Positions 1-64,000 of a DNA stretch of 64,000 nucleotides are shown here, piece by piece. The notes beneath the pieces were generated by a model. The model searched no databases and was not told the DNA's origin. It saw only the letters and a list, made by a program, of their open reading frames with translations. The DNA is taken from positions 4,030,001 to 4,094,000 of the forward strand of contig NZ_CP059973.1 in assembly GCF_009193295.2 (NCBI RefSeq), in the 5' to 3' direction. Position numbers and translations under genes: made by a program. Position 1 is the stretch's first letter; the number at the start of each line of letters is the position of its first letter. The DNA comes from Bacteroides luhongzhouii (GTDB lineage: Bacteria > Bacteroidota > Bacteroidia > Bacteroidales > Bacteroidaceae).

Positions 1-1126
1 TCTGGCAACATTATTTTGCCGTGATTATAATTCAGCTACCGCAAGCAGTACTCCAGGACTGCCGCTTCAGGTGAAATATGAACCCAAACTTTCTGCCACC
101 CAGTACCCGGGACGTTCTTCACTGGAAGATACCTATAAACAGATTGTGAATGATTTGGAAGAAGCAGCAGTACGTATAGAGACAGCTAAAAACGGTATTG
201 CTGATTATGACAGATATATCAATGGAGCATACGTAACTGTCAAAACCGCTCCCAAGAACTGCGGGAATTATATTACGGTAGACGTAGTGACAGCTTTGAA
301 AGCACGTGTTGCCCTGCAAATGGACGATTATGAAAATGCAGCAAAATATGCAAATGATCTGATTAAGGCGAATAATTACCCGTTATCAACTACGGTAACA
401 GACTTTGAAAGTATCTGGAAAAGCGACAAGGGAACGGAAACTATCTGGCAGATTGCTATGACTAGTGCTGATGACGCTGGGGTACCTTTGGGAACTCTTT
501 TTATCGGTTATCCTACTACCAAGAAGGATTATATTCCTACACAAACGTTGATCAATCTGTACAATGAAAAAGATGTCCGACTGGCTACTTATTTCGGAAA
601 ATATCACTTGACCGTATCGTCCGGTAATGCGGCGGATATATATTTCTTTAATAAATATCCGGGAAATGAATATTTCAATGCATTAGGAAACGAAACACGC
701 TATTTGAATCAGCCGAAACCATTTCGCATTGCTGAAATGTATCTGATTGCTACTGAAGCTAATGCCCGGATCGGGACCGCAGCTGCTGTGAAAAAAGGCA
801 ATGATGCCTTGAATGCGCTAAAACAAGCGCGAATCGAAGGACTGGCTGATGCGACCTATGATCAGGAGGCTTTGCTTAATGAAGTCATGAACGAACGGGA
901 GCGGGAACTTGTGGGTGAAGGTTACCGACTGATGGACCTGAAACGTTGGGGAAAAGGTGTGAGACGTGGAAAGCCGCAAAGTAAAGGGTTAGTACTTTTC
1001 CCGGGACAAGCAAGCACTGACGGATTGGATAAGCCGGCTGACGACCAGCGGATGCTCTGGCCTATTCCTAAAACTGAAATGGATGCCAATCCTCAATTGG
1101 CAGGTCAGCAGAATCCGGGATATTAA
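1..1126 (+). CDS. SusD/RagB-like outer-membrane lipoprotein, 5' partial
   Basis: This is the C-terminal part of a SusD-like nutrient-binding lipoprotein. The reading frame is open from base 2 to the stop at 1126, so the gene begins left of the window and the GTG at 71 is not its start. SusD proteins sit on the cell surface and form the lid of a SusC TonB-dependent transporter. Family signs are the TPR-like region with ALKARVALQMDDYENAAKYA, the stretch AEMYLIATEANAR, the block ERERELVGEGYRLMDLKRWG, and the terminal NPGY. Its SusC partner should lie immediately upstream, outside the window. The following genes are closely spaced in the same direction, which suggests one operon. The ligand cannot be told from sequence; the neighbours are redox proteins rather than glycosidases. 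Confidence 0.93.
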   Translation, partial: LATLFCRDYNSATASSTPGLPLQVKYEPKLSATQYPGRSSLEDTYKQIVNDLEEAAVRIETAKNGIADYDRYINGAYVTVKTAPKNCGNYITVDVVTALKARVALQMDDYENAAKYANDLIKANNYPLSTTVTDFESIWKSDKGTETIWQIAMTSADDAGVPLGTLFIGYPTTKKDYIPTQTLINLYNEKDVRLATYFGKYHLTVSSGNAADIYFFNKYPGNEYFNALGNETRYLNQPKPFRIAEMYLIATEANARIGTAAAVKKGNDALNALKQARIEGLADATYDQEALLNEVMNERERELVGEGYRLMDLKRWGKGVRRGKPQSKGLVLFPGQASTDGLDKPADDQRMLWPIPKTEMDANPQLAGQQNPGY

Positions 1127-1163
1127 TAAATGAATAAAGTAAATCATCAAATACTTGAGTAAA

Positions 1164-2057
1164 ATGAACTATCTGAAAATATATACCCTTCTTCTGTGTG
1201 CTGTTCTCATAACTGCCTGTTCAGACGATGAGGAGCAGTTAAATTCCGGGGCGGCTACGGTAAACCTACAAGAGGCAGCGATGACGGTGAAAGAGTCTGC
1301 CGGGTTGTGCACTGTACCTGTCGTAGTGACGGGTGAACATACTGGAACGATCCGCGTGTCATTCGAGTTAAAGGATCATAATGCAAAAGAAGATGAAAAC
1401 TACATCGTCACAACCAAAACACTACTTATTCCTGCCGGACAGGAGATTGTTAATTTCGAGTTTAAGACCGTAGATGACAAATTAGTCAATGATGACCGTT
1501 CTTTTGATATTGAAATAGCCAGTGTGGAAGGAGCGTCTATTGGTGAAAAGAAGCGGTTGACCGTGACTATCAAAGATAATGATTCCAGTTTTTATGAAAC
1601 ACTTTCAGGAACTTGGATATTTACCGGAACAGCGTCTGCCACCAATGTTTCCAATGTATCAGTGGGCTTCTCCGTAAAAGTAAATACGGCGGAAGAAGGT
1701 ACGGAGGCTTACGAACACTATCTGGTTTGTTCGAATAAAAACGGATTTGATCCGGATAATGATATTGAGTGGGAATTTAACTGGCGGTTACAGTATGAAT
1801 ATGATGCAGCTACGCGGAAAACATATTTGTCTGTTGTGTCGGATGAGGATGTTGCTTCCTATGGTTCGTATACCATCCGTTTCAGGAGGCTGGCTTTGGA
1901 TGGAAGTACTTCCAATGTTTACCGGGGGGAATATGATGTCGATACAAAAACAGTCATCTTCGAAAATGCCAACCTGATAGGGGATATGTACAAAGACGGT
2001 TTGATACAGATACAGAAATTCAGGCTTTTCGACTGTAAAATGGAACACATAAGATAA
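1164..2057 (+). CDS. Calx-beta-like surface lipoprotein
   Basis: This is a predicted lipoprotein of 297 residues. I start it at the ATG at 1164 rather than the TTG at 1155, because the ATG gives a clean signal peptide ending in the lipobox LITAC. The residues after the Cys are SDDEEQ, an acidic pattern typical of surface-exposed Bacteroides lipoproteins. Residues of roughly 30-135 resemble a Calx-beta fold: an opening strand VNLQEAAMTVKESAG, then VNFEFKTVDDKLVNDDRSFDIEI, and the closing TVTIKDNDSSF. The C-terminal half (about 140-297) is beta-rich and I do not recognise it. Its place directly behind SusD is where accessory surface-binding proteins are usually encoded, so a ligand-binding role is the simplest inference. 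No enzyme motif is visible. Confidence 0.8.
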   Translation: MNYLKIYTLLLCAVLITACSDDEEQLNSGAATVNLQEAAMTVKESAGLCTVPVVVTGEHTGTIRVSFELKDHNAKEDENYIVTTKTLLIPAGQEIVNFEFKTVDDKLVNDDRSFDIEIASVEGASIGEKKRLTVTIKDNDSSFYETLSGTWIFTGTASATNVSNVSVGFSVKVNTAEEGTEAYEHYLVCSNKNGFDPDNDIEWEFNWRLQYEYDAATRKTYLSVVSDEDVASYGSYTIRFRRLALDGSTSNVYRGEYDVDTKTVIFENANLIGDMYKDGLIQIQKFRLFDCKMEHIR

Positions 2058-2093
2058 AAAACTAAATTACTAACATCACTAATAAAAGAATTT

Positions 2094-2582
2094 ATGAGAG
2101 CATTAATTGTTTGTATTACTCTGTTGTTTGCTTTTCTAACTTGTGCTATGGCACAAATACCTTCAGTCAAGGTTGAAGATTCCAAAGGAACGCAGGTGAA
2201 CACCGCTTCCCTGGTTAATCACAAGACACCTATGATTATTTCTTTTTGGGCAACTACCTGTAAACCTTGTATTCGTGAATTGGATGCTATTAATGAACTG
2301 TTGCCCGACTGGCTGGAAGAGGCCAAGTTTCGTGTGGTAGCTGTTTCAACAGACGACAGCCGTTCTACAGCTAAAGCGCGTGCGCTGGCAGAGGGACATG
2401 GATGGGACGATTTTATCATGTTGTATGATAAGAACCAGGAATTTATGCGGGCTATGAATGTAAGCTTGACTCCGCAGGTATATGTGGTAAATGCGGAGGG
2501 AAAAATTGTCTATTCACATACCGGCTATGCTCCGGGAAGTGAATTGGAGCTACTGAAAGCGATTAAAAAACTACAGAAATAA
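2094..2582 (+). CDS. TlpA/ResA-like periplasmic thioredoxin
   Basis: This 162-residue protein has a cleavable signal peptide (about residues 1-20, ending AMAQ) and a single thioredoxin-like domain. The redox motif is C56-K-P-C59 within SFWATTCKPCIREL, and the cis-proline region is SLTPQVYVV. In the TlpA/ResA family such proteins reduce disulfides in exported proteins, taking electrons from a DsbD/CcdA-type membrane protein. A DsbD-like gene does occur further along the cluster at 15748-17697. The gene lies 36 bases after the Calx-beta lipoprotein gene and 32 bases before the DUF6029-like gene, so co-transcription is likely. Unlike many Bacteroides TlpA proteins it has no N-terminal DUF4369 domain. 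Confidence 0.9.
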   Translation: MRALIVCITLLFAFLTCAMAQIPSVKVEDSKGTQVNTASLVNHKTPMIISFWATTCKPCIRELDAINELLPDWLEEAKFRVVAVSTDDSRSTAKARALAEGHGWDDFIMLYDKNQEFMRAMNVSLTPQVYVVNAEGKIVYSHTGYAPGSELELLKAIKKLQK

Positions 2583-2614
2583 ATCTGTTATTATTCATAG
2601 ATAAATGCAACGAC

Positions 2615-4219
2615 ATGACTAGAATAAGATTTCGGATGTTCGCTTTATTAGCGTTAGCATCGACCTTGGCCAATGCACAGGAAAATAACAAGAAAGGTTA
2701 TTTGACAGGAAGTTTTGAAACAAATACGATTTATTACAAAGATGATAGTAAAACAGATGCAGAATCTCCGGAAGACCATTTCGGTTCGAACAATTATCTG
2801 AAACTGGATTATTATCAGGGCAAGTTTGCCGTAGGTGTACAGCTGGAAGCCTATGAGCCTGTACTGGTGGGATACCCGTCAGAACTGGAAAAGGCAAAAC
2901 TGACCAACTATTACGTTTCTTGGGCCGACAAGGACTTTTCCGTAACAGCGGGTACATTTTATGAACAGTTCGGTAGCGGACTGCTGTTCCGTAGCTGGGA
3001 GGACCGTATGCTTGGATTGAATAATGCGGTGATGGGAGCACGCTTTACTTATAATTACAAGAATATTATAGGTTTGAAAGCCATTTGGGGTACTCCACGT
3101 TTTGGTATGGATTTTTCTGATACACAAGTACGTGGCGTAGATGTAAGTTTCTCCTTATCTGAAATGCTTCGTTGGCAAAAGACTTCCTTGAGTATTGAAG
3201 GAGGGGCATTGAACCGGTATGAGAAGATCAGCATCGATCTGGAAGAGGAAGGAGGGAAACCTTATTCGAATGGTTTCTCGGGACGGGTAAATTTTGAACG
3301 TTCCGGATTTATAATGAAAGGTGAATATGTAGATGGTGGCAATAAATATTACGGATTCATTCACGACGACAAGGCTTTTGTGAAGAAACGTGCCAATGCG
3401 CAGTTGTTGGAACTGGGATATAGTGGCAGCGGACTAGGTGTGAATCTGACCGGGCGCCGTCTGGAATGGATGAACAGCGAGATTATTGTCGGCAATGGTT
3501 CTACATCGAATCTGTTGAATTACGTTCCGGCCATGAGTACGCAATACACCTATATGCTGACCAATTTACATCCTCATACCCCGCAAGTGGGAGATGTGAC
3601 GAATACAATCAGCGGTGAGATGGGGGGACAACTGGATGTCTTTTATCATTTCAAAAGAGGAACGGCTATTGGAGGTAAGCGTGGTCTGAAATTGCATGCT
3701 AACTTTTCTACCTATTATGCTTTAGAAAAAGAAGGTACAGCCCAGATTGGTAACTTGTCCTTCCGTGATTTTAGTTTTGATGTAGAAAAGCAGTGGACAA
3801 AGTCATTCAAAATGAATCTGCTTTATTCCATGCAAGAATATAGTCCTTCTTATGGAGCGAAAAAAGCGACCTGTCTGTCGAATATTTTTGTAGCGGATTT
3901 ACAGTATAAGTTCACCCCTTCTTTTTCAACCCGCATGGAGTTGCAATACCTGACTACCCAAGAAAATGAGAAAGACTGGATGGCTGCTTTGCTGGAAATA
4001 AACTTTGCTCCTGCATGGAGTATTTATGGAAGTGATATGTATAATCACGGCAAGGAAAAAATCCATTATTACAATGTGGGGGCCAGTTATGCAAAATCAC
4101 GTACGCGTATAGCTTTAAGTTATGGTCGTAACAGGGAAGGATATGTATGTTCCGGTGGAGTCTGCCGGACGATACCTAAATACACAGGGGCTAACCTGAC
4201 TATTACCACTTCGTTCTGA
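2615..4219 (+). CDS. DUF6029-like outer-membrane beta-barrel protein
   Basis: This is a 534-residue exported protein with a signal peptide ending LANAQ near residue 22. The rest is rich in alternating aromatic and hydrophobic strands, such as YLKLDYYQGKFAVGVQLEAY, and ends with an aromatic residue in TITTSF, a typical beta-barrel assembly signal. I recognise it as DUF6029-like from the N-terminal pattern GSFETNTIYYKDD followed by FGSNNYLKLDY; this is from memory and not checked. It probably spans the outer membrane. It sits between the TlpA-type gene and three Omp28-like genes in one closely packed run. Its function is not known to me. A porin-like or anchoring role is an inference only. Confidence 0.72.
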   Translation: MTRIRFRMFALLALASTLANAQENNKKGYLTGSFETNTIYYKDDSKTDAESPEDHFGSNNYLKLDYYQGKFAVGVQLEAYEPVLVGYPSELEKAKLTNYYVSWADKDFSVTAGTFYEQFGSGLLFRSWEDRMLGLNNAVMGARFTYNYKNIIGLKAIWGTPRFGMDFSDTQVRGVDVSFSLSEMLRWQKTSLSIEGGALNRYEKISIDLEEEGGKPYSNGFSGRVNFERSGFIMKGEYVDGGNKYYGFIHDDKAFVKKRANAQLLELGYSGSGLGVNLTGRRLEWMNSEIIVGNGSTSNLLNYVPAMSTQYTYMLTNLHPHTPQVGDVTNTISGEMGGQLDVFYHFKRGTAIGGKRGLKLHANFSTYYALEKEGTAQIGNLSFRDFSFDVEKQWTKSFKMNLLYSMQEYSPSYGAKKATCLSNIFVADLQYKFTPSFSTRMELQYLTTQENEKDWMAALLEINFAPAWSIYGSDMYNHGKEKIHYYNVGASYAKSRTRIALSYGRNREGYVCSGGVCRTIPKYTGANLTITTSF

Positions 4220-4254
4220 GGCCAGTGAATCATTTATTAACTAGAATATAGAAT

Positions 4255-5352
4255 ATGAGAAAATTTGCAATGTTTTTTATGCCGGGTCTGATGTGCCTGT
4301 GCGGATGTTTTGTGTCATGTAGTGGTAATTCCGACGAAAATGGTGAGGAACCGGATAACGGCGAAGTGACAGGACCTATTACTTTGACTGTGGATAAAGC
4401 CAAGATTGAAGCGAACGGAACTGATATGGCAACTTTCACGGTAACCGATGCGAATGGGAAAGTGCTGACGACTCCTGAATATATGAAGAATGTATATTTT
4501 GAGGACCTTAATACCGGTGATTATCTGGAGAGACGAACTAATACGTTCTCGGCAGTAGAGAACGGAGCCCATCGGTTTAAAGCATATTATCTGGACTGGG
4601 AATCGGAAGAAGTTGCCGTAACCGTACAGAACCGGAAAAATTATGAACTTTTTTACCGTAAAGTGGCTGTTTTCAAAATGACCGGAACCTGGTGTACTTA
4701 TTGTCCCGCTATGACTTCAGCATTGAAGAAAGTTGAAGACGTGATGCCGAACCGTATGGTGAAGATGGCTTTTCATTCTTCCAGCAGTTCTGCCACCGAC
4801 CCGTTCCATTTGTCACAGACAAGTGCTATTATGAGCCGTTTCGGAGCATCCGGTTTTCCTACTAATATCTATGACTTGAAGGTGATGTCGATAGACAGAA
4901 ATGTGAGCGTTATCAAACAAACCTTGAAAGACCAGATCAGAAAATACCCGGCCACTTGCGGTATCAAACTGAATACGTCCTACAACTCTTCTATTGGTGA
5001 GATTACGATAAATGCTGCATTGAAGTCGAGTAAGGGAGGAGAATATGATCTGGTTTATGCGTTGGTTACTGACGGTCTGACGGCATCAGGAGGTAACGAG
5101 AATTCTTATGATTATACAGTAAGAGTTATTTCCAACAACTACATGGCAATGTCAACTGACGGAAGATTTACTGTAAAAGCCAATGAAGAACACACTGGCG
5201 GTACTTTTACAGTTTCTAAAGCAATGAACCTAAGCCCTGAAACATCACGTATAGTGGTTTATGCATTACGTAAAGTGGATGATGCATATATGGTGGATAA
5301 TATAACCGAATGTTCTATCGACGGAAGCGTAGATTATATTTATAATGACTAA
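4255..5352 (+). CDS. Omp28-like lipoprotein, copy 1
   Basis: This is a 365-residue predicted lipoprotein (lipobox CFVSC, then SGNSDENGEE). It has an Ig-like N-terminal region of about residues 35-120 (starting TLTVDKAKIEANGTDMATFTV) and an Omp28/thioredoxin-like region from about residue 130. The redox-type motif is TGTWC147-T-Y-C150-P. A second conserved block lies near residue 200 (RFGASGFPTNIYDL). The C-terminal part (from about 240) is another beta domain. It is the first of three tandem paralogs, only 5 bases before copy 2. Omp28 proteins were named for a Porphyromonas outer-membrane protein; a thiol-exchange role is suggested by the CxxC but not proven. The adjacent TlpA-type protein is a plausible redox partner. 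Confidence 0.85.
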   Translation: MRKFAMFFMPGLMCLCGCFVSCSGNSDENGEEPDNGEVTGPITLTVDKAKIEANGTDMATFTVTDANGKVLTTPEYMKNVYFEDLNTGDYLERRTNTFSAVENGAHRFKAYYLDWESEEVAVTVQNRKNYELFYRKVAVFKMTGTWCTYCPAMTSALKKVEDVMPNRMVKMAFHSSSSSATDPFHLSQTSAIMSRFGASGFPTNIYDLKVMSIDRNVSVIKQTLKDQIRKYPATCGIKLNTSYNSSIGEITINAALKSSKGGEYDLVYALVTDGLTASGGNENSYDYTVRVISNNYMAMSTDGRFTVKANEEHTGGTFTVSKAMNLSPETSRIVVYALRKVDDAYMVDNITECSIDGSVDYIYND

Positions 5353-5357
5353 GGCTT

Positions 5358-6476
5358 ATGAAGAAATTATACTCGACAATTCTACCAATTGTAATGATCC
5401 TTTGTTTAGCAATGCTGTCATCCTGTTCCGGCAGTTCGGACGAAATAGAGAATGGAGGGACGGATGACGGCATTTTGCGTATCACAGCCGATAAAACTGC
5501 GATACAGGCAGACGGAGTGGAGAAAGTGACCTTTACAGTCAGACTAGGCACAAAAGATGTAAGTGATGAAAGCACGATGAACCTGATTCTGGTAAAGGAA
5601 TCAGGGGAAGAAAACCTGGATTATGGCGTCCGTGCTTTCAGCACTTCGGTGCCGGGTACATATGTTTTTAAAGCCCGTTATTATGAGGGAAAGTCAATGG
5701 TCAGTGAAAATGAAGTGACTGTCCGGGCCAGTTCCATATCAGGAGGAGTCAGTTATTATCATAAGTTGCTGGGAATGCAGTTTACCTCCATCGGTTGTCA
5801 GGCTTGTCCGGCACTTAGCACTACATTGAAGGCCATTCAGACGGAACAACCGGGACGATTGGCTATTGCTTCTTTCCATATGGATTTCGGAGGAATGACA
5901 GACCCTATGACTACAGCGGCTACCAATAACTACCGGACCAATATTCTTGGCAATTTTTCAGGATTACCCCGTTTGTTTTACAATCTGCGTAAAGGAACAA
6001 AAGAAATGATCAGCATAAAAAGCCAGATTGAGGAGGAGCTTCAAAATGAACTGAACAACTATCCTGCTTCTTGTGGGGTTGCCATTGAATCTGTGTATAA
6101 TGCTTCTGACCGTAAGGTGACAGTTACTGCCAAGTTAACCTCCAATGTAACGAACACTTACCGTTGTCTGATCTATCTGGTGGAAGACGGAATTAAATAT
6201 TTCCAAACGAACGGCGGGAATGATTATACTCATAATAATGTAGTTCGCGCAGTGCTTTCCACATCATTAAACGGAGATCGTTTCAATGGTGAGGTCAATG
6301 CGGGAGTGGAATCTACCATGCAACGTTCTTATCAGTTGGAATCTGGGTGGAATGTAGACCATATGCGTGTCATTGTATCGATGCTTACAACATTGGACGG
6401 GGGAAAGACTTATACGTGTAATAACGTAAATGAATGTCAACTTGGAGAGTCGGCTGATTATTTGTATAACGAATAA
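5358..6476 (+). CDS. Omp28-like lipoprotein, copy 2 (altered CxxC)
   Basis: This is a 372-residue paralog of its two neighbours with the same layout: lipobox LSSC, an Ig-like region (RITADKTAIQADGVEKVTFTV), an Omp28/thioredoxin-like core, and a C-terminal beta domain ending SADYLYNE. The redox motif is SIGC147-Q-A-C150-P. The Trp that precedes the first Cys in copies 1 and 3 (GTWC) is replaced here by Gly, which in thioredoxin-fold proteins usually changes reactivity. It begins 5 bases after copy 1 and ends 9 bases before copy 3, so the three are almost certainly co-translated. The divergence between copies suggests specialisation rather than recent duplication. Confidence 0.85.
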   Translation: MKKLYSTILPIVMILCLAMLSSCSGSSDEIENGGTDDGILRITADKTAIQADGVEKVTFTVRLGTKDVSDESTMNLILVKESGEENLDYGVRAFSTSVPGTYVFKARYYEGKSMVSENEVTVRASSISGGVSYYHKLLGMQFTSIGCQACPALSTTLKAIQTEQPGRLAIASFHMDFGGMTDPMTTAATNNYRTNILGNFSGLPRLFYNLRKGTKEMISIKSQIEEELQNELNNYPASCGVAIESVYNASDRKVTVTAKLTSNVTNTYRCLIYLVEDGIKYFQTNGGNDYTHNNVVRAVLSTSLNGDRFNGEVNAGVESTMQRSYQLESGWNVDHMRVIVSMLTTLDGGKTYTCNNVNECQLGESADYLYNE

Positions 6477-6485
6477 ACACAACTT

Positions 6486-7550
6486 ATGTATATAAATATT
6501 TATAAAATAACATTGTTGGTCTGCATTTGCGGTATAGGGCTTTTCTGGATTTCCTGTTCGGGAAATTCCGATGAATCGGAACAGACGGAAGTGATTTTGA
6601 GCGTCAGTAAAAACACGTTGATTGCTGATGGGAAGGATGCTATAACCTTTACGGTAATGCAGGCAGGGGTTGATGTGACTGCTGATGCAACCATCCGCTC
6701 CATAATGGACAGCCAAACCCTGGATGGAAATACATTTTCTACTTCTAAAGCAGGAACATATGCTTTTGAGGCATCATATGGCAAGTATGTATCCAAACTG
6801 ATAACGGTGGTTGCGAAAAGTACCTCGGTTGCACCGTCCCGATTTGTCAGGCGTATTTGTGCGATGGAGTTTACCGGCACGTGGTGTGCCATGTGTCCGG
6901 CAGGAATGACTCGTTTGAATTACCTGATTAGTTCGGATTATGAAGGGATTGTTTATCTGATGTCCTTTCATGTAAATGGAACGAGTGCTGATCCGATGGC
7001 AATCGAACAGTCCTCGATTCTTTCTAAAAAGTTTGCTATTTCCGGCTATCCTTCATGTGTTGTCGATATGCGTAAGGAAATGGGATTGTCTGAAAACTAT
7101 ACAGTCATGCGGACGATATTTAATGAGTCCTTGGAGAAATATGTTTCCCATTGTGGTGTAGCTATCAGTTCTCTTTATAATGAAGCCGGTTCCGAAGCTA
7201 AAGTTACGGTGAGAGTGACCTCAGAGAAAACGTCTGACTATCGCCTGATAGTATATGCTGTGGAAAATGGTTTGAAATATGAGCAGAATGACGGTGGTAA
7301 CTATCGGGACTATACGCACAATCATGTAGTGAGGAAATTGCTTTCAGTTTCGGTTGACGGTGACAAGCTGGGGCAGATTCCGGAAGATAAAGAGGTCACG
7401 CAAGAGTACGCAGTGACGTTGGATAATACATGGAAAGCAGAAAACCTTTCTTTCTATGCATTAGTAACGGATGAAAACGGCTATGTGAATAACCTGGCTG
7501 TTTGCGAAGCTATAAACGGCAATGCCGATTATGAATATGTAAATGATTAA
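6486..7550 (+). CDS. Omp28-like lipoprotein, copy 3
   Basis: This 354-residue protein is the third tandem Omp28-like paralog. The signal peptide ends in the lipobox FWISC followed by SGNSDESEQ. An Ig-like segment (LSVSKNTLIADGKDAITFTV) precedes the thioredoxin-like core with TGTWC134-A-M-C137-P. Later blocks match the siblings: ISGYPSCVVDM, then YTHNHVVRKLLS (shared with copy 2), and the end NADYEYVND. There is an extra Cys in the YPSCVV block that the siblings lack. The gene precedes a repeat lipoprotein gene by 21 bases. A surface or outer-membrane thiol-exchange function is inferred from the CxxC and from the neighbouring TlpA and DsbD genes. Confidence 0.85.
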   Translation: MYINIYKITLLVCICGIGLFWISCSGNSDESEQTEVILSVSKNTLIADGKDAITFTVMQAGVDVTADATIRSIMDSQTLDGNTFSTSKAGTYAFEASYGKYVSKLITVVAKSTSVAPSRFVRRICAMEFTGTWCAMCPAGMTRLNYLISSDYEGIVYLMSFHVNGTSADPMAIEQSSILSKKFAISGYPSCVVDMRKEMGLSENYTVMRTIFNESLEKYVSHCGVAISSLYNEAGSEAKVTVRVTSEKTSDYRLIVYAVENGLKYEQNDGGNYRDYTHNHVVRKLLSVSVDGDKLGQIPEDKEVTQEYAVTLDNTWKAENLSFYALVTDENGYVNNLAVCEAINGNADYEYVND

Positions 7551-7571
7551 TCACATTTATCCCTTTTAATT

Positions 7572-9788
7572 ATGAAGAAGAAATTTGTTAGTTTATTACT
7601 TTTACTAGGGCTGTTTTTAGTTATAAGCCCTATGATGATCTCATGTTCGGATAAGGACGACAAGGAAATTAATCCCGATATTCCTGTAGAACCGGAACCT
7701 CCGCTTCCTCCTGTACCGACTCCTATCAGATGGGTAGAAAACGAAGTGGATGGTGGCGAACGTGGAGTGGGCATTAAGGTGACCGGCAGAACTACCAACA
7801 ATTTTGTGTTTGAGTGTACTCCGGGGGATAAGGTGCAATCTTACCGTTTGGATGTCTATCCTTTATGCCGTATGTATAACTACTTATTTGAAAGTGGCGG
7901 TGTAGGTGCAAATGAAGAAGAGATTGAAGATTTGATTATGGAAGCTCTTTATAATTCGGAAGGTGCCGGTGCTTATACTTTTAGCAGGAGTACATTAGGA
8001 GACAGTTATCCGAATGCCGAATTTGACTGGGCAAATTCCAAATATTCCCAATCGGAGATTGTGCCGGGAGCAGAATATCTGATTATAACGGTGGGCTGTA
8101 ATGATGAGGGCGGACAAAATCCGGCAGATATGAAAATCTGTTATCTTAAGACTCCTTCCGAAGATGTAGTAGGTCATCCTCGTGTGGATATTGATGTCAA
8201 GCCCAGCTATCAGGCAGCTGCTATACAATACCTTCCGAATGAAGACTGTAAATATTTCTATCAATTCTGTGGAGATGCCGAACCTATTGATGCGTTTATT
8301 AACGCTTATGGGAAGAATATGTATATTGATTTTATGAGACATTGGACGCAGACGGCAGGAGATGCACAAGTGCCTGAAGAAGAAATGTATTATGTCGTAG
8401 ACTTTGGTTATACAGCTGATGCAACAAGAAATATTACGGCTACAACTATCGGGCTGGATGCAAACAAGAATAAAGGAGATTATGTGCGTAAGGATTTCCA
8501 TTTATTAGAGGTTCCTGTCGATTCGGACACGGCAAGATGTGCTCTTACAATCGATAAAACGGGTGCTTCTATTGTTAATATGAATGTGACTTTGGAAAAG
8601 AACTGTTACGCTATGTTCTATCGTGTTTTCAGTGAGTCAGACTATGCTCCTTATGAAAATGCGGATGATGCCACGATGACCGCACTGGCACGAGCACTAG
8701 ATCAGGAAGGATGGGGAATTAAGAATATGAATTTCGCTCAGGAAGGCTCTTATACAACTACAGAATATCAGTATGATATTGCTCCGAATGCTTCTTATGT
8801 TATTGCTTATATTGGTCGTAATAAATATGGAGAGTTGTCAAAGGTGAAAACAACACGTTTTTCAACAAAACCACGGGTGACGGATAATCCGGGAGCCTCC
8901 AAGGCTACAATAGATATTACGATTTCCGATCCGGGAAGAACTAGTCTGAAATTGAATTATAAATATAATCAGGAAGCGGCAGTATTTTATCATCAGTATA
9001 TCATGACACCAGATTTATTGGAGGAGGGTAATAAAGCTGAATTGATTAACTATTTATTATCTACAGAATCAAATGTATGGCCTGCAAATGCGAACGGAGG
9101 GGTTGAAGATTATACGTTTACCGCTCTGGATCCTGCTACGGAATATATATTTGCTTATATGGCAGAAGACTGGAACGGTGTGTTGACGGATGTGAAAATA
9201 GTGAAGGCTACAACCGAAGCTATTATAGCGGGTCCTAATCCGACCATGGAGCTACATGCTTATATGAGTGAGTTGGATAACTTTACTGTTCAGTTCTCAA
9301 TGGTGAAAGATGTAGCCAAAATTTTTCACATGATAGAGGAAGATAATTACTCGGCAAGTGGCGATTACAGCTATGAAGAGTGTATGAAAGTATGGAAAGA
9401 GAGATGTTTAGAGTATGGTTTGACAACAGTTAATTCTACAATCCAATCATATGGTAAGACAAAGGAAGCCAAACGTCTGGTTGCTTTATGTATACCTATT
9501 GGTGCTGACGCTGACAACAATGAAGTGATTGGTGACCTCTATACTATATTCTGGGATAAAGACAAGGGTATTATTACCGATCCTTCTGTTATATTCCCGG
9601 ATGCTCCGAAATCAATGAAGGGAATGAGGGGAGTAGCTAAATCTCAAGTAGTGAAGAAAGATAGCCGGATACCTGCCAACCTGATTAATAATGAACAGGT
9701 GAAAAAGAATATTCCGGAAGCAATGAGAAGTGAAAGTACTATTTATCTTGATTTGAAAAGATTAGGAAAACATCCTCACGCCAAATAA
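7572..9788 (+). CDS. Large modular repeat lipoprotein (738 residues)
   Basis: This is a predicted lipoprotein (lipobox MISC, then SDKDDKE) with a Pro-rich spacer (EPEPPLPPVPTP) and a mature part made of at least four degenerate beta modules. Each module pairs a strand like VDIDVKPSYQAAAIQY with a conserved line such as CKYFYQFCGD, CYAMFYRVFSES, AVFYHQYIMTP or AKIFHMIEEDNY about 15-25 residues later. The same module recurs in the next gene (9867-12404). Module length and strand pattern resemble fibronectin-III-like domains, but no known family is certain. It lies 21 bases after the Omp28 run and is followed by a terminator-like hairpin at 9809, so it probably ends the first transcript. No catalytic motif is visible; a surface binding or scaffold role is inferred. 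Confidence 0.75.
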   Translation: MKKKFVSLLLLLGLFLVISPMMISCSDKDDKEINPDIPVEPEPPLPPVPTPIRWVENEVDGGERGVGIKVTGRTTNNFVFECTPGDKVQSYRLDVYPLCRMYNYLFESGGVGANEEEIEDLIMEALYNSEGAGAYTFSRSTLGDSYPNAEFDWANSKYSQSEIVPGAEYLIITVGCNDEGGQNPADMKICYLKTPSEDVVGHPRVDIDVKPSYQAAAIQYLPNEDCKYFYQFCGDAEPIDAFINAYGKNMYIDFMRHWTQTAGDAQVPEEEMYYVVDFGYTADATRNITATTIGLDANKNKGDYVRKDFHLLEVPVDSDTARCALTIDKTGASIVNMNVTLEKNCYAMFYRVFSESDYAPYENADDATMTALARALDQEGWGIKNMNFAQEGSYTTTEYQYDIAPNASYVIAYIGRNKYGELSKVKTTRFSTKPRVTDNPGASKATIDITISDPGRTSLKLNYKYNQEAAVFYHQYIMTPDLLEEGNKAELINYLLSTESNVWPANANGGVEDYTFTALDPATEYIFAYMAEDWNGVLTDVKIVKATTEAIIAGPNPTMELHAYMSELDNFTVQFSMVKDVAKIFHMIEEDNYSASGDYSYEECMKVWKERCLEYGLTTVNSTIQSYGKTKEAKRLVALCIPIGADADNNEVIGDLYTIFWDKDKGIITDPSVIFPDAPKSMKGMRGVAKSQVVKKDSRIPANLINNEQVKKNIPEAMRSESTIYLDLKRLGKHPHAK

Positions 9789-9808
9789 ATATCGGCAGAA
9801 CTATTTAT

Positions 9809-9845
9809 CCGCACGATAGTGTGTAATCTATCGTGCGGTTTTCTC
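9809..9845 (+). terminator. Rho-independent terminator or attenuator
   Basis: A perfect 11-bp stem (9809-9819 with 9828-9838, arms CCGCACGATAG and CTATCGTGCGG) with an 8-base loop is followed by TTTTCTC. It lies between two lipoprotein genes and only 22 bases before the next ATG, so it may be a partial terminator that sets the expression ratio of upstream and downstream genes. Confidence 0.8.
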
Positions 9846-9866
9846 TAATCATTAAATTTTTTAGAT

Positions 9867-12404
9867 ATGAGAAGAAATCAATTTTTATGTAGCATGGAAA
9901 AATGTACGTTTTTCCTGGTGGCAGTATGTGTTGTAATGTTTTCGTCATGTTATAATGACGATGATTTAAAGAACTCGATTTCCGGTCTGGAAGATCGTAT
10001 GGCTAAATTGGAAGCTTCATTGCAAAGTATACAAAGTGATATTTCTACATTGAAGACACTCACTGATGCTCTGTCTCAAAAGAAATCAATTGCTTCTGTA
10101 TTGGAGAACGAAGATGGTAGTTATACTATCAAGTTTTCAGACCAGACGGAGGTAACCATACATAATGGTGAAAATGGGGAGGATGCTCCGCAAATAACCG
10201 TAATCAAAGATGAGGAAGATGGTATTTATTATTGGGGAATGACCGGTACGGACGGCAAGAAGACATTCTTGAAAGATGGAGAAGGGAATAAGATGCCTGT
10301 GACGGCTGTCGCTCCTAAGGTTCGCATTAATACGAATACGAAAGAGTGGGAAATTTCTACTGATAATGGAAAAACTTGGGAACCGACCGGTGTTTATGCT
10401 TCCGGAGAGGGGACGGGGGACACTTCTCTTTTCAGCGGAGTAAGCCAGGATGATGATTACGCTTATTTTACTTTGAAAGATGGTACGATATTGAAGGTCG
10501 TAAAATCCAAAGAACTGAAATGCGAGATACTATCGGGAAAACAATATTTTGCGAATGGGGAGGAGAAACAGCTTCCGGTTGAAATGAGTGGTATTTCGAA
10601 ATATACAGTTACAAAGCCTGACGGCTGGAAAGTTTCACTGACAGGAAAGGGACTGACTATTATTGCTCCTGTTGCTGAAAATCAGTATGCAGAGGCAGGT
10701 GGTAAGGTCGCCATAGTGGCGGTTGCTTCCAATGGACAAAGTCTTATTTCAGAGATTCCGGTAATATTAGGGGAAGCTCCTGTAGCTATATCCGTTGGAG
10801 GTCAGTCTGTTTCTACTACGTTGAAAAGTGGGATAGAAATGTATTATTTGGGAGTGATGGAAATAAATGAATACAGCACAGAAATGGTAGCTGAATTAGT
10901 GAATGGATATTCTGCCCGTATGTACATGAAAACTGCTGCTCTTGATAAAGTGCCACTGTCTGAGTTGTTGGGTAAGGACACCGAAGCTGGAAAGACATAT
11001 ATGATCTGGGCGGTACCTTCATCTGAGACTGGTGAAAAATATCAGTCGGATGATGTAATTGCTACTGCAATTAAGACTGCTGCGACTGTAGAATTGAAAG
11101 CTTCAGATATTACATTTGAAGGTGCAACGGTTTCTGCAACCAAAAAAGGTTGTGACAGTTATTATACAGGGATTGCGGATAAGGCTAATTATTCGCCGGA
11201 AAGAGTGATTGAGGATTTGGCTTATGGTGGTGGAACCAGACAATATTCGGATTATAACGGACCGCTGGAGGGGAAGACGCTGGATTTCCTTCCTACAATT
11301 ATACCAGGAACAACGTATGTGCTTTGGGCTATTCCTTATAATGAAGAAGGAGAGTATCAGACAGAAGAACTGGTGACGGTTGAAATTCCTGTTCCTGCGC
11401 TGACATATGACGGAACTGCAACGGTAAATGTGGGTAATGTAGTTGCTACGGTTACAAGTGTAAGTGCGCCTATTACCCCCGGAACTGATTGTTACAAGTA
11501 TTATTATTTTTATATGAAGGAACAGGCTTTGGCTAACTATGCTACCGACAGGGAGGTGATCTCCTATCTTATTAAAAACGGTAAATCTTCCAAAGAAGCT
11601 GTAATTTTTGAAAGGGCTTCTCTGGAACCGGGAACGAAAGGTGTTATTGTTGCAGTAGCTTTGGATAAAAAAGGACAGCTCGGTTCTCTAGTTAAAGTAC
11701 AGGCTGATTCTAAAGATATATCCTATAATGCTTCTATTTCGGTAGATGTGTCGATCGATCCGGGAGCTTTATTTACAACGTTAACGTTGACTCCGACCGG
11801 AACTCCGGTAAAATACCGTTATGTTCATATGAAATTGAATGATTTCAGAAGTTATCCATATTGGGGAGATGAGGAAGCAGTAAAACAGGCTTTGATAATG
11901 AATAACGAGGTAACAGAGATTACTGTTGCTGATTTGAAAGAGAATCGACTGGTTATTGATGACATAGAGTTTAATGCAGATTATCTATTATTCATGATAG
12001 CTGTTGATGCAGACGGGAATCCTTCTGCAACAATGACAAAGAAGGAATATACCAGTGCGAAACCGACTTATGTCCGAATAGGAAGGGATGCGGATTTGTG
12101 GAAAGCCAGTGAACCGGAGGTAACGATTGACAAGATAGAAAAAGATAAGTTCTATACAGTTTGGTACACCGTGAAGCCTAAAGCTGACTGCAAGCAATTT
12201 TATGTATTTGCCGGACCAGAGGACTACCTGACAGGTATGTTTGATGAACAAATCAAGTATGTGATGAAAAATGGAGTCAAACAAACAACCACTTATTCAG
12301 GAAATATTTATGGAACGTTGCCAACTAATATCAATGTAACTTGGGTAGATGCGGAAGGACGAATTTATGAGCTTTCTAAAACTGTAGTAAACGTTCCTGA
12401 ATAA
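9867..12404 (+). CDS. DUF4988-type coiled-coil repeat lipoprotein (845 residues)
   Basis: This is a predicted surface lipoprotein (lipobox FSSC, then YNDDDLK). A coiled coil at about residues 33-75 (LEDRMAKLEASLQSIQ, then TLKTLTDAL) leads into a DUF4988-type region with GSYTIKFSDQTEVTIHNG and GIYYWGMTGTDGKKTFL. The remainder, from about residue 290, contains at least five copies of the module seen in the previous gene, with lines such as MYYLGVMEINEYS, SYYTGIADKANYS, YKYYYFYMKEQAL, KYRYVHMKLNDF and CKQFYVFAGPEDY. DUF4988 occurs at the N-terminus of many Bacteroides surface lipoproteins. A second in-frame Met at residue 10 is also possible as the start. No enzyme motif is visible. The 35-base gap to the S41 protease gene suggests shared transcription. 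Confidence 0.8.
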   Translation: MRRNQFLCSMEKCTFFLVAVCVVMFSSCYNDDDLKNSISGLEDRMAKLEASLQSIQSDISTLKTLTDALSQKKSIASVLENEDGSYTIKFSDQTEVTIHNGENGEDAPQITVIKDEEDGIYYWGMTGTDGKKTFLKDGEGNKMPVTAVAPKVRINTNTKEWEISTDNGKTWEPTGVYASGEGTGDTSLFSGVSQDDDYAYFTLKDGTILKVVKSKELKCEILSGKQYFANGEEKQLPVEMSGISKYTVTKPDGWKVSLTGKGLTIIAPVAENQYAEAGGKVAIVAVASNGQSLISEIPVILGEAPVAISVGGQSVSTTLKSGIEMYYLGVMEINEYSTEMVAELVNGYSARMYMKTAALDKVPLSELLGKDTEAGKTYMIWAVPSSETGEKYQSDDVIATAIKTAATVELKASDITFEGATVSATKKGCDSYYTGIADKANYSPERVIEDLAYGGGTRQYSDYNGPLEGKTLDFLPTIIPGTTYVLWAIPYNEEGEYQTEELVTVEIPVPALTYDGTATVNVGNVVATVTSVSAPITPGTDCYKYYYFYMKEQALANYATDREVISYLIKNGKSSKEAVIFERASLEPGTKGVIVAVALDKKGQLGSLVKVQADSKDISYNASISVDVSIDPGALFTTLTLTPTGTPVKYRYVHMKLNDFRSYPYWGDEEAVKQALIMNNEVTEITVADLKENRLVIDDIEFNADYLLFMIAVDADGNPSATMTKKEYTSAKPTYVRIGRDADLWKASEPEVTIDKIEKDKFYTVWYTVKPKADCKQFYVFAGPEDYLTGMFDEQIKYVMKNGVKQTTTYSGNIYGTLPTNINVTWVDAEGRIYELSKTVVNVPE

Positions 12405-12439
12405 TAATCTTTTAATTTTCTAATTTAATAAAATGATAG

Positions 12440-14284
12440 ATGAAAAATTTATTTAATAATTTTTATAGTGTAGTATTACTTGCTTTGTGTCTGGTTGCTT
12501 TCAGTAACTGTTCGGATAGTGATGACGGCGGAGAAGTCGGTGGTACGGATAATGGGATTACTGCGATTGCCAGTGAAACGGAAATGAATGTGTCTCTTTA
12601 TGGGGAGACTGTCGAGATCTCATTTACTGCGGCAGGGAAATGGTCTCCTTCTTTACAATATTCTACGGGAGCGGATTGGGCTTCCATAACTAATACCAGT
12701 GGTAATTCTGCAGCTGGTAAAGGCGGACTAAAAGTAAAGGTTGATAAAAACGAATCCGGAAAAGAGCGGGCATTGACTGTGGCTGTGCAAGTGGAGGGAT
12801 ATAAGGCTCCTGTTACAGTATGTACTATCACACAAGGAGCTGGTTCCGGAACGGCAGTGGACTTGGCTCTCAATGAGTATATGGATAAATATTTGAAGGA
12901 ACATTATTTGTTCAATGAGGAATATAATACGTTAGATATAGATTATGCATCAGTGTCTTATGAAAATTTTCTGCCAACTTATCTTTTATCGATGAGAACC
13001 AATGAGGAAGATGGCGGAACTTATCGTGCATTTTCAGTCAATGCAGGTAAGCGTTATATCTATTCTTATATTATGGAAACAGGTTCCAGTAGAACACGTG
13101 CAAACACTCGTGCAACAAGCGTTGTGGGATCGGGACTTGGCACGTTTTTCTCTTCTTATATGCCGGATAAGACAACTATTGGACTATCCATTGGTTATGT
13201 ATATTTAGAATCTCCTGCCGCCAAAGCCGGATTGAGACGTGGCGACGTGATTGTTTCTGTTGATGGGGTTACTTTGAATAGGAATAATTATCAGCAATAC
13301 ATGAGCACTTTGTTTTATGCCGGTGGAGGTGAAACGTTTAGGATCGGCTATAGGCGTAAAGTCTTTGATGAAAAACAGGGTGGTTATGATTTAGTGGATG
13401 GAACTGCGACATTAACTACTGGTAGTTATAATAATAGTCCTATCTTGAATTCAATGTTTATCAAAGATAAAAAAGAGAATAAATTCAACATCGGTTATTT
13501 AGTTTATCTAGGTTTTGATTTGAATTTTGCGGAAGACTTGAAATATGTAATTCAACAATTCAAGGCAGAAGGTATCACAGATTTGATTTTGGATTTACGT
13601 TTTAACAATGGAGGCTCTGTTGAATTAGCTCGTTATTTAGCCGCTTCTATCGCTGGTACATCACATCGTTCGGATGTATTTATGAAAATGCAACGTAATT
13701 CCGGTGCAGATGAGTATATCCGTTTTGGAGATGGTGATGATCTAAATCTTAAATCTGTAAGAATCATCTGTTCAGAAGAAACGGCTTCCGCCAGTGAATT
13801 GATAATTAATGGACTAAGAGGAATAGATTTTCCTGTGAAATTATTTGGTAGCCGCACAGAAGGAAAGAACGTGGGAATGGAAGTGCAAGAATATAAATAT
13901 GGAAATAAATATTATGAATTTGCTCCGATTACTTTCCGTTCTTTCAATGCAAAAGACTGGGGAGATTATGCTGACGGTATTGACCCGGATGTCATGTTGA
14001 ATAATCAAAACTCAAGCTATGAAGATGATATTGATAATGTATTCCCTTATGCTTTCGGAGATTGGGACAATTTTGATTTCAATTATCCATTATATTGGGC
14101 GCTATGCGATGTTCAAGGGGTGGATCCGACTACAGGAGAACCTGTTAAACGTAGTGGAAGAGCTGGTTTGACACGTTCTTCAAAAGATGAAATCATCAGA
14201 GTACCATCTGTACCTTTGAAACGCCCTGCGGGAACTTTTGGCTCGCTCATTTACAACAAGCCGGAAGTAGAAAACTTATATTAG
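12440..14284 (+). CDS. S41-family (C-terminal processing type) protease lipoprotein with BACON and PDZ domains
   Basis: This 614-residue lipoprotein (lipobox FSNC, then SDSDDGGE) carries a BACON-like domain at about residues 35-135 (ending VTVCTITQGAG). An S41 N-terminal helical region follows, then a PDZ domain near residues 240-300 (ESPAAKAGLRRGDVIVSVDG), then the S41 catalytic core. The core shows LILDLRFNNGGSVELARYL and SEETASASELI, with S452 as the likely nucleophile and K476 in SRTEGKNVG as its partner Lys, matching the Ser-Lys dyad of the family. The acidic residues after the Cys suggest surface display. Together with SusD and redox proteins it points to processing of a protein or peptide substrate. 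A terminator follows at 14328. Confidence 0.9.
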   Translation: MKNLFNNFYSVVLLALCLVAFSNCSDSDDGGEVGGTDNGITAIASETEMNVSLYGETVEISFTAAGKWSPSLQYSTGADWASITNTSGNSAAGKGGLKVKVDKNESGKERALTVAVQVEGYKAPVTVCTITQGAGSGTAVDLALNEYMDKYLKEHYLFNEEYNTLDIDYASVSYENFLPTYLLSMRTNEEDGGTYRAFSVNAGKRYIYSYIMETGSSRTRANTRATSVVGSGLGTFFSSYMPDKTTIGLSIGYVYLESPAAKAGLRRGDVIVSVDGVTLNRNNYQQYMSTLFYAGGGETFRIGYRRKVFDEKQGGYDLVDGTATLTTGSYNNSPILNSMFIKDKKENKFNIGYLVYLGFDLNFAEDLKYVIQQFKAEGITDLILDLRFNNGGSVELARYLAASIAGTSHRSDVFMKMQRNSGADEYIRFGDGDDLNLKSVRIICSEETASASELIINGLRGIDFPVKLFGSRTEGKNVGMEVQEYKYGNKYYEFAPITFRSFNAKDWGDYADGIDPDVMLNNQNSSYEDDIDNVFPYAFGDWDNFDFNYPLYWALCDVQGVDPTTGEPVKRSGRAGLTRSSKDEIIRVPSVPLKRPAGTFGSLIYNKPEVENLY

Positions 14285-14327
14285 TAAGACTAAATCTCTT
14301 GTGAAATAAATTTTCTCTTAAGTTAAA

Positions 14328-14370
14328 GGGGATGCTTCTCGATAAGGTGTTAGTGAGAGCATCCCCATTT
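14328..14370 (+). terminator. Rho-independent terminator
   Basis: A hairpin of arms GGGGATGCTTCTC (14328-14340) and GAGAGCATCCCC (14355-14366), with one bulged base and a 14-base loop, is followed by ATTTTGCTT. It lies 44 bases after the S41 protease stop and separates that gene from the small lipoprotein pair. Confidence 0.8.
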
Positions 14371-14405
14371 TGCTTTATAAATGAATAGAAACAAAATGGA
14401 ATATT

Positions 14406-14942
14406 ATGATGAATAAATCGTTATATAAATTAATCATATTCATTGGAATGTTAGGATTAATAAGCAGTTGTTCGGATGATGATTCTGAAAGTAAATTAGA
14501 ATATGAAGTGGTGGATAATGTGGTAACTAGCTGGGATGCACTTTCTGAACATTGTGAAAACACAATTCCTTTCACTGAAATGTTATGCATTGGAGAGAGT
14601 GATGAATGTCCTTTGTCTAATACATATATATCAATAGTAAATTATGCTTCTGAATATACAGTAGTGATACCTAGAGGTACATTATCTGAAAATGAATATG
14701 GATTTTTGATTTATAAATCCGTACCATCTAATAATTATATGAAAGAGGTACTCAATGCTGATTATTACGCAAATGTTATAGTAATGTACGGTGGTGAGGG
14801 AATATATGATTTTGCTGTGAGAATTTATAATCCAACATTAAATAAATATTACATAACCAGACCATATCAATTGAAGGTGTGGAGAGAAGGAATAGAAGGA
14901 GAGTATAAGTGGTATCGAACTATCTCGTTGGTAAATAAATAA
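14406..14942 (+). CDS. Small lipoprotein of unknown function, paralog 1
   Basis: This is a 178-residue predicted lipoprotein (lipobox LISSC, followed by SDDDSES, a strong surface-export pattern). I do not recognise the family. It is closely related over its whole length to the gene at 15050. Shared blocks are YEVVDNV.TSWD, LCIGESD.CPLSNTYISIVNY, YGGEG.Y.FAVRIYNPTLNKY and PYQLKVWREG. Besides the lipobox Cys it has two Cys in LCIGESDECPL, conserved in the paralog and well placed for a disulfide, plus one unshared Cys (SEHCENT). The gene is AT-rich in feel compared with the protease gene before it, but I have not calculated composition. It could be a substrate of the nearby redox proteins; that is inference. 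Confidence 0.72.
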   Translation: MMNKSLYKLIIFIGMLGLISSCSDDDSESKLEYEVVDNVVTSWDALSEHCENTIPFTEMLCIGESDECPLSNTYISIVNYASEYTVVIPRGTLSENEYGFLIYKSVPSNNYMKEVLNADYYANVIVMYGGEGIYDFAVRIYNPTLNKYYITRPYQLKVWREGIEGEYKWYRTISLVNK

Positions 14943-15049
14943 TTAACTTTAAAGAATGGTTACACTTCTTATTCTTGAGGCTGATAAAGAGAAATGGAAT
15001 ATTGTTATTTCTTTAATAGAAGGATGAATTAACCCAAAGAATTAATAGT

Positions 15050-15589
15050 ATGAATACAAATATTTTATATAAGTTAATAATATTCTTAGGAATATTTTGG
15101 TTGAGTAGTTGTTCGGATGATGATTCTGAAAGTAAATCAGAATATGAAGTGGTGGATAATGTGATAACTAGTTGGGATATTATACTTTCAAACCATTACG
15201 AAAAAACAGTACCTTTAAGTGAATTATTATGTATCGGGGAGAGTGATAAATGTCCTTTGTCTAATACATACATATCAATAGTAAATTATGATCCTGAATA
15301 TCCGATAGTCATACCGAGAGGTGTCTATCAATGGAATGAATATGGACGTTGGATAGATAGACCTGTACCTGCGAGTGAATCTACAAAGGAAATATTTAAT
15401 TCTGATTGGTATGCGACTGTTGTAGTACTATATGGTGGTGAAGGAACATATAATTTTGCTGTAAGAATTTACAATCCTACTTTAAACAAATATTTTGTAA
15501 CCAAGCCATATCAATTGAAAGTATGGAGAGAAGGGGCAATGGAGGGAGAGTATAAGTGGTTTCGTTCTATTACGCAGGTAAATAATTAA
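15050..15589 (+). CDS. Small lipoprotein of unknown function, paralog 2
   Basis: This 179-residue lipoprotein (lipobox WLSSC, then SDDDSES) is a tandem duplicate of the gene at 14406, separated from it by 107 bases with no gene. The middle third differs most (ENEYGFLIYKS in paralog 1 versus WNEYGRWIDRP here). The Cys pair in LCIGESDKCPL is conserved, while the extra SEHC Cys of paralog 1 is absent here. The family is unknown to me. Conservation of the Cys pair and the GEG.Y.FAVRIYNPT block suggests a folded beta domain under selection. Downstream, after 25 bases, is a tiny lipoprotein-like ORF and then the DsbD-type gene. Confidence 0.72.
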   Translation: MNTNILYKLIIFLGIFWLSSCSDDDSESKSEYEVVDNVITSWDIILSNHYEKTVPLSELLCIGESDKCPLSNTYISIVNYDPEYPIVIPRGVYQWNEYGRWIDRPVPASESTKEIFNSDWYATVVVLYGGEGTYNFAVRIYNPTLNKYFVTKPYQLKVWREGAMEGEYKWFRSITQVNN

Positions 15590-15614
15590 TTAATTAACTA
15601 AAAATAATAATACT

Positions 15615-15731
15615 ATGAATGATAAAAACATGATGATTTTTTTATTCTATTGTTTATTGACTTCTTTTTGTTTTTCATGCAGTAGTAATCTGGAGGAGTT
15701 AGAACTTATTTTTAAGAAATCAAGATTATAA
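15615..15731 (+). CDS. 38-residue lipoprotein-like ORF, possible gene remnant
   Basis: This short ORF starts at the ATG at 15615 and encodes a hydrophobic signal-like segment ending in SFCFSC-SSN, a plausible lipobox at Cys22, followed by only 16 more residues (NLEELELIFKKSRL among them) before a TAA. It sits in line between the paralogous lipoproteins and the DsbD-type gene. It could be a real tiny lipoprotein or the 5' end of a third lipoprotein gene that lost its body. The sequence after the lipobox does not resemble the two upstream paralogs. Confidence 0.4.
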   Translation: MNDKNMMIFLFYCLLTSFCFSCSSNLEELELIFKKSRL

Positions 15732-15747
15732 TTTAGAACTTAGAAAA

Positions 15748-17697
15748 ATGAGAGTTATTTTATTTTTATTATTGGGTTGGTACACAATCGGGAATATACA
15801 AGCACAAATCAAAGAGCCTGTAAAGTTCAAAAATGAGTTGAAAATGACATCTGAAACGGAAGCGGAAATCGTGTTTACTGCTTCGATAGAGAAAGGATGG
15901 CATGTGTATTCGACCGGGCTAGGGGATGATGGGCCTATTTCCGCTACTTTCAACATCAATGCGAGTAGTCATGTAGAAACAATGGGTAAATTGCAACCTG
16001 TTGGAAAAGAAATCAGCATCTATGATAAGATGTTCGAGATGAATGTGCGCTATTTTGAAGATACGGTACAGTTTATCCAAAAAGTGAAATTTACAGGAAA
16101 TGATTACTTTATGGATGGGTTTCTGGAGTTTGGAGCTTGTAACGATGAGAGCTGTTTACCTCCGACTCAAATTCCTTTTAAATATGGAAAAAAAGCAGAA
16201 GCAGATTTAATAGTTGCAAAAGGGAAAGAAGAGGCTTCGGTTAATGTGGTAGAGAAGCAATCGGAAAGTGATCTTTGGAAACCGGTAATCAATGAATTGC
16301 AGGTGTTAGGTGAGGAACATTCTCAAGAGGATAAATCTTGGTTGTATGTCTTTGTCACTGGATTTCTTGGCGGATTATTGGCTTTGTTCACTCCCTGCGT
16401 ATGGCCGATTATTCCTATGACTGTGAGTTTTTTCCTGAAAAGAAACAAGGATAAGAAGAAAGGGATTCGGGATGCATGGACTTATGGTGCTTCAATTGTG
16501 GTGATTTATGTAACACTGGGATTAGCAATTACTTTAATATTCGGTGCCAGTGCATTGAACGCTTTATCAACAAACGCCGTATTCAATATTCTTTTCTTCC
16601 TGATGTTGGTTGTTTTTGCAGCTTCTTTCTTTGGGGCATTTGAACTTACTTTACCTTCTAAATGGAGCAACGCAGTGGACAGCAAAGCGGAAGCGACGAG
16701 TGGCCTATTAAGTATTTTTTTGATGGCGTTTACGTTATCTCTAGTGTCTTTCTCTTGTACAGGGCCGATTATCGGCTTTCTGCTTGTACAGGTTTCTACG
16801 ACAGGTAGCGTGATTGCTCCTGCTATTGGAATGTTAGGCTTTGCCATCGCTTTGGCTTTACCATTCACACTGTTTGCTCTTTTTCCTTCGTGGCTGAAAT
16901 CAATGCCTAAGTCAGGAGGGTGGATGAATGTAATTAAAGTGACATTGGGCTTTCTGGAACTGGCTTTTGCTTTGAAATTTTTGTCGGTTGCGGACTTGGC
17001 TTACGGCTGGGGAATTCTGGACCGGGAAACTTTTCTTGCATTATGGATTGTGATTTTCGGACTAATGGGAATGTATCTGCTGGGGAAAATTAAGTTTCCG
17101 CATGACGGCGATGAAAACAAAGTGGGTGTTACTCGTTTCTTTCTTGCGCTTGTCTCTTTGGCATTTGCCGTATATATGATTCCCGGACTTTGGGGTGCAC
17201 CTTTGAAAGCTGTCAGTGCATTTGCTCCACCTGTGACGACGCAGGATTTTAATTTATATTCGAACGAGGTCCATCCCAAATTCAAGGATTATGATATCGG
17301 CATGGAATATGCACGGCAACAAGGAATGCCTGTGATAGTCGATTTTACCGGATATGGTTGTGTGAATTGTCGTAAGATGGAGGCGGCTGTGTGGACAGAT
17401 AGTAAAGTGGGCGGTATCATCAATGATAAATATGTGCTTATCTCTTTGTATGTAGATGATAAGACTCCATTGAATGAGCCGCTCAAAGTAACGGAAAATG
17501 AAACAGAACGTACCTTACGCACGGTAGGGGATAAATGGAGCTATCTGCAACGTGTGAAGTTTGGAGCAAATGCACAGCCTTTTTATGTATTGCTGGATAA
17601 TGAAGGTTATCCGTTGAATAAGTCGTATGCATATAATGAAGATATTACTTCTTATATTGAGTTTTTACAGAAAGGATTGGAACATTACGTAAAATGA
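15748..17697 (+). CDS. DsbD-type thiol:disulfide interchange protein
   Basis: This 649-residue inner-membrane protein moves electrons from cytoplasmic thioredoxin to the periplasm. After a signal peptide there is a periplasmic DsbD-alpha-like domain (about residues 20-155) with the Cys pair in GACNDESCLPPTQ. Then comes a DsbD/CcdA membrane domain of about eight helices (roughly 200-490) with Cys in LFTPCVWPIIP and SFSCTGPIIGF. The C-terminal thioredoxin domain has GYGC538-V-N-C541-RK. All three redox pairs of a full DsbD are therefore present. It ends the cluster containing a TlpA-type thioredoxin and three CxxC lipoproteins and is the natural source of reducing power for them. A strong terminator follows. 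dsbD would be the closest symbol, but Bacteroides nomenclature varies, so I leave it empty. Confidence 0.92.
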   Translation: MRVILFLLLGWYTIGNIQAQIKEPVKFKNELKMTSETEAEIVFTASIEKGWHVYSTGLGDDGPISATFNINASSHVETMGKLQPVGKEISIYDKMFEMNVRYFEDTVQFIQKVKFTGNDYFMDGFLEFGACNDESCLPPTQIPFKYGKKAEADLIVAKGKEEASVNVVEKQSESDLWKPVINELQVLGEEHSQEDKSWLYVFVTGFLGGLLALFTPCVWPIIPMTVSFFLKRNKDKKKGIRDAWTYGASIVVIYVTLGLAITLIFGASALNALSTNAVFNILFFLMLVVFAASFFGAFELTLPSKWSNAVDSKAEATSGLLSIFLMAFTLSLVSFSCTGPIIGFLLVQVSTTGSVIAPAIGMLGFAIALALPFTLFALFPSWLKSMPKSGGWMNVIKVTLGFLELAFALKFLSVADLAYGWGILDRETFLALWIVIFGLMGMYLLGKIKFPHDGDENKVGVTRFFLALVSLAFAVYMIPGLWGAPLKAVSAFAPPVTTQDFNLYSNEVHPKFKDYDIGMEYARQQGMPVIVDFTGYGCVNCRKMEAAVWTDSKVGGIINDKYVLISLYVDDKTPLNEPLKVTENETERTLRTVGDKWSYLQRVKFGANAQPFYVLLDNEGYPLNKSYAYNEDITSYIEFLQKGLEHYVK

Positions 17698-17776
17698 ATT
17701 TAGTCATTGATTCTCTTTTTAACCTGGACTCGTGATCGATAGGATTAGAAAAGGAATTTGTTTTTAGGTAGTGGGG

Positions 17777-17816
17777 CCGGCATACAAAGCGTGACTTTGT
17801 TTGCCGGTCTTTTTTA
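17777..17816 (+). terminator. Rho-independent terminator after the redox cluster
   Basis: A 13-bp stem with one mismatch (CCGGCATACAAAG at 17777-17789 with CTTTGTTTGCCGG at 17795-17807) closes a 5-base loop and is followed by a T-rich run. The remaining gene-free sequence from 17698 to 18009 holds nothing else I can support, apart from the short palindrome TAACGTTA near 17957, about 50 bases before the HU-like gene. Confidence 0.88.
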
Positions 17817-18009
17817 TGCTCCCTTGTCCCTCTGCTTGTCGCTTTTTTCCAGGTATTGGGTTGATTATTTGCTATAAATATTGTTTGTAGGCTCTGTAGT
17901 GCCGATAATCGCTTGTCGTTTCATGTCCGTTGAATATGTCGCATTTTTGCATTGTTAACGTTAGCGAAGTAATTATTAAACAGTATTCATTTAAAAAAAG
18001 AAAAGTATT

Positions 18010-18528
18010 ATGGCAATTAGATTTAAAAGAATTCAACGTCTGTGTGACCCGACAAACAAAGAGGCAGGAAAGAAAGTGTATCCGGTGATTTCTTATCAAT
18101 ATGATACGAGTGCTACACTGGATGAGTTTGCAAAAGAAATCTCTTCTACTTCCGGTGTAAGTGAGGGTGAAACAATTAGTGTATTGAAAGATTTTCGTAC
18201 ACTTCTACGTAAGACATTACTTTCGGGCCGTTCAGTGAACATTAAGGGATTGGGTTACTTTTTCCTTTCAGCTCAAAGCAAAGGAACGGAAAAGGCAGAA
18301 GACTTTACTGTATCCGACATCAGTGGTCTGCGGGTTTGTTTTCGTGCGAATTCGGATATTCGTCTCTTTACAGGAACTTCGACACGTTCGGATGGATTGA
18401 AGTTTAAGGATTTGGATCATATCAATGATTCGAGTATCATTGATGGTGGCTCAGGTGAAGGAGGTGAAGCACCGGATCCTGACGGAGGTGCGGGAGGCAA
18501 TGGTGAAGCACCCGATCCGGCAGCTTGA
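18010..18528 (+). CDS. HU-like DNA-binding protein, Bacteroidales long form
   Basis: This 172-residue protein matches the HU/IHF-related family seen in Bacteroidetes. It has an N-terminal extension with IRFKRIQRLCDPTNKE, an HU core at about residues 35-120 (ISSTSGVSEGETISVLKDF, then SVNIKGLGYFFLS), and a low-complexity Gly/Asp/Pro/Ala tail from about residue 150 (GEAPDPDGGAGG). Such proteins are commonly found in Bacteroides just before a small membrane protein and an N-acetylmuramoyl-L-alanine amidase, as here. Their DNA-binding role is inferred from the HU fold. The acidic tail repeats the unit GEAPDP, which may vary in copy number between strains. Confidence 0.88.
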   Translation: MAIRFKRIQRLCDPTNKEAGKKVYPVISYQYDTSATLDEFAKEISSTSGVSEGETISVLKDFRTLLRKTLLSGRSVNIKGLGYFFLSAQSKGTEKAEDFTVSDISGLRVCFRANSDIRLFTGTSTRSDGLKFKDLDHINDSSIIDGGSGEGGEAPDPDGGAGGNGEAPDPAA

Positions 18529-18613
18529 TAAACGGGAAGTCGGGAATTAGCGACTTTGTATGGAATGGGGCTTCGGCCTCATTCTTTCTTTATAACTACA
18601 TAAATAGATCAAT

Positions 18614-18964
18614 ATGCAAATAACTACAATCCTTGCTTTCATTACTGCTATGGGTGGTTTGGAAGCGGTGAAATGGATGGTGAGATATATCTCTTGCCGA
18701 AAAACGGATGCACGGAAAGAGGAGGCAGACGTAAGCAGTCTGGAAGAAGAAAATCGTCGTAAAAAGGTGGATTGGCTGGAAGATCGCCTGACACAGCGGG
18801 ACGAGAAAATAGACGGGCTTTATATCGAGCTTCGCAAGGAGCAGGAAGAGAAGATCGACTGGATACATAAATGTCATGAGGTGGAGTTGGCACAGAAAGA
18901 GTCAGAGGTGAAAAAGTGTGAGATCAGAGGGTGTGTGAAGCGCATTCCTCCTTCGGAATATTAA
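18614..18964 (+). CDS. Small membrane-anchored coiled-coil protein
   Basis: This 116-residue protein has an N-terminal hydrophobic segment (about residues 1-23, ITTILAFITAMGGLEAVKWM) and then a long charged helix (about 35-100) rich in Glu, Lys and Arg with heptad-like spacing (VDWLEDRLTQRDEKIDGLY). The end contains KKCEIRGCVKRIPP. I know proteins of this form only from their constant place between the HU-like gene and an amidase gene in Bacteroides. The set looks like a domesticated phage lysis cassette, in which this protein would be a spanin- or holin-like partner, but that is a guess. Confidence 0.65.
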   Translation: MQITTILAFITAMGGLEAVKWMVRYISCRKTDARKEEADVSSLEEENRRKKVDWLEDRLTQRDEKIDGLYIELRKEQEEKIDWIHKCHEVELAQKESEVKKCEIRGCVKRIPPSEY

Positions 18965-18992
18965 TAAGGTTAGTTGATAAAAATAAAATATC

Positions 18993-19243
18993 ATGAGAAA
19001 GATAGATTCTATTATAGTGCATTGCTCGGCAACAAAAGCCGGACAGGACTTTACCGCCGCAGATATTGACCGTTGGCACCGGGAACGTGGGTTCAATGGT
19101 ATTGGTTATCATTATGTTATCTTCAGGTATTGGGACACCGGGATACTTCGCCGGATTTGAATGGAGACGGGGTGATCGAACCTTATGAATACGTGAAAAC
19201 GTGTCCTTGTTTTGATGTGAGGGAGTTTATGGGAAAGGGATGA
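18993..19243 (+). pseudogene. N-acetylmuramoyl-L-alanine amidase, internally deleted
   Basis: The first part reads as the start of a phage-type amidase: MRKIDSIIVHCSATKAGQDF, then DIDRWHRERGFNGIGYHYVI. After about 19130 the frame changes. In the +2 frame the sequence continues as LGHRDTSPDLNGDGVIEPYE and then CPCFDV, the normal C-terminal zinc-binding end of this family, to a stop at 19241-19243. The original frame stops at about 19158. The join therefore removes the middle of the domain (family members are usually near 140-150 residues, and the two pieces here total about 83) and shifts the frame. The product should be inactive. It completes the HU - coiled coil - amidase cassette. Confidence 0.88.
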
Positions 19244-19416
19244 TGGTGAGAACGGTGGTTGATAGGAAAAATACTAATCAGAAACAGCTTCTCCAAAAGG
19301 TAAATTCACAATCGGTAAATTCGTTGGGTATAAGTTTTAAAATGAAGTCTCATGAGACAGATTTTGAAAAACACACTAGCAGAATAGGAGGTAAATATTT
19401 ATATGGAATTATTTTG

Positions 19417-19977
19417 TTTAGTGACTTGAATCAGTTGAATGACATCAGCATGAAGCCTCAATATGCAACGATTTGTGGTATTACACGGCAGGAACTGGAA
19501 GATACTTTTATTCCAGAATTGAACCAGCTGGCGGAAATGAATGAACTGACTTATGAAGAAACAGTGAATAAAATGACAGCTTTGTATGACGGTTATCATT
19601 TTTGTGAGTTTGCTGAAGGAGTCTTTAATCCGTTCAGCGTGCTTAATGTTTTCGATGGGTATAAGTTTAGTAATTATTGGTTCCAAACCGTTACTCCTAC
19701 TTTTTTGGTTGAATTACTTAAAGAGAGTGAGTATGATTTGCGTACATTAATTGATGGGATAGAGGCTAGCGCTTCTTCTTTTATGGAGTATCGAGTGGAT
19801 GCCAATAATCCTATTCCACTGATTTATCAGAGTGGTTATCTGACTATAAAAGACTATGATAAGGAGTTTCAATTATATCGCCTGGCTTTTCCTAATGATG
19901 AAGTCCGTTATAAATCTGGGTTATATTTCCAAGGGTCATTCAAATGTTTTTTTGAATATTTGCATAGGAATATATAG
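19417..19977 (+). pseudogene. Remnant of AAA-ATPase-like / PD-(D/E)XK nuclease gene
   Basis: The stretch from FSDLNQLNDISMKPQYATIC to LYRLAFPNDEVRY matches the middle of the large family of AAA-ATPase-like proteins with a C-terminal PD-(D/E)XK nuclease-like domain that is multi-copy in Bacteroides. Landmarks are the block ALYDGYHF, then EGVFNPFSVLNVF, PTFLVELLKESEYDL and NPIPLIYQSGYLTIKDYD. The N-terminal P-loop half is absent; the 59 codons before it in the same frame do not match the family. The nuclease end is also lost after FPNDEVRY, replaced by about 21 unrelated residues. It is therefore a truncated relic, although it sits in an open frame of 245 codons (19240-19977) that could still be translated. 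Confidence 0.78.
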
Positions 19978-19993
19978 AATAATACTATCTTTG
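19959..19993 (+). promoter_or_regulatory. Bacteroides-type promoter candidate
   Basis: TATCTTTG at 19986-19993 fits the Bacteroides -7 consensus TAnnTTTG, and a TTTG lies upstream at 19959-19962. The gap of 23 bases is slightly longer than the usual 19-21. It would drive a transcript starting near 20000, ahead of the short ORF at 20049. Confidence 0.5.
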
Positions 19994-20048
19994 TAGAGGT
20001 ATATCGGGTTTAATGGAGTGATTGTTCAATAATATTCATATCTTAGAC

Positions 20049-20132
20049 ATGAATACAATTTGCCATATTCGTGATTATACGGACCTTTGCAGAGAGAATA
20101 CTTTCTTGCCCTCGTCAAGATGGGCAGATTAA
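20049..20132 (+). CDS. 27-codon ORF or small RNA unit of unknown function
   Basis: The 307-base space between the AAA-ATPase remnant and the DUF5131 gene contains one short ORF, beginning MNTICHIRDYTDLCRENTF and ending RWAD. It follows a promoter-like site and precedes a terminator-like hairpin at 20200, so the three may form a transcript of about 240 nt. I do not recognise the peptide. It could be a leftover N-terminus, a small protein, or chance within a small RNA. Confidence 0.3.
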   Translation: MNTICHIRDYTDLCRENTFLPSSRWAD

Positions 20133-20199
20133 GATAAAGATCCCTCGTGGATCGGCTGCCTGTGAAGGTCGCTCTATTGTTTGTTTTGTTTGTGTTTTG

Positions 20200-20240
20200 G
20201 TGCACCTTTTTTCTGATAAAGAATAAGGTGCACTCTTTTT
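20200..20240 (+). terminator. Terminator-like hairpin
   Basis: A perfect 9-bp inverted repeat (GTGCACCTT at 20200-20208, AAGGTGCAC at 20225-20233) is followed by TCTTTTTAT. It lies 45 bases before the DUF5131 gene and after the short ORF at 20049. Confidence 0.7.
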
Positions 20241-20284
20241 ATAGTAATGTAACAGATTAAATATATATTTGAAGAAAAAAGAAG

Positions 20285-21034
20285 ATGGGTGAAAAAGCTT
20301 CAATGTGGAATCTTTGGCACGGCTGTCACAAATTAAGTGAGGGCTGCCGACATTGTTATGTATACCGGACAGATGGTAAATATGGAAAAGACAGTTCGGT
20401 GGTGATAAAGACGGAAAAGTTTGATTTACCTTTGCAACAGAAAAAGAATGGTACATATAAGATACCTTCGGGGAATTTGGTATATACCTGTTTTACTTCC
20501 GATTTCCTTATTGAAGATGCTGATGAATGGCGTGCCGAAGCATGGGAAATGATGCGGATACGGCAGGATCTTCGTTTCCTCTTTATCACTAAGCGGATAG
20601 ACAGGTTGCAACAGTGTCTGCCTCCGGATTGGGGCGATGGGTATGAGAACGTAACAATTTGCTGCACGATGGAGAATCAGGATAGAGTGGATTATCGTTT
20701 ACCTATTTATAAAGAAATTCCTATTAAACATAAAATCATTATCTGCGAGCCGCTTCTTAGTCGGATTGATTTCAGAGGTGAATTAGGGGATTGGGTGGAA
20801 CAGGTGGTTGCCGGAGGAGAGTCGGGAAAGGAAGCCCGGATATGTGATTACGAGTGGGTATTGGATATCCGGCAGCAATGTATCGATGCGAATGTCGGTT
20901 TTTGGTTTAAGCAGACTGGGAGTTATTTGCTGAAAGAGGGACATGAATACAAGATTGCCCGGCAGTTCCAACATTCGCAAGCGAGGAAGGCTGGGTTGAA
21001 TTATACGCCTGATAAACAAGAAATAAAAGGTTAG
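20285..21034 (+). CDS. DUF5131 (phage Gp37/Gp68-like) family protein
   Basis: This 249-residue protein belongs to the DUF5131 family, first noted in phage Gp37/Gp68 proteins. The N-terminal Cys cluster is WHGC-(6)-GC-RH-C (in NLWHGCHKLSEGCRHCYVYR), which resembles a radical-SAM-type iron-sulfur site. Further family blocks are FTSDFLIEDADEWRAEAW, LFITKRIDRL, ENVTICCTMENQDRVDYRLP, CEPLLSRIDF and VAGGESGKEARICDYEWV. It is cytoplasmic, with no signal peptide. The reaction is not known to me. It stands alone between two terminators, next to mobile-element relics, so acquisition by transfer is likely. Confidence 0.85.
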   Translation: MGEKASMWNLWHGCHKLSEGCRHCYVYRTDGKYGKDSSVVIKTEKFDLPLQQKKNGTYKIPSGNLVYTCFTSDFLIEDADEWRAEAWEMMRIRQDLRFLFITKRIDRLQQCLPPDWGDGYENVTICCTMENQDRVDYRLPIYKEIPIKHKIIICEPLLSRIDFRGELGDWVEQVVAGGESGKEARICDYEWVLDIRQQCIDANVGFWFKQTGSYLLKEGHEYKIARQFQHSQARKAGLNYTPDKQEIKG

Positions 21035-21052
21035 TTCAGGTATTTTTTACTG

Positions 21053-21086
21053 AAAGCGGGGATTGTTTAACAATCTTCGCTTTTTT
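21053..21086 (+). terminator. Rho-independent terminator
   Basis: A 14-bp stem including two G-T pairs (AAAGCGGGGATTGT at 21053-21066 with ACAATCTTCGCTTT at 21070-21083) and a 3-base loop runs into six Ts. It lies 19 bases after the DUF5131 stop. Confidence 0.87.
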
Positions 21087-21162
21087 GTTTTATTGAGTAC
21101 AAAATGCGGATAATCACGTCTTTTCTTAAAGATGTTGTGTAAACTTTAAATTATCCATATTA

Positions 21163-23259
21163 ATGAAACAGATAAAGCTGTTATTTCTTTTAGCATCTGC
21201 ATCCGTTACGGGCGTATTTGCGCAAAGCAACGGATTGACGGATATGAGCCAGAGTCGCTATGCAAAAATGACAAATACCGGAATCGACGCCGTACATTGG
21301 ACGAACGGATTTTGGGGAGATCGTTTTAATGTGTTTAGCCGGACTTCCCTGCAAAGTATGTGGAACACTTGGAACACACCGGAAATATCCCATGGGTTCC
21401 GTAATTTTGAGATTGCTGCCGGTGTGTGCAAGGGTGAACATTGGGGACCTCCGTTTCACGACGGAGATATGTATAAATGGATGGAAGGAGTGGCTTCTGT
21501 CTATGCAGTCAACAAAGATCCGGAACTGGATAAATTAATGGACAACTTTATTACTTGTGTCGTAAAAGCCCAGCGTACAGACGGTTATATACATACTCCG
21601 GTAATTATTGAAGAACTAAACAAGGGCATTGATTCCCATACATTGGCTGACCCGAACAAGCAAACGGTCATAGGAACGAAAGTAGGTGACGAGAATGAAA
21701 AAGGAGCTTTTGCCAATCGGCTGAACTTTGAGACATATAACTTGGGACACCTGATGATGGCAGGTATTGTGCATCGTCGTGCCACCGGAAAGACCACTCT
21801 TTTTGATGCTGCTGTGAAAGCGACGGATTTCCTCTGCCATTTTTATGAAACGGCTTCTGCCGAATTGGCCCGCAATGCCATTTGCCCTTCACATTATATG
21901 GGAGTGGTCGAAATGTATCGTGCCACGGGAAATCCCCGTTATCTGGAACTTTCAAAGAACCTGATTGATATTCGCGGTATGGTGGAAAACGGAACGGATG
22001 ATAATCAGGATCGTATTCCTTTCCGCGACCAGTATCGTGCAATGGGGCATGCCGTACGTGCAAATTATCTGTATGCAGGAGTAGCGGATGTATATGCCGA
22101 GACAGGCGAACAACAATTGATGAAAAATCTGACTAGTATCTGGAATGATATTGTCACCCGGAAGATGTACGTGACCGGAGCTTGCGGTGCTCTTTATGAT
22201 GGAACATCACCGGACGGAACTTGCTATGAGCCGGATAGTATTCAGAAGGTACATCAGAGCTACGGACGTCCTTATCAGTTGCCGAATAATACAGCGCACA
22301 ATGAAACATGTGCCAATATCGGAAATATGCTTTTCAACTGGCGTATGCTGGAAGTGACAGGAGATGCGAAGTATGCCGAACTGGTAGAAACCTGCCTTTA
22401 TAATAGTGTATTGAGCGGTATCAGTCTGGACGGAAAGAAGTATTTCTATACCAATCCGCTTCGTATCAGTGCCGATCTTCCTTATACACTTCGTTGGCCG
22501 AAAGAACGGACGGAATATATCAGTTGTTTCTGCTGCCCGCCGAATACATTGCGTACATTGTGTCAGGCACAGAATTACGCCTACACATTGAGTCCGGAAG
22601 GCATTTACTGTAACTTGTATGGTGCAAATACGCTGACTACGATTTGGAAAGACAAAGGAGAACTGGCGTTAACACAAGAGACGGATTATCCTTGGGAGGG
22701 AAATGTACGTGTAACGTTGGATAAAGTTCCTCGTAAGGCGGGTACTTTCTCGCTCTTCTTACGTATTCCTGAATGGTGCGAAAAGGCTACGCTCACGGTG
22801 AATGGACAGCCGCTGCAAGCCAATGCAAAGGCAAATTCGTATGCGGAAGTAAATCGTACATGGAAGAAGGGGGATGTAGTGGAACTGGTGATGGATATGC
22901 CTGTCCGTTTGCTCGAAGCTCATCCGTTGGCAGAGGAGATTCGTAATCAGGTGGTCGTGAAGCGCGGCCCATTGGTTTACTGTTTAGAAAGTATGGATAT
23001 TGCGAACGGGGAAAAGATTGATAATGTATTGATTCCCGCTGATATAAAACTAACTCCGAAGAAAATTACAATTGAAGGCAGTCCGATTGTTGCACTTGAA
23101 GGAGTGGCACGTCTGGCATCTGCAACTTCGTGGGAAGGAGTACTTTACCGACCGGTTGCTCAGGCTGAAAAGACAGTAAATATCCGTCTGATTCCTTATT
23201 ATGCTTGGGGAAACAGAGGAAAAGGAGAAATGACTGTATGGATGCCTCTTGCCAGATAG
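21163..23259 (+). CDS. GH127 family glycoside hydrolase (beta-L-arabinofuranosidase-like)
   Basis: This 698-residue secreted enzyme has a signal peptide ending GVFAQ at about residue 21. It is a GH127 (formerly DUF1680) enzyme: an alpha/alpha barrel with WTNGFWGDRF near the start and the metal/catalytic set E381 and C383 (in AHNETCANIG) plus C457 and C458 (in SCFCCPPNTLR). This matches the Glu-Cys-Cys-Cys zinc site known from Bifidobacterium HypBA1. A C-terminal beta-sandwich follows (about 520-698). GH127 members release beta-L-arabinofuranose, and one B. thetaiotaomicron member is reported to act on aceric acid in rhamnogalacturonan II. The next two genes (beta-helix, GH78) follow at 23 and 41 bases and form one operon. 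Confidence 0.93.
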   Translation: MKQIKLLFLLASASVTGVFAQSNGLTDMSQSRYAKMTNTGIDAVHWTNGFWGDRFNVFSRTSLQSMWNTWNTPEISHGFRNFEIAAGVCKGEHWGPPFHDGDMYKWMEGVASVYAVNKDPELDKLMDNFITCVVKAQRTDGYIHTPVIIEELNKGIDSHTLADPNKQTVIGTKVGDENEKGAFANRLNFETYNLGHLMMAGIVHRRATGKTTLFDAAVKATDFLCHFYETASAELARNAICPSHYMGVVEMYRATGNPRYLELSKNLIDIRGMVENGTDDNQDRIPFRDQYRAMGHAVRANYLYAGVADVYAETGEQQLMKNLTSIWNDIVTRKMYVTGACGALYDGTSPDGTCYEPDSIQKVHQSYGRPYQLPNNTAHNETCANIGNMLFNWRMLEVTGDAKYAELVETCLYNSVLSGISLDGKKYFYTNPLRISADLPYTLRWPKERTEYISCFCCPPNTLRTLCQAQNYAYTLSPEGIYCNLYGANTLTTIWKDKGELALTQETDYPWEGNVRVTLDKVPRKAGTFSLFLRIPEWCEKATLTVNGQPLQANAKANSYAEVNRTWKKGDVVELVMDMPVRLLEAHPLAEEIRNQVVVKRGPLVYCLESMDIANGEKIDNVLIPADIKLTPKKITIEGSPIVALEGVARLASATSWEGVLYRPVAQAEKTVNIRLIPYYAWGNRGKGEMTVWMPLAR

Positions 23260-23282
23260 GCCGGATTGTTTAGTATACAGAA

Positions 23283-25154
23283 ATGAAAAAAGTCATGAAA
23301 AAGTTATTTGTAACGGCTATATGTATCTTGTGCAGTCACTGGCTATTGGCCGGTGAGATATGGATTTCTCCCAAGGGCAGTGACTTCAACGACGGAACTC
23401 GTCAATCTCCTAAAGCCACGCTGACTTCTGCCTTACGACAGGCACGAGAATGGCGCAGGACAAAGGATAACCGTATTCAAGGTGGAATCACGATCTATAT
23501 GGAAGGTGGAACGTATGCCCTCTATGAACCGGTTTTTATCCGTCCGGAAGATAGCGGAACCAAGGAATCGCCCACAATCATTTGTTCGGTAGGCGATGAA
23601 AAGGTGATATTGAGTGGGGGAATCAGCATAAATGGTTGGAAGAAGCAAGGGAAAGTTTGGGTAGCAGATGTCCCGGCATTTAATGGACGTCCATTGGATT
23701 TCCGTCAGTTGTGGGTGAATGGGAAAAAGGCTGTTCGTGCCCGTGATATGGAAGATTTCGAAAAGATGAATCGCATTTGCAGTGTGGATGAGAAGAATGA
23801 AATTCTTTATGTACCTGCAGTTTCCATTCGCAGACTTATTGATAATAAAGGGAATTTGAAAGCTAAATATGCCGAGATGGTATTACATCAGATGTGGTGT
23901 GTTGCCAATCTTCGGATTCGTTCAGTCGAAGTGCAGGGAGATAGCGCGGCAATACGTTTTCATCAACCGGAAAGCCGGATTCAGTTTGAGCATCCCTGGC
24001 CGCGTCCGATGGTGACGACGGACGGACATAATTCTGCTTTCTATCTGACAAATGCCCGTGAATTGCAGGATGTACCCGGAGAATGGTATCATGATATGGA
24101 TGCCCGTAAAGTATATTATTATCCACGGGAAGGAGAGAAGATGCAGGAGGCGGAAGTGATAGTGCCTGCTGTTGAGACATTAGTACAGGTGGAAGGAACT
24201 TTGGATCGTCCGGTGTGTCATATTCGTTTTGAGAAAATTACTTTTTCCTATACTACGTGGATGCGCCCATCAGAAAAAGGACATGTACCTCTTCAGGCAG
24301 GTATGTATCTGACAGATGGTTACCGGATTGATCCGAAAATGCAACGGAACTACTTGAATCATCCGTTGGATAACCAAGGATGGTTGGGACGTCCTGCAGC
24401 TGCAGTTCGTGTGGTTGCTGCAAGACAGATTGATTTCGAGCGTTGCCGGTTCGAGCATTTAGGTTCAACCGGATTGGATTATGAAGAAGCGGTGCAAGGC
24501 GGTGTTGTTCGTGGCTGTATCTTCCGCGATATTGCCGGAAATGGTCTGTTGGTCGGCAGTTTTTCTCCGGCTGCTCATGAAACGCATTTGCCATACGATC
24601 CTGCTGATCGTCGGGAGGTATGCACACAGCAACAAATCAATAATTGCTATTTCACGGAAATAGGCAATGAAGATTGGGGATGCCTTGCCATTGCTGCGGG
24701 ATATGTGGGGGACGTCAATATCGAGCATAATGAAATCTGTGAAGTTCCTTATAGTGGCATCAGTCTTGGTTGGGGATGGACGCAAACTGTGAATTGTATG
24801 CGTAATAACAGAGTACATGCCAATCTGATTCATCATTATGCGAAACACATGTATGACGTGGCAGGTATTTACACACTCGGTTCACAGCCGAAAAGTTATG
24901 TAACGGAGAATTGCGTGCATAGTATTTATAAGCCGGGGTATGTACACGACCCTAACCACTGGTTCTATCTTTATACGGATGAAGGTTCTTCTTTTATTAC
25001 TGTATGTGATAATTGGACAGAAGGAGAGAAGTATCTGCAAAATGCCAATGGTCCGGGAAATGTATGGGAGAACAATGGTCCGAAGGTGGATAGTGTTATT
25101 CGTGAACGTGCGGGACTGGAAGCAGGATATAAGGATTTACTAAATATTCAGTAG
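23283..25154 (+). CDS. Right-handed parallel beta-helix enzyme, GH141-like
   Basis: This 623-residue secreted protein (signal peptide ending WLLAG, about residue 24) begins with the block EIWISPKGSDFNDGT and continues as a right-handed parallel beta-helix with repeated turns (IDFERCRFEHLGSTGLDYE, then VVRGCIFRDIAGNGLLVGS, VNIEHNEICEVPYSGISLGW). Signatures HIRFEKITFSYTTW and GSTGLDYEEAVQGG fit the family I know as GH141, whose characterised B. thetaiotaomicron member is an alpha-L-fucosidase acting on rhamnogalacturonan II. The assignment to GH141 rather than another beta-helix family rests on resemblance plus the neighbours GH127 and GH78. The ATG at 23295 is an alternative start. Confidence 0.75.
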   Translation: MKKVMKKLFVTAICILCSHWLLAGEIWISPKGSDFNDGTRQSPKATLTSALRQAREWRRTKDNRIQGGITIYMEGGTYALYEPVFIRPEDSGTKESPTIICSVGDEKVILSGGISINGWKKQGKVWVADVPAFNGRPLDFRQLWVNGKKAVRARDMEDFEKMNRICSVDEKNEILYVPAVSIRRLIDNKGNLKAKYAEMVLHQMWCVANLRIRSVEVQGDSAAIRFHQPESRIQFEHPWPRPMVTTDGHNSAFYLTNARELQDVPGEWYHDMDARKVYYYPREGEKMQEAEVIVPAVETLVQVEGTLDRPVCHIRFEKITFSYTTWMRPSEKGHVPLQAGMYLTDGYRIDPKMQRNYLNHPLDNQGWLGRPAAAVRVVAARQIDFERCRFEHLGSTGLDYEEAVQGGVVRGCIFRDIAGNGLLVGSFSPAAHETHLPYDPADRREVCTQQQINNCYFTEIGNEDWGCLAIAAGYVGDVNIEHNEICEVPYSGISLGWGWTQTVNCMRNNRVHANLIHHYAKHMYDVAGIYTLGSQPKSYVTENCVHSIYKPGYVHDPNHWFYLYTDEGSSFITVCDNWTEGEKYLQNANGPGNVWENNGPKVDSVIRERAGLEAGYKDLLNIQ

Positions 25155-25195
25155 GTATTGACAAGTCATTTAGTTTGTTAGTAATAGAAAGAAAA

Positions 25196-27400
25196 ATGAA
25201 AAAGAAATATATGATATTGCTTAGTGCCTTGTCTTTGGCAAGCAGCACATTTGCCCAAACTTGGATATGGTATCCGGGAGATTACGAAATCTGGCTGGGA
25301 AATCAGATGAATAACCGTCGTACGGAACGAGGTGCATTTTTTCCTCCTTTTTGGAAAACGGACAGTCATTATGTTGTCGTAGAATTCAGCAAGCAACTGA
25401 ATCTTTCCGAGCCGGAAGAAATCTTTATTGCTGCCGAAGGAAAGTACAACGTCAAACTGGATGGAAAGCTCCAGTTCGGTATGCCGGAAACCATGTTGCT
25501 TCCGGCAGGAAAACATAGCCTGAACATTAAAGTCTGGAATCAGGCTACTCCTCCCACTATTTATGTGAAGGGAAAAACGGTGAATTCAGATTCTTCCTGG
25601 CGTGTGACTTACGAAGATAAAGAATGGATTGACGAGAGCGGAAAAGCCAGTGACACATCTGCCACTATCTATATGGATGCCGGATGCTGGAACTTTGACG
25701 GAGCTACCCAACGTCCTTCCCGATTCAGTCTGACGCGTAAACCGCAGCAACCCGTTACGAAGACAGAACAGTCTGAAGGAGGTTTCCTTTATGATTTTGG
25801 AAAAGAAACATTCGGATTCATCACATTGAAGAATCTTTCCGGAAAAGGAAAAATAGAAATTTATTATGGTGAAAGCCCGGAAGAAGCAAAAGATAAAGCA
25901 TATTGTGAAACATTGGACAAACTTTTGCTCGAACCGGGACAAGTGACCGACCTTGCTATCCGCAGTACTTCTCCCTTGAGTAATTCTGAAAACGAATATA
26001 CATTGGAGAACAGTAAAGCCTTCCGCTATGTTTATGTAACTCATGAGCCGGGAGTACAGATTGGAGAAGTCTCCATGCAATATGAATATCTTCCTGAAGA
26101 ATACCGCGGAAGTTTCCGTTGTAATGATGAGGAATTGAATCGTATTTGGGAAGTTGGCGCATACACCATGCATCTCACTACCCGCGAATTCTTCATTGAC
26201 GGTATCAAACGTGACCGTTGGGTATGGAGTGGCGATGCCATCCAAAGTTATTTGATGAACTACTATCTTTTCTTTGATAACGAATCCGTCAAACGTACAA
26301 TCTGGTTGCTTCGTGGCAAGGACCCTGTGACCAGCCACAGTAATACAATCATGGACTATACTTTCTACTGGTTCCTTAGCGTATATGACTATTATATGTA
26401 TAGTGGTGACCGCCATTTTGTCAACCAACTGTATCCGCGTATGCAAACAATGATGGATTACGTGTTGGGACGTACCAATAAGAATGGCATGGTAGAAGGT
26501 ATGACCGGCGACTGGGTATTTGTGGACTGGGCAGACGGCTATCTGGATAAGAAAGGCGAACTCTCTTTTGAACAAATCTTATTTTGCAGAAGTCTGGAAA
26601 CGATGGCTTTGTGTGCGGAACTGGTCGGAGATGCCAATGGCAAACAGAAATACGAGAAGCTGGCTGCTGCGTTGAAGGCAAAGTTAGAACCTGCCTTCTG
26701 GAATAATCAGAAACAGGCATTTGTACATAACTGCGTCAACGGTCAGCAAAGTGATGCAGTCACCCGTTATGCGAATATGTTTTCTGTCTTCTTTCAATAT
26801 TTGAATGAAGATAAGCAACAAGCCATTAAACAGTCTGTTCTGCTGAATGACAGTATTCTGAAAATAACAACTCCCTATATGCGTTTTTACGAACTGGAAG
26901 CCCTTTGTGCTCTTGGCGAACAGGATGCTGTAATGAAAGAAATGAAAGCCTATTGGGGAGGAATGTTGAAGGAAGGTGCTACCTCCTTCTGGGAGAAATA
27001 TAACCCGGAAGAAACCGGAACGCAACATCTTGCCATGTATGGCCGTCCTTATGGAAAGAGTTTGTGCCATGCTTGGGGAGCGAGTCCTATCTACCTGTTG
27101 GGCAAATATTATTTGGGGGTGAAACCTGTAAAAGAAGGATATAAAGAGTTTGCTATTGCTCCTGTGTTGGGAGGATTGAAATGGATGGAAGGCACTGTTC
27201 CTACTCCGAATGGCACTATCCATGTCTATATGAACAGCAAAACGATGAAAGTGAAAGCAACAGAGGGGAAAGGCTATCTAACCATCAAAAGCCGTCGTCC
27301 ACCTAAAGCAAATATCGGAACACCGGAAAAAGTGTCGGTAGGAGTATGGCGCCTCTGGATCGATTCACCCGAAGAAAGAATTGTTACCTATCATTTATAA
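25196..27400 (+). CDS. GH78-like alpha-L-rhamnosidase
   Basis: This 734-residue secreted enzyme starts at the ATG at 25196, which gives the signal peptide MKKKYMILLSALSLASSTFA; the upstream TTG at 25175 adds seven residues with no benefit. The N-terminal beta-sandwich (about 25-310) leads to an alpha/alpha6 barrel (about 320-640) with REFFIDGIKRDRWVWSGD, GDWVFVDWAD, TSFWEKYNPEETG and SLCHAWGASPIYLLG, then a short C-terminal beta domain. These are marks of Bac_rhamnosid6H / GH78 enzymes; the acid is expected in the RDRWVWSGD block and the general base in SFWEKY. It would remove terminal alpha-L-rhamnose from pectic oligosaccharides. It is the last gene of the three-gene set and is followed by a terminator. 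Confidence 0.9.
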   Translation: MKKKYMILLSALSLASSTFAQTWIWYPGDYEIWLGNQMNNRRTERGAFFPPFWKTDSHYVVVEFSKQLNLSEPEEIFIAAEGKYNVKLDGKLQFGMPETMLLPAGKHSLNIKVWNQATPPTIYVKGKTVNSDSSWRVTYEDKEWIDESGKASDTSATIYMDAGCWNFDGATQRPSRFSLTRKPQQPVTKTEQSEGGFLYDFGKETFGFITLKNLSGKGKIEIYYGESPEEAKDKAYCETLDKLLLEPGQVTDLAIRSTSPLSNSENEYTLENSKAFRYVYVTHEPGVQIGEVSMQYEYLPEEYRGSFRCNDEELNRIWEVGAYTMHLTTREFFIDGIKRDRWVWSGDAIQSYLMNYYLFFDNESVKRTIWLLRGKDPVTSHSNTIMDYTFYWFLSVYDYYMYSGDRHFVNQLYPRMQTMMDYVLGRTNKNGMVEGMTGDWVFVDWADGYLDKKGELSFEQILFCRSLETMALCAELVGDANGKQKYEKLAAALKAKLEPAFWNNQKQAFVHNCVNGQQSDAVTRYANMFSVFFQYLNEDKQQAIKQSVLLNDSILKITTPYMRFYELEALCALGEQDAVMKEMKAYWGGMLKEGATSFWEKYNPEETGTQHLAMYGRPYGKSLCHAWGASPIYLLGKYYLGVKPVKEGYKEFAIAPVLGGLKWMEGTVPTPNGTIHVYMNSKTMKVKATEGKGYLTIKSRRPPKANIGTPEKVSVGVWRLWIDSPEERIVTYHL

Positions 27401-27426
27401 TACATTGTTAATTAGTTAGTGGAGTT

Positions 27427-27483
27427 AGTCCTTGATTAACGGTTCCTCTTTTTAATGGGGGATTGTTAATCGGGGACTTTTTT
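27427..27483 (+). terminator. Rho-independent terminator after the GH78 gene
   Basis: A 14-bp stem with two G-T pairs (AGTCCTTGATTAAC at 27427-27440 with GTTAATCGGGGACT at 27465-27478) and a 24-base loop is followed by a run of Ts. It ends the GH127-beta-helix-GH78 transcript and isolates the sigma-factor gene. Confidence 0.82.
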
Positions 27484-27486
27484 CGT

Positions 27487-27514
27487 AAATTCCTCTAGGT
27501 TTTCTAGGGAATTT
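27487..27514. repeat. Palindrome overlapping the sigma-factor promoter region
   Basis: An imperfect inverted repeat (AAATTCCTCTAG, then a 5-base loop, then CTAGGGAATTT) ends 2 bases before the promoter-like TACATTTG at 27517. Its position over the -33 region makes it a candidate operator. It lacks a T-run that would make it a second terminator. Confidence 0.55.
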
Positions 27515-27516
27515 GC

Positions 27517-27524
27517 TACATTTG
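27517..27524 (+). promoter_or_regulatory. Bacteroides -7 element for the ECF sigma gene
   Basis: TACATTTG matches the Bacteroides -7 consensus TAnnTTTG and lies 60 bases before the sigma-factor ATG. No clear TTTG is seen at the right distance upstream, where the palindrome 27487-27514 lies instead. Confidence 0.5.
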
Positions 27525-27583
27525 CTCTTCATAAAGAGAAAAACATTTAGTTCTTTTGGAAACAAGTAAACAAAATCCGAAGA

Positions 27584-28204
27584 ATGAAAAACAAAATTGA
27601 CCAATATACTGATACGGATGATGATAAACTCTTTGCCTTGATTGAACAAGGTGATGAAGGAGCTTTCACTCAAGCCTATGAAAGGTATCACAAACTATTA
27701 TATGTATTAGCCTATCGTTATTTAATGAGTTCTGATATGGCAGAAGATGTAGTACAACATGTTTTTAGCCGTTTGTGGGAATTTCGTTCAGAACTACGTG
27801 TGGGAATCAGCCTAAAGAACTATCTCTTTACGATGACGAAAAATCACGTCTTGAACTTGATTCGCAATGAAAACAGCGCGATTGCAAAGAACTATGAGAT
27901 GGCACAAGCCGCTTTGCCTTACGAAGATAATCTGATAGAAAAATTGGAGAAAAGAGAGTTGATGTCCAGCTTTTATAAAGCTGTGGATATGCTTCCTGTG
28001 CAAAAACGGGATATTTGCTTGATGAAAGTACAGGAGGAACTGACAAATCAGGAGATTGCGGAACGGATGAATTTATCCGTAAATACTATCAAGACGCATT
28101 ATTCGGAAGCGTTGAAACTTCTCCGTATCCATCTAAGTAAGATGTTAATAATTGTTGCATTTACCACACTAATGACCTTTTTGAGTGTCCATTTAATAAA
28201 GTGA
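27584..28204 (+). CDS. ECF-type RNA polymerase sigma factor
   Basis: This 206-residue protein is an ECF sigma factor. Region 2 spans about residues 26-90 (LLYVLAYRYLMSSDMAEDVV, then FSRLWEF and LKNYLFTMTKNHVLNLIRNE). Region 4 spans about 128-180 (LPVQKRDICLMKVQEELTNQ, then EIAERMNLSVNTIKTHYSEA). After region 4 it carries a hydrophobic tail of about 20 residues (MLIIVAFTTLMTFLSVHL), long enough to insert in a membrane. The FecR-type anti-sigma gene follows at once, and an STN-bearing SusC lies downstream, which together form the trans-envelope signalling set known for many Bacteroides loci that use host glycans. It should activate the SusC/SusD operon. Confidence 0.92.
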   Translation: MKNKIDQYTDTDDDKLFALIEQGDEGAFTQAYERYHKLLYVLAYRYLMSSDMAEDVVQHVFSRLWEFRSELRVGISLKNYLFTMTKNHVLNLIRNENSAIAKNYEMAQAALPYEDNLIEKLEKRELMSSFYKAVDMLPVQKRDICLMKVQEELTNQEIAERMNLSVNTIKTHYSEALKLLRIHLSKMLIIVAFTTLMTFLSVHLIK

Positions 28205-28209
28205 TAAAA

Positions 28210-29202
28210 ATGAATAGACCTACTGATAAACAAATAGAAGAAGTTCTGGCAGGAATTGCCAGCCCGGAAGATGCAAAATATGTGGCAGAGTGGTTTGCCA
28301 CGGAAGAAGGTAGCGACTATCTCGAAGCCGCTATGACACGGGATTCCGGACTGATAAAAAATGAGTTTGCAGACTTGTATGTAGACCATGATATTCCTTC
28401 AAAGAAAATATTAGAACAGATACGTAAGAACATTCGTATTAAGAAGTTGAAGCGTATCTGTTTCCGAGTTGCAGCCGTATTGATACCTGTTGTCTTAATT
28501 GTCGGACTTTATATGCAACTGAACTCAAAAGTCGACCTGTTCGGTACTTCCGAATATGAGGAAGTGGTGGTAGATAAAGGAGAACGCATACAAATCATGT
28601 TTCAGGACGGAACAAAAGTATATATCAATTCTGATTCGAAACTAAGATACCCGAAGAAGTTTGCTTTGAACACCCGCGAAGTTTTTCTTGAAGGAGAAGC
28701 CTATTTCGTAGTAGCCAAAAATAAGAACCGTCCTTTTATAGTCAATTTAAGCGGACCGGCAATTCATGTATTGGGAACTTCTTTCAATGTACAGGATTAC
28801 CCGGAGAATAAGGATATAGTAGTATGTCTGGATGAAGGAAATATTAATCTGACCCTTCCTACGGAAAAGAAATACCCGGTGAAACCTGGCGAAAGATTAG
28901 TGTACAACAAAGATAACCAGCAGTGCACTATTTCCAAAATGAACGATATGCGACGCCTGTCGATGTGGAAACAGAATGTGATAGTATTTAAAGATACCCC
29001 GCTGTCGGAAGTCATTAAAATATTGAACCGCTGGTATAATGTAGAGTTTAAAGTCGAAGATGAAAACGTTTTGAAGTATGTCTATACATTGACTTCGGAC
29101 AATACATTATTAGAGAAAGTATTAATGGATTTAGAGAAAATCGCTCCGGTGAAGTTTGAGTATAATGAAGATAAAAAAGAAGTGATAGTAAAAATGAAAT
29201 AA
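28210..29202 (+). CDS. FecR-type anti-sigma factor
   Basis: This is an inner-membrane anti-sigma factor of 330 residues. I start it at the ATG at 28210; a GTG at 28201 overlaps the sigma-gene stop and is a possible alternative. A cytoplasmic N-terminal part (about 1-85) is expected to bind the sigma factor. A single membrane helix follows at about 88-104 (AAVLIPVVLIVGLYMQL), then a periplasmic FecR domain (about 118-215, EEVVVDKGERIQIMFQDGT, EVFLEGEAYFVV, IHVLGTSFNV), then a DUF4974-type C-terminal domain (about 260-325, DTPLSEVIKILNRWYNVEF). The last domain contacts the STN domain of the transporter in related systems. Ligand binding by the SusC at 30363 would release the sigma factor. Confidence 0.92.
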   Translation: MNRPTDKQIEEVLAGIASPEDAKYVAEWFATEEGSDYLEAAMTRDSGLIKNEFADLYVDHDIPSKKILEQIRKNIRIKKLKRICFRVAAVLIPVVLIVGLYMQLNSKVDLFGTSEYEEVVVDKGERIQIMFQDGTKVYINSDSKLRYPKKFALNTREVFLEGEAYFVVAKNKNRPFIVNLSGPAIHVLGTSFNVQDYPENKDIVVCLDEGNINLTLPTEKKYPVKPGERLVYNKDNQQCTISKMNDMRRLSMWKQNVIVFKDTPLSEVIKILNRWYNVEFKVEDENVLKYVYTLTSDNTLLEKVLMDLEKIAPVKFEYNEDKKEVIVKMK

Positions 29203-29229
29203 TATAATCATTAGAAATAAATAGGGCAT

Positions 29230-29985
29230 ATGAATAAAGAAGTGGATTTATCCGTATCTTGTTATGGAAAAGTAAAAGACAGGAAATATGATATTGTGAT
29301 ATTGCCGTGGGGAGCTACCGAACCTCATAATCTGCATTTGCCATATATGACAGATTGTATTCTTTCCCATGATGTAGCAGTTGATGCTGCATTGATGGCT
29401 AAACAGAAATATGGCGTAAACTGCATGGTTATGCCGCCTATCGGCATGGGTTCACAAAATCCGGGACAACGGGAACTTCCCTTCTGTATCCATACGCGTT
29501 ATGAAACACAGAAAGCAATACTGACTGATATTGTTTCTTCCCTTTATGCTCAAGGTATCCGAAAATTGATTATTATCAACGGGCATGGCGGCAATACTTT
29601 TAAAAGTATGATTCGTGATTTGTCGGTAGACTATCCTGACTTCCTGATAGCATCGAGTGAATGGTACACCGTGCTAAAGGTAAAGGACTATTTTGAAAAT
29701 CCGGGTGACCATGCAGATGAAGTCGAGACATCCGTAATGATGCACTATCACCCCGAACTGGTCAATCTTGAAGAAGCAGGGAATGGAGAATATAAAACTT
29801 TTGCCGTACAATCTTTGAATGAAAAAGTAGCATGGATTCCCAGGAACTGGGGGAAAGTATCTAAAGATACCGGTGTTGGCGATCCACGTGGAGCTTCCGT
29901 AGAAAAAGGAAAGAAGTTTGCGGAAGCAGTCGCAGAGAAATATGCAAAGCTCTTTGACGAATTGGTGAATCAGGAACTTTACTAA
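29230..29985 (+). CDS. Creatininase-family amidohydrolase-like protein
   Basis: This 251-residue cytoplasmic protein has the metal-binding pattern of the creatininase family: the opening VILPWGATEPHNLHLPYMTD (Glu and His ligands, with Asp), then IINGHGGNTF, then the late GDHADEVETSVMMHYHP with His, Asp and Glu. Family members hydrolyse cyclic or linear amides using two zinc or manganese ions; the substrate here is unknown. It is encoded 28 bases after the FecR gene and before the SusC gene, so it may be expressed with the regulators. Within a locus for an N-acylated sugar acid, an amide- or lactam-cleaving activity is a reasonable guess but nothing in the sequence proves it. Confidence 0.85.
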   Translation: MNKEVDLSVSCYGKVKDRKYDIVILPWGATEPHNLHLPYMTDCILSHDVAVDAALMAKQKYGVNCMVMPPIGMGSQNPGQRELPFCIHTRYETQKAILTDIVSSLYAQGIRKLIIINGHGGNTFKSMIRDLSVDYPDFLIASSEWYTVLKVKDYFENPGDHADEVETSVMMHYHPELVNLEEAGNGEYKTFAVQSLNEKVAWIPRNWGKVSKDTGVGDPRGASVEKGKKFAEAVAEKYAKLFDELVNQELY

Positions 29986-29997
29986 ATTACAAAAAAT

Positions 29998-30078
29998 ATA
30001 GTGACGCTATCCTTGCGTGATAGTGACGGTATCCGGTAAGTATGGCGTCACTATGTGGACAGGATAGTGACGGTATCC
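29998..30078. repeat. Four 22-bp units built on ATAGTGACGGTATCC
   Basis: Copies of the 15-mer ATAGTGACGGTATCC begin at 29998 (one mismatch), 30020 and 30064. A shortened inverted copy (ATAGTGACGCCAT read on the minus strand) lies at 30042-30054. Starts are spaced by 22, 22 and 22 bases. The unit itself contains the inverted pair GGATA/TATCC in its best copy. It lies immediately after the creatininase gene and before a terminator. Confidence 0.8.
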
Positions 30079-30130
30079 CAAAAGACTGTTTCTAGCGAAT
30101 TGCCAAAAACACGAATCTATCTCTTGTTAT

Positions 30131-30170
30131 AAGTCCTTCTGAAAATAAAATCCGGAAGGACTTTTCTTTT
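30131..30170 (+). terminator. Rho-independent terminator before the SusC gene
   Basis: A 9-bp perfect stem (AAGTCCTTC at 30131-30139 with GAAGGACTT at 30155-30163) is followed by TTCTTTTTAT. It separates the sigma/FecR/creatininase transcript from the SusC operon. The rest of the 377-base gap (29986-30362) holds the 22-bp repeats before it and an AT-rich SusC leader after it. Confidence 0.8.
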
Positions 30171-30292
30171 TATATCCCATTTTCCTACAAATAAAAACTA
30201 AAACATATCTCGCTGAAAACTAATATATTATCACACGAAACTTTATTGGAAATAAAAAAACTTCAGAAAAAAACGTTTTTTCCCTCACCCGC

Positions 30293-30334
30293 TTCTTAAT
30301 CTCGTGTGTCCACTAAATACAAAGAGATTAAGAA
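30293..30334. promoter_or_regulatory. 11-bp inverted repeat in the SusC leader
   Basis: TTCTTAATCTC (30293-30303) and GAGATTAAGAA (30324-30334) form a perfect inverted repeat with a 20-base spacer. It ends 28 bases before the SusC ATG. It could be an operator for a dimeric regulator or an RNA hairpin in the 5' leader. The ECF-dependent promoter should lie just upstream, but I cannot place it. Confidence 0.55.
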
Positions 30335-30362
30335 CCTATTTATAACTTTAAACAAACTAAGT

Positions 30363-33300
30363 ATGAAGAACAGAGTATTGCTTGTATTGTTATTCAGCTT
30401 TGCTGTAAGTCTTGCGGCGTCGGCTCAGAAAATAACAATGAATCTTCAACAAGTCAAGTTGGAGAAAGTCTTTTCGCTCATTACTAAACAGACAGGACTT
30501 ACGGTAGCATATAGCCGTACGATTGTCAATCCCGAACGGATTGTTTCTGTCCAGGCAAAAGACAAAGACCTTTCTAAAGTATTGGATGATTTATTCGCGG
30601 GTACAAATGTAGCTTATGAAATTGGAGAGAAGAAAATATATTTGAAAGCAAAAGAAGCTCCCGTTGCATCACAAGGGAACCAAAAAACAAAGAAAATAAC
30701 GGGAACGGTGACGGATATCAAAGGCGAACCGATAATTGGTGCTAGTGTATTGGTGAAAGGAGCGGGAACAGGTACTGTGACAGATGTAGATGGTAACTTT
30801 ACATTGGATGCTCCGGCAGACGCTCTTCTGGCTGTCAGTTATATCGGTTATAAAACACAGGAAGTAAAGGTGGGGAATAAGAACTCATATTCTATCCAAT
30901 TGCAGGACGATACCGAAGTACTGGATGAAGTCGTAGTAGTTGGTTACGGCGTGCAGAAGAAATCAAGTTTGACAGGTGCCGTTGCTTCCATCTCTTCTCA
31001 GGAAATCAGCAAACAGGTATCATCTAATGTTGCTTCAAGTTTACAGGGGCGTACACCGGGGGTAGACATCGTGCAGCAAGCTGGTGTTGCTGGGGCAGAT
31101 GTAAACATCGTGATTCGCGGTGCCGCTTCTTTTGGCGCTACCGAACCTCTGTATGTTATCGACGGAGCATTCAGTAATGCTGGATTAAGCTCATTGAATC
31201 CCAATGATATTGAATCTATCGAAGTACTGAAAGATGGTGCGGCAGCCGCTATCTACGGTTCACGTGCCGCTAATGGTGTCGTTTTGATTACTACCAAGAA
31301 AGGAAAGTCTGGTAAGCCTGTCATTCAGATAGACGGTTCGTTCGCTTTTCAGAAGACGACTAATATTCCGGAGTTTCTCAATGCGTCGGAATGGAGAGAA
31401 TTTGCCAATATGGTGGCAGATAACAGTGGCTTGCCTCATGCACCGGAGAATGACAATCCCACCAATCCGAACCTGAATACCGACTGGTCAAAAGAATGGA
31501 TACAGTTTGCCCCGGTATGGAACTTAAATGCCAGTATCGCAGGTGGTGGGGACAACTCTACTTTCAGCACAAGCCTTGGTTATCTTGACCAAACCGGTAT
31601 GACGATTTATTCAGATTATAAACGCTATAACTTCCGCCTGAATACCTCCTATAAAAAAGGACGTTTCTCATTTTCCGAAACCCTCGGACTGACGCATAAG
31701 GATAAAACTCCTACAACAGCTTTCAACATAGCTTTACCAACGTTACCTATTTATGATGAACAAGGGCGGTTTACCTCCGGTGGTCCTGATTATTACATCA
31801 ACCCCGAAGATGGCAAGGCGCAGAATAAGATAGCCCCGTTACATTATACAGACCAGTTTAATAAAGTGACAGATTTAATCGGCTCTTTGAATGCCCAACT
31901 GGATATTTGGGGCGGCTTAAAATACAAATTATCGTTAAGTGGAAATTATAGCAATAAGCATAATTACACCCATACCCCCGAGTACTATACAAAGTGGAAC
32001 TCGGATGGAACTCCCGATAAAGATTACGGCAACACACGTAACAGTGTATCGGAAACAAGAGGTGAAGAGTTCACTTATACGATTGATAACTTGCTGACTT
32101 ACAACAAGACATTTAACCGTCACTCAATAGACGCTTTATTAGGAACAAGCTGGATGAGAGAATACTATCGCTACATGACCAACTCTACCATTAACGATTT
32201 AGGAGGAACGGACATTACCGGATTCCAAAATGAGGATGGCAAAATTTCGGCAGGCGACAGTAATGCAGCATTGCTCTCTTTCTTCGCCCGTGTGAACTAC
32301 GATTATGATAATAAATATCTGCTATCCTTAAGTATCCGCCGGGATGAATCTTCCAAATTCCATAAAGACAATAGAGTAGGTTACTTCCCTTCTGTCTCCG
32401 TCGGATGGAATGTGCACCAGGAAAAATGGTTCCAAAATCCTGTAATGAGCAAATTGAAGTTCAGAGCTAGCTACGGTGAGTTGGGTGCCAACTTCCTCAA
32501 CCCTTATAATTTTGACGCGATAGCTTATGGACCTATTCCCTACACAGTAGGCGGTGAACGTTATGTGACAGGACGCGCAGCCTATCTGAAATCGAAAGAT
32601 TTGAAATGGGAAACTGCCAAAACCACAGATATTGGTATCGAACTGGGTTTCTTTAATAACGATTTGACCTTATCACTAGACTATTTCGTGAAAAAGAACG
32701 TAGATTTGTTGGCACAGATTGACTTGAACTTGTCTTCCGGACAGATCTTTGAAATCAACAGCTCACGTGAAAAACCATACGTCAATACAGCCTCCGTAAA
32801 AAACACAGGATGGGAGTTTATGATGAATTACAGGAAACAATTGACGAAAGACTTCCATATAGATGCGACATTCAATATCGCAACGTTGAAGAATAAAGTA
32901 TTATCACTGGGGGAAAACGTACAGCCGATTACTTCCGGCGCAATGTCCAGCTACTTTAACGATGCCCCCTCCATTACCATGCCGGGAGAAGCAATCGGTT
33001 CATTCTATGGTTATAAAATTGACGGTTTTGATGCGGAAGGAAATTTCATTTTCGCGGATACGGACAAGAATGGAGTAGTCAATGCAAATGATAAAGTCAT
33101 TCTGGGCAACCCTATCCCTGATTTTACATACGGTTTGAACATCAACATGGAATACAAGGACTTTGATTTGACTGTCTTTTTCCAGGGAGTGCAGGGAAAT
33201 GATATATTCAACCAGAAAAAGTACACCTATTATTTTGATTATTCCAACAACGTGGTCAAAGAGGCTATGAATGGATGGACGAAAACAAATAGAAATACAG

Positions 33301-33611
33301 GAATCCCTATTATGAAAACCCAAAACACAAGTGGCGGAAACTCCCTGCCGAGTGAATTTTATATTGAAGATGGTTCTTATTTACGTCTGAAAAACCTTCA
33401 GTTAGGCTATTCACTGCCTAAAAAGTGGTTGGAAGCAATCCGGTTTAATAAACTGCGTGTTTATGCAGGCGTACAAAATCTGTTTACGTTGACCAAATAC
33501 TCCGGTTATGACCCGGAAGTTAGTTCAAATGTATTGTTCTCACGTGGCATTGACGTCAGTTCATATCCTAATGCCCGGACATTCACTTTTGGTTTTAACG
33601 CTTCATTCTGA
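30363..33611 (+). CDS. SusC-like TonB-dependent transporter with STN signalling domain
   Basis: This is a 1082-residue outer-membrane transporter. I start it at the ATG at 30363, which gives the signal peptide MKNRVLLVLLFSFAVSLAAS; an in-frame GTG at 30306 would add 19 residues that spoil it. Domains in order are: STN (about 24-95, MNLQQVKLEKVFSLITKQTG), a carboxypeptidase-regulatory-like beta-sandwich (about 110-180, TGTVTDIKGEPIIGASVLVK), a TonB-box-like segment near 186-196 (LDEVVVVGYG), plug (about 200-310) and a 22-strand barrel ending in the aromatic FNASF. The STN domain is what connects such transporters to a FecR anti-sigma factor, here encoded at 28210. With SusD it imports oligosaccharide or sugar acid to the periplasm. 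Confidence 0.95.
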   Translation: MKNRVLLVLLFSFAVSLAASAQKITMNLQQVKLEKVFSLITKQTGLTVAYSRTIVNPERIVSVQAKDKDLSKVLDDLFAGTNVAYEIGEKKIYLKAKEAPVASQGNQKTKKITGTVTDIKGEPIIGASVLVKGAGTGTVTDVDGNFTLDAPADALLAVSYIGYKTQEVKVGNKNSYSIQLQDDTEVLDEVVVVGYGVQKKSSLTGAVASISSQEISKQVSSNVASSLQGRTPGVDIVQQAGVAGADVNIVIRGAASFGATEPLYVIDGAFSNAGLSSLNPNDIESIEVLKDGAAAAIYGSRAANGVVLITTKKGKSGKPVIQIDGSFAFQKTTNIPEFLNASEWREFANMVADNSGLPHAPENDNPTNPNLNTDWSKEWIQFAPVWNLNASIAGGGDNSTFSTSLGYLDQTGMTIYSDYKRYNFRLNTSYKKGRFSFSETLGLTHKDKTPTTAFNIALPTLPIYDEQGRFTSGGPDYYINPEDGKAQNKIAPLHYTDQFNKVTDLIGSLNAQLDIWGGLKYKLSLSGNYSNKHNYTHTPEYYTKWNSDGTPDKDYGNTRNSVSETRGEEFTYTIDNLLTYNKTFNRHSIDALLGTSWMREYYRYMTNSTINDLGGTDITGFQNEDGKISAGDSNAALLSFFARVNYDYDNKYLLSLSIRRDESSKFHKDNRVGYFPSVSVGWNVHQEKWFQNPVMSKLKFRASYGELGANFLNPYNFDAIAYGPIPYTVGGERYVTGRAAYLKSKDLKWETAKTTDIGIELGFFNNDLTLSLDYFVKKNVDLLAQIDLNLSSGQIFEINSSREKPYVNTASVKNTGWEFMMNYRKQLTKDFHIDATFNIATLKNKVLSLGENVQPITSGAMSSYFNDAPSITMPGEAIGSFYGYKIDGFDAEGNFIFADTDKNGVVNANDKVILGNPIPDFTYGLNINMEYKDFDLTVFFQGVQGNDIFNQKKYTYYFDYSNNVVKEAMNGWTKTNRNTGIPIMKTQNTSGGNSLPSEFYIEDGSYLRLKNLQLGYSLPKKWLEAIRFNKLRVYAGVQNLFTLTKYSGYDPEVSSNVLFSRGIDVSSYPNARTFTFGFNASF

Positions 33612-33622
33612 TAACTAAAAAT

Positions 33623-35380
33623 ATGATTAATATGAAAAACTATAAGAAAATATATGCCGCATTTATCTTGGTAGGCGGTTTGATATTACACGGATGCAAC
33701 GGCATCTTTGATGATCTGGCTATTAATCCGAATCAACCGAGTATGGGAGCTTATTTCACCAGTCCGTCCGCTGTAAATGACGCAGTGATGACCATGTACG
33801 GATATATGTCTACGCAACGCTGCCTGGGAGCTTCCGGCTCTAAGACAACGATAATCCGCTCCGACGAGGCATCGTCCAATTCGGATTATGGAAAGCCGGG
33901 TATGTTTGGTGCCGACTTGAATGCCAGTTATTACACTATAGAGCAACCTTATACATTGATGTACACCACTGCTTCTCAAGCATCCTACATTATTGAAACC
34001 GCCCCGTCTGTTGATTTCAGCGGTAATGAGGAACTGCGGAACGCATACATGGGGGAAGCCTATTTTTGGAGGGCATTTGCGCATTATTACCTATTGATTA
34101 ATTTCCGGAATATATCTCCCATCAGACAGATGCCACGCAATGGCGATGACTATGTCCGTCCCTTGGAAAAACCTGCTGCCGTATGGAATTTTATTCAAGA
34201 AGACCTAGCACACGCGAAAGAACTGTTGCCCGTGAAGGGATATTGGGACAGCAAGAATGCCGGTCGTGTGACAAAAGCTTCCGCAGCCGCCTTATTGGGA
34301 AAAGCTTACCTCTACCGTAGTGGAATCGAGCAATATTATGGTGAAGACAAGACCACATTTTACAGTGAAGCTGCCAAAGAATTTGCCGATATTATAGACG
34401 GAAAGTACGGAACTTATGACCTGACTAAAAATTATGCCGATAATTTTGATGTCGCTCATGAAAATAACGAAGAATCAATCCTTGAATTTCAATTCTTGGG
34501 CGATGTCGATAATGCAGGATTCAATCCGGGGCTTGCCACTTCCGGTTTGGCGTTCGATTCGCGTGGATTGATGTTGCCGGGAGCGGGAGTAGGCTATGAA
34601 GGCGTAGTACATAACTGGCTTTATAACGCGTTTGTGAATTCGATAGACAAGGACGGCTATACGGATATCCGGATGTTCTCCACAATGATATTCAATGATT
34701 TGGACGCGAGCATTCATTTGAGAAATGACGCAGGCGGCAATCCGATACGTTTGAAAGGTCCCGGCGGCTATAAATGGGAAGAACTTTATCCGGCAAAGAA
34801 TGGAAAAGAGGGATTCGCCACCGTATCCAATCCTTTGGCACATCCATTCAAAGCAGGTATCAGGAAAGGGATTGATTGTTCCATGCCTACACAAACGGAA
34901 GCGGACGGAACTCCCAAACTGGTCGGTGTAGGTGCAGGCGTCAAGGAGTATGTGTATAATCAACCCCGTGCCCATGGAGTGAACTGGCGGTATATTCGTT
35001 ATGCCGATGTGTTGATGATGTATGCGGAAGCCGTTGTCAGTGGTGGTACGCAAGCATCGGACATGACTCCCTTGCAGGCAGTAAACAAAGTACGCGGACG
35101 TGCCAACATGAGCGAACTCCCTTCCGTAACCATGGCTGATATTCAAAATGAAAGAATCCTGGAATTTGCCTTGGAAGGGCATCGTTTCTATGATTTGCTC
35201 CGTTGGGGCAAGCTAGCCAGCCGTTTTACGGAGTTGCAGGAATCCGACCCTAACTTCAAGAAGTTCATATCGGCAGATGACTTTAAAGGATTCGTCACCA
35301 ATAAGCACGAATGGTTGCCGATTCCTATCAATGAAGTGAATTCTAACCCATATATCACAGAAAATAATCCGGGATATTAA
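33623..35380 (+). CDS. SusD-like surface lipoprotein
   Basis: This 585-residue lipoprotein is the SusD partner of the SusC encoded 11 bases upstream. The signal peptide ends in the lipobox LILHGC followed by NGIFDDLA. Family signs are AFWRAFAHYYLLINF in the TPR-like part, RYADVLMMYAEAV, ERILEFALEGHRFYDLLRWG and the terminal NPGY. It binds the substrate at the cell surface. The N-terminal Met at 33623 and a second at 33632 are both possible starts. Its ligand is not readable from sequence; the downstream catabolic genes suggest sialic acid or a sialylated glycan. Confidence 0.94.
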   Translation: MINMKNYKKIYAAFILVGGLILHGCNGIFDDLAINPNQPSMGAYFTSPSAVNDAVMTMYGYMSTQRCLGASGSKTTIIRSDEASSNSDYGKPGMFGADLNASYYTIEQPYTLMYTTASQASYIIETAPSVDFSGNEELRNAYMGEAYFWRAFAHYYLLINFRNISPIRQMPRNGDDYVRPLEKPAAVWNFIQEDLAHAKELLPVKGYWDSKNAGRVTKASAAALLGKAYLYRSGIEQYYGEDKTTFYSEAAKEFADIIDGKYGTYDLTKNYADNFDVAHENNEESILEFQFLGDVDNAGFNPGLATSGLAFDSRGLMLPGAGVGYEGVVHNWLYNAFVNSIDKDGYTDIRMFSTMIFNDLDASIHLRNDAGGNPIRLKGPGGYKWEELYPAKNGKEGFATVSNPLAHPFKAGIRKGIDCSMPTQTEADGTPKLVGVGAGVKEYVYNQPRAHGVNWRYIRYADVLMMYAEAVVSGGTQASDMTPLQAVNKVRGRANMSELPSVTMADIQNERILEFALEGHRFYDLLRWGKLASRFTELQESDPNFKKFISADDFKGFVTNKHEWLPIPINEVNSNPYITENNPGY

Positions 35381-35396
35381 CTAAGAAAGAATTAAT

Positions 35397-37079
35397 ATGA
35401 TAAAAATGAAAAATATTGCGGTACTACTGTTCTGTTTGGTAGTACCGGGCATAACTATTGCCCAAACAGAAGTGCTTTACAATGGCATACACCTGCCTGA
35501 ACAATGGCCGCCCCGCTATGCGGAGCCACAAAAAGCACAAGATATGCCGATACCCTATCTTAAACAAAAGCCGGGAGTAATCCCGGTAAATGTAGGGCGG
35601 CAACTGTTTGTTGATTCCTTTCTGATTGCAGAAACCAATTTGGACAGAGTGATTCATACTCCCCGGTTTTACGAAGGAAATCCGGTACTCGAACCTGACA
35701 AGGAATGGGAAAAGACAACCGAAGGCGGACTCTACGCAGCACCTTTCAGTGACGGGATATGGTATGATGAAAAAGACCGGAAGTTCAAAATGTGGTACTT
35801 GGCAGGTGCAGGTGTCCTTCATAAAGGAGATAATCAGACCTTTTATACCGGATACGCAGAATCGGAAGACGGCAAGCACTGGACAAAACCTGTACTGGAT
35901 ATTTGGAACCAAACCAATATTGTAGATACCTGCAATCGTGACGCAGCTACTATTTGGCTGGACAAACAGGAGAAAGACCCGTCCAAACGCTACAAGATGT
36001 TCAATGTCGAACGCCGCCCCACCGACCGCAGATGGCAATTTATCTTGAAATACTCGTCAGACGGGATTCATTGGGGAGAGGGAGTAGCCCAGTCCGGTGA
36101 TTTATACGACCGTTCATCGGCATTCTACAATCCGTTCCGTGATGTTTGGGCATTGAGTATGCGTTATGGGACAAAAGTCTCTTCCCGCTCACGCAGCTAT
36201 TTGGAAAATAAAGACCCCGAAGTGGCAGTAAGTTTCGCGCATCGTATCCGAAAAGGAGTGCCCGACAAGAATATGGTCTACTGGTTTACCCCGAGCGATA
36301 AAGAGCCGCGTCATCCGGAATTTCCGGAAGTAGAACCGGGTATTTACAATTTTGATGCCATTGCTTATGAAAGCCTTATGTTAGGACTGTACAGTGTATG
36401 GCAGGGACCGGAAAATGGAGTTTGTGCCAAACTGGGTATTCAGAAAAAGAATGAAATTTTTCTAGGGTATAGCCGTGACGGCTTCCATTTCTACCGTCCT
36501 TCTTTCAAGCCTTTCATGGCAGTAAATGAGACGGAAGGAGCGTGGAACTGGGGCAATATGCAGTCTATCAACGGAGTGCCTTTAATAGTAGGGGATTCAC
36601 TTTATTTCTATTCCAGTGGACGTCTAAAAAACAAGATTATGTGGGATAGCCACACATCTACCGGACTGGCTACTTTGCGCAGAGATGGTTTTGTCTCCAT
36701 GCATGGAGATAAGGACGGGTATCTGTTGACGGAAAAGATCCGTTTTGACGGTAAGCATCTTTTTATCAATGCAGATGTAAAAGGTAGCCTGACTGTAGAA
36801 ATTCTGGATGAAAATGGAAAGCCATTGGAAGGGTTTACCCGGAAAGACTGTGTGCCGGTGAAAAAAACGGATAAGACAAAATTGTTGGTTACATGGAAGA
36901 AACATCAGGATATAGCATCACTCATCGGAAAGGCTGTTCAACTGAAGTTCTATCTGAATAACGCTGATATATATGCATTTTGGATTTCTCCGTGGCAAAC
37001 GGGTGAAAGCCGTGGATATACAAGCGGCGGCGGACCGGGACTGTCACCTGGCGGCATAGATGTTCCTGCAAACCCATAA
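35397..37079 (+). CDS. Secreted beta-propeller glycosidase-like protein, paralog A
   Basis: This 560-residue exported protein has a type I signal peptide (ending GITIAQ, about residue 23). It resembles five-bladed propeller hydrolases of the GH32/GH43 type in blade motifs: SDGIWYDE, FKMWYLAG, YAESEDGKHWTKP, KYSSDGIHWGEG and GYSRDGFHFYRP, each a S-x-D-G-x-x-W/F variant. Two further landmarks are VWQGPENGVC and LIVGDSLYFYSSGR. A C-terminal beta-sandwich (about 450-560, FINADVKGSLTVEILDENG to GGGPGLSPGG) is shared with paralogs B and C. An N-terminal block with GIHLPEQWPPR is shared with B only. I know no function for this family. It lies between SusD and sialic-acid catabolic genes. Confidence 0.75.
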   Translation: MIKMKNIAVLLFCLVVPGITIAQTEVLYNGIHLPEQWPPRYAEPQKAQDMPIPYLKQKPGVIPVNVGRQLFVDSFLIAETNLDRVIHTPRFYEGNPVLEPDKEWEKTTEGGLYAAPFSDGIWYDEKDRKFKMWYLAGAGVLHKGDNQTFYTGYAESEDGKHWTKPVLDIWNQTNIVDTCNRDAATIWLDKQEKDPSKRYKMFNVERRPTDRRWQFILKYSSDGIHWGEGVAQSGDLYDRSSAFYNPFRDVWALSMRYGTKVSSRSRSYLENKDPEVAVSFAHRIRKGVPDKNMVYWFTPSDKEPRHPEFPEVEPGIYNFDAIAYESLMLGLYSVWQGPENGVCAKLGIQKKNEIFLGYSRDGFHFYRPSFKPFMAVNETEGAWNWGNMQSINGVPLIVGDSLYFYSSGRLKNKIMWDSHTSTGLATLRRDGFVSMHGDKDGYLLTEKIRFDGKHLFINADVKGSLTVEILDENGKPLEGFTRKDCVPVKKTDKTKLLVTWKKHQDIASLIGKAVQLKFYLNNADIYAFWISPWQTGESRGYTSGGGPGLSPGGIDVPANP

Positions 37080-37086
37080 AAGATAA

Positions 37087-38805
37087 ATGAGTATGAAACG
37101 TTTATTCTATACATTACTATTCTGCCTGCCTTGCGTGTTGATAGCTTGCGGTGGCAGTGATGATACTCTGGGTGGAGATGACAATCCCCCGGTAGTGGTT
37201 CCGCCTGACGAAGAGACGGTAGATTCACGGCTACTATATAATGGGATTCGTTTGCCCGAACAGTGGCCGCCGGTACGTTCGTCTTCGTCTGAACTGGAAA
37301 AAGGAATGTCACCCTTTTATCTGTCGAACAAACCTTCTGTTATCAATATTTCGGTAGGACGCCAGTTGTTTGTAGACAATTTCCTGATAGAATCCACCAA
37401 TCTGAAACGTACTTTCTATTATCCTGAATATTATTCGGGCAATCCGATATTGACACCGGAACAGGATTGGGAGAAAACCGGAACAAAAGGTGCGGCATTT
37501 GCCGCTCCTTTCAGCGATGGAGTATGGTACGACGAAAAGGAAGGAAAATACAAAATGTGGTATATGGCAGGCGGCGGTTCTTATGCAACCAATGGAGCGG
37601 GTGTAACTTGTTATGCGGAATCAACAGACGGCATTCGCTGGACAAAACCGACTCTTTCCATTGTAGCCGGAACAAATATCGTTGACTATAACTCAGAACG
37701 TGACGCGTCTGTTATTTGGATGGATAAACAGGAAAGTAATGCTTCGAAAAGATACAAGATGTTTCTGGTTGCCCGTGAATCCGGGAAATGGAGATACCAT
37801 TACAAAACTTCCCCAGACGGCAAAGTCTGGCGTGCCGCAGCTCAATCGGAACCTATTGCCGACCGTTCTACGGTATATAAAAATCCATTCAGAAACGTTT
37901 GGGTTTATAGTATGCGGCATAACGTCCGGGTGAACGCGAATAAGCTGGTACGTGCGAGGGATTATAATGAAAATGCCGACCCGGAAGCCGGAACAAAGAA
38001 AGCGGAAGCATTATTGAGTGCATTCTGGTTCGGCCCATGGGCTAATGAGCAACGCCATACAGACTATCCGAATATAGCACCTGCGATATATAATCAGGAT
38101 GCCACGCCTTATGAAAGCATTATGCTGGGATTCTTCTCCGTTTGGCAAGGGCCGGAAAACGATGTTTGTGCTTCGGACAACGTAATCAAGAGAAATCAAG
38201 TCATGGTAGGATATAGCCGCGACGGTTACAGTTGGTTCCGTGAGGATATGAATCCTTTCCATGCCGTAAATACAACTACCTCGGACGCGTGGAATCAAGG
38301 TAACCTGCAATCCGTAGCCGGAGCACCGTTAATTGTCGGCGATAAACTCTATTTCTATCTGAGCGGTCGTCGTTTGAGAGGTACGCAGGAGATTACCACT
38401 ACCGGACTGGCTATGCTTCGTCGCGACGGGTTTGCTTCCATGAAAGGAACGGGCGAACTGCAAACGCCCTTATTGAAATTTGACGGTTCGTACTTCTTTG
38501 TCAATGCCAATGTCACAGGAGAAATGAAAGTGGAGCTTTTAGATTCCGATAATAAAGTAATCGAAGGATTCTCAAAAGATGAATGTAAAGTCTTGAAAGG
38601 GGATAATGTAAAAGCGAAGATAGAATGGGCTAGAAATGCTTCATTAGCCTCTCTGAAAGACAAACAACTGAAAGTAAAATTCTATATTGATAACGGTGAA
38701 ATATTTGCTTTTTGGATTTCTCCTTCTGCGAATGGGGAGAGTATGGGATATACCGCTGGCGGAGGTCCCGGGCTGAATATTTCCGGAATAGATAAAACCA
38801 ATTAA
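37087..38805 (+). CDS. Beta-propeller glycosidase-like lipoprotein, paralog B
   Basis: This is a 572-residue paralog of the proteins at 35397 and 40689, but made as a lipoprotein: lipobox VLIAC, followed by GGSDDTLGGDD, an acidic stretch typical of surface export. It shares GIRLPEQWPP with paralog A, then blade motifs FSDGVWYDE, YKMWYMAGG, YAESTDGIRWTKP, KTSPDGKVWRAA and GYSRDGYSWFRE, the marker VWQGPENDVC, LIVGDKLYFYLSGR and the C-terminal sandwich ending GGGPGLNISGID. It follows paralog A by 7 bases and precedes the PKD lipoprotein gene by 11. A surface location for B with A and C secreted to the periplasm would allow stepwise attack on one substrate; this is inference. Confidence 0.75.
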   Translation: MSMKRLFYTLLFCLPCVLIACGGSDDTLGGDDNPPVVVPPDEETVDSRLLYNGIRLPEQWPPVRSSSSELEKGMSPFYLSNKPSVINISVGRQLFVDNFLIESTNLKRTFYYPEYYSGNPILTPEQDWEKTGTKGAAFAAPFSDGVWYDEKEGKYKMWYMAGGGSYATNGAGVTCYAESTDGIRWTKPTLSIVAGTNIVDYNSERDASVIWMDKQESNASKRYKMFLVARESGKWRYHYKTSPDGKVWRAAAQSEPIADRSTVYKNPFRNVWVYSMRHNVRVNANKLVRARDYNENADPEAGTKKAEALLSAFWFGPWANEQRHTDYPNIAPAIYNQDATPYESIMLGFFSVWQGPENDVCASDNVIKRNQVMVGYSRDGYSWFREDMNPFHAVNTTTSDAWNQGNLQSVAGAPLIVGDKLYFYLSGRRLRGTQEITTTGLAMLRRDGFASMKGTGELQTPLLKFDGSYFFVNANVTGEMKVELLDSDNKVIEGFSKDECKVLKGDNVKAKIEWARNASLASLKDKQLKVKFYIDNGEIFAFWISPSANGESMGYTAGGGPGLNISGIDKTN

Positions 38806-38816
38806 AAAATCATAGT

Positions 38817-40658
38817 ATGAAAAATTTAGCCTATATTTTATTCTCTTTGTTACTGCTTTGTGTAACATCATGTAAAGAAGAAGATACTATTTATAAAACA
38901 GCCGCGAAAGCTGCTTTTTCGGTGGGTAATGAATATGAAGTGGGAGAAACAGTGACCTTTACGGATGCTACGATCCCGGATGAAGGTACTGTAATTGTAA
39001 CCTATCTATGGGAGTTTGGAGATGAAGGTAAATCAACCTCTACAGAGCAGAGTCCGACATTTATTTTTAAAAAGGATGGGCTTTTCCAAGTTAAACTTAC
39101 TGTTACCGATAATAATGGTTTGAGAGCTACCAGTCAGAAAGAAATAAAAGTAATTAATCCGACAACACCTGATTTTACGTTAGACAAAACTGAATATCAG
39201 ATGGGGGATGTGGTAACTTTTATAGATGCTACAGTTACCAAACCTGGGGTAAATATTACTAGTTATTTGTGGGAATTTGGCGACAAAGACAAATCCACCT
39301 CTACGAAGCAAAATCCGACTTTTGCCTATAATGAAGCAGGGGCATATCCTGTGAAACTTACTGTTACGGATAGCTACGGATTAAAAGCAAGTGTAACAAA
39401 AAATGTGGCTGTATTCGATCCGAGCAAAGCGATTGCCGTACAATGGTTGGCAGTTATGGATGGTTCTGTAACCGGCGGTTCATCTCCCGCACTCTCTTTT
39501 GATGGAACGGCTGTATACATGCTGACTGGTGGAGACGCTACAAATGCCGGCCGTCTGAATGCTTACAATATTTCGGATGGTTCTTCGAAATGGATTCTTG
39601 ATGTTGATAAAGCGATGCAAGACCATCACGACAATGGTAGTGTTGCTGCTGGTGCCAAAGATATTTACGGTAGTCCATCTGTAGGGCGTAATGGTGATAT
39701 CTATTTTATAGTCAGGGATTTGAAGGATGCCGGTGCGGATCGCCGCTTATTTGTTTTTGCTGTGAAAGAAAGTGGAATCGTGAACTGGGCATATGCCGGC
39801 AAAGACGCTAATGTGTATGCCATTACGCCTGCGATTGATGCAAACAGCAATATATATGTTGCGCATAGAAGTAAAAAACTCTGGAAATTGACATCTACGG
39901 GAGACTGGTCTGAATATACTTCTAACAATCTTTTGGGGGCAACCGGTGGTTTATCTGTGTCTAAAGACGGAGTAGTCTATGGATTCGGAAACGGCTCAAC
40001 AGGACTCTTTGCTTATAATACGGTGACAGATACCAATCAATGGATTTATGCGACAGATTTTGGTGGTGCAGGCGATGCTTTCACTGGTGCCTTGAGAAGT
40101 GCGACAGTTACTGTCGGTGCTGATGGTACTCTCTACTCTGTGAAAGATTTAGCGTCAGGAGGAGGGGCAGTCTTCGCTTTGACTCCTGAAAGTGTAGAAA
40201 AATGGGTGTATCCAGTGGCAGGTGCCATATCTGATGGGGGTGTTGTATTGGGTGCGGATGGTACAATTTACGCTAATGGTGGAAAGGCTTTGTCCACTCA
40301 GCCTTCAGCAGGTGTCGTCGCGTTGAATGCCGATGGTAGTTTGAAGTGGCATTATGGAACCACAGAAAATGCGCAGACTGCTCCGCTTGTGGACGACCGT
40401 GGTTATATACATTTCATAACAGCCGATGCCACTTACTATGTATTAAAACCAGATGGAACACTCTTCTCATCATTAAAAATAGGAGATAGCACTATCTCTT
40501 CTCCTGTGATGGATGATAAGGGCAATCTGTATGTAGCAGTAAAGAAAGGGGGAATTTGGCAAATGGTATGTGCTACCTCTAAAGCTACATCTTATGCAAA
40601 AGATTCCGCATGGCCGATGAGAGGACAAAATCCGCAACGAACTGGTTTACAGAAGTAG
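38817..40658 (+). CDS. PKD-repeat / PQQ-like beta-propeller lipoprotein
   Basis: This 613-residue lipoprotein (lipobox VTSC, then KEEDT) has two tandem PKD domains at about residues 28-112 and 116-200 (each with TYLWEFGDEGKSTST or SYLWEFGDKDKSTST and VKLTVTD). They are followed by a PQQ-type propeller from about residue 205 (YNISDGSSKWILDVDKAM, GADGTLYSVKDLA, GADGTIYANGGKAL, LNADGSLKWHYGT). PKD domains usually serve as spacers on surface proteins, and the propeller could bind glycan. Its place among SusC/SusD and the propeller paralogs suits a surface glycan-binding protein. No catalytic site is evident. The C-terminal tail WPMRGQNPQRTGLQK is typical of this propeller type. Confidence 0.83.
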   Translation: MKNLAYILFSLLLLCVTSCKEEDTIYKTAAKAAFSVGNEYEVGETVTFTDATIPDEGTVIVTYLWEFGDEGKSTSTEQSPTFIFKKDGLFQVKLTVTDNNGLRATSQKEIKVINPTTPDFTLDKTEYQMGDVVTFIDATVTKPGVNITSYLWEFGDKDKSTSTKQNPTFAYNEAGAYPVKLTVTDSYGLKASVTKNVAVFDPSKAIAVQWLAVMDGSVTGGSSPALSFDGTAVYMLTGGDATNAGRLNAYNISDGSSKWILDVDKAMQDHHDNGSVAAGAKDIYGSPSVGRNGDIYFIVRDLKDAGADRRLFVFAVKESGIVNWAYAGKDANVYAITPAIDANSNIYVAHRSKKLWKLTSTGDWSEYTSNNLLGATGGLSVSKDGVVYGFGNGSTGLFAYNTVTDTNQWIYATDFGGAGDAFTGALRSATVTVGADGTLYSVKDLASGGGAVFALTPESVEKWVYPVAGAISDGGVVLGADGTIYANGGKALSTQPSAGVVALNADGSLKWHYGTTENAQTAPLVDDRGYIHFITADATYYVLKPDGTLFSSLKIGDSTISSPVMDDKGNLYVAVKKGGIWQMVCATSKATSYAKDSAWPMRGQNPQRTGLQK

Positions 40659-40688
40659 TTTTAGTATAATCAAATTGATCATAAAAAT

Positions 40689-42236
40689 ATGAAACGGATT
40701 TACTCTGCCATCGTCTTCTTCTTTTTCGTTTATTGTTTATTTGCCCAGAATGGACGCATATTGATTGCAAATCATTCTTGTGACAATGCCGGAAATGTGG
40801 AACGCGTATTTCATTTGCCCGTCTATTATTCAGGCAATCCTGTTTTGAAAGCTGATAAAAAATGGGAATTGAATATAAATGGCGACCCTTATGCCGCTCC
40901 TTTCAGTGGTGGTGTATGGTATGATGAAGAAGAGTATAAATTCAAGATGTGGTATTCTGCCGGTGGCGGGAAGTTATTAGGACTCGTCACTTGCTATGCA
41001 GAGTCGTCCGACGGGAAAGTCTGGATAAAACCGGAGTTAGACGTTGTTCCGGGTACTAATATTGTAGATACATTAGAACATGATTGCGTTTCCGTATTGC
41101 TTGATAAATTTGAGAAAGACCGGACGAAGCGTTATAAAATGTTTGTTGTAGAATTTAATAATCGCTTCACGGTCAGTATGAAACTCAAATATTCTTCTGA
41201 CGGAATCCATTGGAGTGCGCCGAAGGCTCTTTCGGGAGAATTGTATGACCGTTGTGCGGCTTATTACGACCCGTTTCGCAAAAAATATGTCCTGTCATTG
41301 AAAACCATAAACGGAGTGTATAGGCGTTCACGCAATTATTTGGAACATGAAGACCCGGAAATGCTGGTTAGCCTGGCACATAGGATATATGACAACAAGA
41401 GCGATAAGTTTATCCGATATTGGTTTAATGCTGATGAGGATGACCCGCGTCATCCTCAATTTCCCGGACTGCGTCCGCAGATATACAATCATGAAGCAAT
41501 GCCGTATGAAGGCTGTATGCTAGGCTACTTCACCGTTTGGCAGGGACCGGAGAACAATGTTTGCGACAGCCTGAATATTCAAAAAAGAAATGAAGTCCTG
41601 ATAGGTTGGAGCAAAGACGGTTTTCATTGGAACCGGGAAAACAAGAAACCATTTCTACCTGTCAGTGAGGACTTTCATGCATGGAATGCAGGTAATGTAC
41701 AGTCTACTGGGGGGAACCCTCTGATAGTCGGAGACTCTCTTTACTTTTATGTCAGCGGACGCTATAACAGCAAGCCGAAACATGATTCCAACTTTGCCAC
41801 AGGGCTTGCGATGCTTCGTCGTGACGGCTTTGTCTCTATGCGGGCAGGAAAAAAGGAAGGATATGTAGAAATTAAAACCCAGATTCCGGCAAACGGGAAC
41901 TATTTGTTTGTAAATGCTGATGTGAAAGGGACTTTGGCAGTAGAAGTGCTGAATGATAACGGGCAACCCATAGAAGGATTCACAAAAAGAGACTGCATAT
42001 TAATGAAGAAGTCGGATAAAACGAAACAGATGATTTCATGGAAAAAACATCTGGACGTAACATCACTGATTGGGAAAACAGTCAGGTTCAAGTTTTATCT
42101 GAATCAGGCGGATATCTATGCATTTTGGATTTCGGCATGGCAAACGGGCGAAAGCGGTGGATATACAGGCGGTGGAGGACCGGGACTATCCGGTAAAGGT
42201 ATAGATACCCTTATGGATAAATTGAAAAATAACTAA
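40689..42236 (+). CDS. Secreted beta-propeller glycosidase-like protein, paralog C
   Basis: This 515-residue secreted protein (signal peptide ending CLFAQ, about residue 20) is the shortest of the three paralogs because it lacks the N-terminal LPEQWPP block of A and B. The shared core is intact: FSGGVWYDE, FKMWYSAGG, YAESSDGKVWIKP, KYSSDGIHWSAP, GWSKDGFHWNRE, VWQGPENNVC, LIVGDSLYFYVSGR and TGLAMLRRDGFVSM. The C-terminal sandwich (FVNADVKGTLAVEVL to GGGPGLSGKG) is closest to paralog A. It immediately precedes the sialic-acid lyase gene (30 bases), which makes it the paralog most tightly connected to catabolism. Family and reaction are unknown to me. Confidence 0.75.
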   Translation: MKRIYSAIVFFFFVYCLFAQNGRILIANHSCDNAGNVERVFHLPVYYSGNPVLKADKKWELNINGDPYAAPFSGGVWYDEEEYKFKMWYSAGGGKLLGLVTCYAESSDGKVWIKPELDVVPGTNIVDTLEHDCVSVLLDKFEKDRTKRYKMFVVEFNNRFTVSMKLKYSSDGIHWSAPKALSGELYDRCAAYYDPFRKKYVLSLKTINGVYRRSRNYLEHEDPEMLVSLAHRIYDNKSDKFIRYWFNADEDDPRHPQFPGLRPQIYNHEAMPYEGCMLGYFTVWQGPENNVCDSLNIQKRNEVLIGWSKDGFHWNRENKKPFLPVSEDFHAWNAGNVQSTGGNPLIVGDSLYFYVSGRYNSKPKHDSNFATGLAMLRRDGFVSMRAGKKEGYVEIKTQIPANGNYLFVNADVKGTLAVEVLNDNGQPIEGFTKRDCILMKKSDKTKQMISWKKHLDVTSLIGKTVRFKFYLNQADIYAFWISAWQTGESGGYTGGGGPGLSGKGIDTLMDKLKNN

Positions 42237-42266
42237 ATATATTAAACTTAAAAAAGAAACAGTATT

Positions 42267-43184
42267 ATGGAAAAGATTATAGGATTAATCAATGCTCCTT
42301 TTACTCCGTTTTATGAAAATGGAGAAGTAAATTATGAACCAATCGAAGCCTATGCGAAGCTACTTGTAAAAAATGGCTTGAAAGGTGTTTTCATCAACGG
42401 TTCTTCAGGGGAAGGGTATATGTTGACTGATGAAGAACGGATGAAGTTGGCGGAACGTTGGATGGAAGTTGCACCAGATGGTTTCAAAGTAATTGTTCAC
42501 GTGGGAAGTTGCTGCGTAAAGTCGAGCCGGATGCTGGCGGAGCATGCGCAGAAAATCGGAGCTTGGGGAATTGGCGCAATGGCTCCGCCTTTCCCGAAAA
42601 TCGGACGAATAGAAGAACTGGTAAAGTATTGTGAGGAGATTGCTGCCGGAGCACCGGAACTGCCTTTCTATTATTATCACATTCCTGCATTCAATGGTGC
42701 ATTCTTACCAATGCTTGCTTTCCTGAAAGCTGTTGAGAACCGTATCCCCAATTTTGCGGGAATCAAATACACCTTCGAAAGCCTGTATGAATACAATCAA
42801 TGCCGTTTGTATAAAGATGGCAAGTTCGATATGCTTCACGGACAGGATGAAACCATTCTTCCATGTTTGGCAATGGGAGGAGCACAAGGCGGAATCGGCG
42901 GAACAACCAATTATAATGGTATAAATTTGGTCGGTATCATTGATGCCTGGAAAGCCGGTAACTTGGAAAAAGCCCGTGAATTGCAAAACTTCTCTCAGGA
43001 AGTGATTAACGTAATCTGCCATTTCCGTGGAAATATTGTTGGCGGCAAACGTATCATGAAGCTTATCGGACTTGATTTGGGCGGTAACCGTACTCCTTTC
43101 CAGAACATGATCGATGACGAAGAAAAGCAGATGAAAGCGGAACTGGAAGAAATCCGGTTCTTTGAACGTTGCAATAAATTCTGA
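42267..43184 (+). CDS. nanA: N-acetylneuraminate lyase (NanA/NanL type)
   Basis: This 305-residue cytoplasmic enzyme of the DHDPS/NAL superfamily should split N-acetylneuraminate to N-acetylmannosamine and pyruvate. Family features are the substrate-carboxylate loop GVFINGSSGEG (near residue 50), the Tyr in YYYHIPAFNG, the Schiff-base Lys K167 in NFAGIKYTFE, and HGQDETILPCLAMGGAQGG, followed by GIGGTTNY. The GIKYT form around the Lys and the HIP motif are characteristic of sialate lyases rather than dihydrodipicolinate synthases. It is followed 12 bases later by an AGE-type epimerase gene, as in the nanLET locus of B. fragilis. A related 2-keto-3-deoxy acid (for example Kdo or Kdn) cannot be ruled out as substrate. 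Confidence 0.87.
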   Translation: MEKIIGLINAPFTPFYENGEVNYEPIEAYAKLLVKNGLKGVFINGSSGEGYMLTDEERMKLAERWMEVAPDGFKVIVHVGSCCVKSSRMLAEHAQKIGAWGIGAMAPPFPKIGRIEELVKYCEEIAAGAPELPFYYYHIPAFNGAFLPMLAFLKAVENRIPNFAGIKYTFESLYEYNQCRLYKDGKFDMLHGQDETILPCLAMGGAQGGIGGTTNYNGINLVGIIDAWKAGNLEKARELQNFSQEVINVICHFRGNIVGGKRIMKLIGLDLGGNRTPFQNMIDDEEKQMKAELEEIRFFERCNKF

Positions 43185-43196
43185 CAGGAGGGAAAT

Positions 43197-44399
43197 ATGA
43201 AGAATATAACTGACTATATACAGAAATGGGCTAATACCTACAAGGATGATATGCTGAATAATATCATGCCCTTTTGGATAAGGTATGGACTGGATACAGT
43301 GAACGGTGGTATATATACTTGTGTAGACCGCGACGGCATATTAATGGATAGCACAAAATCCATTTGGTTTCAAGGACGTTTTGCATTTACCTGTTCCTAT
43401 GCCTACAATCATATAGAAAAGAATCCGGCATGGCTGCAAGCCGCAAAAAGCACACTAGATTTTATAGAGAAGTATTGCTTTGATTCGGAGGGTCGTATGT
43501 ACTTTGAAGTGACAGCAGACGGACGCCCTTTACGCAAGCGTCGTTACATTTTCTCCGAGTCATTTGCAGCCATAGCGATGTCCGAATATTCGATAGCGTC
43601 GGGGGATAAGATGTATGCGGTGAAGGCACTCGAACTATTCAAACGTATGCAGCATTTTCTGCAAATTCCCGGACTGCTTGCTCCCAAATATATGGATACG
43701 CTCCCCATGAAAGGACATTCCATCACCATGATATTGATAAATGTAGCTTCCCGAATCAGGGAAGCTATTCAAGACGAATGTCTGACACGGCAGATTGACG
43801 AATCTATTGCCTGTTTGGAAAAAGATTTCCTGCATCCGGAGTTCAAGGCATTATTGGAAACCGTAGGACCGAACGGAGAATTTATAGACTCCAATATGGG
43901 ACGTACCATCAATCCGGGGCATTGTATCGAAACAGCTTGGTTTTTACTGGAAGAATCCAAGTTCCGGGGAGGGGATAAAAATATAAAAGAATTGGGGCTG
44001 AAGATTCTGGACTGGTCATGGGAGTGGGGCTGGGATAAAGAATTTGGCGGTATTATCAATTTCAAAGATTGCAGGAATCTTCCTTCGCAGGACTATGCGC
44101 AGGATATGAAATTCTGGTGGCCGCAAACAGAAGCAATTATCGCTACCCTGTATGCCTATCTGATGACGAAAGAAGAGAAATACCTGAAGATGCATCAACA
44201 AATCAGCGAGTGGACATATACACATTTCCCGGACAAAAAATACGGAGAGTGGTATGGCTATCTGCATCGGGATGGAACGGTTGCCCAGCCGGCAAAAGGA
44301 AATTTGTTTAAAGGACCTTTTCATATCCCTCGTATGATGACAAAAGGATATATGCTTTGTGAGGAAATAATGTCTGAAATAAAAAAAGAAAAAAGATGA
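43197..44399 (+). CDS. nanE: AGE-family N-acylglucosamine 2-epimerase
   Basis: This 400-residue cytoplasmic enzyme is an alpha/alpha barrel of the N-acylglucosamine 2-epimerase (renin-binding protein) family. It should interconvert N-acetylmannosamine and N-acetylglucosamine. Family motifs are STKSIWFQGRFAFTCSYAYN near the start, FSESFAAIAMSEYS, MIL-rich barrel helices, the His motif NPGHCIETAWFLLEES, and KFWWPQTEAIIATL. In B. fragilis the NanE of the nanLET operon is of this AGE type, unlike the NanE of E. coli; the symbol is used in that sense. A good ribosome site (GGAGGG) precedes the ATG. Its stop overlaps the next start by 4 bases (ATGA), showing translational coupling. Confidence 0.9.
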   Translation: MKNITDYIQKWANTYKDDMLNNIMPFWIRYGLDTVNGGIYTCVDRDGILMDSTKSIWFQGRFAFTCSYAYNHIEKNPAWLQAAKSTLDFIEKYCFDSEGRMYFEVTADGRPLRKRRYIFSESFAAIAMSEYSIASGDKMYAVKALELFKRMQHFLQIPGLLAPKYMDTLPMKGHSITMILINVASRIREAIQDECLTRQIDESIACLEKDFLHPEFKALLETVGPNGEFIDSNMGRTINPGHCIETAWFLLEESKFRGGDKNIKELGLKILDWSWEWGWDKEFGGIINFKDCRNLPSQDYAQDMKFWWPQTEAIIATLYAYLMTKEEKYLKMHQQISEWTYTHFPDKKYGEWYGYLHRDGTVAQPAKGNLFKGPFHIPRMMTKGYMLCEEIMSEIKKEKR

Positions 44400-44842
44400 T
44401 TGTATCCAATTTACAAAATAGCCAACGGGTGGAGAAACTTCACCCGTTGTTCAAGCAGCTTTTCGATTATGTGAAGTCGCACGATCTGTTGCACGAGGAA
44501 CTGGGAACTATTAGACTGGATGGTGATAATCTGATTGTCAATAATATCTATCCCGAATGTATTCCTGAAGGAAAACGTTTATTAGAACTGCATCACGATT
44601 ATATTGATGTGCACATATTGCTTGAAGGCAAAGAAACCATTGGCTGGAAAGCCTTGGAAGAATTAAAAGTGGAAAGGCAAGCTTATGATAAAAAGAGTGA
44701 TTGTGCCCTATATGGTGACGTTCCTACTACTTTCATCAATCTCTTGCCCGGACAATTCGTCATTGTATATCCGGAGGACCCCCATGCTCCGGCTATCGGT
44801 AAAGGCTGGATACGCAAACTGATAGCTAAAGTAAAAGTCTAA
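44396..44842 (+). CDS. YhcH/YjgK/YiaL family protein
   Basis: This 148-residue cytoplasmic protein belongs to the YhcH/YjgK/YiaL (DUF386) beta-barrel family. Metal-binding and family blocks are LELHHDYIDVHILLEGKETI with His and Glu, and VIVYPEDPHAPAIG with Asp and His. In E. coli yhcH lies in the nan operon and is thought to help sialic-acid sugars change anomeric form. The start overlaps the stop of the epimerase gene (ATGA at 44396-44399). The presence of this family next to a lyase and an AGE epimerase strengthens the assignment of the operon to sialic-acid use. Confidence 0.9.
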   Translation: MIVSNLQNSQRVEKLHPLFKQLFDYVKSHDLLHEELGTIRLDGDNLIVNNIYPECIPEGKRLLELHHDYIDVHILLEGKETIGWKALEELKVERQAYDKKSDCALYGDVPTTFINLLPGQFVIVYPEDPHAPAIGKGWIRKLIAKVKV

Positions 44843-44878
44843 GTAAACAGTCTCAAAAATCTTTTAAATACAACTACC

Positions 44879-46114
44879 ATGAAAAATAAAAAAATTTATC
44901 CATGGGTAGTGGTTGCGTTGCTTTGGGTAGTAGCGTTGCTCAACTACATGGATAGACAAATGCTTTCTACAATGCAGGAAGCAATGAAAATAGATATTGT
45001 AGAGTTGACGAAAGCAGAAGCTTTCGGTGCATTAATGGCAGTCTTTCTTTGGATTTACGGCTTTATGAGCCCGGTTGCCGGAATTATTGCAGACAGGCTT
45101 AGTCGTAAATGGTTAATCGTCGGAAGCTTGTTTGTTTGGTCGGCCGTAACATTCCTGATGGGATATGCCACGACGTTTGAGCAATTATATGGTTTGCGTG
45201 CAGTGATGGGGATTAGTGAAGCATTGTATATTCCTTCCGCTCTATCCTTGATAGCGGATTGGCATCAGGACAAATCACGCTCATTAGCAATTGGAGTTCA
45301 CATGACCGGACTGTATGTCGGTCAGGCAATCGGTGGATTTGGAGCTACGGCAGCCGCTGCATTTTCCTGGCAGAGTACTTTTCACTGGTTTGGCATTGTT
45401 GGTATTGCTTATTCTGTGGTTCTTATCTTTTTCCTGCATGAGAATCCTGTCCGAATGAAAATAGAAAAGGTTGTTGCTAATGGCATTAGCAAGGGGAATT
45501 CAATAGGAAAAGGGCTATTACTGTTATTTTCAAATATTTCTTTTTGGGTGATATTATTTTATTTTGCGGCTCCGAGTTTACCGGGGTGGGCTACAAAAAA
45601 CTGGTTGCCAACGCTATTTGCGGAGAATCTGGATATTCCGATGTCACAGGCAGGACCAATATCTACGATTACCATTGCTCTATCTTCATTTGTCGGAGTA
45701 ATATTGGGAGGATTCTTGTCGGATAGATGGGTGCTGAAGAATATCCGCGGACGTGTCTATACAGGGGCAATCGGATTGGGGATGACCATCCCCGCACTGT
45801 TATTGCTAGGTTTCGGACATGGTTTCATTAGCGTAATAGGTGCAGGATTGTTATTCGGCATCGGTTTTGGTATTTTCGATGCCAACAATATGCCTATTCT
45901 ATGCCAGTTCGTTTCTGCTAAATATAGAGGGACGGCATATGGTATTATGAATATGACAGGAGTTTTTGCAGGAGCTGCAGTAACTCAATTATTGGGAAAA
46001 TGGACGGATGGTGGAAGTCTGGGCGAAGGATTTGCTATGCTCAGTATCGTTGTTGCGCTTGCATTAGGGCTACAATTATACTTTTTAAGACCTAAAACGG
46101 ATAATATGGAGTAA
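44879..46114 (+). CDS. nanT: MFS sugar-acid transporter, NanT-like
   Basis: This 411-residue inner-membrane protein has about twelve hydrophobic segments and the MFS signature between helices 2 and 3 (GIIADRLSRKWLIVGS). The first helix reads VVVALLWVVALLNYMDRQM, typical of the anion/sugar-acid branch of MFS. In B. fragilis sialic acid enters through an MFS-type NanT encoded with lyase and epimerase genes, so the same role is inferred here. It follows the YhcH-family gene by 36 bases. A small ORF follows at 46119, then a terminator at 46380. Specificity for N-acetylneuraminate rests on neighbours, not on residues I can read. Confidence 0.82.
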   Translation: MKNKKIYPWVVVALLWVVALLNYMDRQMLSTMQEAMKIDIVELTKAEAFGALMAVFLWIYGFMSPVAGIIADRLSRKWLIVGSLFVWSAVTFLMGYATTFEQLYGLRAVMGISEALYIPSALSLIADWHQDKSRSLAIGVHMTGLYVGQAIGGFGATAAAAFSWQSTFHWFGIVGIAYSVVLIFFLHENPVRMKIEKVVANGISKGNSIGKGLLLLFSNISFWVILFYFAAPSLPGWATKNWLPTLFAENLDIPMSQAGPISTITIALSSFVGVILGGFLSDRWVLKNIRGRVYTGAIGLGMTIPALLLLGFGHGFISVIGAGLLFGIGFGIFDANNMPILCQFVSAKYRGTAYGIMNMTGVFAGAAVTQLLGKWTDGGSLGEGFAMLSIVVALALGLQLYFLRPKTDNME

Positions 46115-46118
46115 TACT

Positions 46119-46286
46119 ATGATGATTATAGTTTGGGCTGAAGAAGAAAAGAATATTAGTGTAAAGCTCATTTATTATCTCAAATGTATAGATATATTCG
46201 TGAATATTGTATTCGTACTATTCTTACTCTTAAACTGTTTTCTTTTTATTATACAGGATGCTAATAAACTCATTTTGCATTTTTAA
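46119..46286 (+). CDS. 55-residue single-helix membrane peptide candidate
   Basis: This small ORF starts 4 bases after the NanT-like stop, with GGAG about 7 bases upstream of its ATG. It encodes a charged N-terminus (AEEEKNISVKL) and a hydrophobic segment of about 20 residues (IFVNIVFVLFLLLNCFLFII). It may be a small membrane protein of the nan operon or chance in AT-rich DNA. The rest of the gap 46115-46547 contains only the terminator. Confidence 0.3.
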   Translation: MMIIVWAEEEKNISVKLIYYLKCIDIFVNIVFVLFLLLNCFLFIIQDANKLILHF

Positions 46287-46379
46287 TAAATAATGAAACA
46301 GTTTATTATAAACGGGTCTTACATTTATAATAAACAATATTCGGGATAATTCACTAAGTAGGTACGAATATATTAAACA

Positions 46380-46415
46380 AAACGAGGTGAAATCTGCATA
46401 GATTTCACCTCGTTT
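46380..46415. terminator. Bidirectional terminator between convergent genes
   Basis: A perfect 15-bp stem (AAACGAGGTGAAATC at 46380-46394 with GATTTCACCTCGTTT at 46401-46415) and a 6-base loop is flanked by A-rich and T-rich sequence on the two sides. It serves the sialic-acid operon on the plus strand and the GNAT gene on the minus strand. Confidence 0.88.
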
Positions 46416-46547
46416 CTATTCTTTTAGAAACATATTTATGTTTCTAAAAAATCTCTTTATGTCTTTATTTTTGTATATATCATATCTGTTGTCAGCTAAT
46501 TGGTTATTACAAATATACGAAATTAAAAGAGGAAAGTCAATAGCTTT

Positions 46548-47078
46548 TTAAAATTTGATGTGATACAATACATGTCTGCACAACGGATGCTCACTGGGGA
46601 CAAGCGGATGATCGAATTCCTTCATCCGTTCCATTCCTATTTTCTGCATTACACGTTCTGACCGTTGGTTGAGAAGGGAAGTAAAAGAAAAGAGTTCTTT
46701 TATATCCGTTGTATTGCGCGTATACTCCAAGCATGCATTTGCAGCTTCAGGAGCATAACCCTGTCCCCAATATTCGTATGCTAACCGCCAGCCTATTTCT
46801 ATGCCTGGAGCAAAGTCTACATCAAATGTAATCTGATGTAGTCCGGTATAGCCCATAAAAGCATGATCTTCTTTTCGTTCTACGGCATACAAACCAAAGC
46901 CACAGGTTTGGAATTCATTTTGAATACGCTGATAAAAGGCAAATGATTCTTCCAATGACAATGAATTAAGAAAAAACTCCATCACATTCGGATCGGCATT
47001 CATACGGGCAAAAAACGGGATGTCTTCTTCTTTCCAGTCTCGGAGAATCAGACGGGGTGTTTCTATATACTTTTGCAT
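46548..47078 (-). CDS. GNAT acetyltransferase, RimJ/RimL-like
   Basis: This 176-residue cytoplasmic acetyltransferase has the opening IETPRLILRDWKEEDIPFF and the acetyl-CoA motif EIGWRLAYEYWGQGYAPEAA, then NQRSERVMQKIGMER; these mark the RimJ/RimL branch of GNAT enzymes. I place the start at the ATG at 47078 rather than eight codons upstream at 47102. A promoter-like TATCTTTG covers 47107-47100, so the longer start would lie inside the promoter. The acceptor is unknown. It is a single-gene unit ending at the shared bidirectional terminator. Confidence 0.87.
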   Translation of the reverse strand: MQKYIETPRLILRDWKEEDIPFFARMNADPNVMEFFLNSLSLEESFAFYQRIQNEFQTCGFGLYAVERKEDHAFMGYTGLHQITFDVDFAPGIEIGWRLAYEYWGQGYAPEAANACLEYTRNTTDIKELFSFTSLLNQRSERVMQKIGMERMKEFDHPLVPSEHPLCRHVLYHIKF

Positions 47079-47099
47079 AACTATGATGATAATAGAATG

Positions 47100-47107
47100 C
47101 AAAGATA
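47100..47107 (-). promoter_or_regulatory. Bacteroides -7 element for the GNAT gene
   Basis: On the minus strand this reads TATCTTTG, matching TAnnTTTG, 22 bases before the ATG at 47078. No convincing -33 TTTG is seen. It supports the shorter start of the acetyltransferase. Confidence 0.5.
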
Positions 47108-47192
47108 CAATTCTTTTTCCTTATTGGAAGTTATTCGTTATTATAAGTATTAACCATCATTTATCGAATCCTCCCTTTCATATATAGTCAGT

Positions 47193-49625
47193 CTAATCAG
47201 CAGCGTGGTACGGATGTGTAAACCAGAAGCAGGAGCCTACTCCTTCGGTCGAATCCACGCCAATTTCTCCTCCCATTTGGGAAACAATGCTTTTGCAGAT
47301 AGAAAGTCCGAGTCCTGTACCCTGAACAAAAGTATTCAGCTTCACAAAACGTTCAAATACGCTCTTTTGCTTTTCTTCCGGTATTCCCATTCCGGTGTCG
47401 CGCACATAGAATTTTATTTTCTGATGAGATACTTGTTCATATCCCAGGGTGATACTACCTTGTCGGGTGAACTTTAATGCGTTATTTATAAAGTTACTGA
47501 TCACTTGAGTGAATCTGTTTTTATCCGTATAGATATAACATTCAGGGAATGGTTCCTCCAAAATCAGTTCAACACCTTTACCTACTTTCATGCCCATTGA
47601 TTTGATAATTTCAGAACAAGTCTCATTAACATCTACATTGGTGTATACAAAATTGAATGTTCCCGCTTCGATTTTCGAAAGATCGAGAATGTCCGAGATC
47701 AGTTGCAAAAGAAGTTCATTATTCTCTTGCACAATCTTAATGTATTCCTGCCGTTCGCTTCTGCTATCCGTTTCTGCCAGAAGACTGGAAAAGCCGACAA
47801 TAGCATTGAGAGGAGTACGGATCTCATGACTCATGTTAGCCAGGAAAGCCGACTTCAGACGATCCAGTTCTTCCGCTTTATCACGGGCAATAATCAATTT
47901 CTGTTCAGTCTCTTTCAATGGCGTGATGTCATAATTGATACACAACATCTCAATAATGCCGTCTTGCGGACGATAATCTCTGACCATAACATTAATGCTG
48001 GTCCATGTATATTTACCATTCTCCCTGCATACACGAACTTCTTTACGCAAACTGGTTGCTTTTCCCTCTTTCACTTCGCGTACAAAGTTTTTCAGAACAG
48101 CTTGATCTTCAGGAACCACATGTGCATATACTCCGATAACCTGTGGCATGGGAATACCTTCTTTCTCTCCCAAATTTCTGTACCATGTATCTTGGGCATA
48201 CCCGTCTCTTGTCAATACATTGAAATGAGCAAATCCTACCTTGGCGTAATCACCGATTAGAAGAAACAGATTCTCAAACTCCTGTATCTTGGTATATGCA
48301 TTGGCTGTTTCCGTCGTATCTATATTGATAAATAAATGGTTGATAAACTGATTTTGAGAATCATAGAGAGAGGTCACTTTTGTAGTAAGATTGATAATCC
48401 CTTTCTTATGAGTGTCTATATACCGGTTTATTTTTGAGAAATCATAATTGATGGAAAAATCTACATTTTCCTTTGCTTTCAACTTTTCTTTTATCTCTAA
48501 AGGAATATTCGGATTGTCGAACATGTTGATTCCCAAAGCTTTGCTTTTATCTGATAAACCGAATATTTCAAGTTCTTTATCATTAATGTCTACCAAATAA
48601 CCATCTTCGTCATAAAGTTCGACACCTGCCGGAAGATTCTTGTAGATGTTTCTCATGATCTTTTCACTGTTGTCCAAAGCAAGACGATCTTCTTTGGCCT
48701 GTAACTCGGATTTTCGTAATTCAATGCAAATACTGATGATGTTAGCCAAAGAAGAAAACCACTGAAGATCGACATTACTCCAACTACGGCATACGCTGAC
48801 CATGTCAACACCCATATATCCCCACACTTCATCTTTCGCTATGAGGGGAACAGCCATCAGTGATTTAATATTCTGGGCTTCTAAAAGATTACGGTATTCC
48901 TGCGCCTCTGAAGGCATTTCATCCAATGTATTCAAGATGATAGATTTTCTGTCCGCGATCTGGCGGTTCCACCAGAAAGAGTCATCCCAAAGTATATTTT
49001 GTAGATTATCCCGTTCTTCGGACACTCCTTCAGCCGTTGCTTCATACATACAATTCTGTACCTGTTTCTTTCTATCTATTTCGACGATATAAGTACGGTC
49101 TCCTTTGAATTGTTTGAGTATGTCTCCTAATATCCGGTTAATGACTTGTGGTATATCATCGCATTGTAAGAAAGCAAGCAATGAATAAGAAATGCTGTTT
49201 TGTTGATAGAGCAGACTGTTTACCTGAAGAAAATTAATGTTATCATTTGAACGCTCAATAGGCCTATCTATACATTGAAGGTAACCGATCATATTTTTAT
49301 ATCCCTCTTTATCGGGTTTCTGAATCTTAATTCTAGAATACACCCAGATTTCCCCGTCTTTTGCCCGGACTGGGAACATTTGTTCGTATGTCTCCAGATT
49401 AGAGAGAGACATGTATTCATTTTTAAGACGCGATCGGTGGTCTTCACGTATTCTTTGGTGGAATTCGGTGAAACTGATGCGGTTACTTTCAAGGCCGAGT
49501 AAGTCAACAATAAAGTCAGAGCAGATATATTCTTTATTCTTCAAATCTGACTCCCACCATCCCATTTTGGCCATTTGTGCTATCTGAACGTATTTTTCAT
49601 AGTCATAATTTGTTTGTTCTTTCAT
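47193..49625 (-). CDS. Soluble PAS/GAF sensor histidine kinase
   Basis: This 810-residue kinase has no membrane segment and no signal peptide. In order I see a PAS-like domain (about 10-130, [20 protein letters not shown]), a GAF domain (about 145-305, with [20 protein letters not shown]), a second PAS (about 320-430, [19 protein letters not shown]), a third PAS (about 445-575), and then HisKA with the phospho-accepting H600 in [13 protein letters not shown]. The HATPase domain (about 685-805) has [11 protein letters not shown] and [11 protein letters not shown]. There is no receiver or DNA-binding domain, so it must pass phosphate to a regulator encoded elsewhere. It is transcribed alone, divergently from the GH gene at 49845. 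Confidence 0.92.
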
Positions 49626-49671
49626 ATTGTTTGCTCTTGTTTTCTGTTTTATATTATAAGACGCTAGCCGA

Positions 49672-49679
49672 CAAAGATA
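49672..49679 (-). promoter_or_regulatory. Bacteroides -7 element for the histidine kinase gene
   Basis: On the minus strand this reads TATCTTTG, a match to TAnnTTTG, 47 bases before the kinase ATG. A clear -33 element is not visible. The 219-base space to the divergent gene at 49845 holds nothing else I can support. Confidence 0.5.
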
Positions 49680-49844
49680 AGCATAACTTTTAAATAATGA
49701 GGCGTTTGCATATCACAGCAGGATGAAAGTGGAAATTTGGTGCTGAAAAGTGGAAAAAGAGACGAATGAGTACAAACAGGGGATTATTTCGTCTTTCTCT
49801 TAGTGAAGAAGTGAATTATATAATCTATAATATATATCAGAAGA

Positions 49845-52544
49845 ATGAAAAATACCAGATTATTCATGTTTGCGGCATGCACACTTTTTTTAGCAGCGTG
49901 TGGCAGGCAAACCGTGAAGATTATGACTCCGCCGGATGCGTCAAATCGTGTTCTGTTTGGTGCGGAGCAGTTACAGACTACCTTGGATAAAGCCGGTTAT
50001 CAGGTAATAATGCAACAGGGAGACACTACATTCTCCGATACTGAAATCAAAACGATTCTGTTGACGGAAGTAAATGACACGACACTCAAGAAAGAAGGTT
50101 TTCATATTTCGACGACGGGCAATCTGACCAGAGTGTCCGGCAAGGATGGAAGTGGTGTCATTTACGGATGCCGTGAACTGATCGACCGTGTGAATGATTC
50201 GGATGGTAAATTGAACTTCCCGGAGGAACTGAAAGACGGTCCTGAAATGGTATTGCGTGGTGCATGTGTAGGATTACAGAAGATGACCTACCTGCCGGGA
50301 CATGGTGTGTACGAATATCCGTATACGCCGGAAAGTTTCCCTTGGTTTTATGATAAAGAACAGTGGATTAAATACTTGGATATGCTGGTTGCCAACCGCA
50401 TGAATTCACTGTACCTTTGGAATGGCCATCCGTTTGCGTCATTGGTGAAACTGGAAGATTATCCGTTTGCACTGGAAGTAGATGAAGAAACATTCAAAAT
50501 GAATGAAGAAATGTTCTCTTTCCTCACAGAAGAAGCAGACAAGCGCGGTATCTTTGTAATACAGATGTTTTATAATATCATTCTTTCCAAACCGTTTGCA
50601 GAACATTACGGTTTGAAAACTCAGGACCGTAACCGTCCTATAACTCCTCTGATTGCCGATTATACACGTAAGAGTATTGCCGCTTTCATTGAGAAGTATC
50701 CCAATGTAGGATTACTTGTTTGTCTGGGTGAAGCGATGTGTACAGTGGAGGACGATGTGGAATGGTTTACAAAAACAATTATTCCCGGAGTGAAAGACGG
50801 ATTACAGGCATTGGGACGTACGGATGAACCGCCTCTTTTGTTGCGTGCGCACGACACGGACTGCAAACTGGTGATGGACGCTGCCTTGCCGCTCTATAAG
50901 AATCTTTATACGATGCATAAGTATAATGGTGAATCGTTGACTACATACGAACCTCGTGGTCCCTGGTCGAAAATTCATACGGATTTGAGTTCGTTGGGTT
51001 CCATTCATATCAGTAACGTACATATCCTGGCAAATTTGGAACCGTTCCGCTGGGGTTCTCCGGATTTCGTTCAGAAGGCGGTAACTGCCATGCACAATGT
51101 ACACGGTGCCAATGCGTTGCACCTTTATCCGCAGGCTTCATATTGGGACTGGCCTTATACGGCTGACAAATTACCGAACAATGAACGTGAATTCCAGTTG
51201 GATCGTGATTGGATCTGGTATCAGACCTGGGGACGCTATGCGTGGAACTGCCATCGCGACCGTACAGATGAGATGGGCTACTGGAACCATCAGTTAGGCA
51301 AATTCTATGGAACCTCTGACGAAAATGCAAGCAATATCCGTGTAGCATACGAAGAAAGCGGAGAGATTGCTCCGAAGTTGTTACGTCGTTTCGGTATCAC
51401 AGAAGGAAATCGCCAAACGTTATTACTGGGTATGTTTATGAGCCAGCTTGTCAATCCATACAAATATACGATCTATCCGGGATTCTATGAAAGCTGCGGA
51501 CCGGAAGGGGAGAAGCTGATAGAGTATGTAGAGAAAGAATGGAAAAAGCAACCTCATGTAGGTGAAATGCCTTTGGATATTGTTGCTCAAGCAATAGAAC
51601 ATGGAGATAAAGCGGTAGCGGCTATTGATAAAGCAGCAGGTTCCGTCTCTTCAAATAAGGATGAATTTGCACGTTTGCAGAATGATATGCATTGCTATCG
51701 TGAGTTTGCGTATGCGTTCAACCTGAAAGTGAAAGCTGCCAAACTGGTATTGGATTATCAATGGGGAAAAGAGATTAAGAATCTTGAAGAAGCTATTCCT
51801 TTGATGGAACAAAGCCTGGAACACTATCGCAAATTGGTGGAACTGACGGACGAACATTACTTGTACGCCAACAGTATGCAGACTGCCCAACGTCGTATTC
51901 CTATCGGTGGAGATGATGGAAAAAATAAGACTTGGAAAGAATTGCTGGTACACTATGAAAAGGAATTGGAGAATTTCAAAGCCAACCTCGCTTTGTTGAA
52001 AGAAAAACAGAATGGAAATGCAGTGACTGAAACTGTCGAGATTACTGCTTGGACTCCTGCAAACGTGAAACTGATCTCTAATTATCCGACAGTGAAAGTG
52101 GATGAGGGGACTTCTTTATTTGTGGATGTTCCAAGCAAGATAGAAGCAGTAGCTCCGGAATTGAAAGGAATGAAGGCATTCCGCTTTAATGGAAATGAGC
52201 AGAGAGAGAAAGGCACAAGCATCACTTTCGAAACGGATGCCCCGGTGAAACTGTTAGTCGCTTATTTCAAAGACGACCAGAAAAAATATGCAAAAGCTCC
52301 GAAACTGGAAATCGATGCGTCAGCCAATGATTACGGTCAGGCGGAACCTGTGTTGACGAATGCTGTCCGTATCAATGGAATGCCTTTGGCAAATGTGCAT
52401 GCATATAGTTTTCCGGCTGGAAAGCATACGTTGATGTTACCCAAAGGTTATCTGCAAGTGCTGGGATTCACGGCTGCGGAAACGAAAGTTCGTAATGCCG
52501 GGCTTGCCGGGGATGAAGAGACAATGGATTGGTTGTTTTACTAA
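49845..52544 (+). CDS. Glycoside hydrolase-like lipoprotein with GH67N/GH20-type N-terminal domain
   Basis: This 899-residue lipoprotein (lipobox FLAAC, then GRQTVKIM) has an N-terminal alpha/beta domain (about 25-125: NRVLFGAEQLQTTLDKAGY, then SGKDGSGVIYGCRELIDR) like the one that precedes the barrel in GH67 alpha-glucuronidases, GH20 and GH84 enzymes. A barrel-like region follows (about 140-480) with MLVANRMNSLYLWNGHPFA, NVGLLVCLGEAMCTVED and ALHLYPQASYWDWPYTADK. A helical region (about 560-720) and a C-terminal beta domain complete it. Candidate acidic residues are the Glu in LGEAMC and the Asp in RAHDTDCK, but I cannot assign a CAZy family. It starts the plus-strand GH group and ends 98 bases before the fusion enzyme gene. 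Confidence 0.68.
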   Translation: MKNTRLFMFAACTLFLAACGRQTVKIMTPPDASNRVLFGAEQLQTTLDKAGYQVIMQQGDTTFSDTEIKTILLTEVNDTTLKKEGFHISTTGNLTRVSGKDGSGVIYGCRELIDRVNDSDGKLNFPEELKDGPEMVLRGACVGLQKMTYLPGHGVYEYPYTPESFPWFYDKEQWIKYLDMLVANRMNSLYLWNGHPFASLVKLEDYPFALEVDEETFKMNEEMFSFLTEEADKRGIFVIQMFYNIILSKPFAEHYGLKTQDRNRPITPLIADYTRKSIAAFIEKYPNVGLLVCLGEAMCTVEDDVEWFTKTIIPGVKDGLQALGRTDEPPLLLRAHDTDCKLVMDAALPLYKNLYTMHKYNGESLTTYEPRGPWSKIHTDLSSLGSIHISNVHILANLEPFRWGSPDFVQKAVTAMHNVHGANALHLYPQASYWDWPYTADKLPNNEREFQLDRDWIWYQTWGRYAWNCHRDRTDEMGYWNHQLGKFYGTSDENASNIRVAYEESGEIAPKLLRRFGITEGNRQTLLLGMFMSQLVNPYKYTIYPGFYESCGPEGEKLIEYVEKEWKKQPHVGEMPLDIVAQAIEHGDKAVAAIDKAAGSVSSNKDEFARLQNDMHCYREFAYAFNLKVKAAKLVLDYQWGKEIKNLEEAIPLMEQSLEHYRKLVELTDEHYLYANSMQTAQRRIPIGGDDGKNKTWKELLVHYEKELENFKANLALLKEKQNGNAVTETVEITAWTPANVKLISNYPTVKVDEGTSLFVDVPSKIEAVAPELKGMKAFRFNGNEQREKGTSITFETDAPVKLLVAYFKDDQKKYAKAPKLEIDASANDYGQAEPVLTNAVRINGMPLANVHAYSFPAGKHTLMLPKGYLQVLGFTAAETKVRNAGLAGDEETMDWLFY

Positions 52545-52555
52545 TCTCATTATAA

Positions 52556-52610
52556 ATCCGGTGTGTAACTGTTTGTTTCATTTCTTAAGACAGACAGTGA
52601 TACACCGGAT
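52556..52610. promoter_or_regulatory. Long hairpin between two GH genes
   Basis: ATCCGGTGTGT (from 52556) and the matching ACACCGGAT (52602-52610) enclose a second short pairing (ACTGT with ACAGT), giving a long imperfect hairpin. No T-run follows, so it is not an ordinary terminator. It may be a processing site or an attenuator that sets the level of the downstream gene. Confidence 0.5.
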
Positions 52611-52642
52611 CATTAATTTAATGATTATAGACGAAAAGTATC

Positions 52643-55600
52643 ATGAAGAAGTTATTGTTGGCAGTTTTTAGTATAACCACCACTTTCTCTCTATATGCGC
52701 AACGGGAAGTTCCGCAGCAACGAATGGAGCAGATTTACGAGGAAGTAAAGACACCATACAAATACGGGCTTGCAGTTGCCCCGGCAGACAATTATCATAA
52801 GATTGATTGTCCTACCGTTTTTCGCCAAGGGAACAAGTGGCTGATGACTTATGTGGTTTACAACGGTAAAGGTGGAACCGATGGTCGTGGTTACGAAACG
52901 TGGATAGCAGAAAGTGACAATCTACTCGAATGGCGCACTTTGGGACGGGTTCTTTCTTATCGGGACGGAAAATGGGACTGCAATCAGCGTGGCGGATTTC
53001 CTGCATTACCGGATATGGAATGGGGTGGAAGCTATGAGCTTCAGACTTATAAAGGTCGCCATTGGATGACTTATATCGGTGGTGAAGGAACGGGCTACGA
53101 AGCTGTAAAAGCCCCGCTTTATGTCGGACTGGCATGGACGAAAGAAGATATTTCTACGGCACATGAATGGGAATCTCTGGACAAACCGATTTTGAGCATC
53201 CATGATAAAGATGCCCAATGGTGGGAAAAACTGACTCAATATAAGAGTACTGTTTATTGGGATAAAGATAAAACATTGGGAGCTCCGTTTGTGATGTATT
53301 ACAACGCGGGCGGCCGTCATCCGGAAACGGATTTAAAAGGCGAACGTGTCGGCATTGCGCTTTCCAAAGATATGAAGACATGGAAACGCTACTCCGGAAA
53401 TCCGGTCTTTGCGCATGAAGCTGATGGAACCATTACAGGAGATGCGCATATCCAAAAGATGGGAGATGTATATGTGATGTTCTATTTCTCTGCTTTTGAA
53501 CCTTCGCGTAAATATAAAGCATTCAATACATTTGCTGCCAGTTATGATTTGGTGAACTGGACCGATTGGAAAGGAGCCGACTTGATTATCCCTTCCAAGA
53601 ACTACGATGAACTGTTTGCTCATAAGAGCTATGTGGTAAAACATGATGGAGTGGTTTATCATTTCTATTGTGCGGTAAACAATGCAGAGCAACGTGGCAT
53701 TGCCATAGCTACCAGTAAGCCGATGGGACGTTCGGCTGTCCGTTTCCCGACTCCGGAGAGTAAGAATCGCCGGCAGATCACGACATTAAATGAGGGTTGG
53801 AAAACCTGGATTACAGAGGCAACTCATTTGAAAGGTCATTTTATGATGCCTGCAAAAACGGTGAATATTCCTCATAATTGGGACGATTATTATGGATACC
53901 GCCAGTTGACACATGGAAACATGCATGGAACGGCTATGTATGTGAAAGATTTCACAGCGGATGTAAAATCCGGGAAACGGTATTTCCTTCGTTTTGATGG
54001 AGTGGGTACATACGCCACCATTACAGTGAATGGAAAGGACTTCGGTCGTCATCCCATAGGGCGCACTACGTTGACTTTGGATGTCACAGATGAATTAAAA
54101 CAGGGAGTAAATCGCCTGGAAGTGAAAGCAGAGCATCCTGAAATGATTGCCGATATGCCTTGGGTATGTGGAGGATGTTCGTCGGAATGGGGATTCAGTG
54201 AGGGGTCCCAGCCGTTAGGTATCTTCCGTCCTGTGGTATTGGAAGTAACAGATGAGATTCGCATAGAACCTTTTGGTGTACATATTTGGAATGATGAAAA
54301 GGCCGCTAACGTATTTGTTGAAACAGAGGTTAAGAATTATAGTAAAACAACAGAAACGGTAGAGTTGGTCAATAAACTAAGCAATGCTGATGGAAAACAA
54401 GTTTTCCGTTTGGTTGAGAAAGTTACTTTAGCTCCGGGAGAAATGAAAGTTATCCGCCAACAGGCTCCTGTTGAGAATCCTGTCTTGTGGAATACGGAAA
54501 ATCCATATCTCTATAAATTAGCCAGCATGATTAAGCGTGATACGAAGACGACAGATGAAATTTCGACACCCTTCGGTATTCGTACCATTAGCTGGCCGGT
54601 AAAACGAAACGATGGAGACGGACGTTTTTACCTGAATGGAAAGCCGGTGTTTATCAATGGAGTATGCGAGTATGAACATCAGTTCGGACAAAGTCATGCG
54701 TTCAGCAATGAACAGGTCGCTGCAAGGGTAAAACAGATACGCGCAGCCGGTTTCAATGCATTCCGGGATGCCCATCAGCCCCATCATCTCGATTATCAGA
54801 GGTATTGGGATGAAGAGGGAATCTTGTTTTGGACACAGTTTTCTGCCCACGTGTGGTATGACACTCCGGAGTTTCGTGAGAACTTTAAAAAATTGCTTCG
54901 TCAATGGGTGAAAGAACGTCGTAATTCTCCGTCAGTGGTGATGTGGGGATTGCAGAATGAAAGCACTTTGCCTCGTGAGTTCGCACAGGAGTGCAGTGAT
55001 CTTATCCGGGAGATGGACCCGACTGCCAAGACAATGCGTGTCATAACAACCTGTAATGGCGGTGAAGGTACAGACTGGAATGTGATTCAAAATTGGAGTG
55101 GTACGTATGGAGGAGATGTGACAAAATATGGTCGTGAGCTCTCTCAAGCGAACCAATTATTGAATGGGGAATATGGAGCGTGGAGAAGTATCGACCTGCA
55201 TACGGAACCGGGAGATTTCCAGGTGAACGGAGTGTGGAGTGAAGACCGTATGTGTCAGCTGATGGAAACTAAAATCCGTTTGGCAGAACAGGCTAAAGAT
55301 AGTGTTTGCGGACAATTCCAGTGGATATACAGCAGTCATGATAATCCCGGACGTCGCCAGCCGGATGAAGCGTATCGCAAGATAGATAAAGTAGGTCCGT
55401 TCAATTATAAAGGATTGGTTACTCCGTGGGAAGAACCGTTGGACGTATATTATATGTATCGTGCCAACTATGTTCCGGCTGCGAAAGACCCGATGGTTTA
55501 CCTGGTATCACATACATGGACCGACCGTTTTGAAAAAGGACGTCGCCGTGCCACCATCGAGGCTTACAGCAATTGTGATTCTGTATTGCTATACAACGAT

Positions 55601-56842
55601 CTGACAAATGAAAAGACAACCTTCCTCGGACGTAAAAAGAACAACGGAACAGGCACTCATTTTATGTGGGAAAACCGGGATATTCGTTATAACATACTTC
55701 GTGCTGTAGGGTATTACAAAGGTAAGCCGGTGGCAGAAGACCTGATAGTATTCAATGGTTTGGAACAAGCCCCTAACTTCGAACTTCTTTATCAGGATGA
55801 TAAAAAGATATTGAAAGGAGAGGCAGGATATAATTATCTGTATCGTCTCAACTGTGGAGGGGATGATTATACAGATAGTTTCGGACAGTTGTGGTTGCAG
55901 GACAATACGAATTATTCCCGCTCATGGGCGGAGAATTTTAAGGATCTGAATCCTTATCTTGCCAGTCAACGTACCACCAATGATCCGATTCGTGGCACCC
56001 GTGACTGGACGGTATTCCAACATTTCCGCTTCGGACGTCATCAGTTGGAATATCGTTTCCCTGTGGCAGACGGAACATATCGTATTGAACTGTATTTCAC
56101 AGAACCTTGGCATGGTACGGGCGGAAGCGCTTCTACCGACTGTGAAGGGCTGCGTATATTCGATGTTGCTGTGAATGATTCTGTTGTATTAGACGACTTG
56201 GACATTTGGGCTGAAAGCGGTCATGACGGAGTTTGTAAGAAGATAGTATATGCCACAGTGAAGGGTGGAATGTTGAAAATTCATTTTCCGGAAGTGAAAG
56301 CAGGACAAGCCTTGATTTCGGGCATTGCTATTGCCAGCACAGATCAGAAACTGAAACCGACGATATTCCCTGCGTCCGGCTGGAGTTGGGAAAAGGCGGA
56401 TAAAGAAGTGATGGAAAAGACTCCGAAAGAGTTGCTTCCGGAAGACAAGAATGCCCGTATCAGTATATCATACGAAGCGGAAACAGCTGTGCTGAGAGGC
56501 AAATTCCAAAAGAAAGAACATCGCAAACAGATGGGAGTGTTTTTTGGTAAAGGAAAAGGCAACAGCATTGAATGGAATGTTTCTACCGGATTGGCACAAG
56601 TGTACGCGCTTCGTTTTAAATATATGAACACTACCGGAAAACCAATACCTGTTTTGATGAAATTCATTGATTCAAAGGGAGTAATATTGAAAGAGGATGT
56701 ATTGAACTTCCCGGAGACACCGGATAAATGGAAGATGATGAGCACCACTACCGGAACCTTTATCAATGCCGGACATTATAAAGTATTACTTTCTGCAGAA
56801 AATATGGACGGAATTGCTTTTGACGCGTTGGATATTCAATAA
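52643..56842 (+). CDS. Multi-domain enzyme: GH43/GH130-like propeller + GH2 + malectin
   Basis: This 1399-residue secreted protein (signal peptide ending SLYAQ) joins two catalytic-type units. The first (about 20-370) is a five-bladed propeller with CPTVFRQGNKWLMTYVVYNG, WIAESDNLLEWRTLG, ALSKDMKTWKRY and TGDAHIQKMGDVYVMFYFSA. The second (about 375-1030) is a complete GH2 enzyme, with sugar-binding, Ig-like and barrel domains; the acid/base is E773 (WGLQNEST) and the likely nucleophile E843 (LLNGEYGAW). Then come a malectin-like domain (about 1050-1230, with YRIELYFTEPWHGTGG) and a C-terminal carbohydrate-binding-like sandwich (about 1270-1399). Substrates are unknown. Linking a propeller to GH2 in one chain suggests two successive cuts on the same glycan. 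Confidence 0.85.
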   Translation: MKKLLLAVFSITTTFSLYAQREVPQQRMEQIYEEVKTPYKYGLAVAPADNYHKIDCPTVFRQGNKWLMTYVVYNGKGGTDGRGYETWIAESDNLLEWRTLGRVLSYRDGKWDCNQRGGFPALPDMEWGGSYELQTYKGRHWMTYIGGEGTGYEAVKAPLYVGLAWTKEDISTAHEWESLDKPILSIHDKDAQWWEKLTQYKSTVYWDKDKTLGAPFVMYYNAGGRHPETDLKGERVGIALSKDMKTWKRYSGNPVFAHEADGTITGDAHIQKMGDVYVMFYFSAFEPSRKYKAFNTFAASYDLVNWTDWKGADLIIPSKNYDELFAHKSYVVKHDGVVYHFYCAVNNAEQRGIAIATSKPMGRSAVRFPTPESKNRRQITTLNEGWKTWITEATHLKGHFMMPAKTVNIPHNWDDYYGYRQLTHGNMHGTAMYVKDFTADVKSGKRYFLRFDGVGTYATITVNGKDFGRHPIGRTTLTLDVTDELKQGVNRLEVKAEHPEMIADMPWVCGGCSSEWGFSEGSQPLGIFRPVVLEVTDEIRIEPFGVHIWNDEKAANVFVETEVKNYSKTTETVELVNKLSNADGKQVFRLVEKVTLAPGEMKVIRQQAPVENPVLWNTENPYLYKLASMIKRDTKTTDEISTPFGIRTISWPVKRNDGDGRFYLNGKPVFINGVCEYEHQFGQSHAFSNEQVAARVKQIRAAGFNAFRDAHQPHHLDYQRYWDEEGILFWTQFSAHVWYDTPEFRENFKKLLRQWVKERRNSPSVVMWGLQNESTLPREFAQECSDLIREMDPTAKTMRVITTCNGGEGTDWNVIQNWSGTYGGDVTKYGRELSQANQLLNGEYGAWRSIDLHTEPGDFQVNGVWSEDRMCQLMETKIRLAEQAKDSVCGQFQWIYSSHDNPGRRQPDEAYRKIDKVGPFNYKGLVTPWEEPLDVYYMYRANYVPAAKDPMVYLVSHTWTDRFEKGRRRATIEAYSNCDSVLLYNDLTNEKTTFLGRKKNNGTGTHFMWENRDIRYNILRAVGYYKGKPVAEDLIVFNGLEQAPNFELLYQDDKKILKGEAGYNYLYRLNCGGDDYTDSFGQLWLQDNTNYSRSWAENFKDLNPYLASQRTTNDPIRGTRDWTVFQHFRFGRHQLEYRFPVADGTYRIELYFTEPWHGTGGSASTDCEGLRIFDVAVNDSVVLDDLDIWAESGHDGVCKKIVYATVKGGMLKIHFPEVKAGQALISGIAIASTDQKLKPTIFPASGWSWEKADKEVMEKTPKELLPEDKNARISISYEAETAVLRGKFQKKEHRKQMGVFFGKGKGNSIEWNVSTGLAQVYALRFKYMNTTGKPIPVLMKFIDSKGVILKEDVLNFPETPDKWKMMSTTTGTFINAGHYKVLLSAENMDGIAFDALDIQ

Positions 56843-56897
56843 ATAAAAACGGGACATTGAAGAGTTATACATACTTCCAAGTGTCCCGTTTTTATTT
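56841..56897. terminator. Bidirectional terminator
   Basis: A 16-bp perfect stem (AAATAAAAACGGGACA at 56841-56856 with TGTCCCGTTTTTATTT at 56882-56897) and a 25-base loop lies between the convergent fusion-enzyme gene and the TlpA-type pseudogene. It overlaps the stop codons at both ends. Confidence 0.87.
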
Positions 56898-57600
56898 ATT
56901 TAAAAAGTTTTATCCCATTTATTTGCCAGTCGTTTTTGGCTGTTCCTTCTGTGAAATTGAATAATTTTGTATTGAGAGGTAATGGCTTGAAAGTTAGGGA
57001 AAATTCGGCTTCTCCACTTTCAGGCAGAAAGAAATGCTCACCAGGGGTAATGCCGTCAGCTTTTTGTAATGTATATGATACACCTTGCTCGTCTACTAAT
57101 TTGGCATTTGCACTTACTTGTATCCAGTAGTGGGGTATATGATATGCATAGAAGTGAACGATAGTGGCTGTATCAGTCAATTCAATCTGCTTCACTTCAA
57201 GAATATCAGTATTGGTCGATTCAAAACTTGGATAATTAACAACTTTTCTATTCGTGTTTTGGGTAATACTCATCTCGCGTTTGGGCACATCCAAATATCT
57301 ACGCATCTTTATACAGCTCTTGAATCTCTTTCATTTCGGGCAAAGCCATGATACAGGGACCACAACCGCTACTCCAGAAATCAAGTAACATATATTTCCC
57401 TTTGAAATCAGCCAAATGATGAATTTTTCCATCTAAATCAAAAAGATCGGCATCTGCCATATCATCTCCTTCCTTCACCGTTTTAGGAGGAAAGAGATTA
57501 ACCCTGATTTCTTGTCCTTCAATGGAAGCTTTCTGCTCTTCGTTTAGTCTGTCATACAAAGCCAGTATTTCTCCCTTATTGGTAAACCTTGAATTGTATA
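56896..57600 (-). pseudogene. TlpA-type thioredoxin gene with internal deletion
   Basis: Two minus-strand pieces form one broken gene. The upstream piece (57600 to 57299) reads NSRFTNKGEILALYDRLNEE, then ADLFDLDGKIHHLADFKGKY and the redox motif FWSSGCGPC, and stops after EIQELYKDA. The downstream piece (57306 to 56896) resumes in another frame with MRRYLDVPKREMSI, the usual end of such a thioredoxin domain, and continues into a C-terminal domain (VEAR-poor, with YAYHIPHYWIQVSANAKLV and LPESGEAEFSLTFKPLP) seen in Bacteroides redox proteins. The middle of the thioredoxin fold, about 60 residues, is missing and the frame is shifted at the join near 57300. The N-terminal part and signal peptide are also absent. 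It cannot make an active product. Confidence 0.82.
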
Positions 57601-57617
57601 CTCGTGTTGTGCTTGTG

Positions 57618-57647
57618 AAACAAGGCTACTTAATAAACAAGGCTACT
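57618..57647. repeat. Short direct repeat at the broken 5' end of the TlpA-type pseudogene
   Basis: AAACAAGGCTACT occurs at 57618-57630 and again at 57635-57647, a period of 17 bases. A short inverted pair CTACT/AGTAG follows. The repeat marks where homology to the thioredoxin gene stops, so it may be a deletion scar. Confidence 0.6.
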
Positions 57648-57656
57648 AAATAGTAG

Positions 57657-61097
<3,441 letters not shown>

Positions 61098-61106
61098 TAG
61101 CAATAA

Positions 61107-63983
<2,877 letters not shown>

Positions 63984-64000
63984 ATGAATCATATAAAGGT

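Follow-up and report, generated by a model that had tools for sequence, protein, structure and literature searches.

How sialic acid is obtained is the question raised by a locus that encodes enzymes for its catabolism and three paralogous propeller proteins, and that contains no GH33 sialidase. In the window, the 64,000-nucleotide stretch of Bacteroides luhongzhouii DNA that was analyzed, one tight run of genes on the + strand, with gaps between genes of −4 to 36 bp, encodes in order a SusC-type outer membrane transporter (30306..33611) and a SusD-type lipoprotein (33623..35380), both named by reading, the propeller paralogs P1 (35397..37079) and P2 (37087..38805), a protein with PKD domains and PQQ/BamB-like repeats (38817..40658; Pfam PKD_4, 1e-28; PQQ_2, 1.2e-6), the third paralog, P3 (40689..42236), a NanA-type sialate lyase of 305 residues (42267..43184), an N-acylglucosamine 2-epimerase (AGE; 43197..44399), a YhcH/DUF386 protein of the NanQ-type anomerase family (44396..44842; PF04074, 148 bits), and an MFS transporter (44879..46114; PF07690). 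The preliminary description had placed the paralogs between SusC/SusD and the lyase; the placement holds, but the PKD/PQQ gene separates P2 from P3. The N terminus of the PKD/PQQ protein reads as lipoprotein-like, and the protein is a candidate surface glycan-binding protein. A terminator-like inverted repeat (46379..46416, no strand assigned), recognized by consensus match only, lies 3' of the MFS gene. Upstream, also on the + strand, are genes for an ECF-type sigma factor (27584..28204), relatives of which adjoin propeller genes elsewhere, and a FecR-type anti-sigma factor (28201..29202), both named by reading, followed by a creatininase-family protein (29230..29985; PF02633, 189 bits). We are unsure whether the latter belongs to the operon; it is separated from SusC by 320 bp and, among 74 related loci, is common only to L014–L016. 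A promoter scan found 43 matches against 46.7 expected, no excess.

The open reading frames for P1, P2, and P3 (560, 572, and 515 residues) were recovered as described, all on the + strand. Pairwise identities are 49–50% for P1 and P2, 55–56% for P1 and P3, and 44–45% for P2 and P3, and the likeness is not due to chance since the pairwise E values are 3e-126 or lower. The blocks WQGPEN-x-VC, LIVGD-x-LYFY-x-SGR, and GGGPGL each occur once in every paralog, as had been reported, but the count of five S-x-D-G-x-x-W/F motifs has to be corrected to three exact copies and one RRDGF in each. By a crude rule, P2 has a lipobox with Cys21 followed by GGSDD, whereas P1 and P3 have plain signal peptide-like N termini. 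This agrees with the proposed division into one lipoprotein and two soluble proteins, and suggests that P2 is located at the cell surface and P1 in the periplasm.

The identity of the sugar is best approached through the catabolic genes. The lyase scores 145.9 bits against NF003164, below the cut-off of 281, and 191 and 190 bits against solved lyases; its Tyr and Lys motifs are retained, as is the Asp-Glu pair, but it has Gly at the Ser position of the GSTYN motif of human NPL. Its clade is found close to GH33 genes in three other genomes (G016, G041, and G112). The epimerase scores 329.7 bits against NF052547, below the cut-off of 600, and 418 bits against PDB 8bry, and is nearest to solved N-acylglucosamine 2-epimerases. 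The pathway therefore looks like one for sialic acid, and the two enzymes together point to Neu5Ac as the predicted substrate. The earlier assignment of a sialic acid pathway is thus supported by the lyase clade and the AGE, with the activities themselves predicted from sequence. For the transporter, the best NCBIfam match is a d-galactonate transporter, all of the best 25 matches listed being below cut-off. A lyase, an AGE, and an MFS carrier are also found in what we take to be a nanLET-type operon of B. fragilis, from which the present locus differs in having three propellers, YhcH, SusC/D, and the PKD protein and in having no GH33. The lyase and AGE of B. fragilis are treated in excerpts of PMC10017367, which also tie Asp50 of a Sphingobacterium aldolase to Kdn specificity. 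The aspartate of the GSTGD motif in the lyases of Gramella may occupy the position of this Asp50. A Kdn-only or Kdo pathway is less likely for the window because AGE is present and the motif of the lyase is GSSGE, not GSTGD.

None of the three paralogs matches a Pfam or NCBIfam family above its own cut-off, in line with the suggestion of a non-GH33 family, and the BNR/Asp-box profiles PF13088 and PF02012 gave no match at E values up to 1 or 10. Their proposed propeller structure is upheld by the AlphaFold model of P1 (pLDDT 94.3), a nearly all-β propeller with a few short helices, which over residues 69–435 resembles GH130, GH43, GH62, and a GalNAc deacetylase. GH130, GH43, and GH62 are five-bladed propeller families, and five blades are accordingly expected in P1–P3, a number taken from the matched families and not counted on coordinates. 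GH143 and GH33 are not among the best 50 fold matches listed. The GH33 and GH181 sialidases are six-bladed according to excerpts of PMC6811678 and PMC12018670, and differ in this from the families matched by the model, although they resemble P1–P3 in their arginine-rich conserved set and in the probable role in sialic acid acquisition. The GH181 enzyme Amuc_1547 was not among the PDB matches for P1 at E 5 or for the profile at E 10. Excerpts of PMC13096917 place GH156 and GH177 among the non-GH33 sialidase families. GH156 was rejected as a home for the paralogs, being a (β/α)8 barrel (PMC6811678, in part) as opposed to a nearly all-β propeller; GH177, described as NAD-dependent in an excerpt of PMC11701701, is set apart by that description, and the model has no nucleotide-binding α/β fold.

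A further comparison is with GH143, represented by the Dha hydrolase BT_1020, a 5-fold propeller whose substrate is a 3-deoxy-2-ulosonic acid and hence a sialic acid analogue (PMC6811678, in part). GH143 acts on rhamnogalacturonan II and is also present in the B. luhongzhouii genome. Its profile, PF24067, gave no match with P1–P3, was detected in only 2 of 58 family members (best E value, 0.024), and in a separate search scored 12.1 and 11.8 bits for L061 and L063 (cut-off, 27), so that GH143 was rejected by sequence; comparison with hhalign, using a shallow GH143 alignment of 12 rows, gave a probability of 19.8% over 36 columns. Membership of GH143 would also require a Tyr-Glu nucleophile pair at the site; the conserved residues of the propeller family include Tyr268, Tyr317, and Tyr324-Glu325. 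The Pfam GH130 model matched no family member, and GH130 appeared as a weak match (E 6e-4) in the PDB profile search; the GH130 mannoside phosphorylases and hydrolases differ in gene context and in the lack of the extra C-terminal sandwich domain of P1–P3. The Flavonifractor GalNAc deacetylase FpGalNAcDeAc (6n1a) shares the fold but is absent from the PDB sequence matches of P1 and of the family profile. PDB sequence searches with P1 or the second Bacillus propeller returned nothing useful. B. thetaiotaomicron BT0437/BT0438, which had been considered as candidates, were rejected as family members; BT0438 is listed for a paper on GH89.

Asp182 is invariant in all 58 members and aligns, in a weak alignment of 13.8 bits, with the Asp of the GH130 EDPR motif, which we take to be the catalytic acid; in similarly weak profile alignments, it also falls opposite the Asp of the RDP motif, which we assume to be functional in GH32. 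Position 320 is Glu in P3 and Asp in P1 and P2. Placed by strand register only, the putative site may combine Asp182, Asp238, and Asp/Glu320 as acidic residues with a carboxylate-binding set drawn from Arg239, Arg264, Arg266, and Arg409.

Recurrence of the family was examined in 74 loci obtained from 80 of 217 confirmed stretches, comprising 46 from Bacteroidota, 26 from other phyla, and L048 and L049. The lyase-AGE type of locus accounts for 20 of the 46 Bacteroidota loci, and two of a Gramella type have another lyase, leaving 24 in which no lyase was present in the DNA examined. SusC relatives occur in 38 of the 46, SusD relatives in 33, a PKD/PQQ relative of at least 100 bits in 18, and YhcH in 13; NanM lies close to the propeller in L028 and L038, and a SASA/GDSL protein beside it in L027. 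Of 37 lyase genomes sampled in the family, 36 are without a propeller. All 26 loci of other phyla are without a lyase of 100 bits in the DNA examined. Among their neighbors (115 ORFs of at least 200 residues within 5 kb; 129 qualified, 14 longer ones being left out of the tally and 10 long ones scanned apart), DHDPS was not among the best 25 of 116 families, although a known DHDPS-type ORF of 51 bits, in L080, is one of the 115, and SASA was found in two. In the Bacillus operon L048, a propeller (L048:9989-11632) accompanies NanA, an ABC transporter, NanE, and a ROK kinase; it has no signal peptide, and there is a 4-bp overlap between its gene and the stop of nanA. Searches of other Bacilli found a propeller in 1 of 34 and 1 of 348, in both cases the Bacillus itself, and in the tree its propeller nests among those of Bacteroidota. 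This tree has 97 rows (sequences of ≤440 or ≥720 residues or ≤300 bits, and L036, L059, L065, and L083, which are near-duplicates or fragments, were left out) and contains a P2 clade of 18 rows from five Bacteroidota families and a P3 clade of 13 rows from four, each with an SH-aLRT of 100. The expected recurrence beside sialate-lyase genes is thus seen, including in the differently built nan operons of Gramella and Bacillus, and the link of the propeller family with sialic acid is well supported. The preliminary description had named a clear match to a family of unrelated activity, a lack of such recurrence, and a lyase specific for a non-sialic substrate as evidence against its reading of the propellers; none of these was found where it could be tested.

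The absence of GH33, on which that reading was built, is true of the locus but not of the genome, which, at a distance of about 345 kb, encodes a 570-residue protein that passes the Pfam cut-off for BNR_2 and reads as GH33. Propeller and GH33 genes also lie side by side in L038, L040, and G433, and the view that GH33 is missing and has been replaced is therefore not sustained. Nor does a plain substitute for GH33 accord with the 24 Bacteroidota loci and the 26 loci of other phyla that show no lyase in the DNA examined, or with the 36 of 37 lyase genomes without a propeller. The genome has a second locus in which two more paralogs, with Ser/Asn at 320 and Phe at 409, accompany a DapA/NanA-type lyase, YhcH, an MFS transporter, and two ribokinase-like genes (the one scanned being PfkB), without AGE; the genome profile search, which scored no more than three candidates per genome, found three of the five copies in this genome.

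These results allow several functions to be weighed. It is rather unlikely, though compatible with the explanation preferred below, that 3-deoxy-2-ulosonic acids in general, among them Neu5Ac, Kdn, Kdo, and Dha, are cleaved by members across the whole family, with the sialic acid operons as one branch; the gene content of the second locus and its substitutions at 320 and 409 are as this would predict, as are the different lyase motifs of Gramella and the window in light of the Asp50-Kdn link (PMC10017367, in part), but the loci of other phyla have no lyase of 100 bits. That the propellers trim neutral or amino sugars near sialic acid in the manner of GH130 or GH43, never touching sialic acid, which a GH33 enzyme encoded elsewhere would free, is unlikely. 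The closest sequence and fold matches listed are GH130 mannoside enzymes, and this view accommodates both the GH33-type gene of the genome and the three propeller-GH33 pairs, but it is difficult to reconcile with Bacillus, where a nan operon and propellers occur in a genome with no match to BNR_2, the only sialidase profile sought there, where the overlap with nanA involves a protein without a signal peptide, and where a scan of seven L048 ORFs gave no match to a glycosidase family.

A metal site with histidines is expected of FpGalNAcDeAc, whereas no His is invariant among the 58 propellers (the best are His87, in 51, and His225, in 50); despite the common fold, it is quite improbable that the propellers unmask sialic acids by removing O-acetyl or N-acyl groups, as deacetylases or esterases would, the more so as L027 already has a SASA/GDSL protein and N-deacetylation would spoil the AGE step. 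That the family acts not on glycosides but on sialic acid in its free state or as derivatives (by mutarotation, or on lactone or 2,7-anhydro forms) is highly doubtful: in Bacillus, a member lacking a signal peptide is encoded between nanA and transporter genes, and the mutarotase NanM is also a propeller (PMC10017367, in part), but NanM itself is found near the propeller in two loci and YhcH in 13 of 46, and three secreted paralogs, one a lipoprotein, are a better fit for enzymes that face a polymer.

Gene linkage, predicted fold, and conservation are the basis of the preferred explanation, for which we see about an even chance: P1, P2, and P3 represent an unclassified five-bladed propeller family that serves sialic acid acquisition and is most probably a new exo-ketosidase (sialidase) family. 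Cleavage, trimming, and de-esterification are indistinguishable by sequence; cleavage is preferred, and we infer the bond cleaved. As sialidases, the paralogs could form a relay in which P2 would attack sialoglycans at the cell surface, SusC/SusD would import the fragments, and P1 and P3, acting in the periplasm, would complete the process with different preferences for linkages or modifications. The liberated sialic acid would then enter through the MFS carrier, YhcH would speed ring opening, the lyase would yield pyruvate and ManNAc, and AGE would convert the latter to GlcNAc. In Bacillus, the enzyme without a signal peptide would act in the cytosol on sialosides imported by the ABC transporter. 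The fuller proposal, a new glycoside hydrolase family of five-bladed sialidases outside GH33, GH156, GH177, and GH181, organized in Bacteroidota as a three-enzyme relay of a surface lipoprotein and two periplasmic enzymes and taken over by a Bacillus without a BNR_2 match as a cytoplasmic sialosidase in its own nan operon, is tentative and falls somewhat short of an even chance.

In the literature covered, which excluded most subscription papers and all preprints, no title or abstract describing the propeller family was found, nor, from 2019 onward, any five-bladed sialidase family of glycoside hydrolases. If the preferred explanation is true, the five-bladed propeller has taken on a sialic acid task beside that of GH143 on Dha, and, as there is no Pfam model for the family, present annotation would miss it and genomes scored as sialidase-negative may be miscalled. 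The gut community is shaped by which organisms can release the sialic acid that caps host mucin glycans.

The three propeller proteins P1, P2, and P3 are encoded by plus-strand open reading frames of 560, 572, and 515 residues and are true paralogs, with mutual identities of 44–56% (E ≤ 3e-126). Each contains one copy of the sequence blocks described as shared in the preliminary description, but in place of the five S-x-D-G-x-x-W/F motifs claimed there, each protein was found to have exactly three, to which RRDGF can be added as a fourth. The genes from SusC to the MFS transporter form a single run in which neighbors are separated by −4 to 36 bp; beyond its end lies a terminator-like repeat. 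Between P2 and P3 is the gene for a PKD- and PQQ-repeat protein (window 38817-40658), a candidate glycan-binding surface protein, whose relatives accompany propellers in 18 of 46 Bacteroidota loci. A creatininase-family gene (window 29230-29985) sits between FecR and SusC and, among 74 loci, is common only to the closest relatives (L014–L016). An 899-residue protein (window 49845-52544), for which a Pfam search at E 1e-5 gave no match, has as neighbors a GH2/malectin protein and, on the opposite strand, a sensor-kinase-like gene.

In an alignment of 58 rows, which lacks the two paralogs of a second propeller locus (L012) in the same genome, Arg68, Ser118, Asp182, Arg266, Glu325, Asn384, Asn387, and Gln389 are present in every row, Arg239, Arg264, and Glu105 in 57, and Asp238, Tyr268, and Arg409 in 56; at position 320, 53 rows have Asp and 5 have Glu. 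By strand register, Asp182, Asp238, and Asp320 would lie, together with the arginines, at the pocket end of the propeller. In line with the proposed division of labor, P2 is lipoprotein-like and P1 and P3 are secreted-like, as judged from their N termini by a crude rule, and P2 and P3 belong to separate clades. In a quick tree with long branches, the P2 (18 rows) and P3 (13 rows) clades each occupy one side of a branch with an SH-aLRT of 100, and both cover Bacteroidaceae, Prolixibacteraceae, Muribaculaceae, and Porphyromonadaceae, with Rikenellaceae additionally in the P2 clade; P1 is placed among the remaining Bacteroidota rows. The three-propeller set is old and has been retained, which fits distinct tasks for its members.

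The expected recurrence beside sialate-lyase genes was found: among 74 related propeller loci, a NanA relative of at least 100 bits lies within the flanking DNA examined in 22 of 46 from Bacteroidota and 1 of 2 labelled Bacillota, and in 0 of 26 from other phyla. The propeller-lyase operons are of three kinds. The first, with lyase and AGE epimerase, comprises 20 loci, 17 with an MFS gene and most with SusC/D, from Bacteroides, Phocaeicola, Mediterranea, Muribaculaceae, Alistipes, Parabacteroides, Capnocytophaga, and others; NanM is also present in L028 and L038, and a SASA/GDSL protein in L027. The second, in two Gramella loci (L054 and L058), has a different lyase (157–168 bits; L054:4117-5025, L058:4141-5034) and a propeller without a signal peptide, with fucosidases downstream in L054. 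These lyases have GSTGD where others have GSSGE and, since Asp50 has been linked elsewhere to Kdn specificity (PMC10017367), the Gramella loci may serve Kdn.

The third kind is the nan operon of Bacillus sp. FJAT-50079 (L048:7358-18965), with two propellers, NanE (above its cut-off), a ROK kinase (best match BglK), ABC transporter genes (one permease and the binding protein were scanned), and two GntR-type regulators, of which the one scanned best matches NanR (125.7 bits versus a cut-off of 260). The stop codon of nanA, whose product is a NanA-type lyase scoring 239 bits against a cut-off of 281, is overlapped by 4 bp by a propeller gene; at 62 bits, the second propeller (15222-16661) is a very distant relative. 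A search of this genome with BNR_2, the sole sialidase profile sought, found nothing at E 0.01. The Bacillus propeller nests inside Bacteroidota in the tree, on a branch with L033 (SH-aLRT 99), which suggests that it was transferred and then recruited into an unrelated nan operon. No further Bacilli with the propeller were found in the Bacilli genome samples; although it comes from a single genome, this operon is taken to carry more weight than any other single argument.

The lyase of the window retains the Tyr and Lys motifs and the Asp-Glu pair, and Gly replaces the Ser of the GSTYN motif of human NPL, which by itself is no sign of a different substrate; the lyase of L040, in the same gene run as a GH33, also has Gly at this position. 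In three Bacteroidaceae genomes (G016, G041, and G112) the lyase lies within ∼3 kb of a GH33. Relatives of the lyase are named N-acetylneuraminate lyase in at least two cases and dihydrodipicolinate synthase family in several others, and the solved structures nearest to the AGE protein are N-acylglucosamine epimerases. Together, these features make a route from sialic acid through ManNAc to GlcNAc likely.

It should be noted that several observations argue against a simple link of the propeller to the lyase or to the lack of GH33. In 24 of 46 Bacteroidota loci, including L044 of P. vulgatus, there is no lyase in the DNA examined, and L014 has all three propellers, yet no nan genes in the downstream DNA examined. 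Among 121 Bacteroidaceae genomes the lyase is far commoner (37, with 36 at 77–100% identity and one at 41%) than the propeller (2); G109 has a propeller gene with an internal stop and no lyase match. In 395 genomes, with at most three candidates per genome scored, the lyase was found in 19 and the propeller in 4, all of which carry the lyase. With the genome of the window excluded, 3 of 3 propeller genomes have the lyase, compared with 18 of 394 genomes overall (chance ∼8e-5, uncorrected for kinship). Two of these three genomes, however, match the propeller only remotely (180 and 125 bits, one of the matches being partial and containing a stop), and their lyases, 37–39% identical, lie elsewhere in the genome. 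The absence of GH33 stands for the locus, whose run contains none, but not for the genome, which has a GH33-type gene of its own. Propeller and GH33 genes adjoin in L038, L040, and G433, and in L061 a GH33-like BNR_2 protein is beside the propeller. In some species, then, the propeller is a complement to GH33.

The Bacteroidota propeller clade very probably works in sialic-acid acquisition; whether the clade cuts the sialic-acid ketoside we regard as evenly balanced. A precedent for a five-fold propeller acting on an ulosonic acid is GH143 (PMC6811678), although the present family shows no sequence membership in it. The GH143-type protein of the same genome (L128/L008, C1:3987871-3988935) also scores 39.5 bits with BNR_2, a sialidase profile, which is above the cut-off. 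The second locus, L012 (L012:3523-16990, C1:809522-822989), contains two ribokinase-like genes (the one scanned is PfkB), SusC/D, a propeller, a DapA/NanA-type lyase, an exported-looking YhcH, an MFS transporter, and another propeller; AGE was not found in this gene set. Its paralogs are 41–42% identical to P1 and differ at positions 320 (Ser/Asn), 335 (His/Leu), and 409 (Phe). Its substrate is probably another keto-deoxy sugar acid and, given this gene content and these changed residues, the propeller family may serve several keto-deoxy acids.
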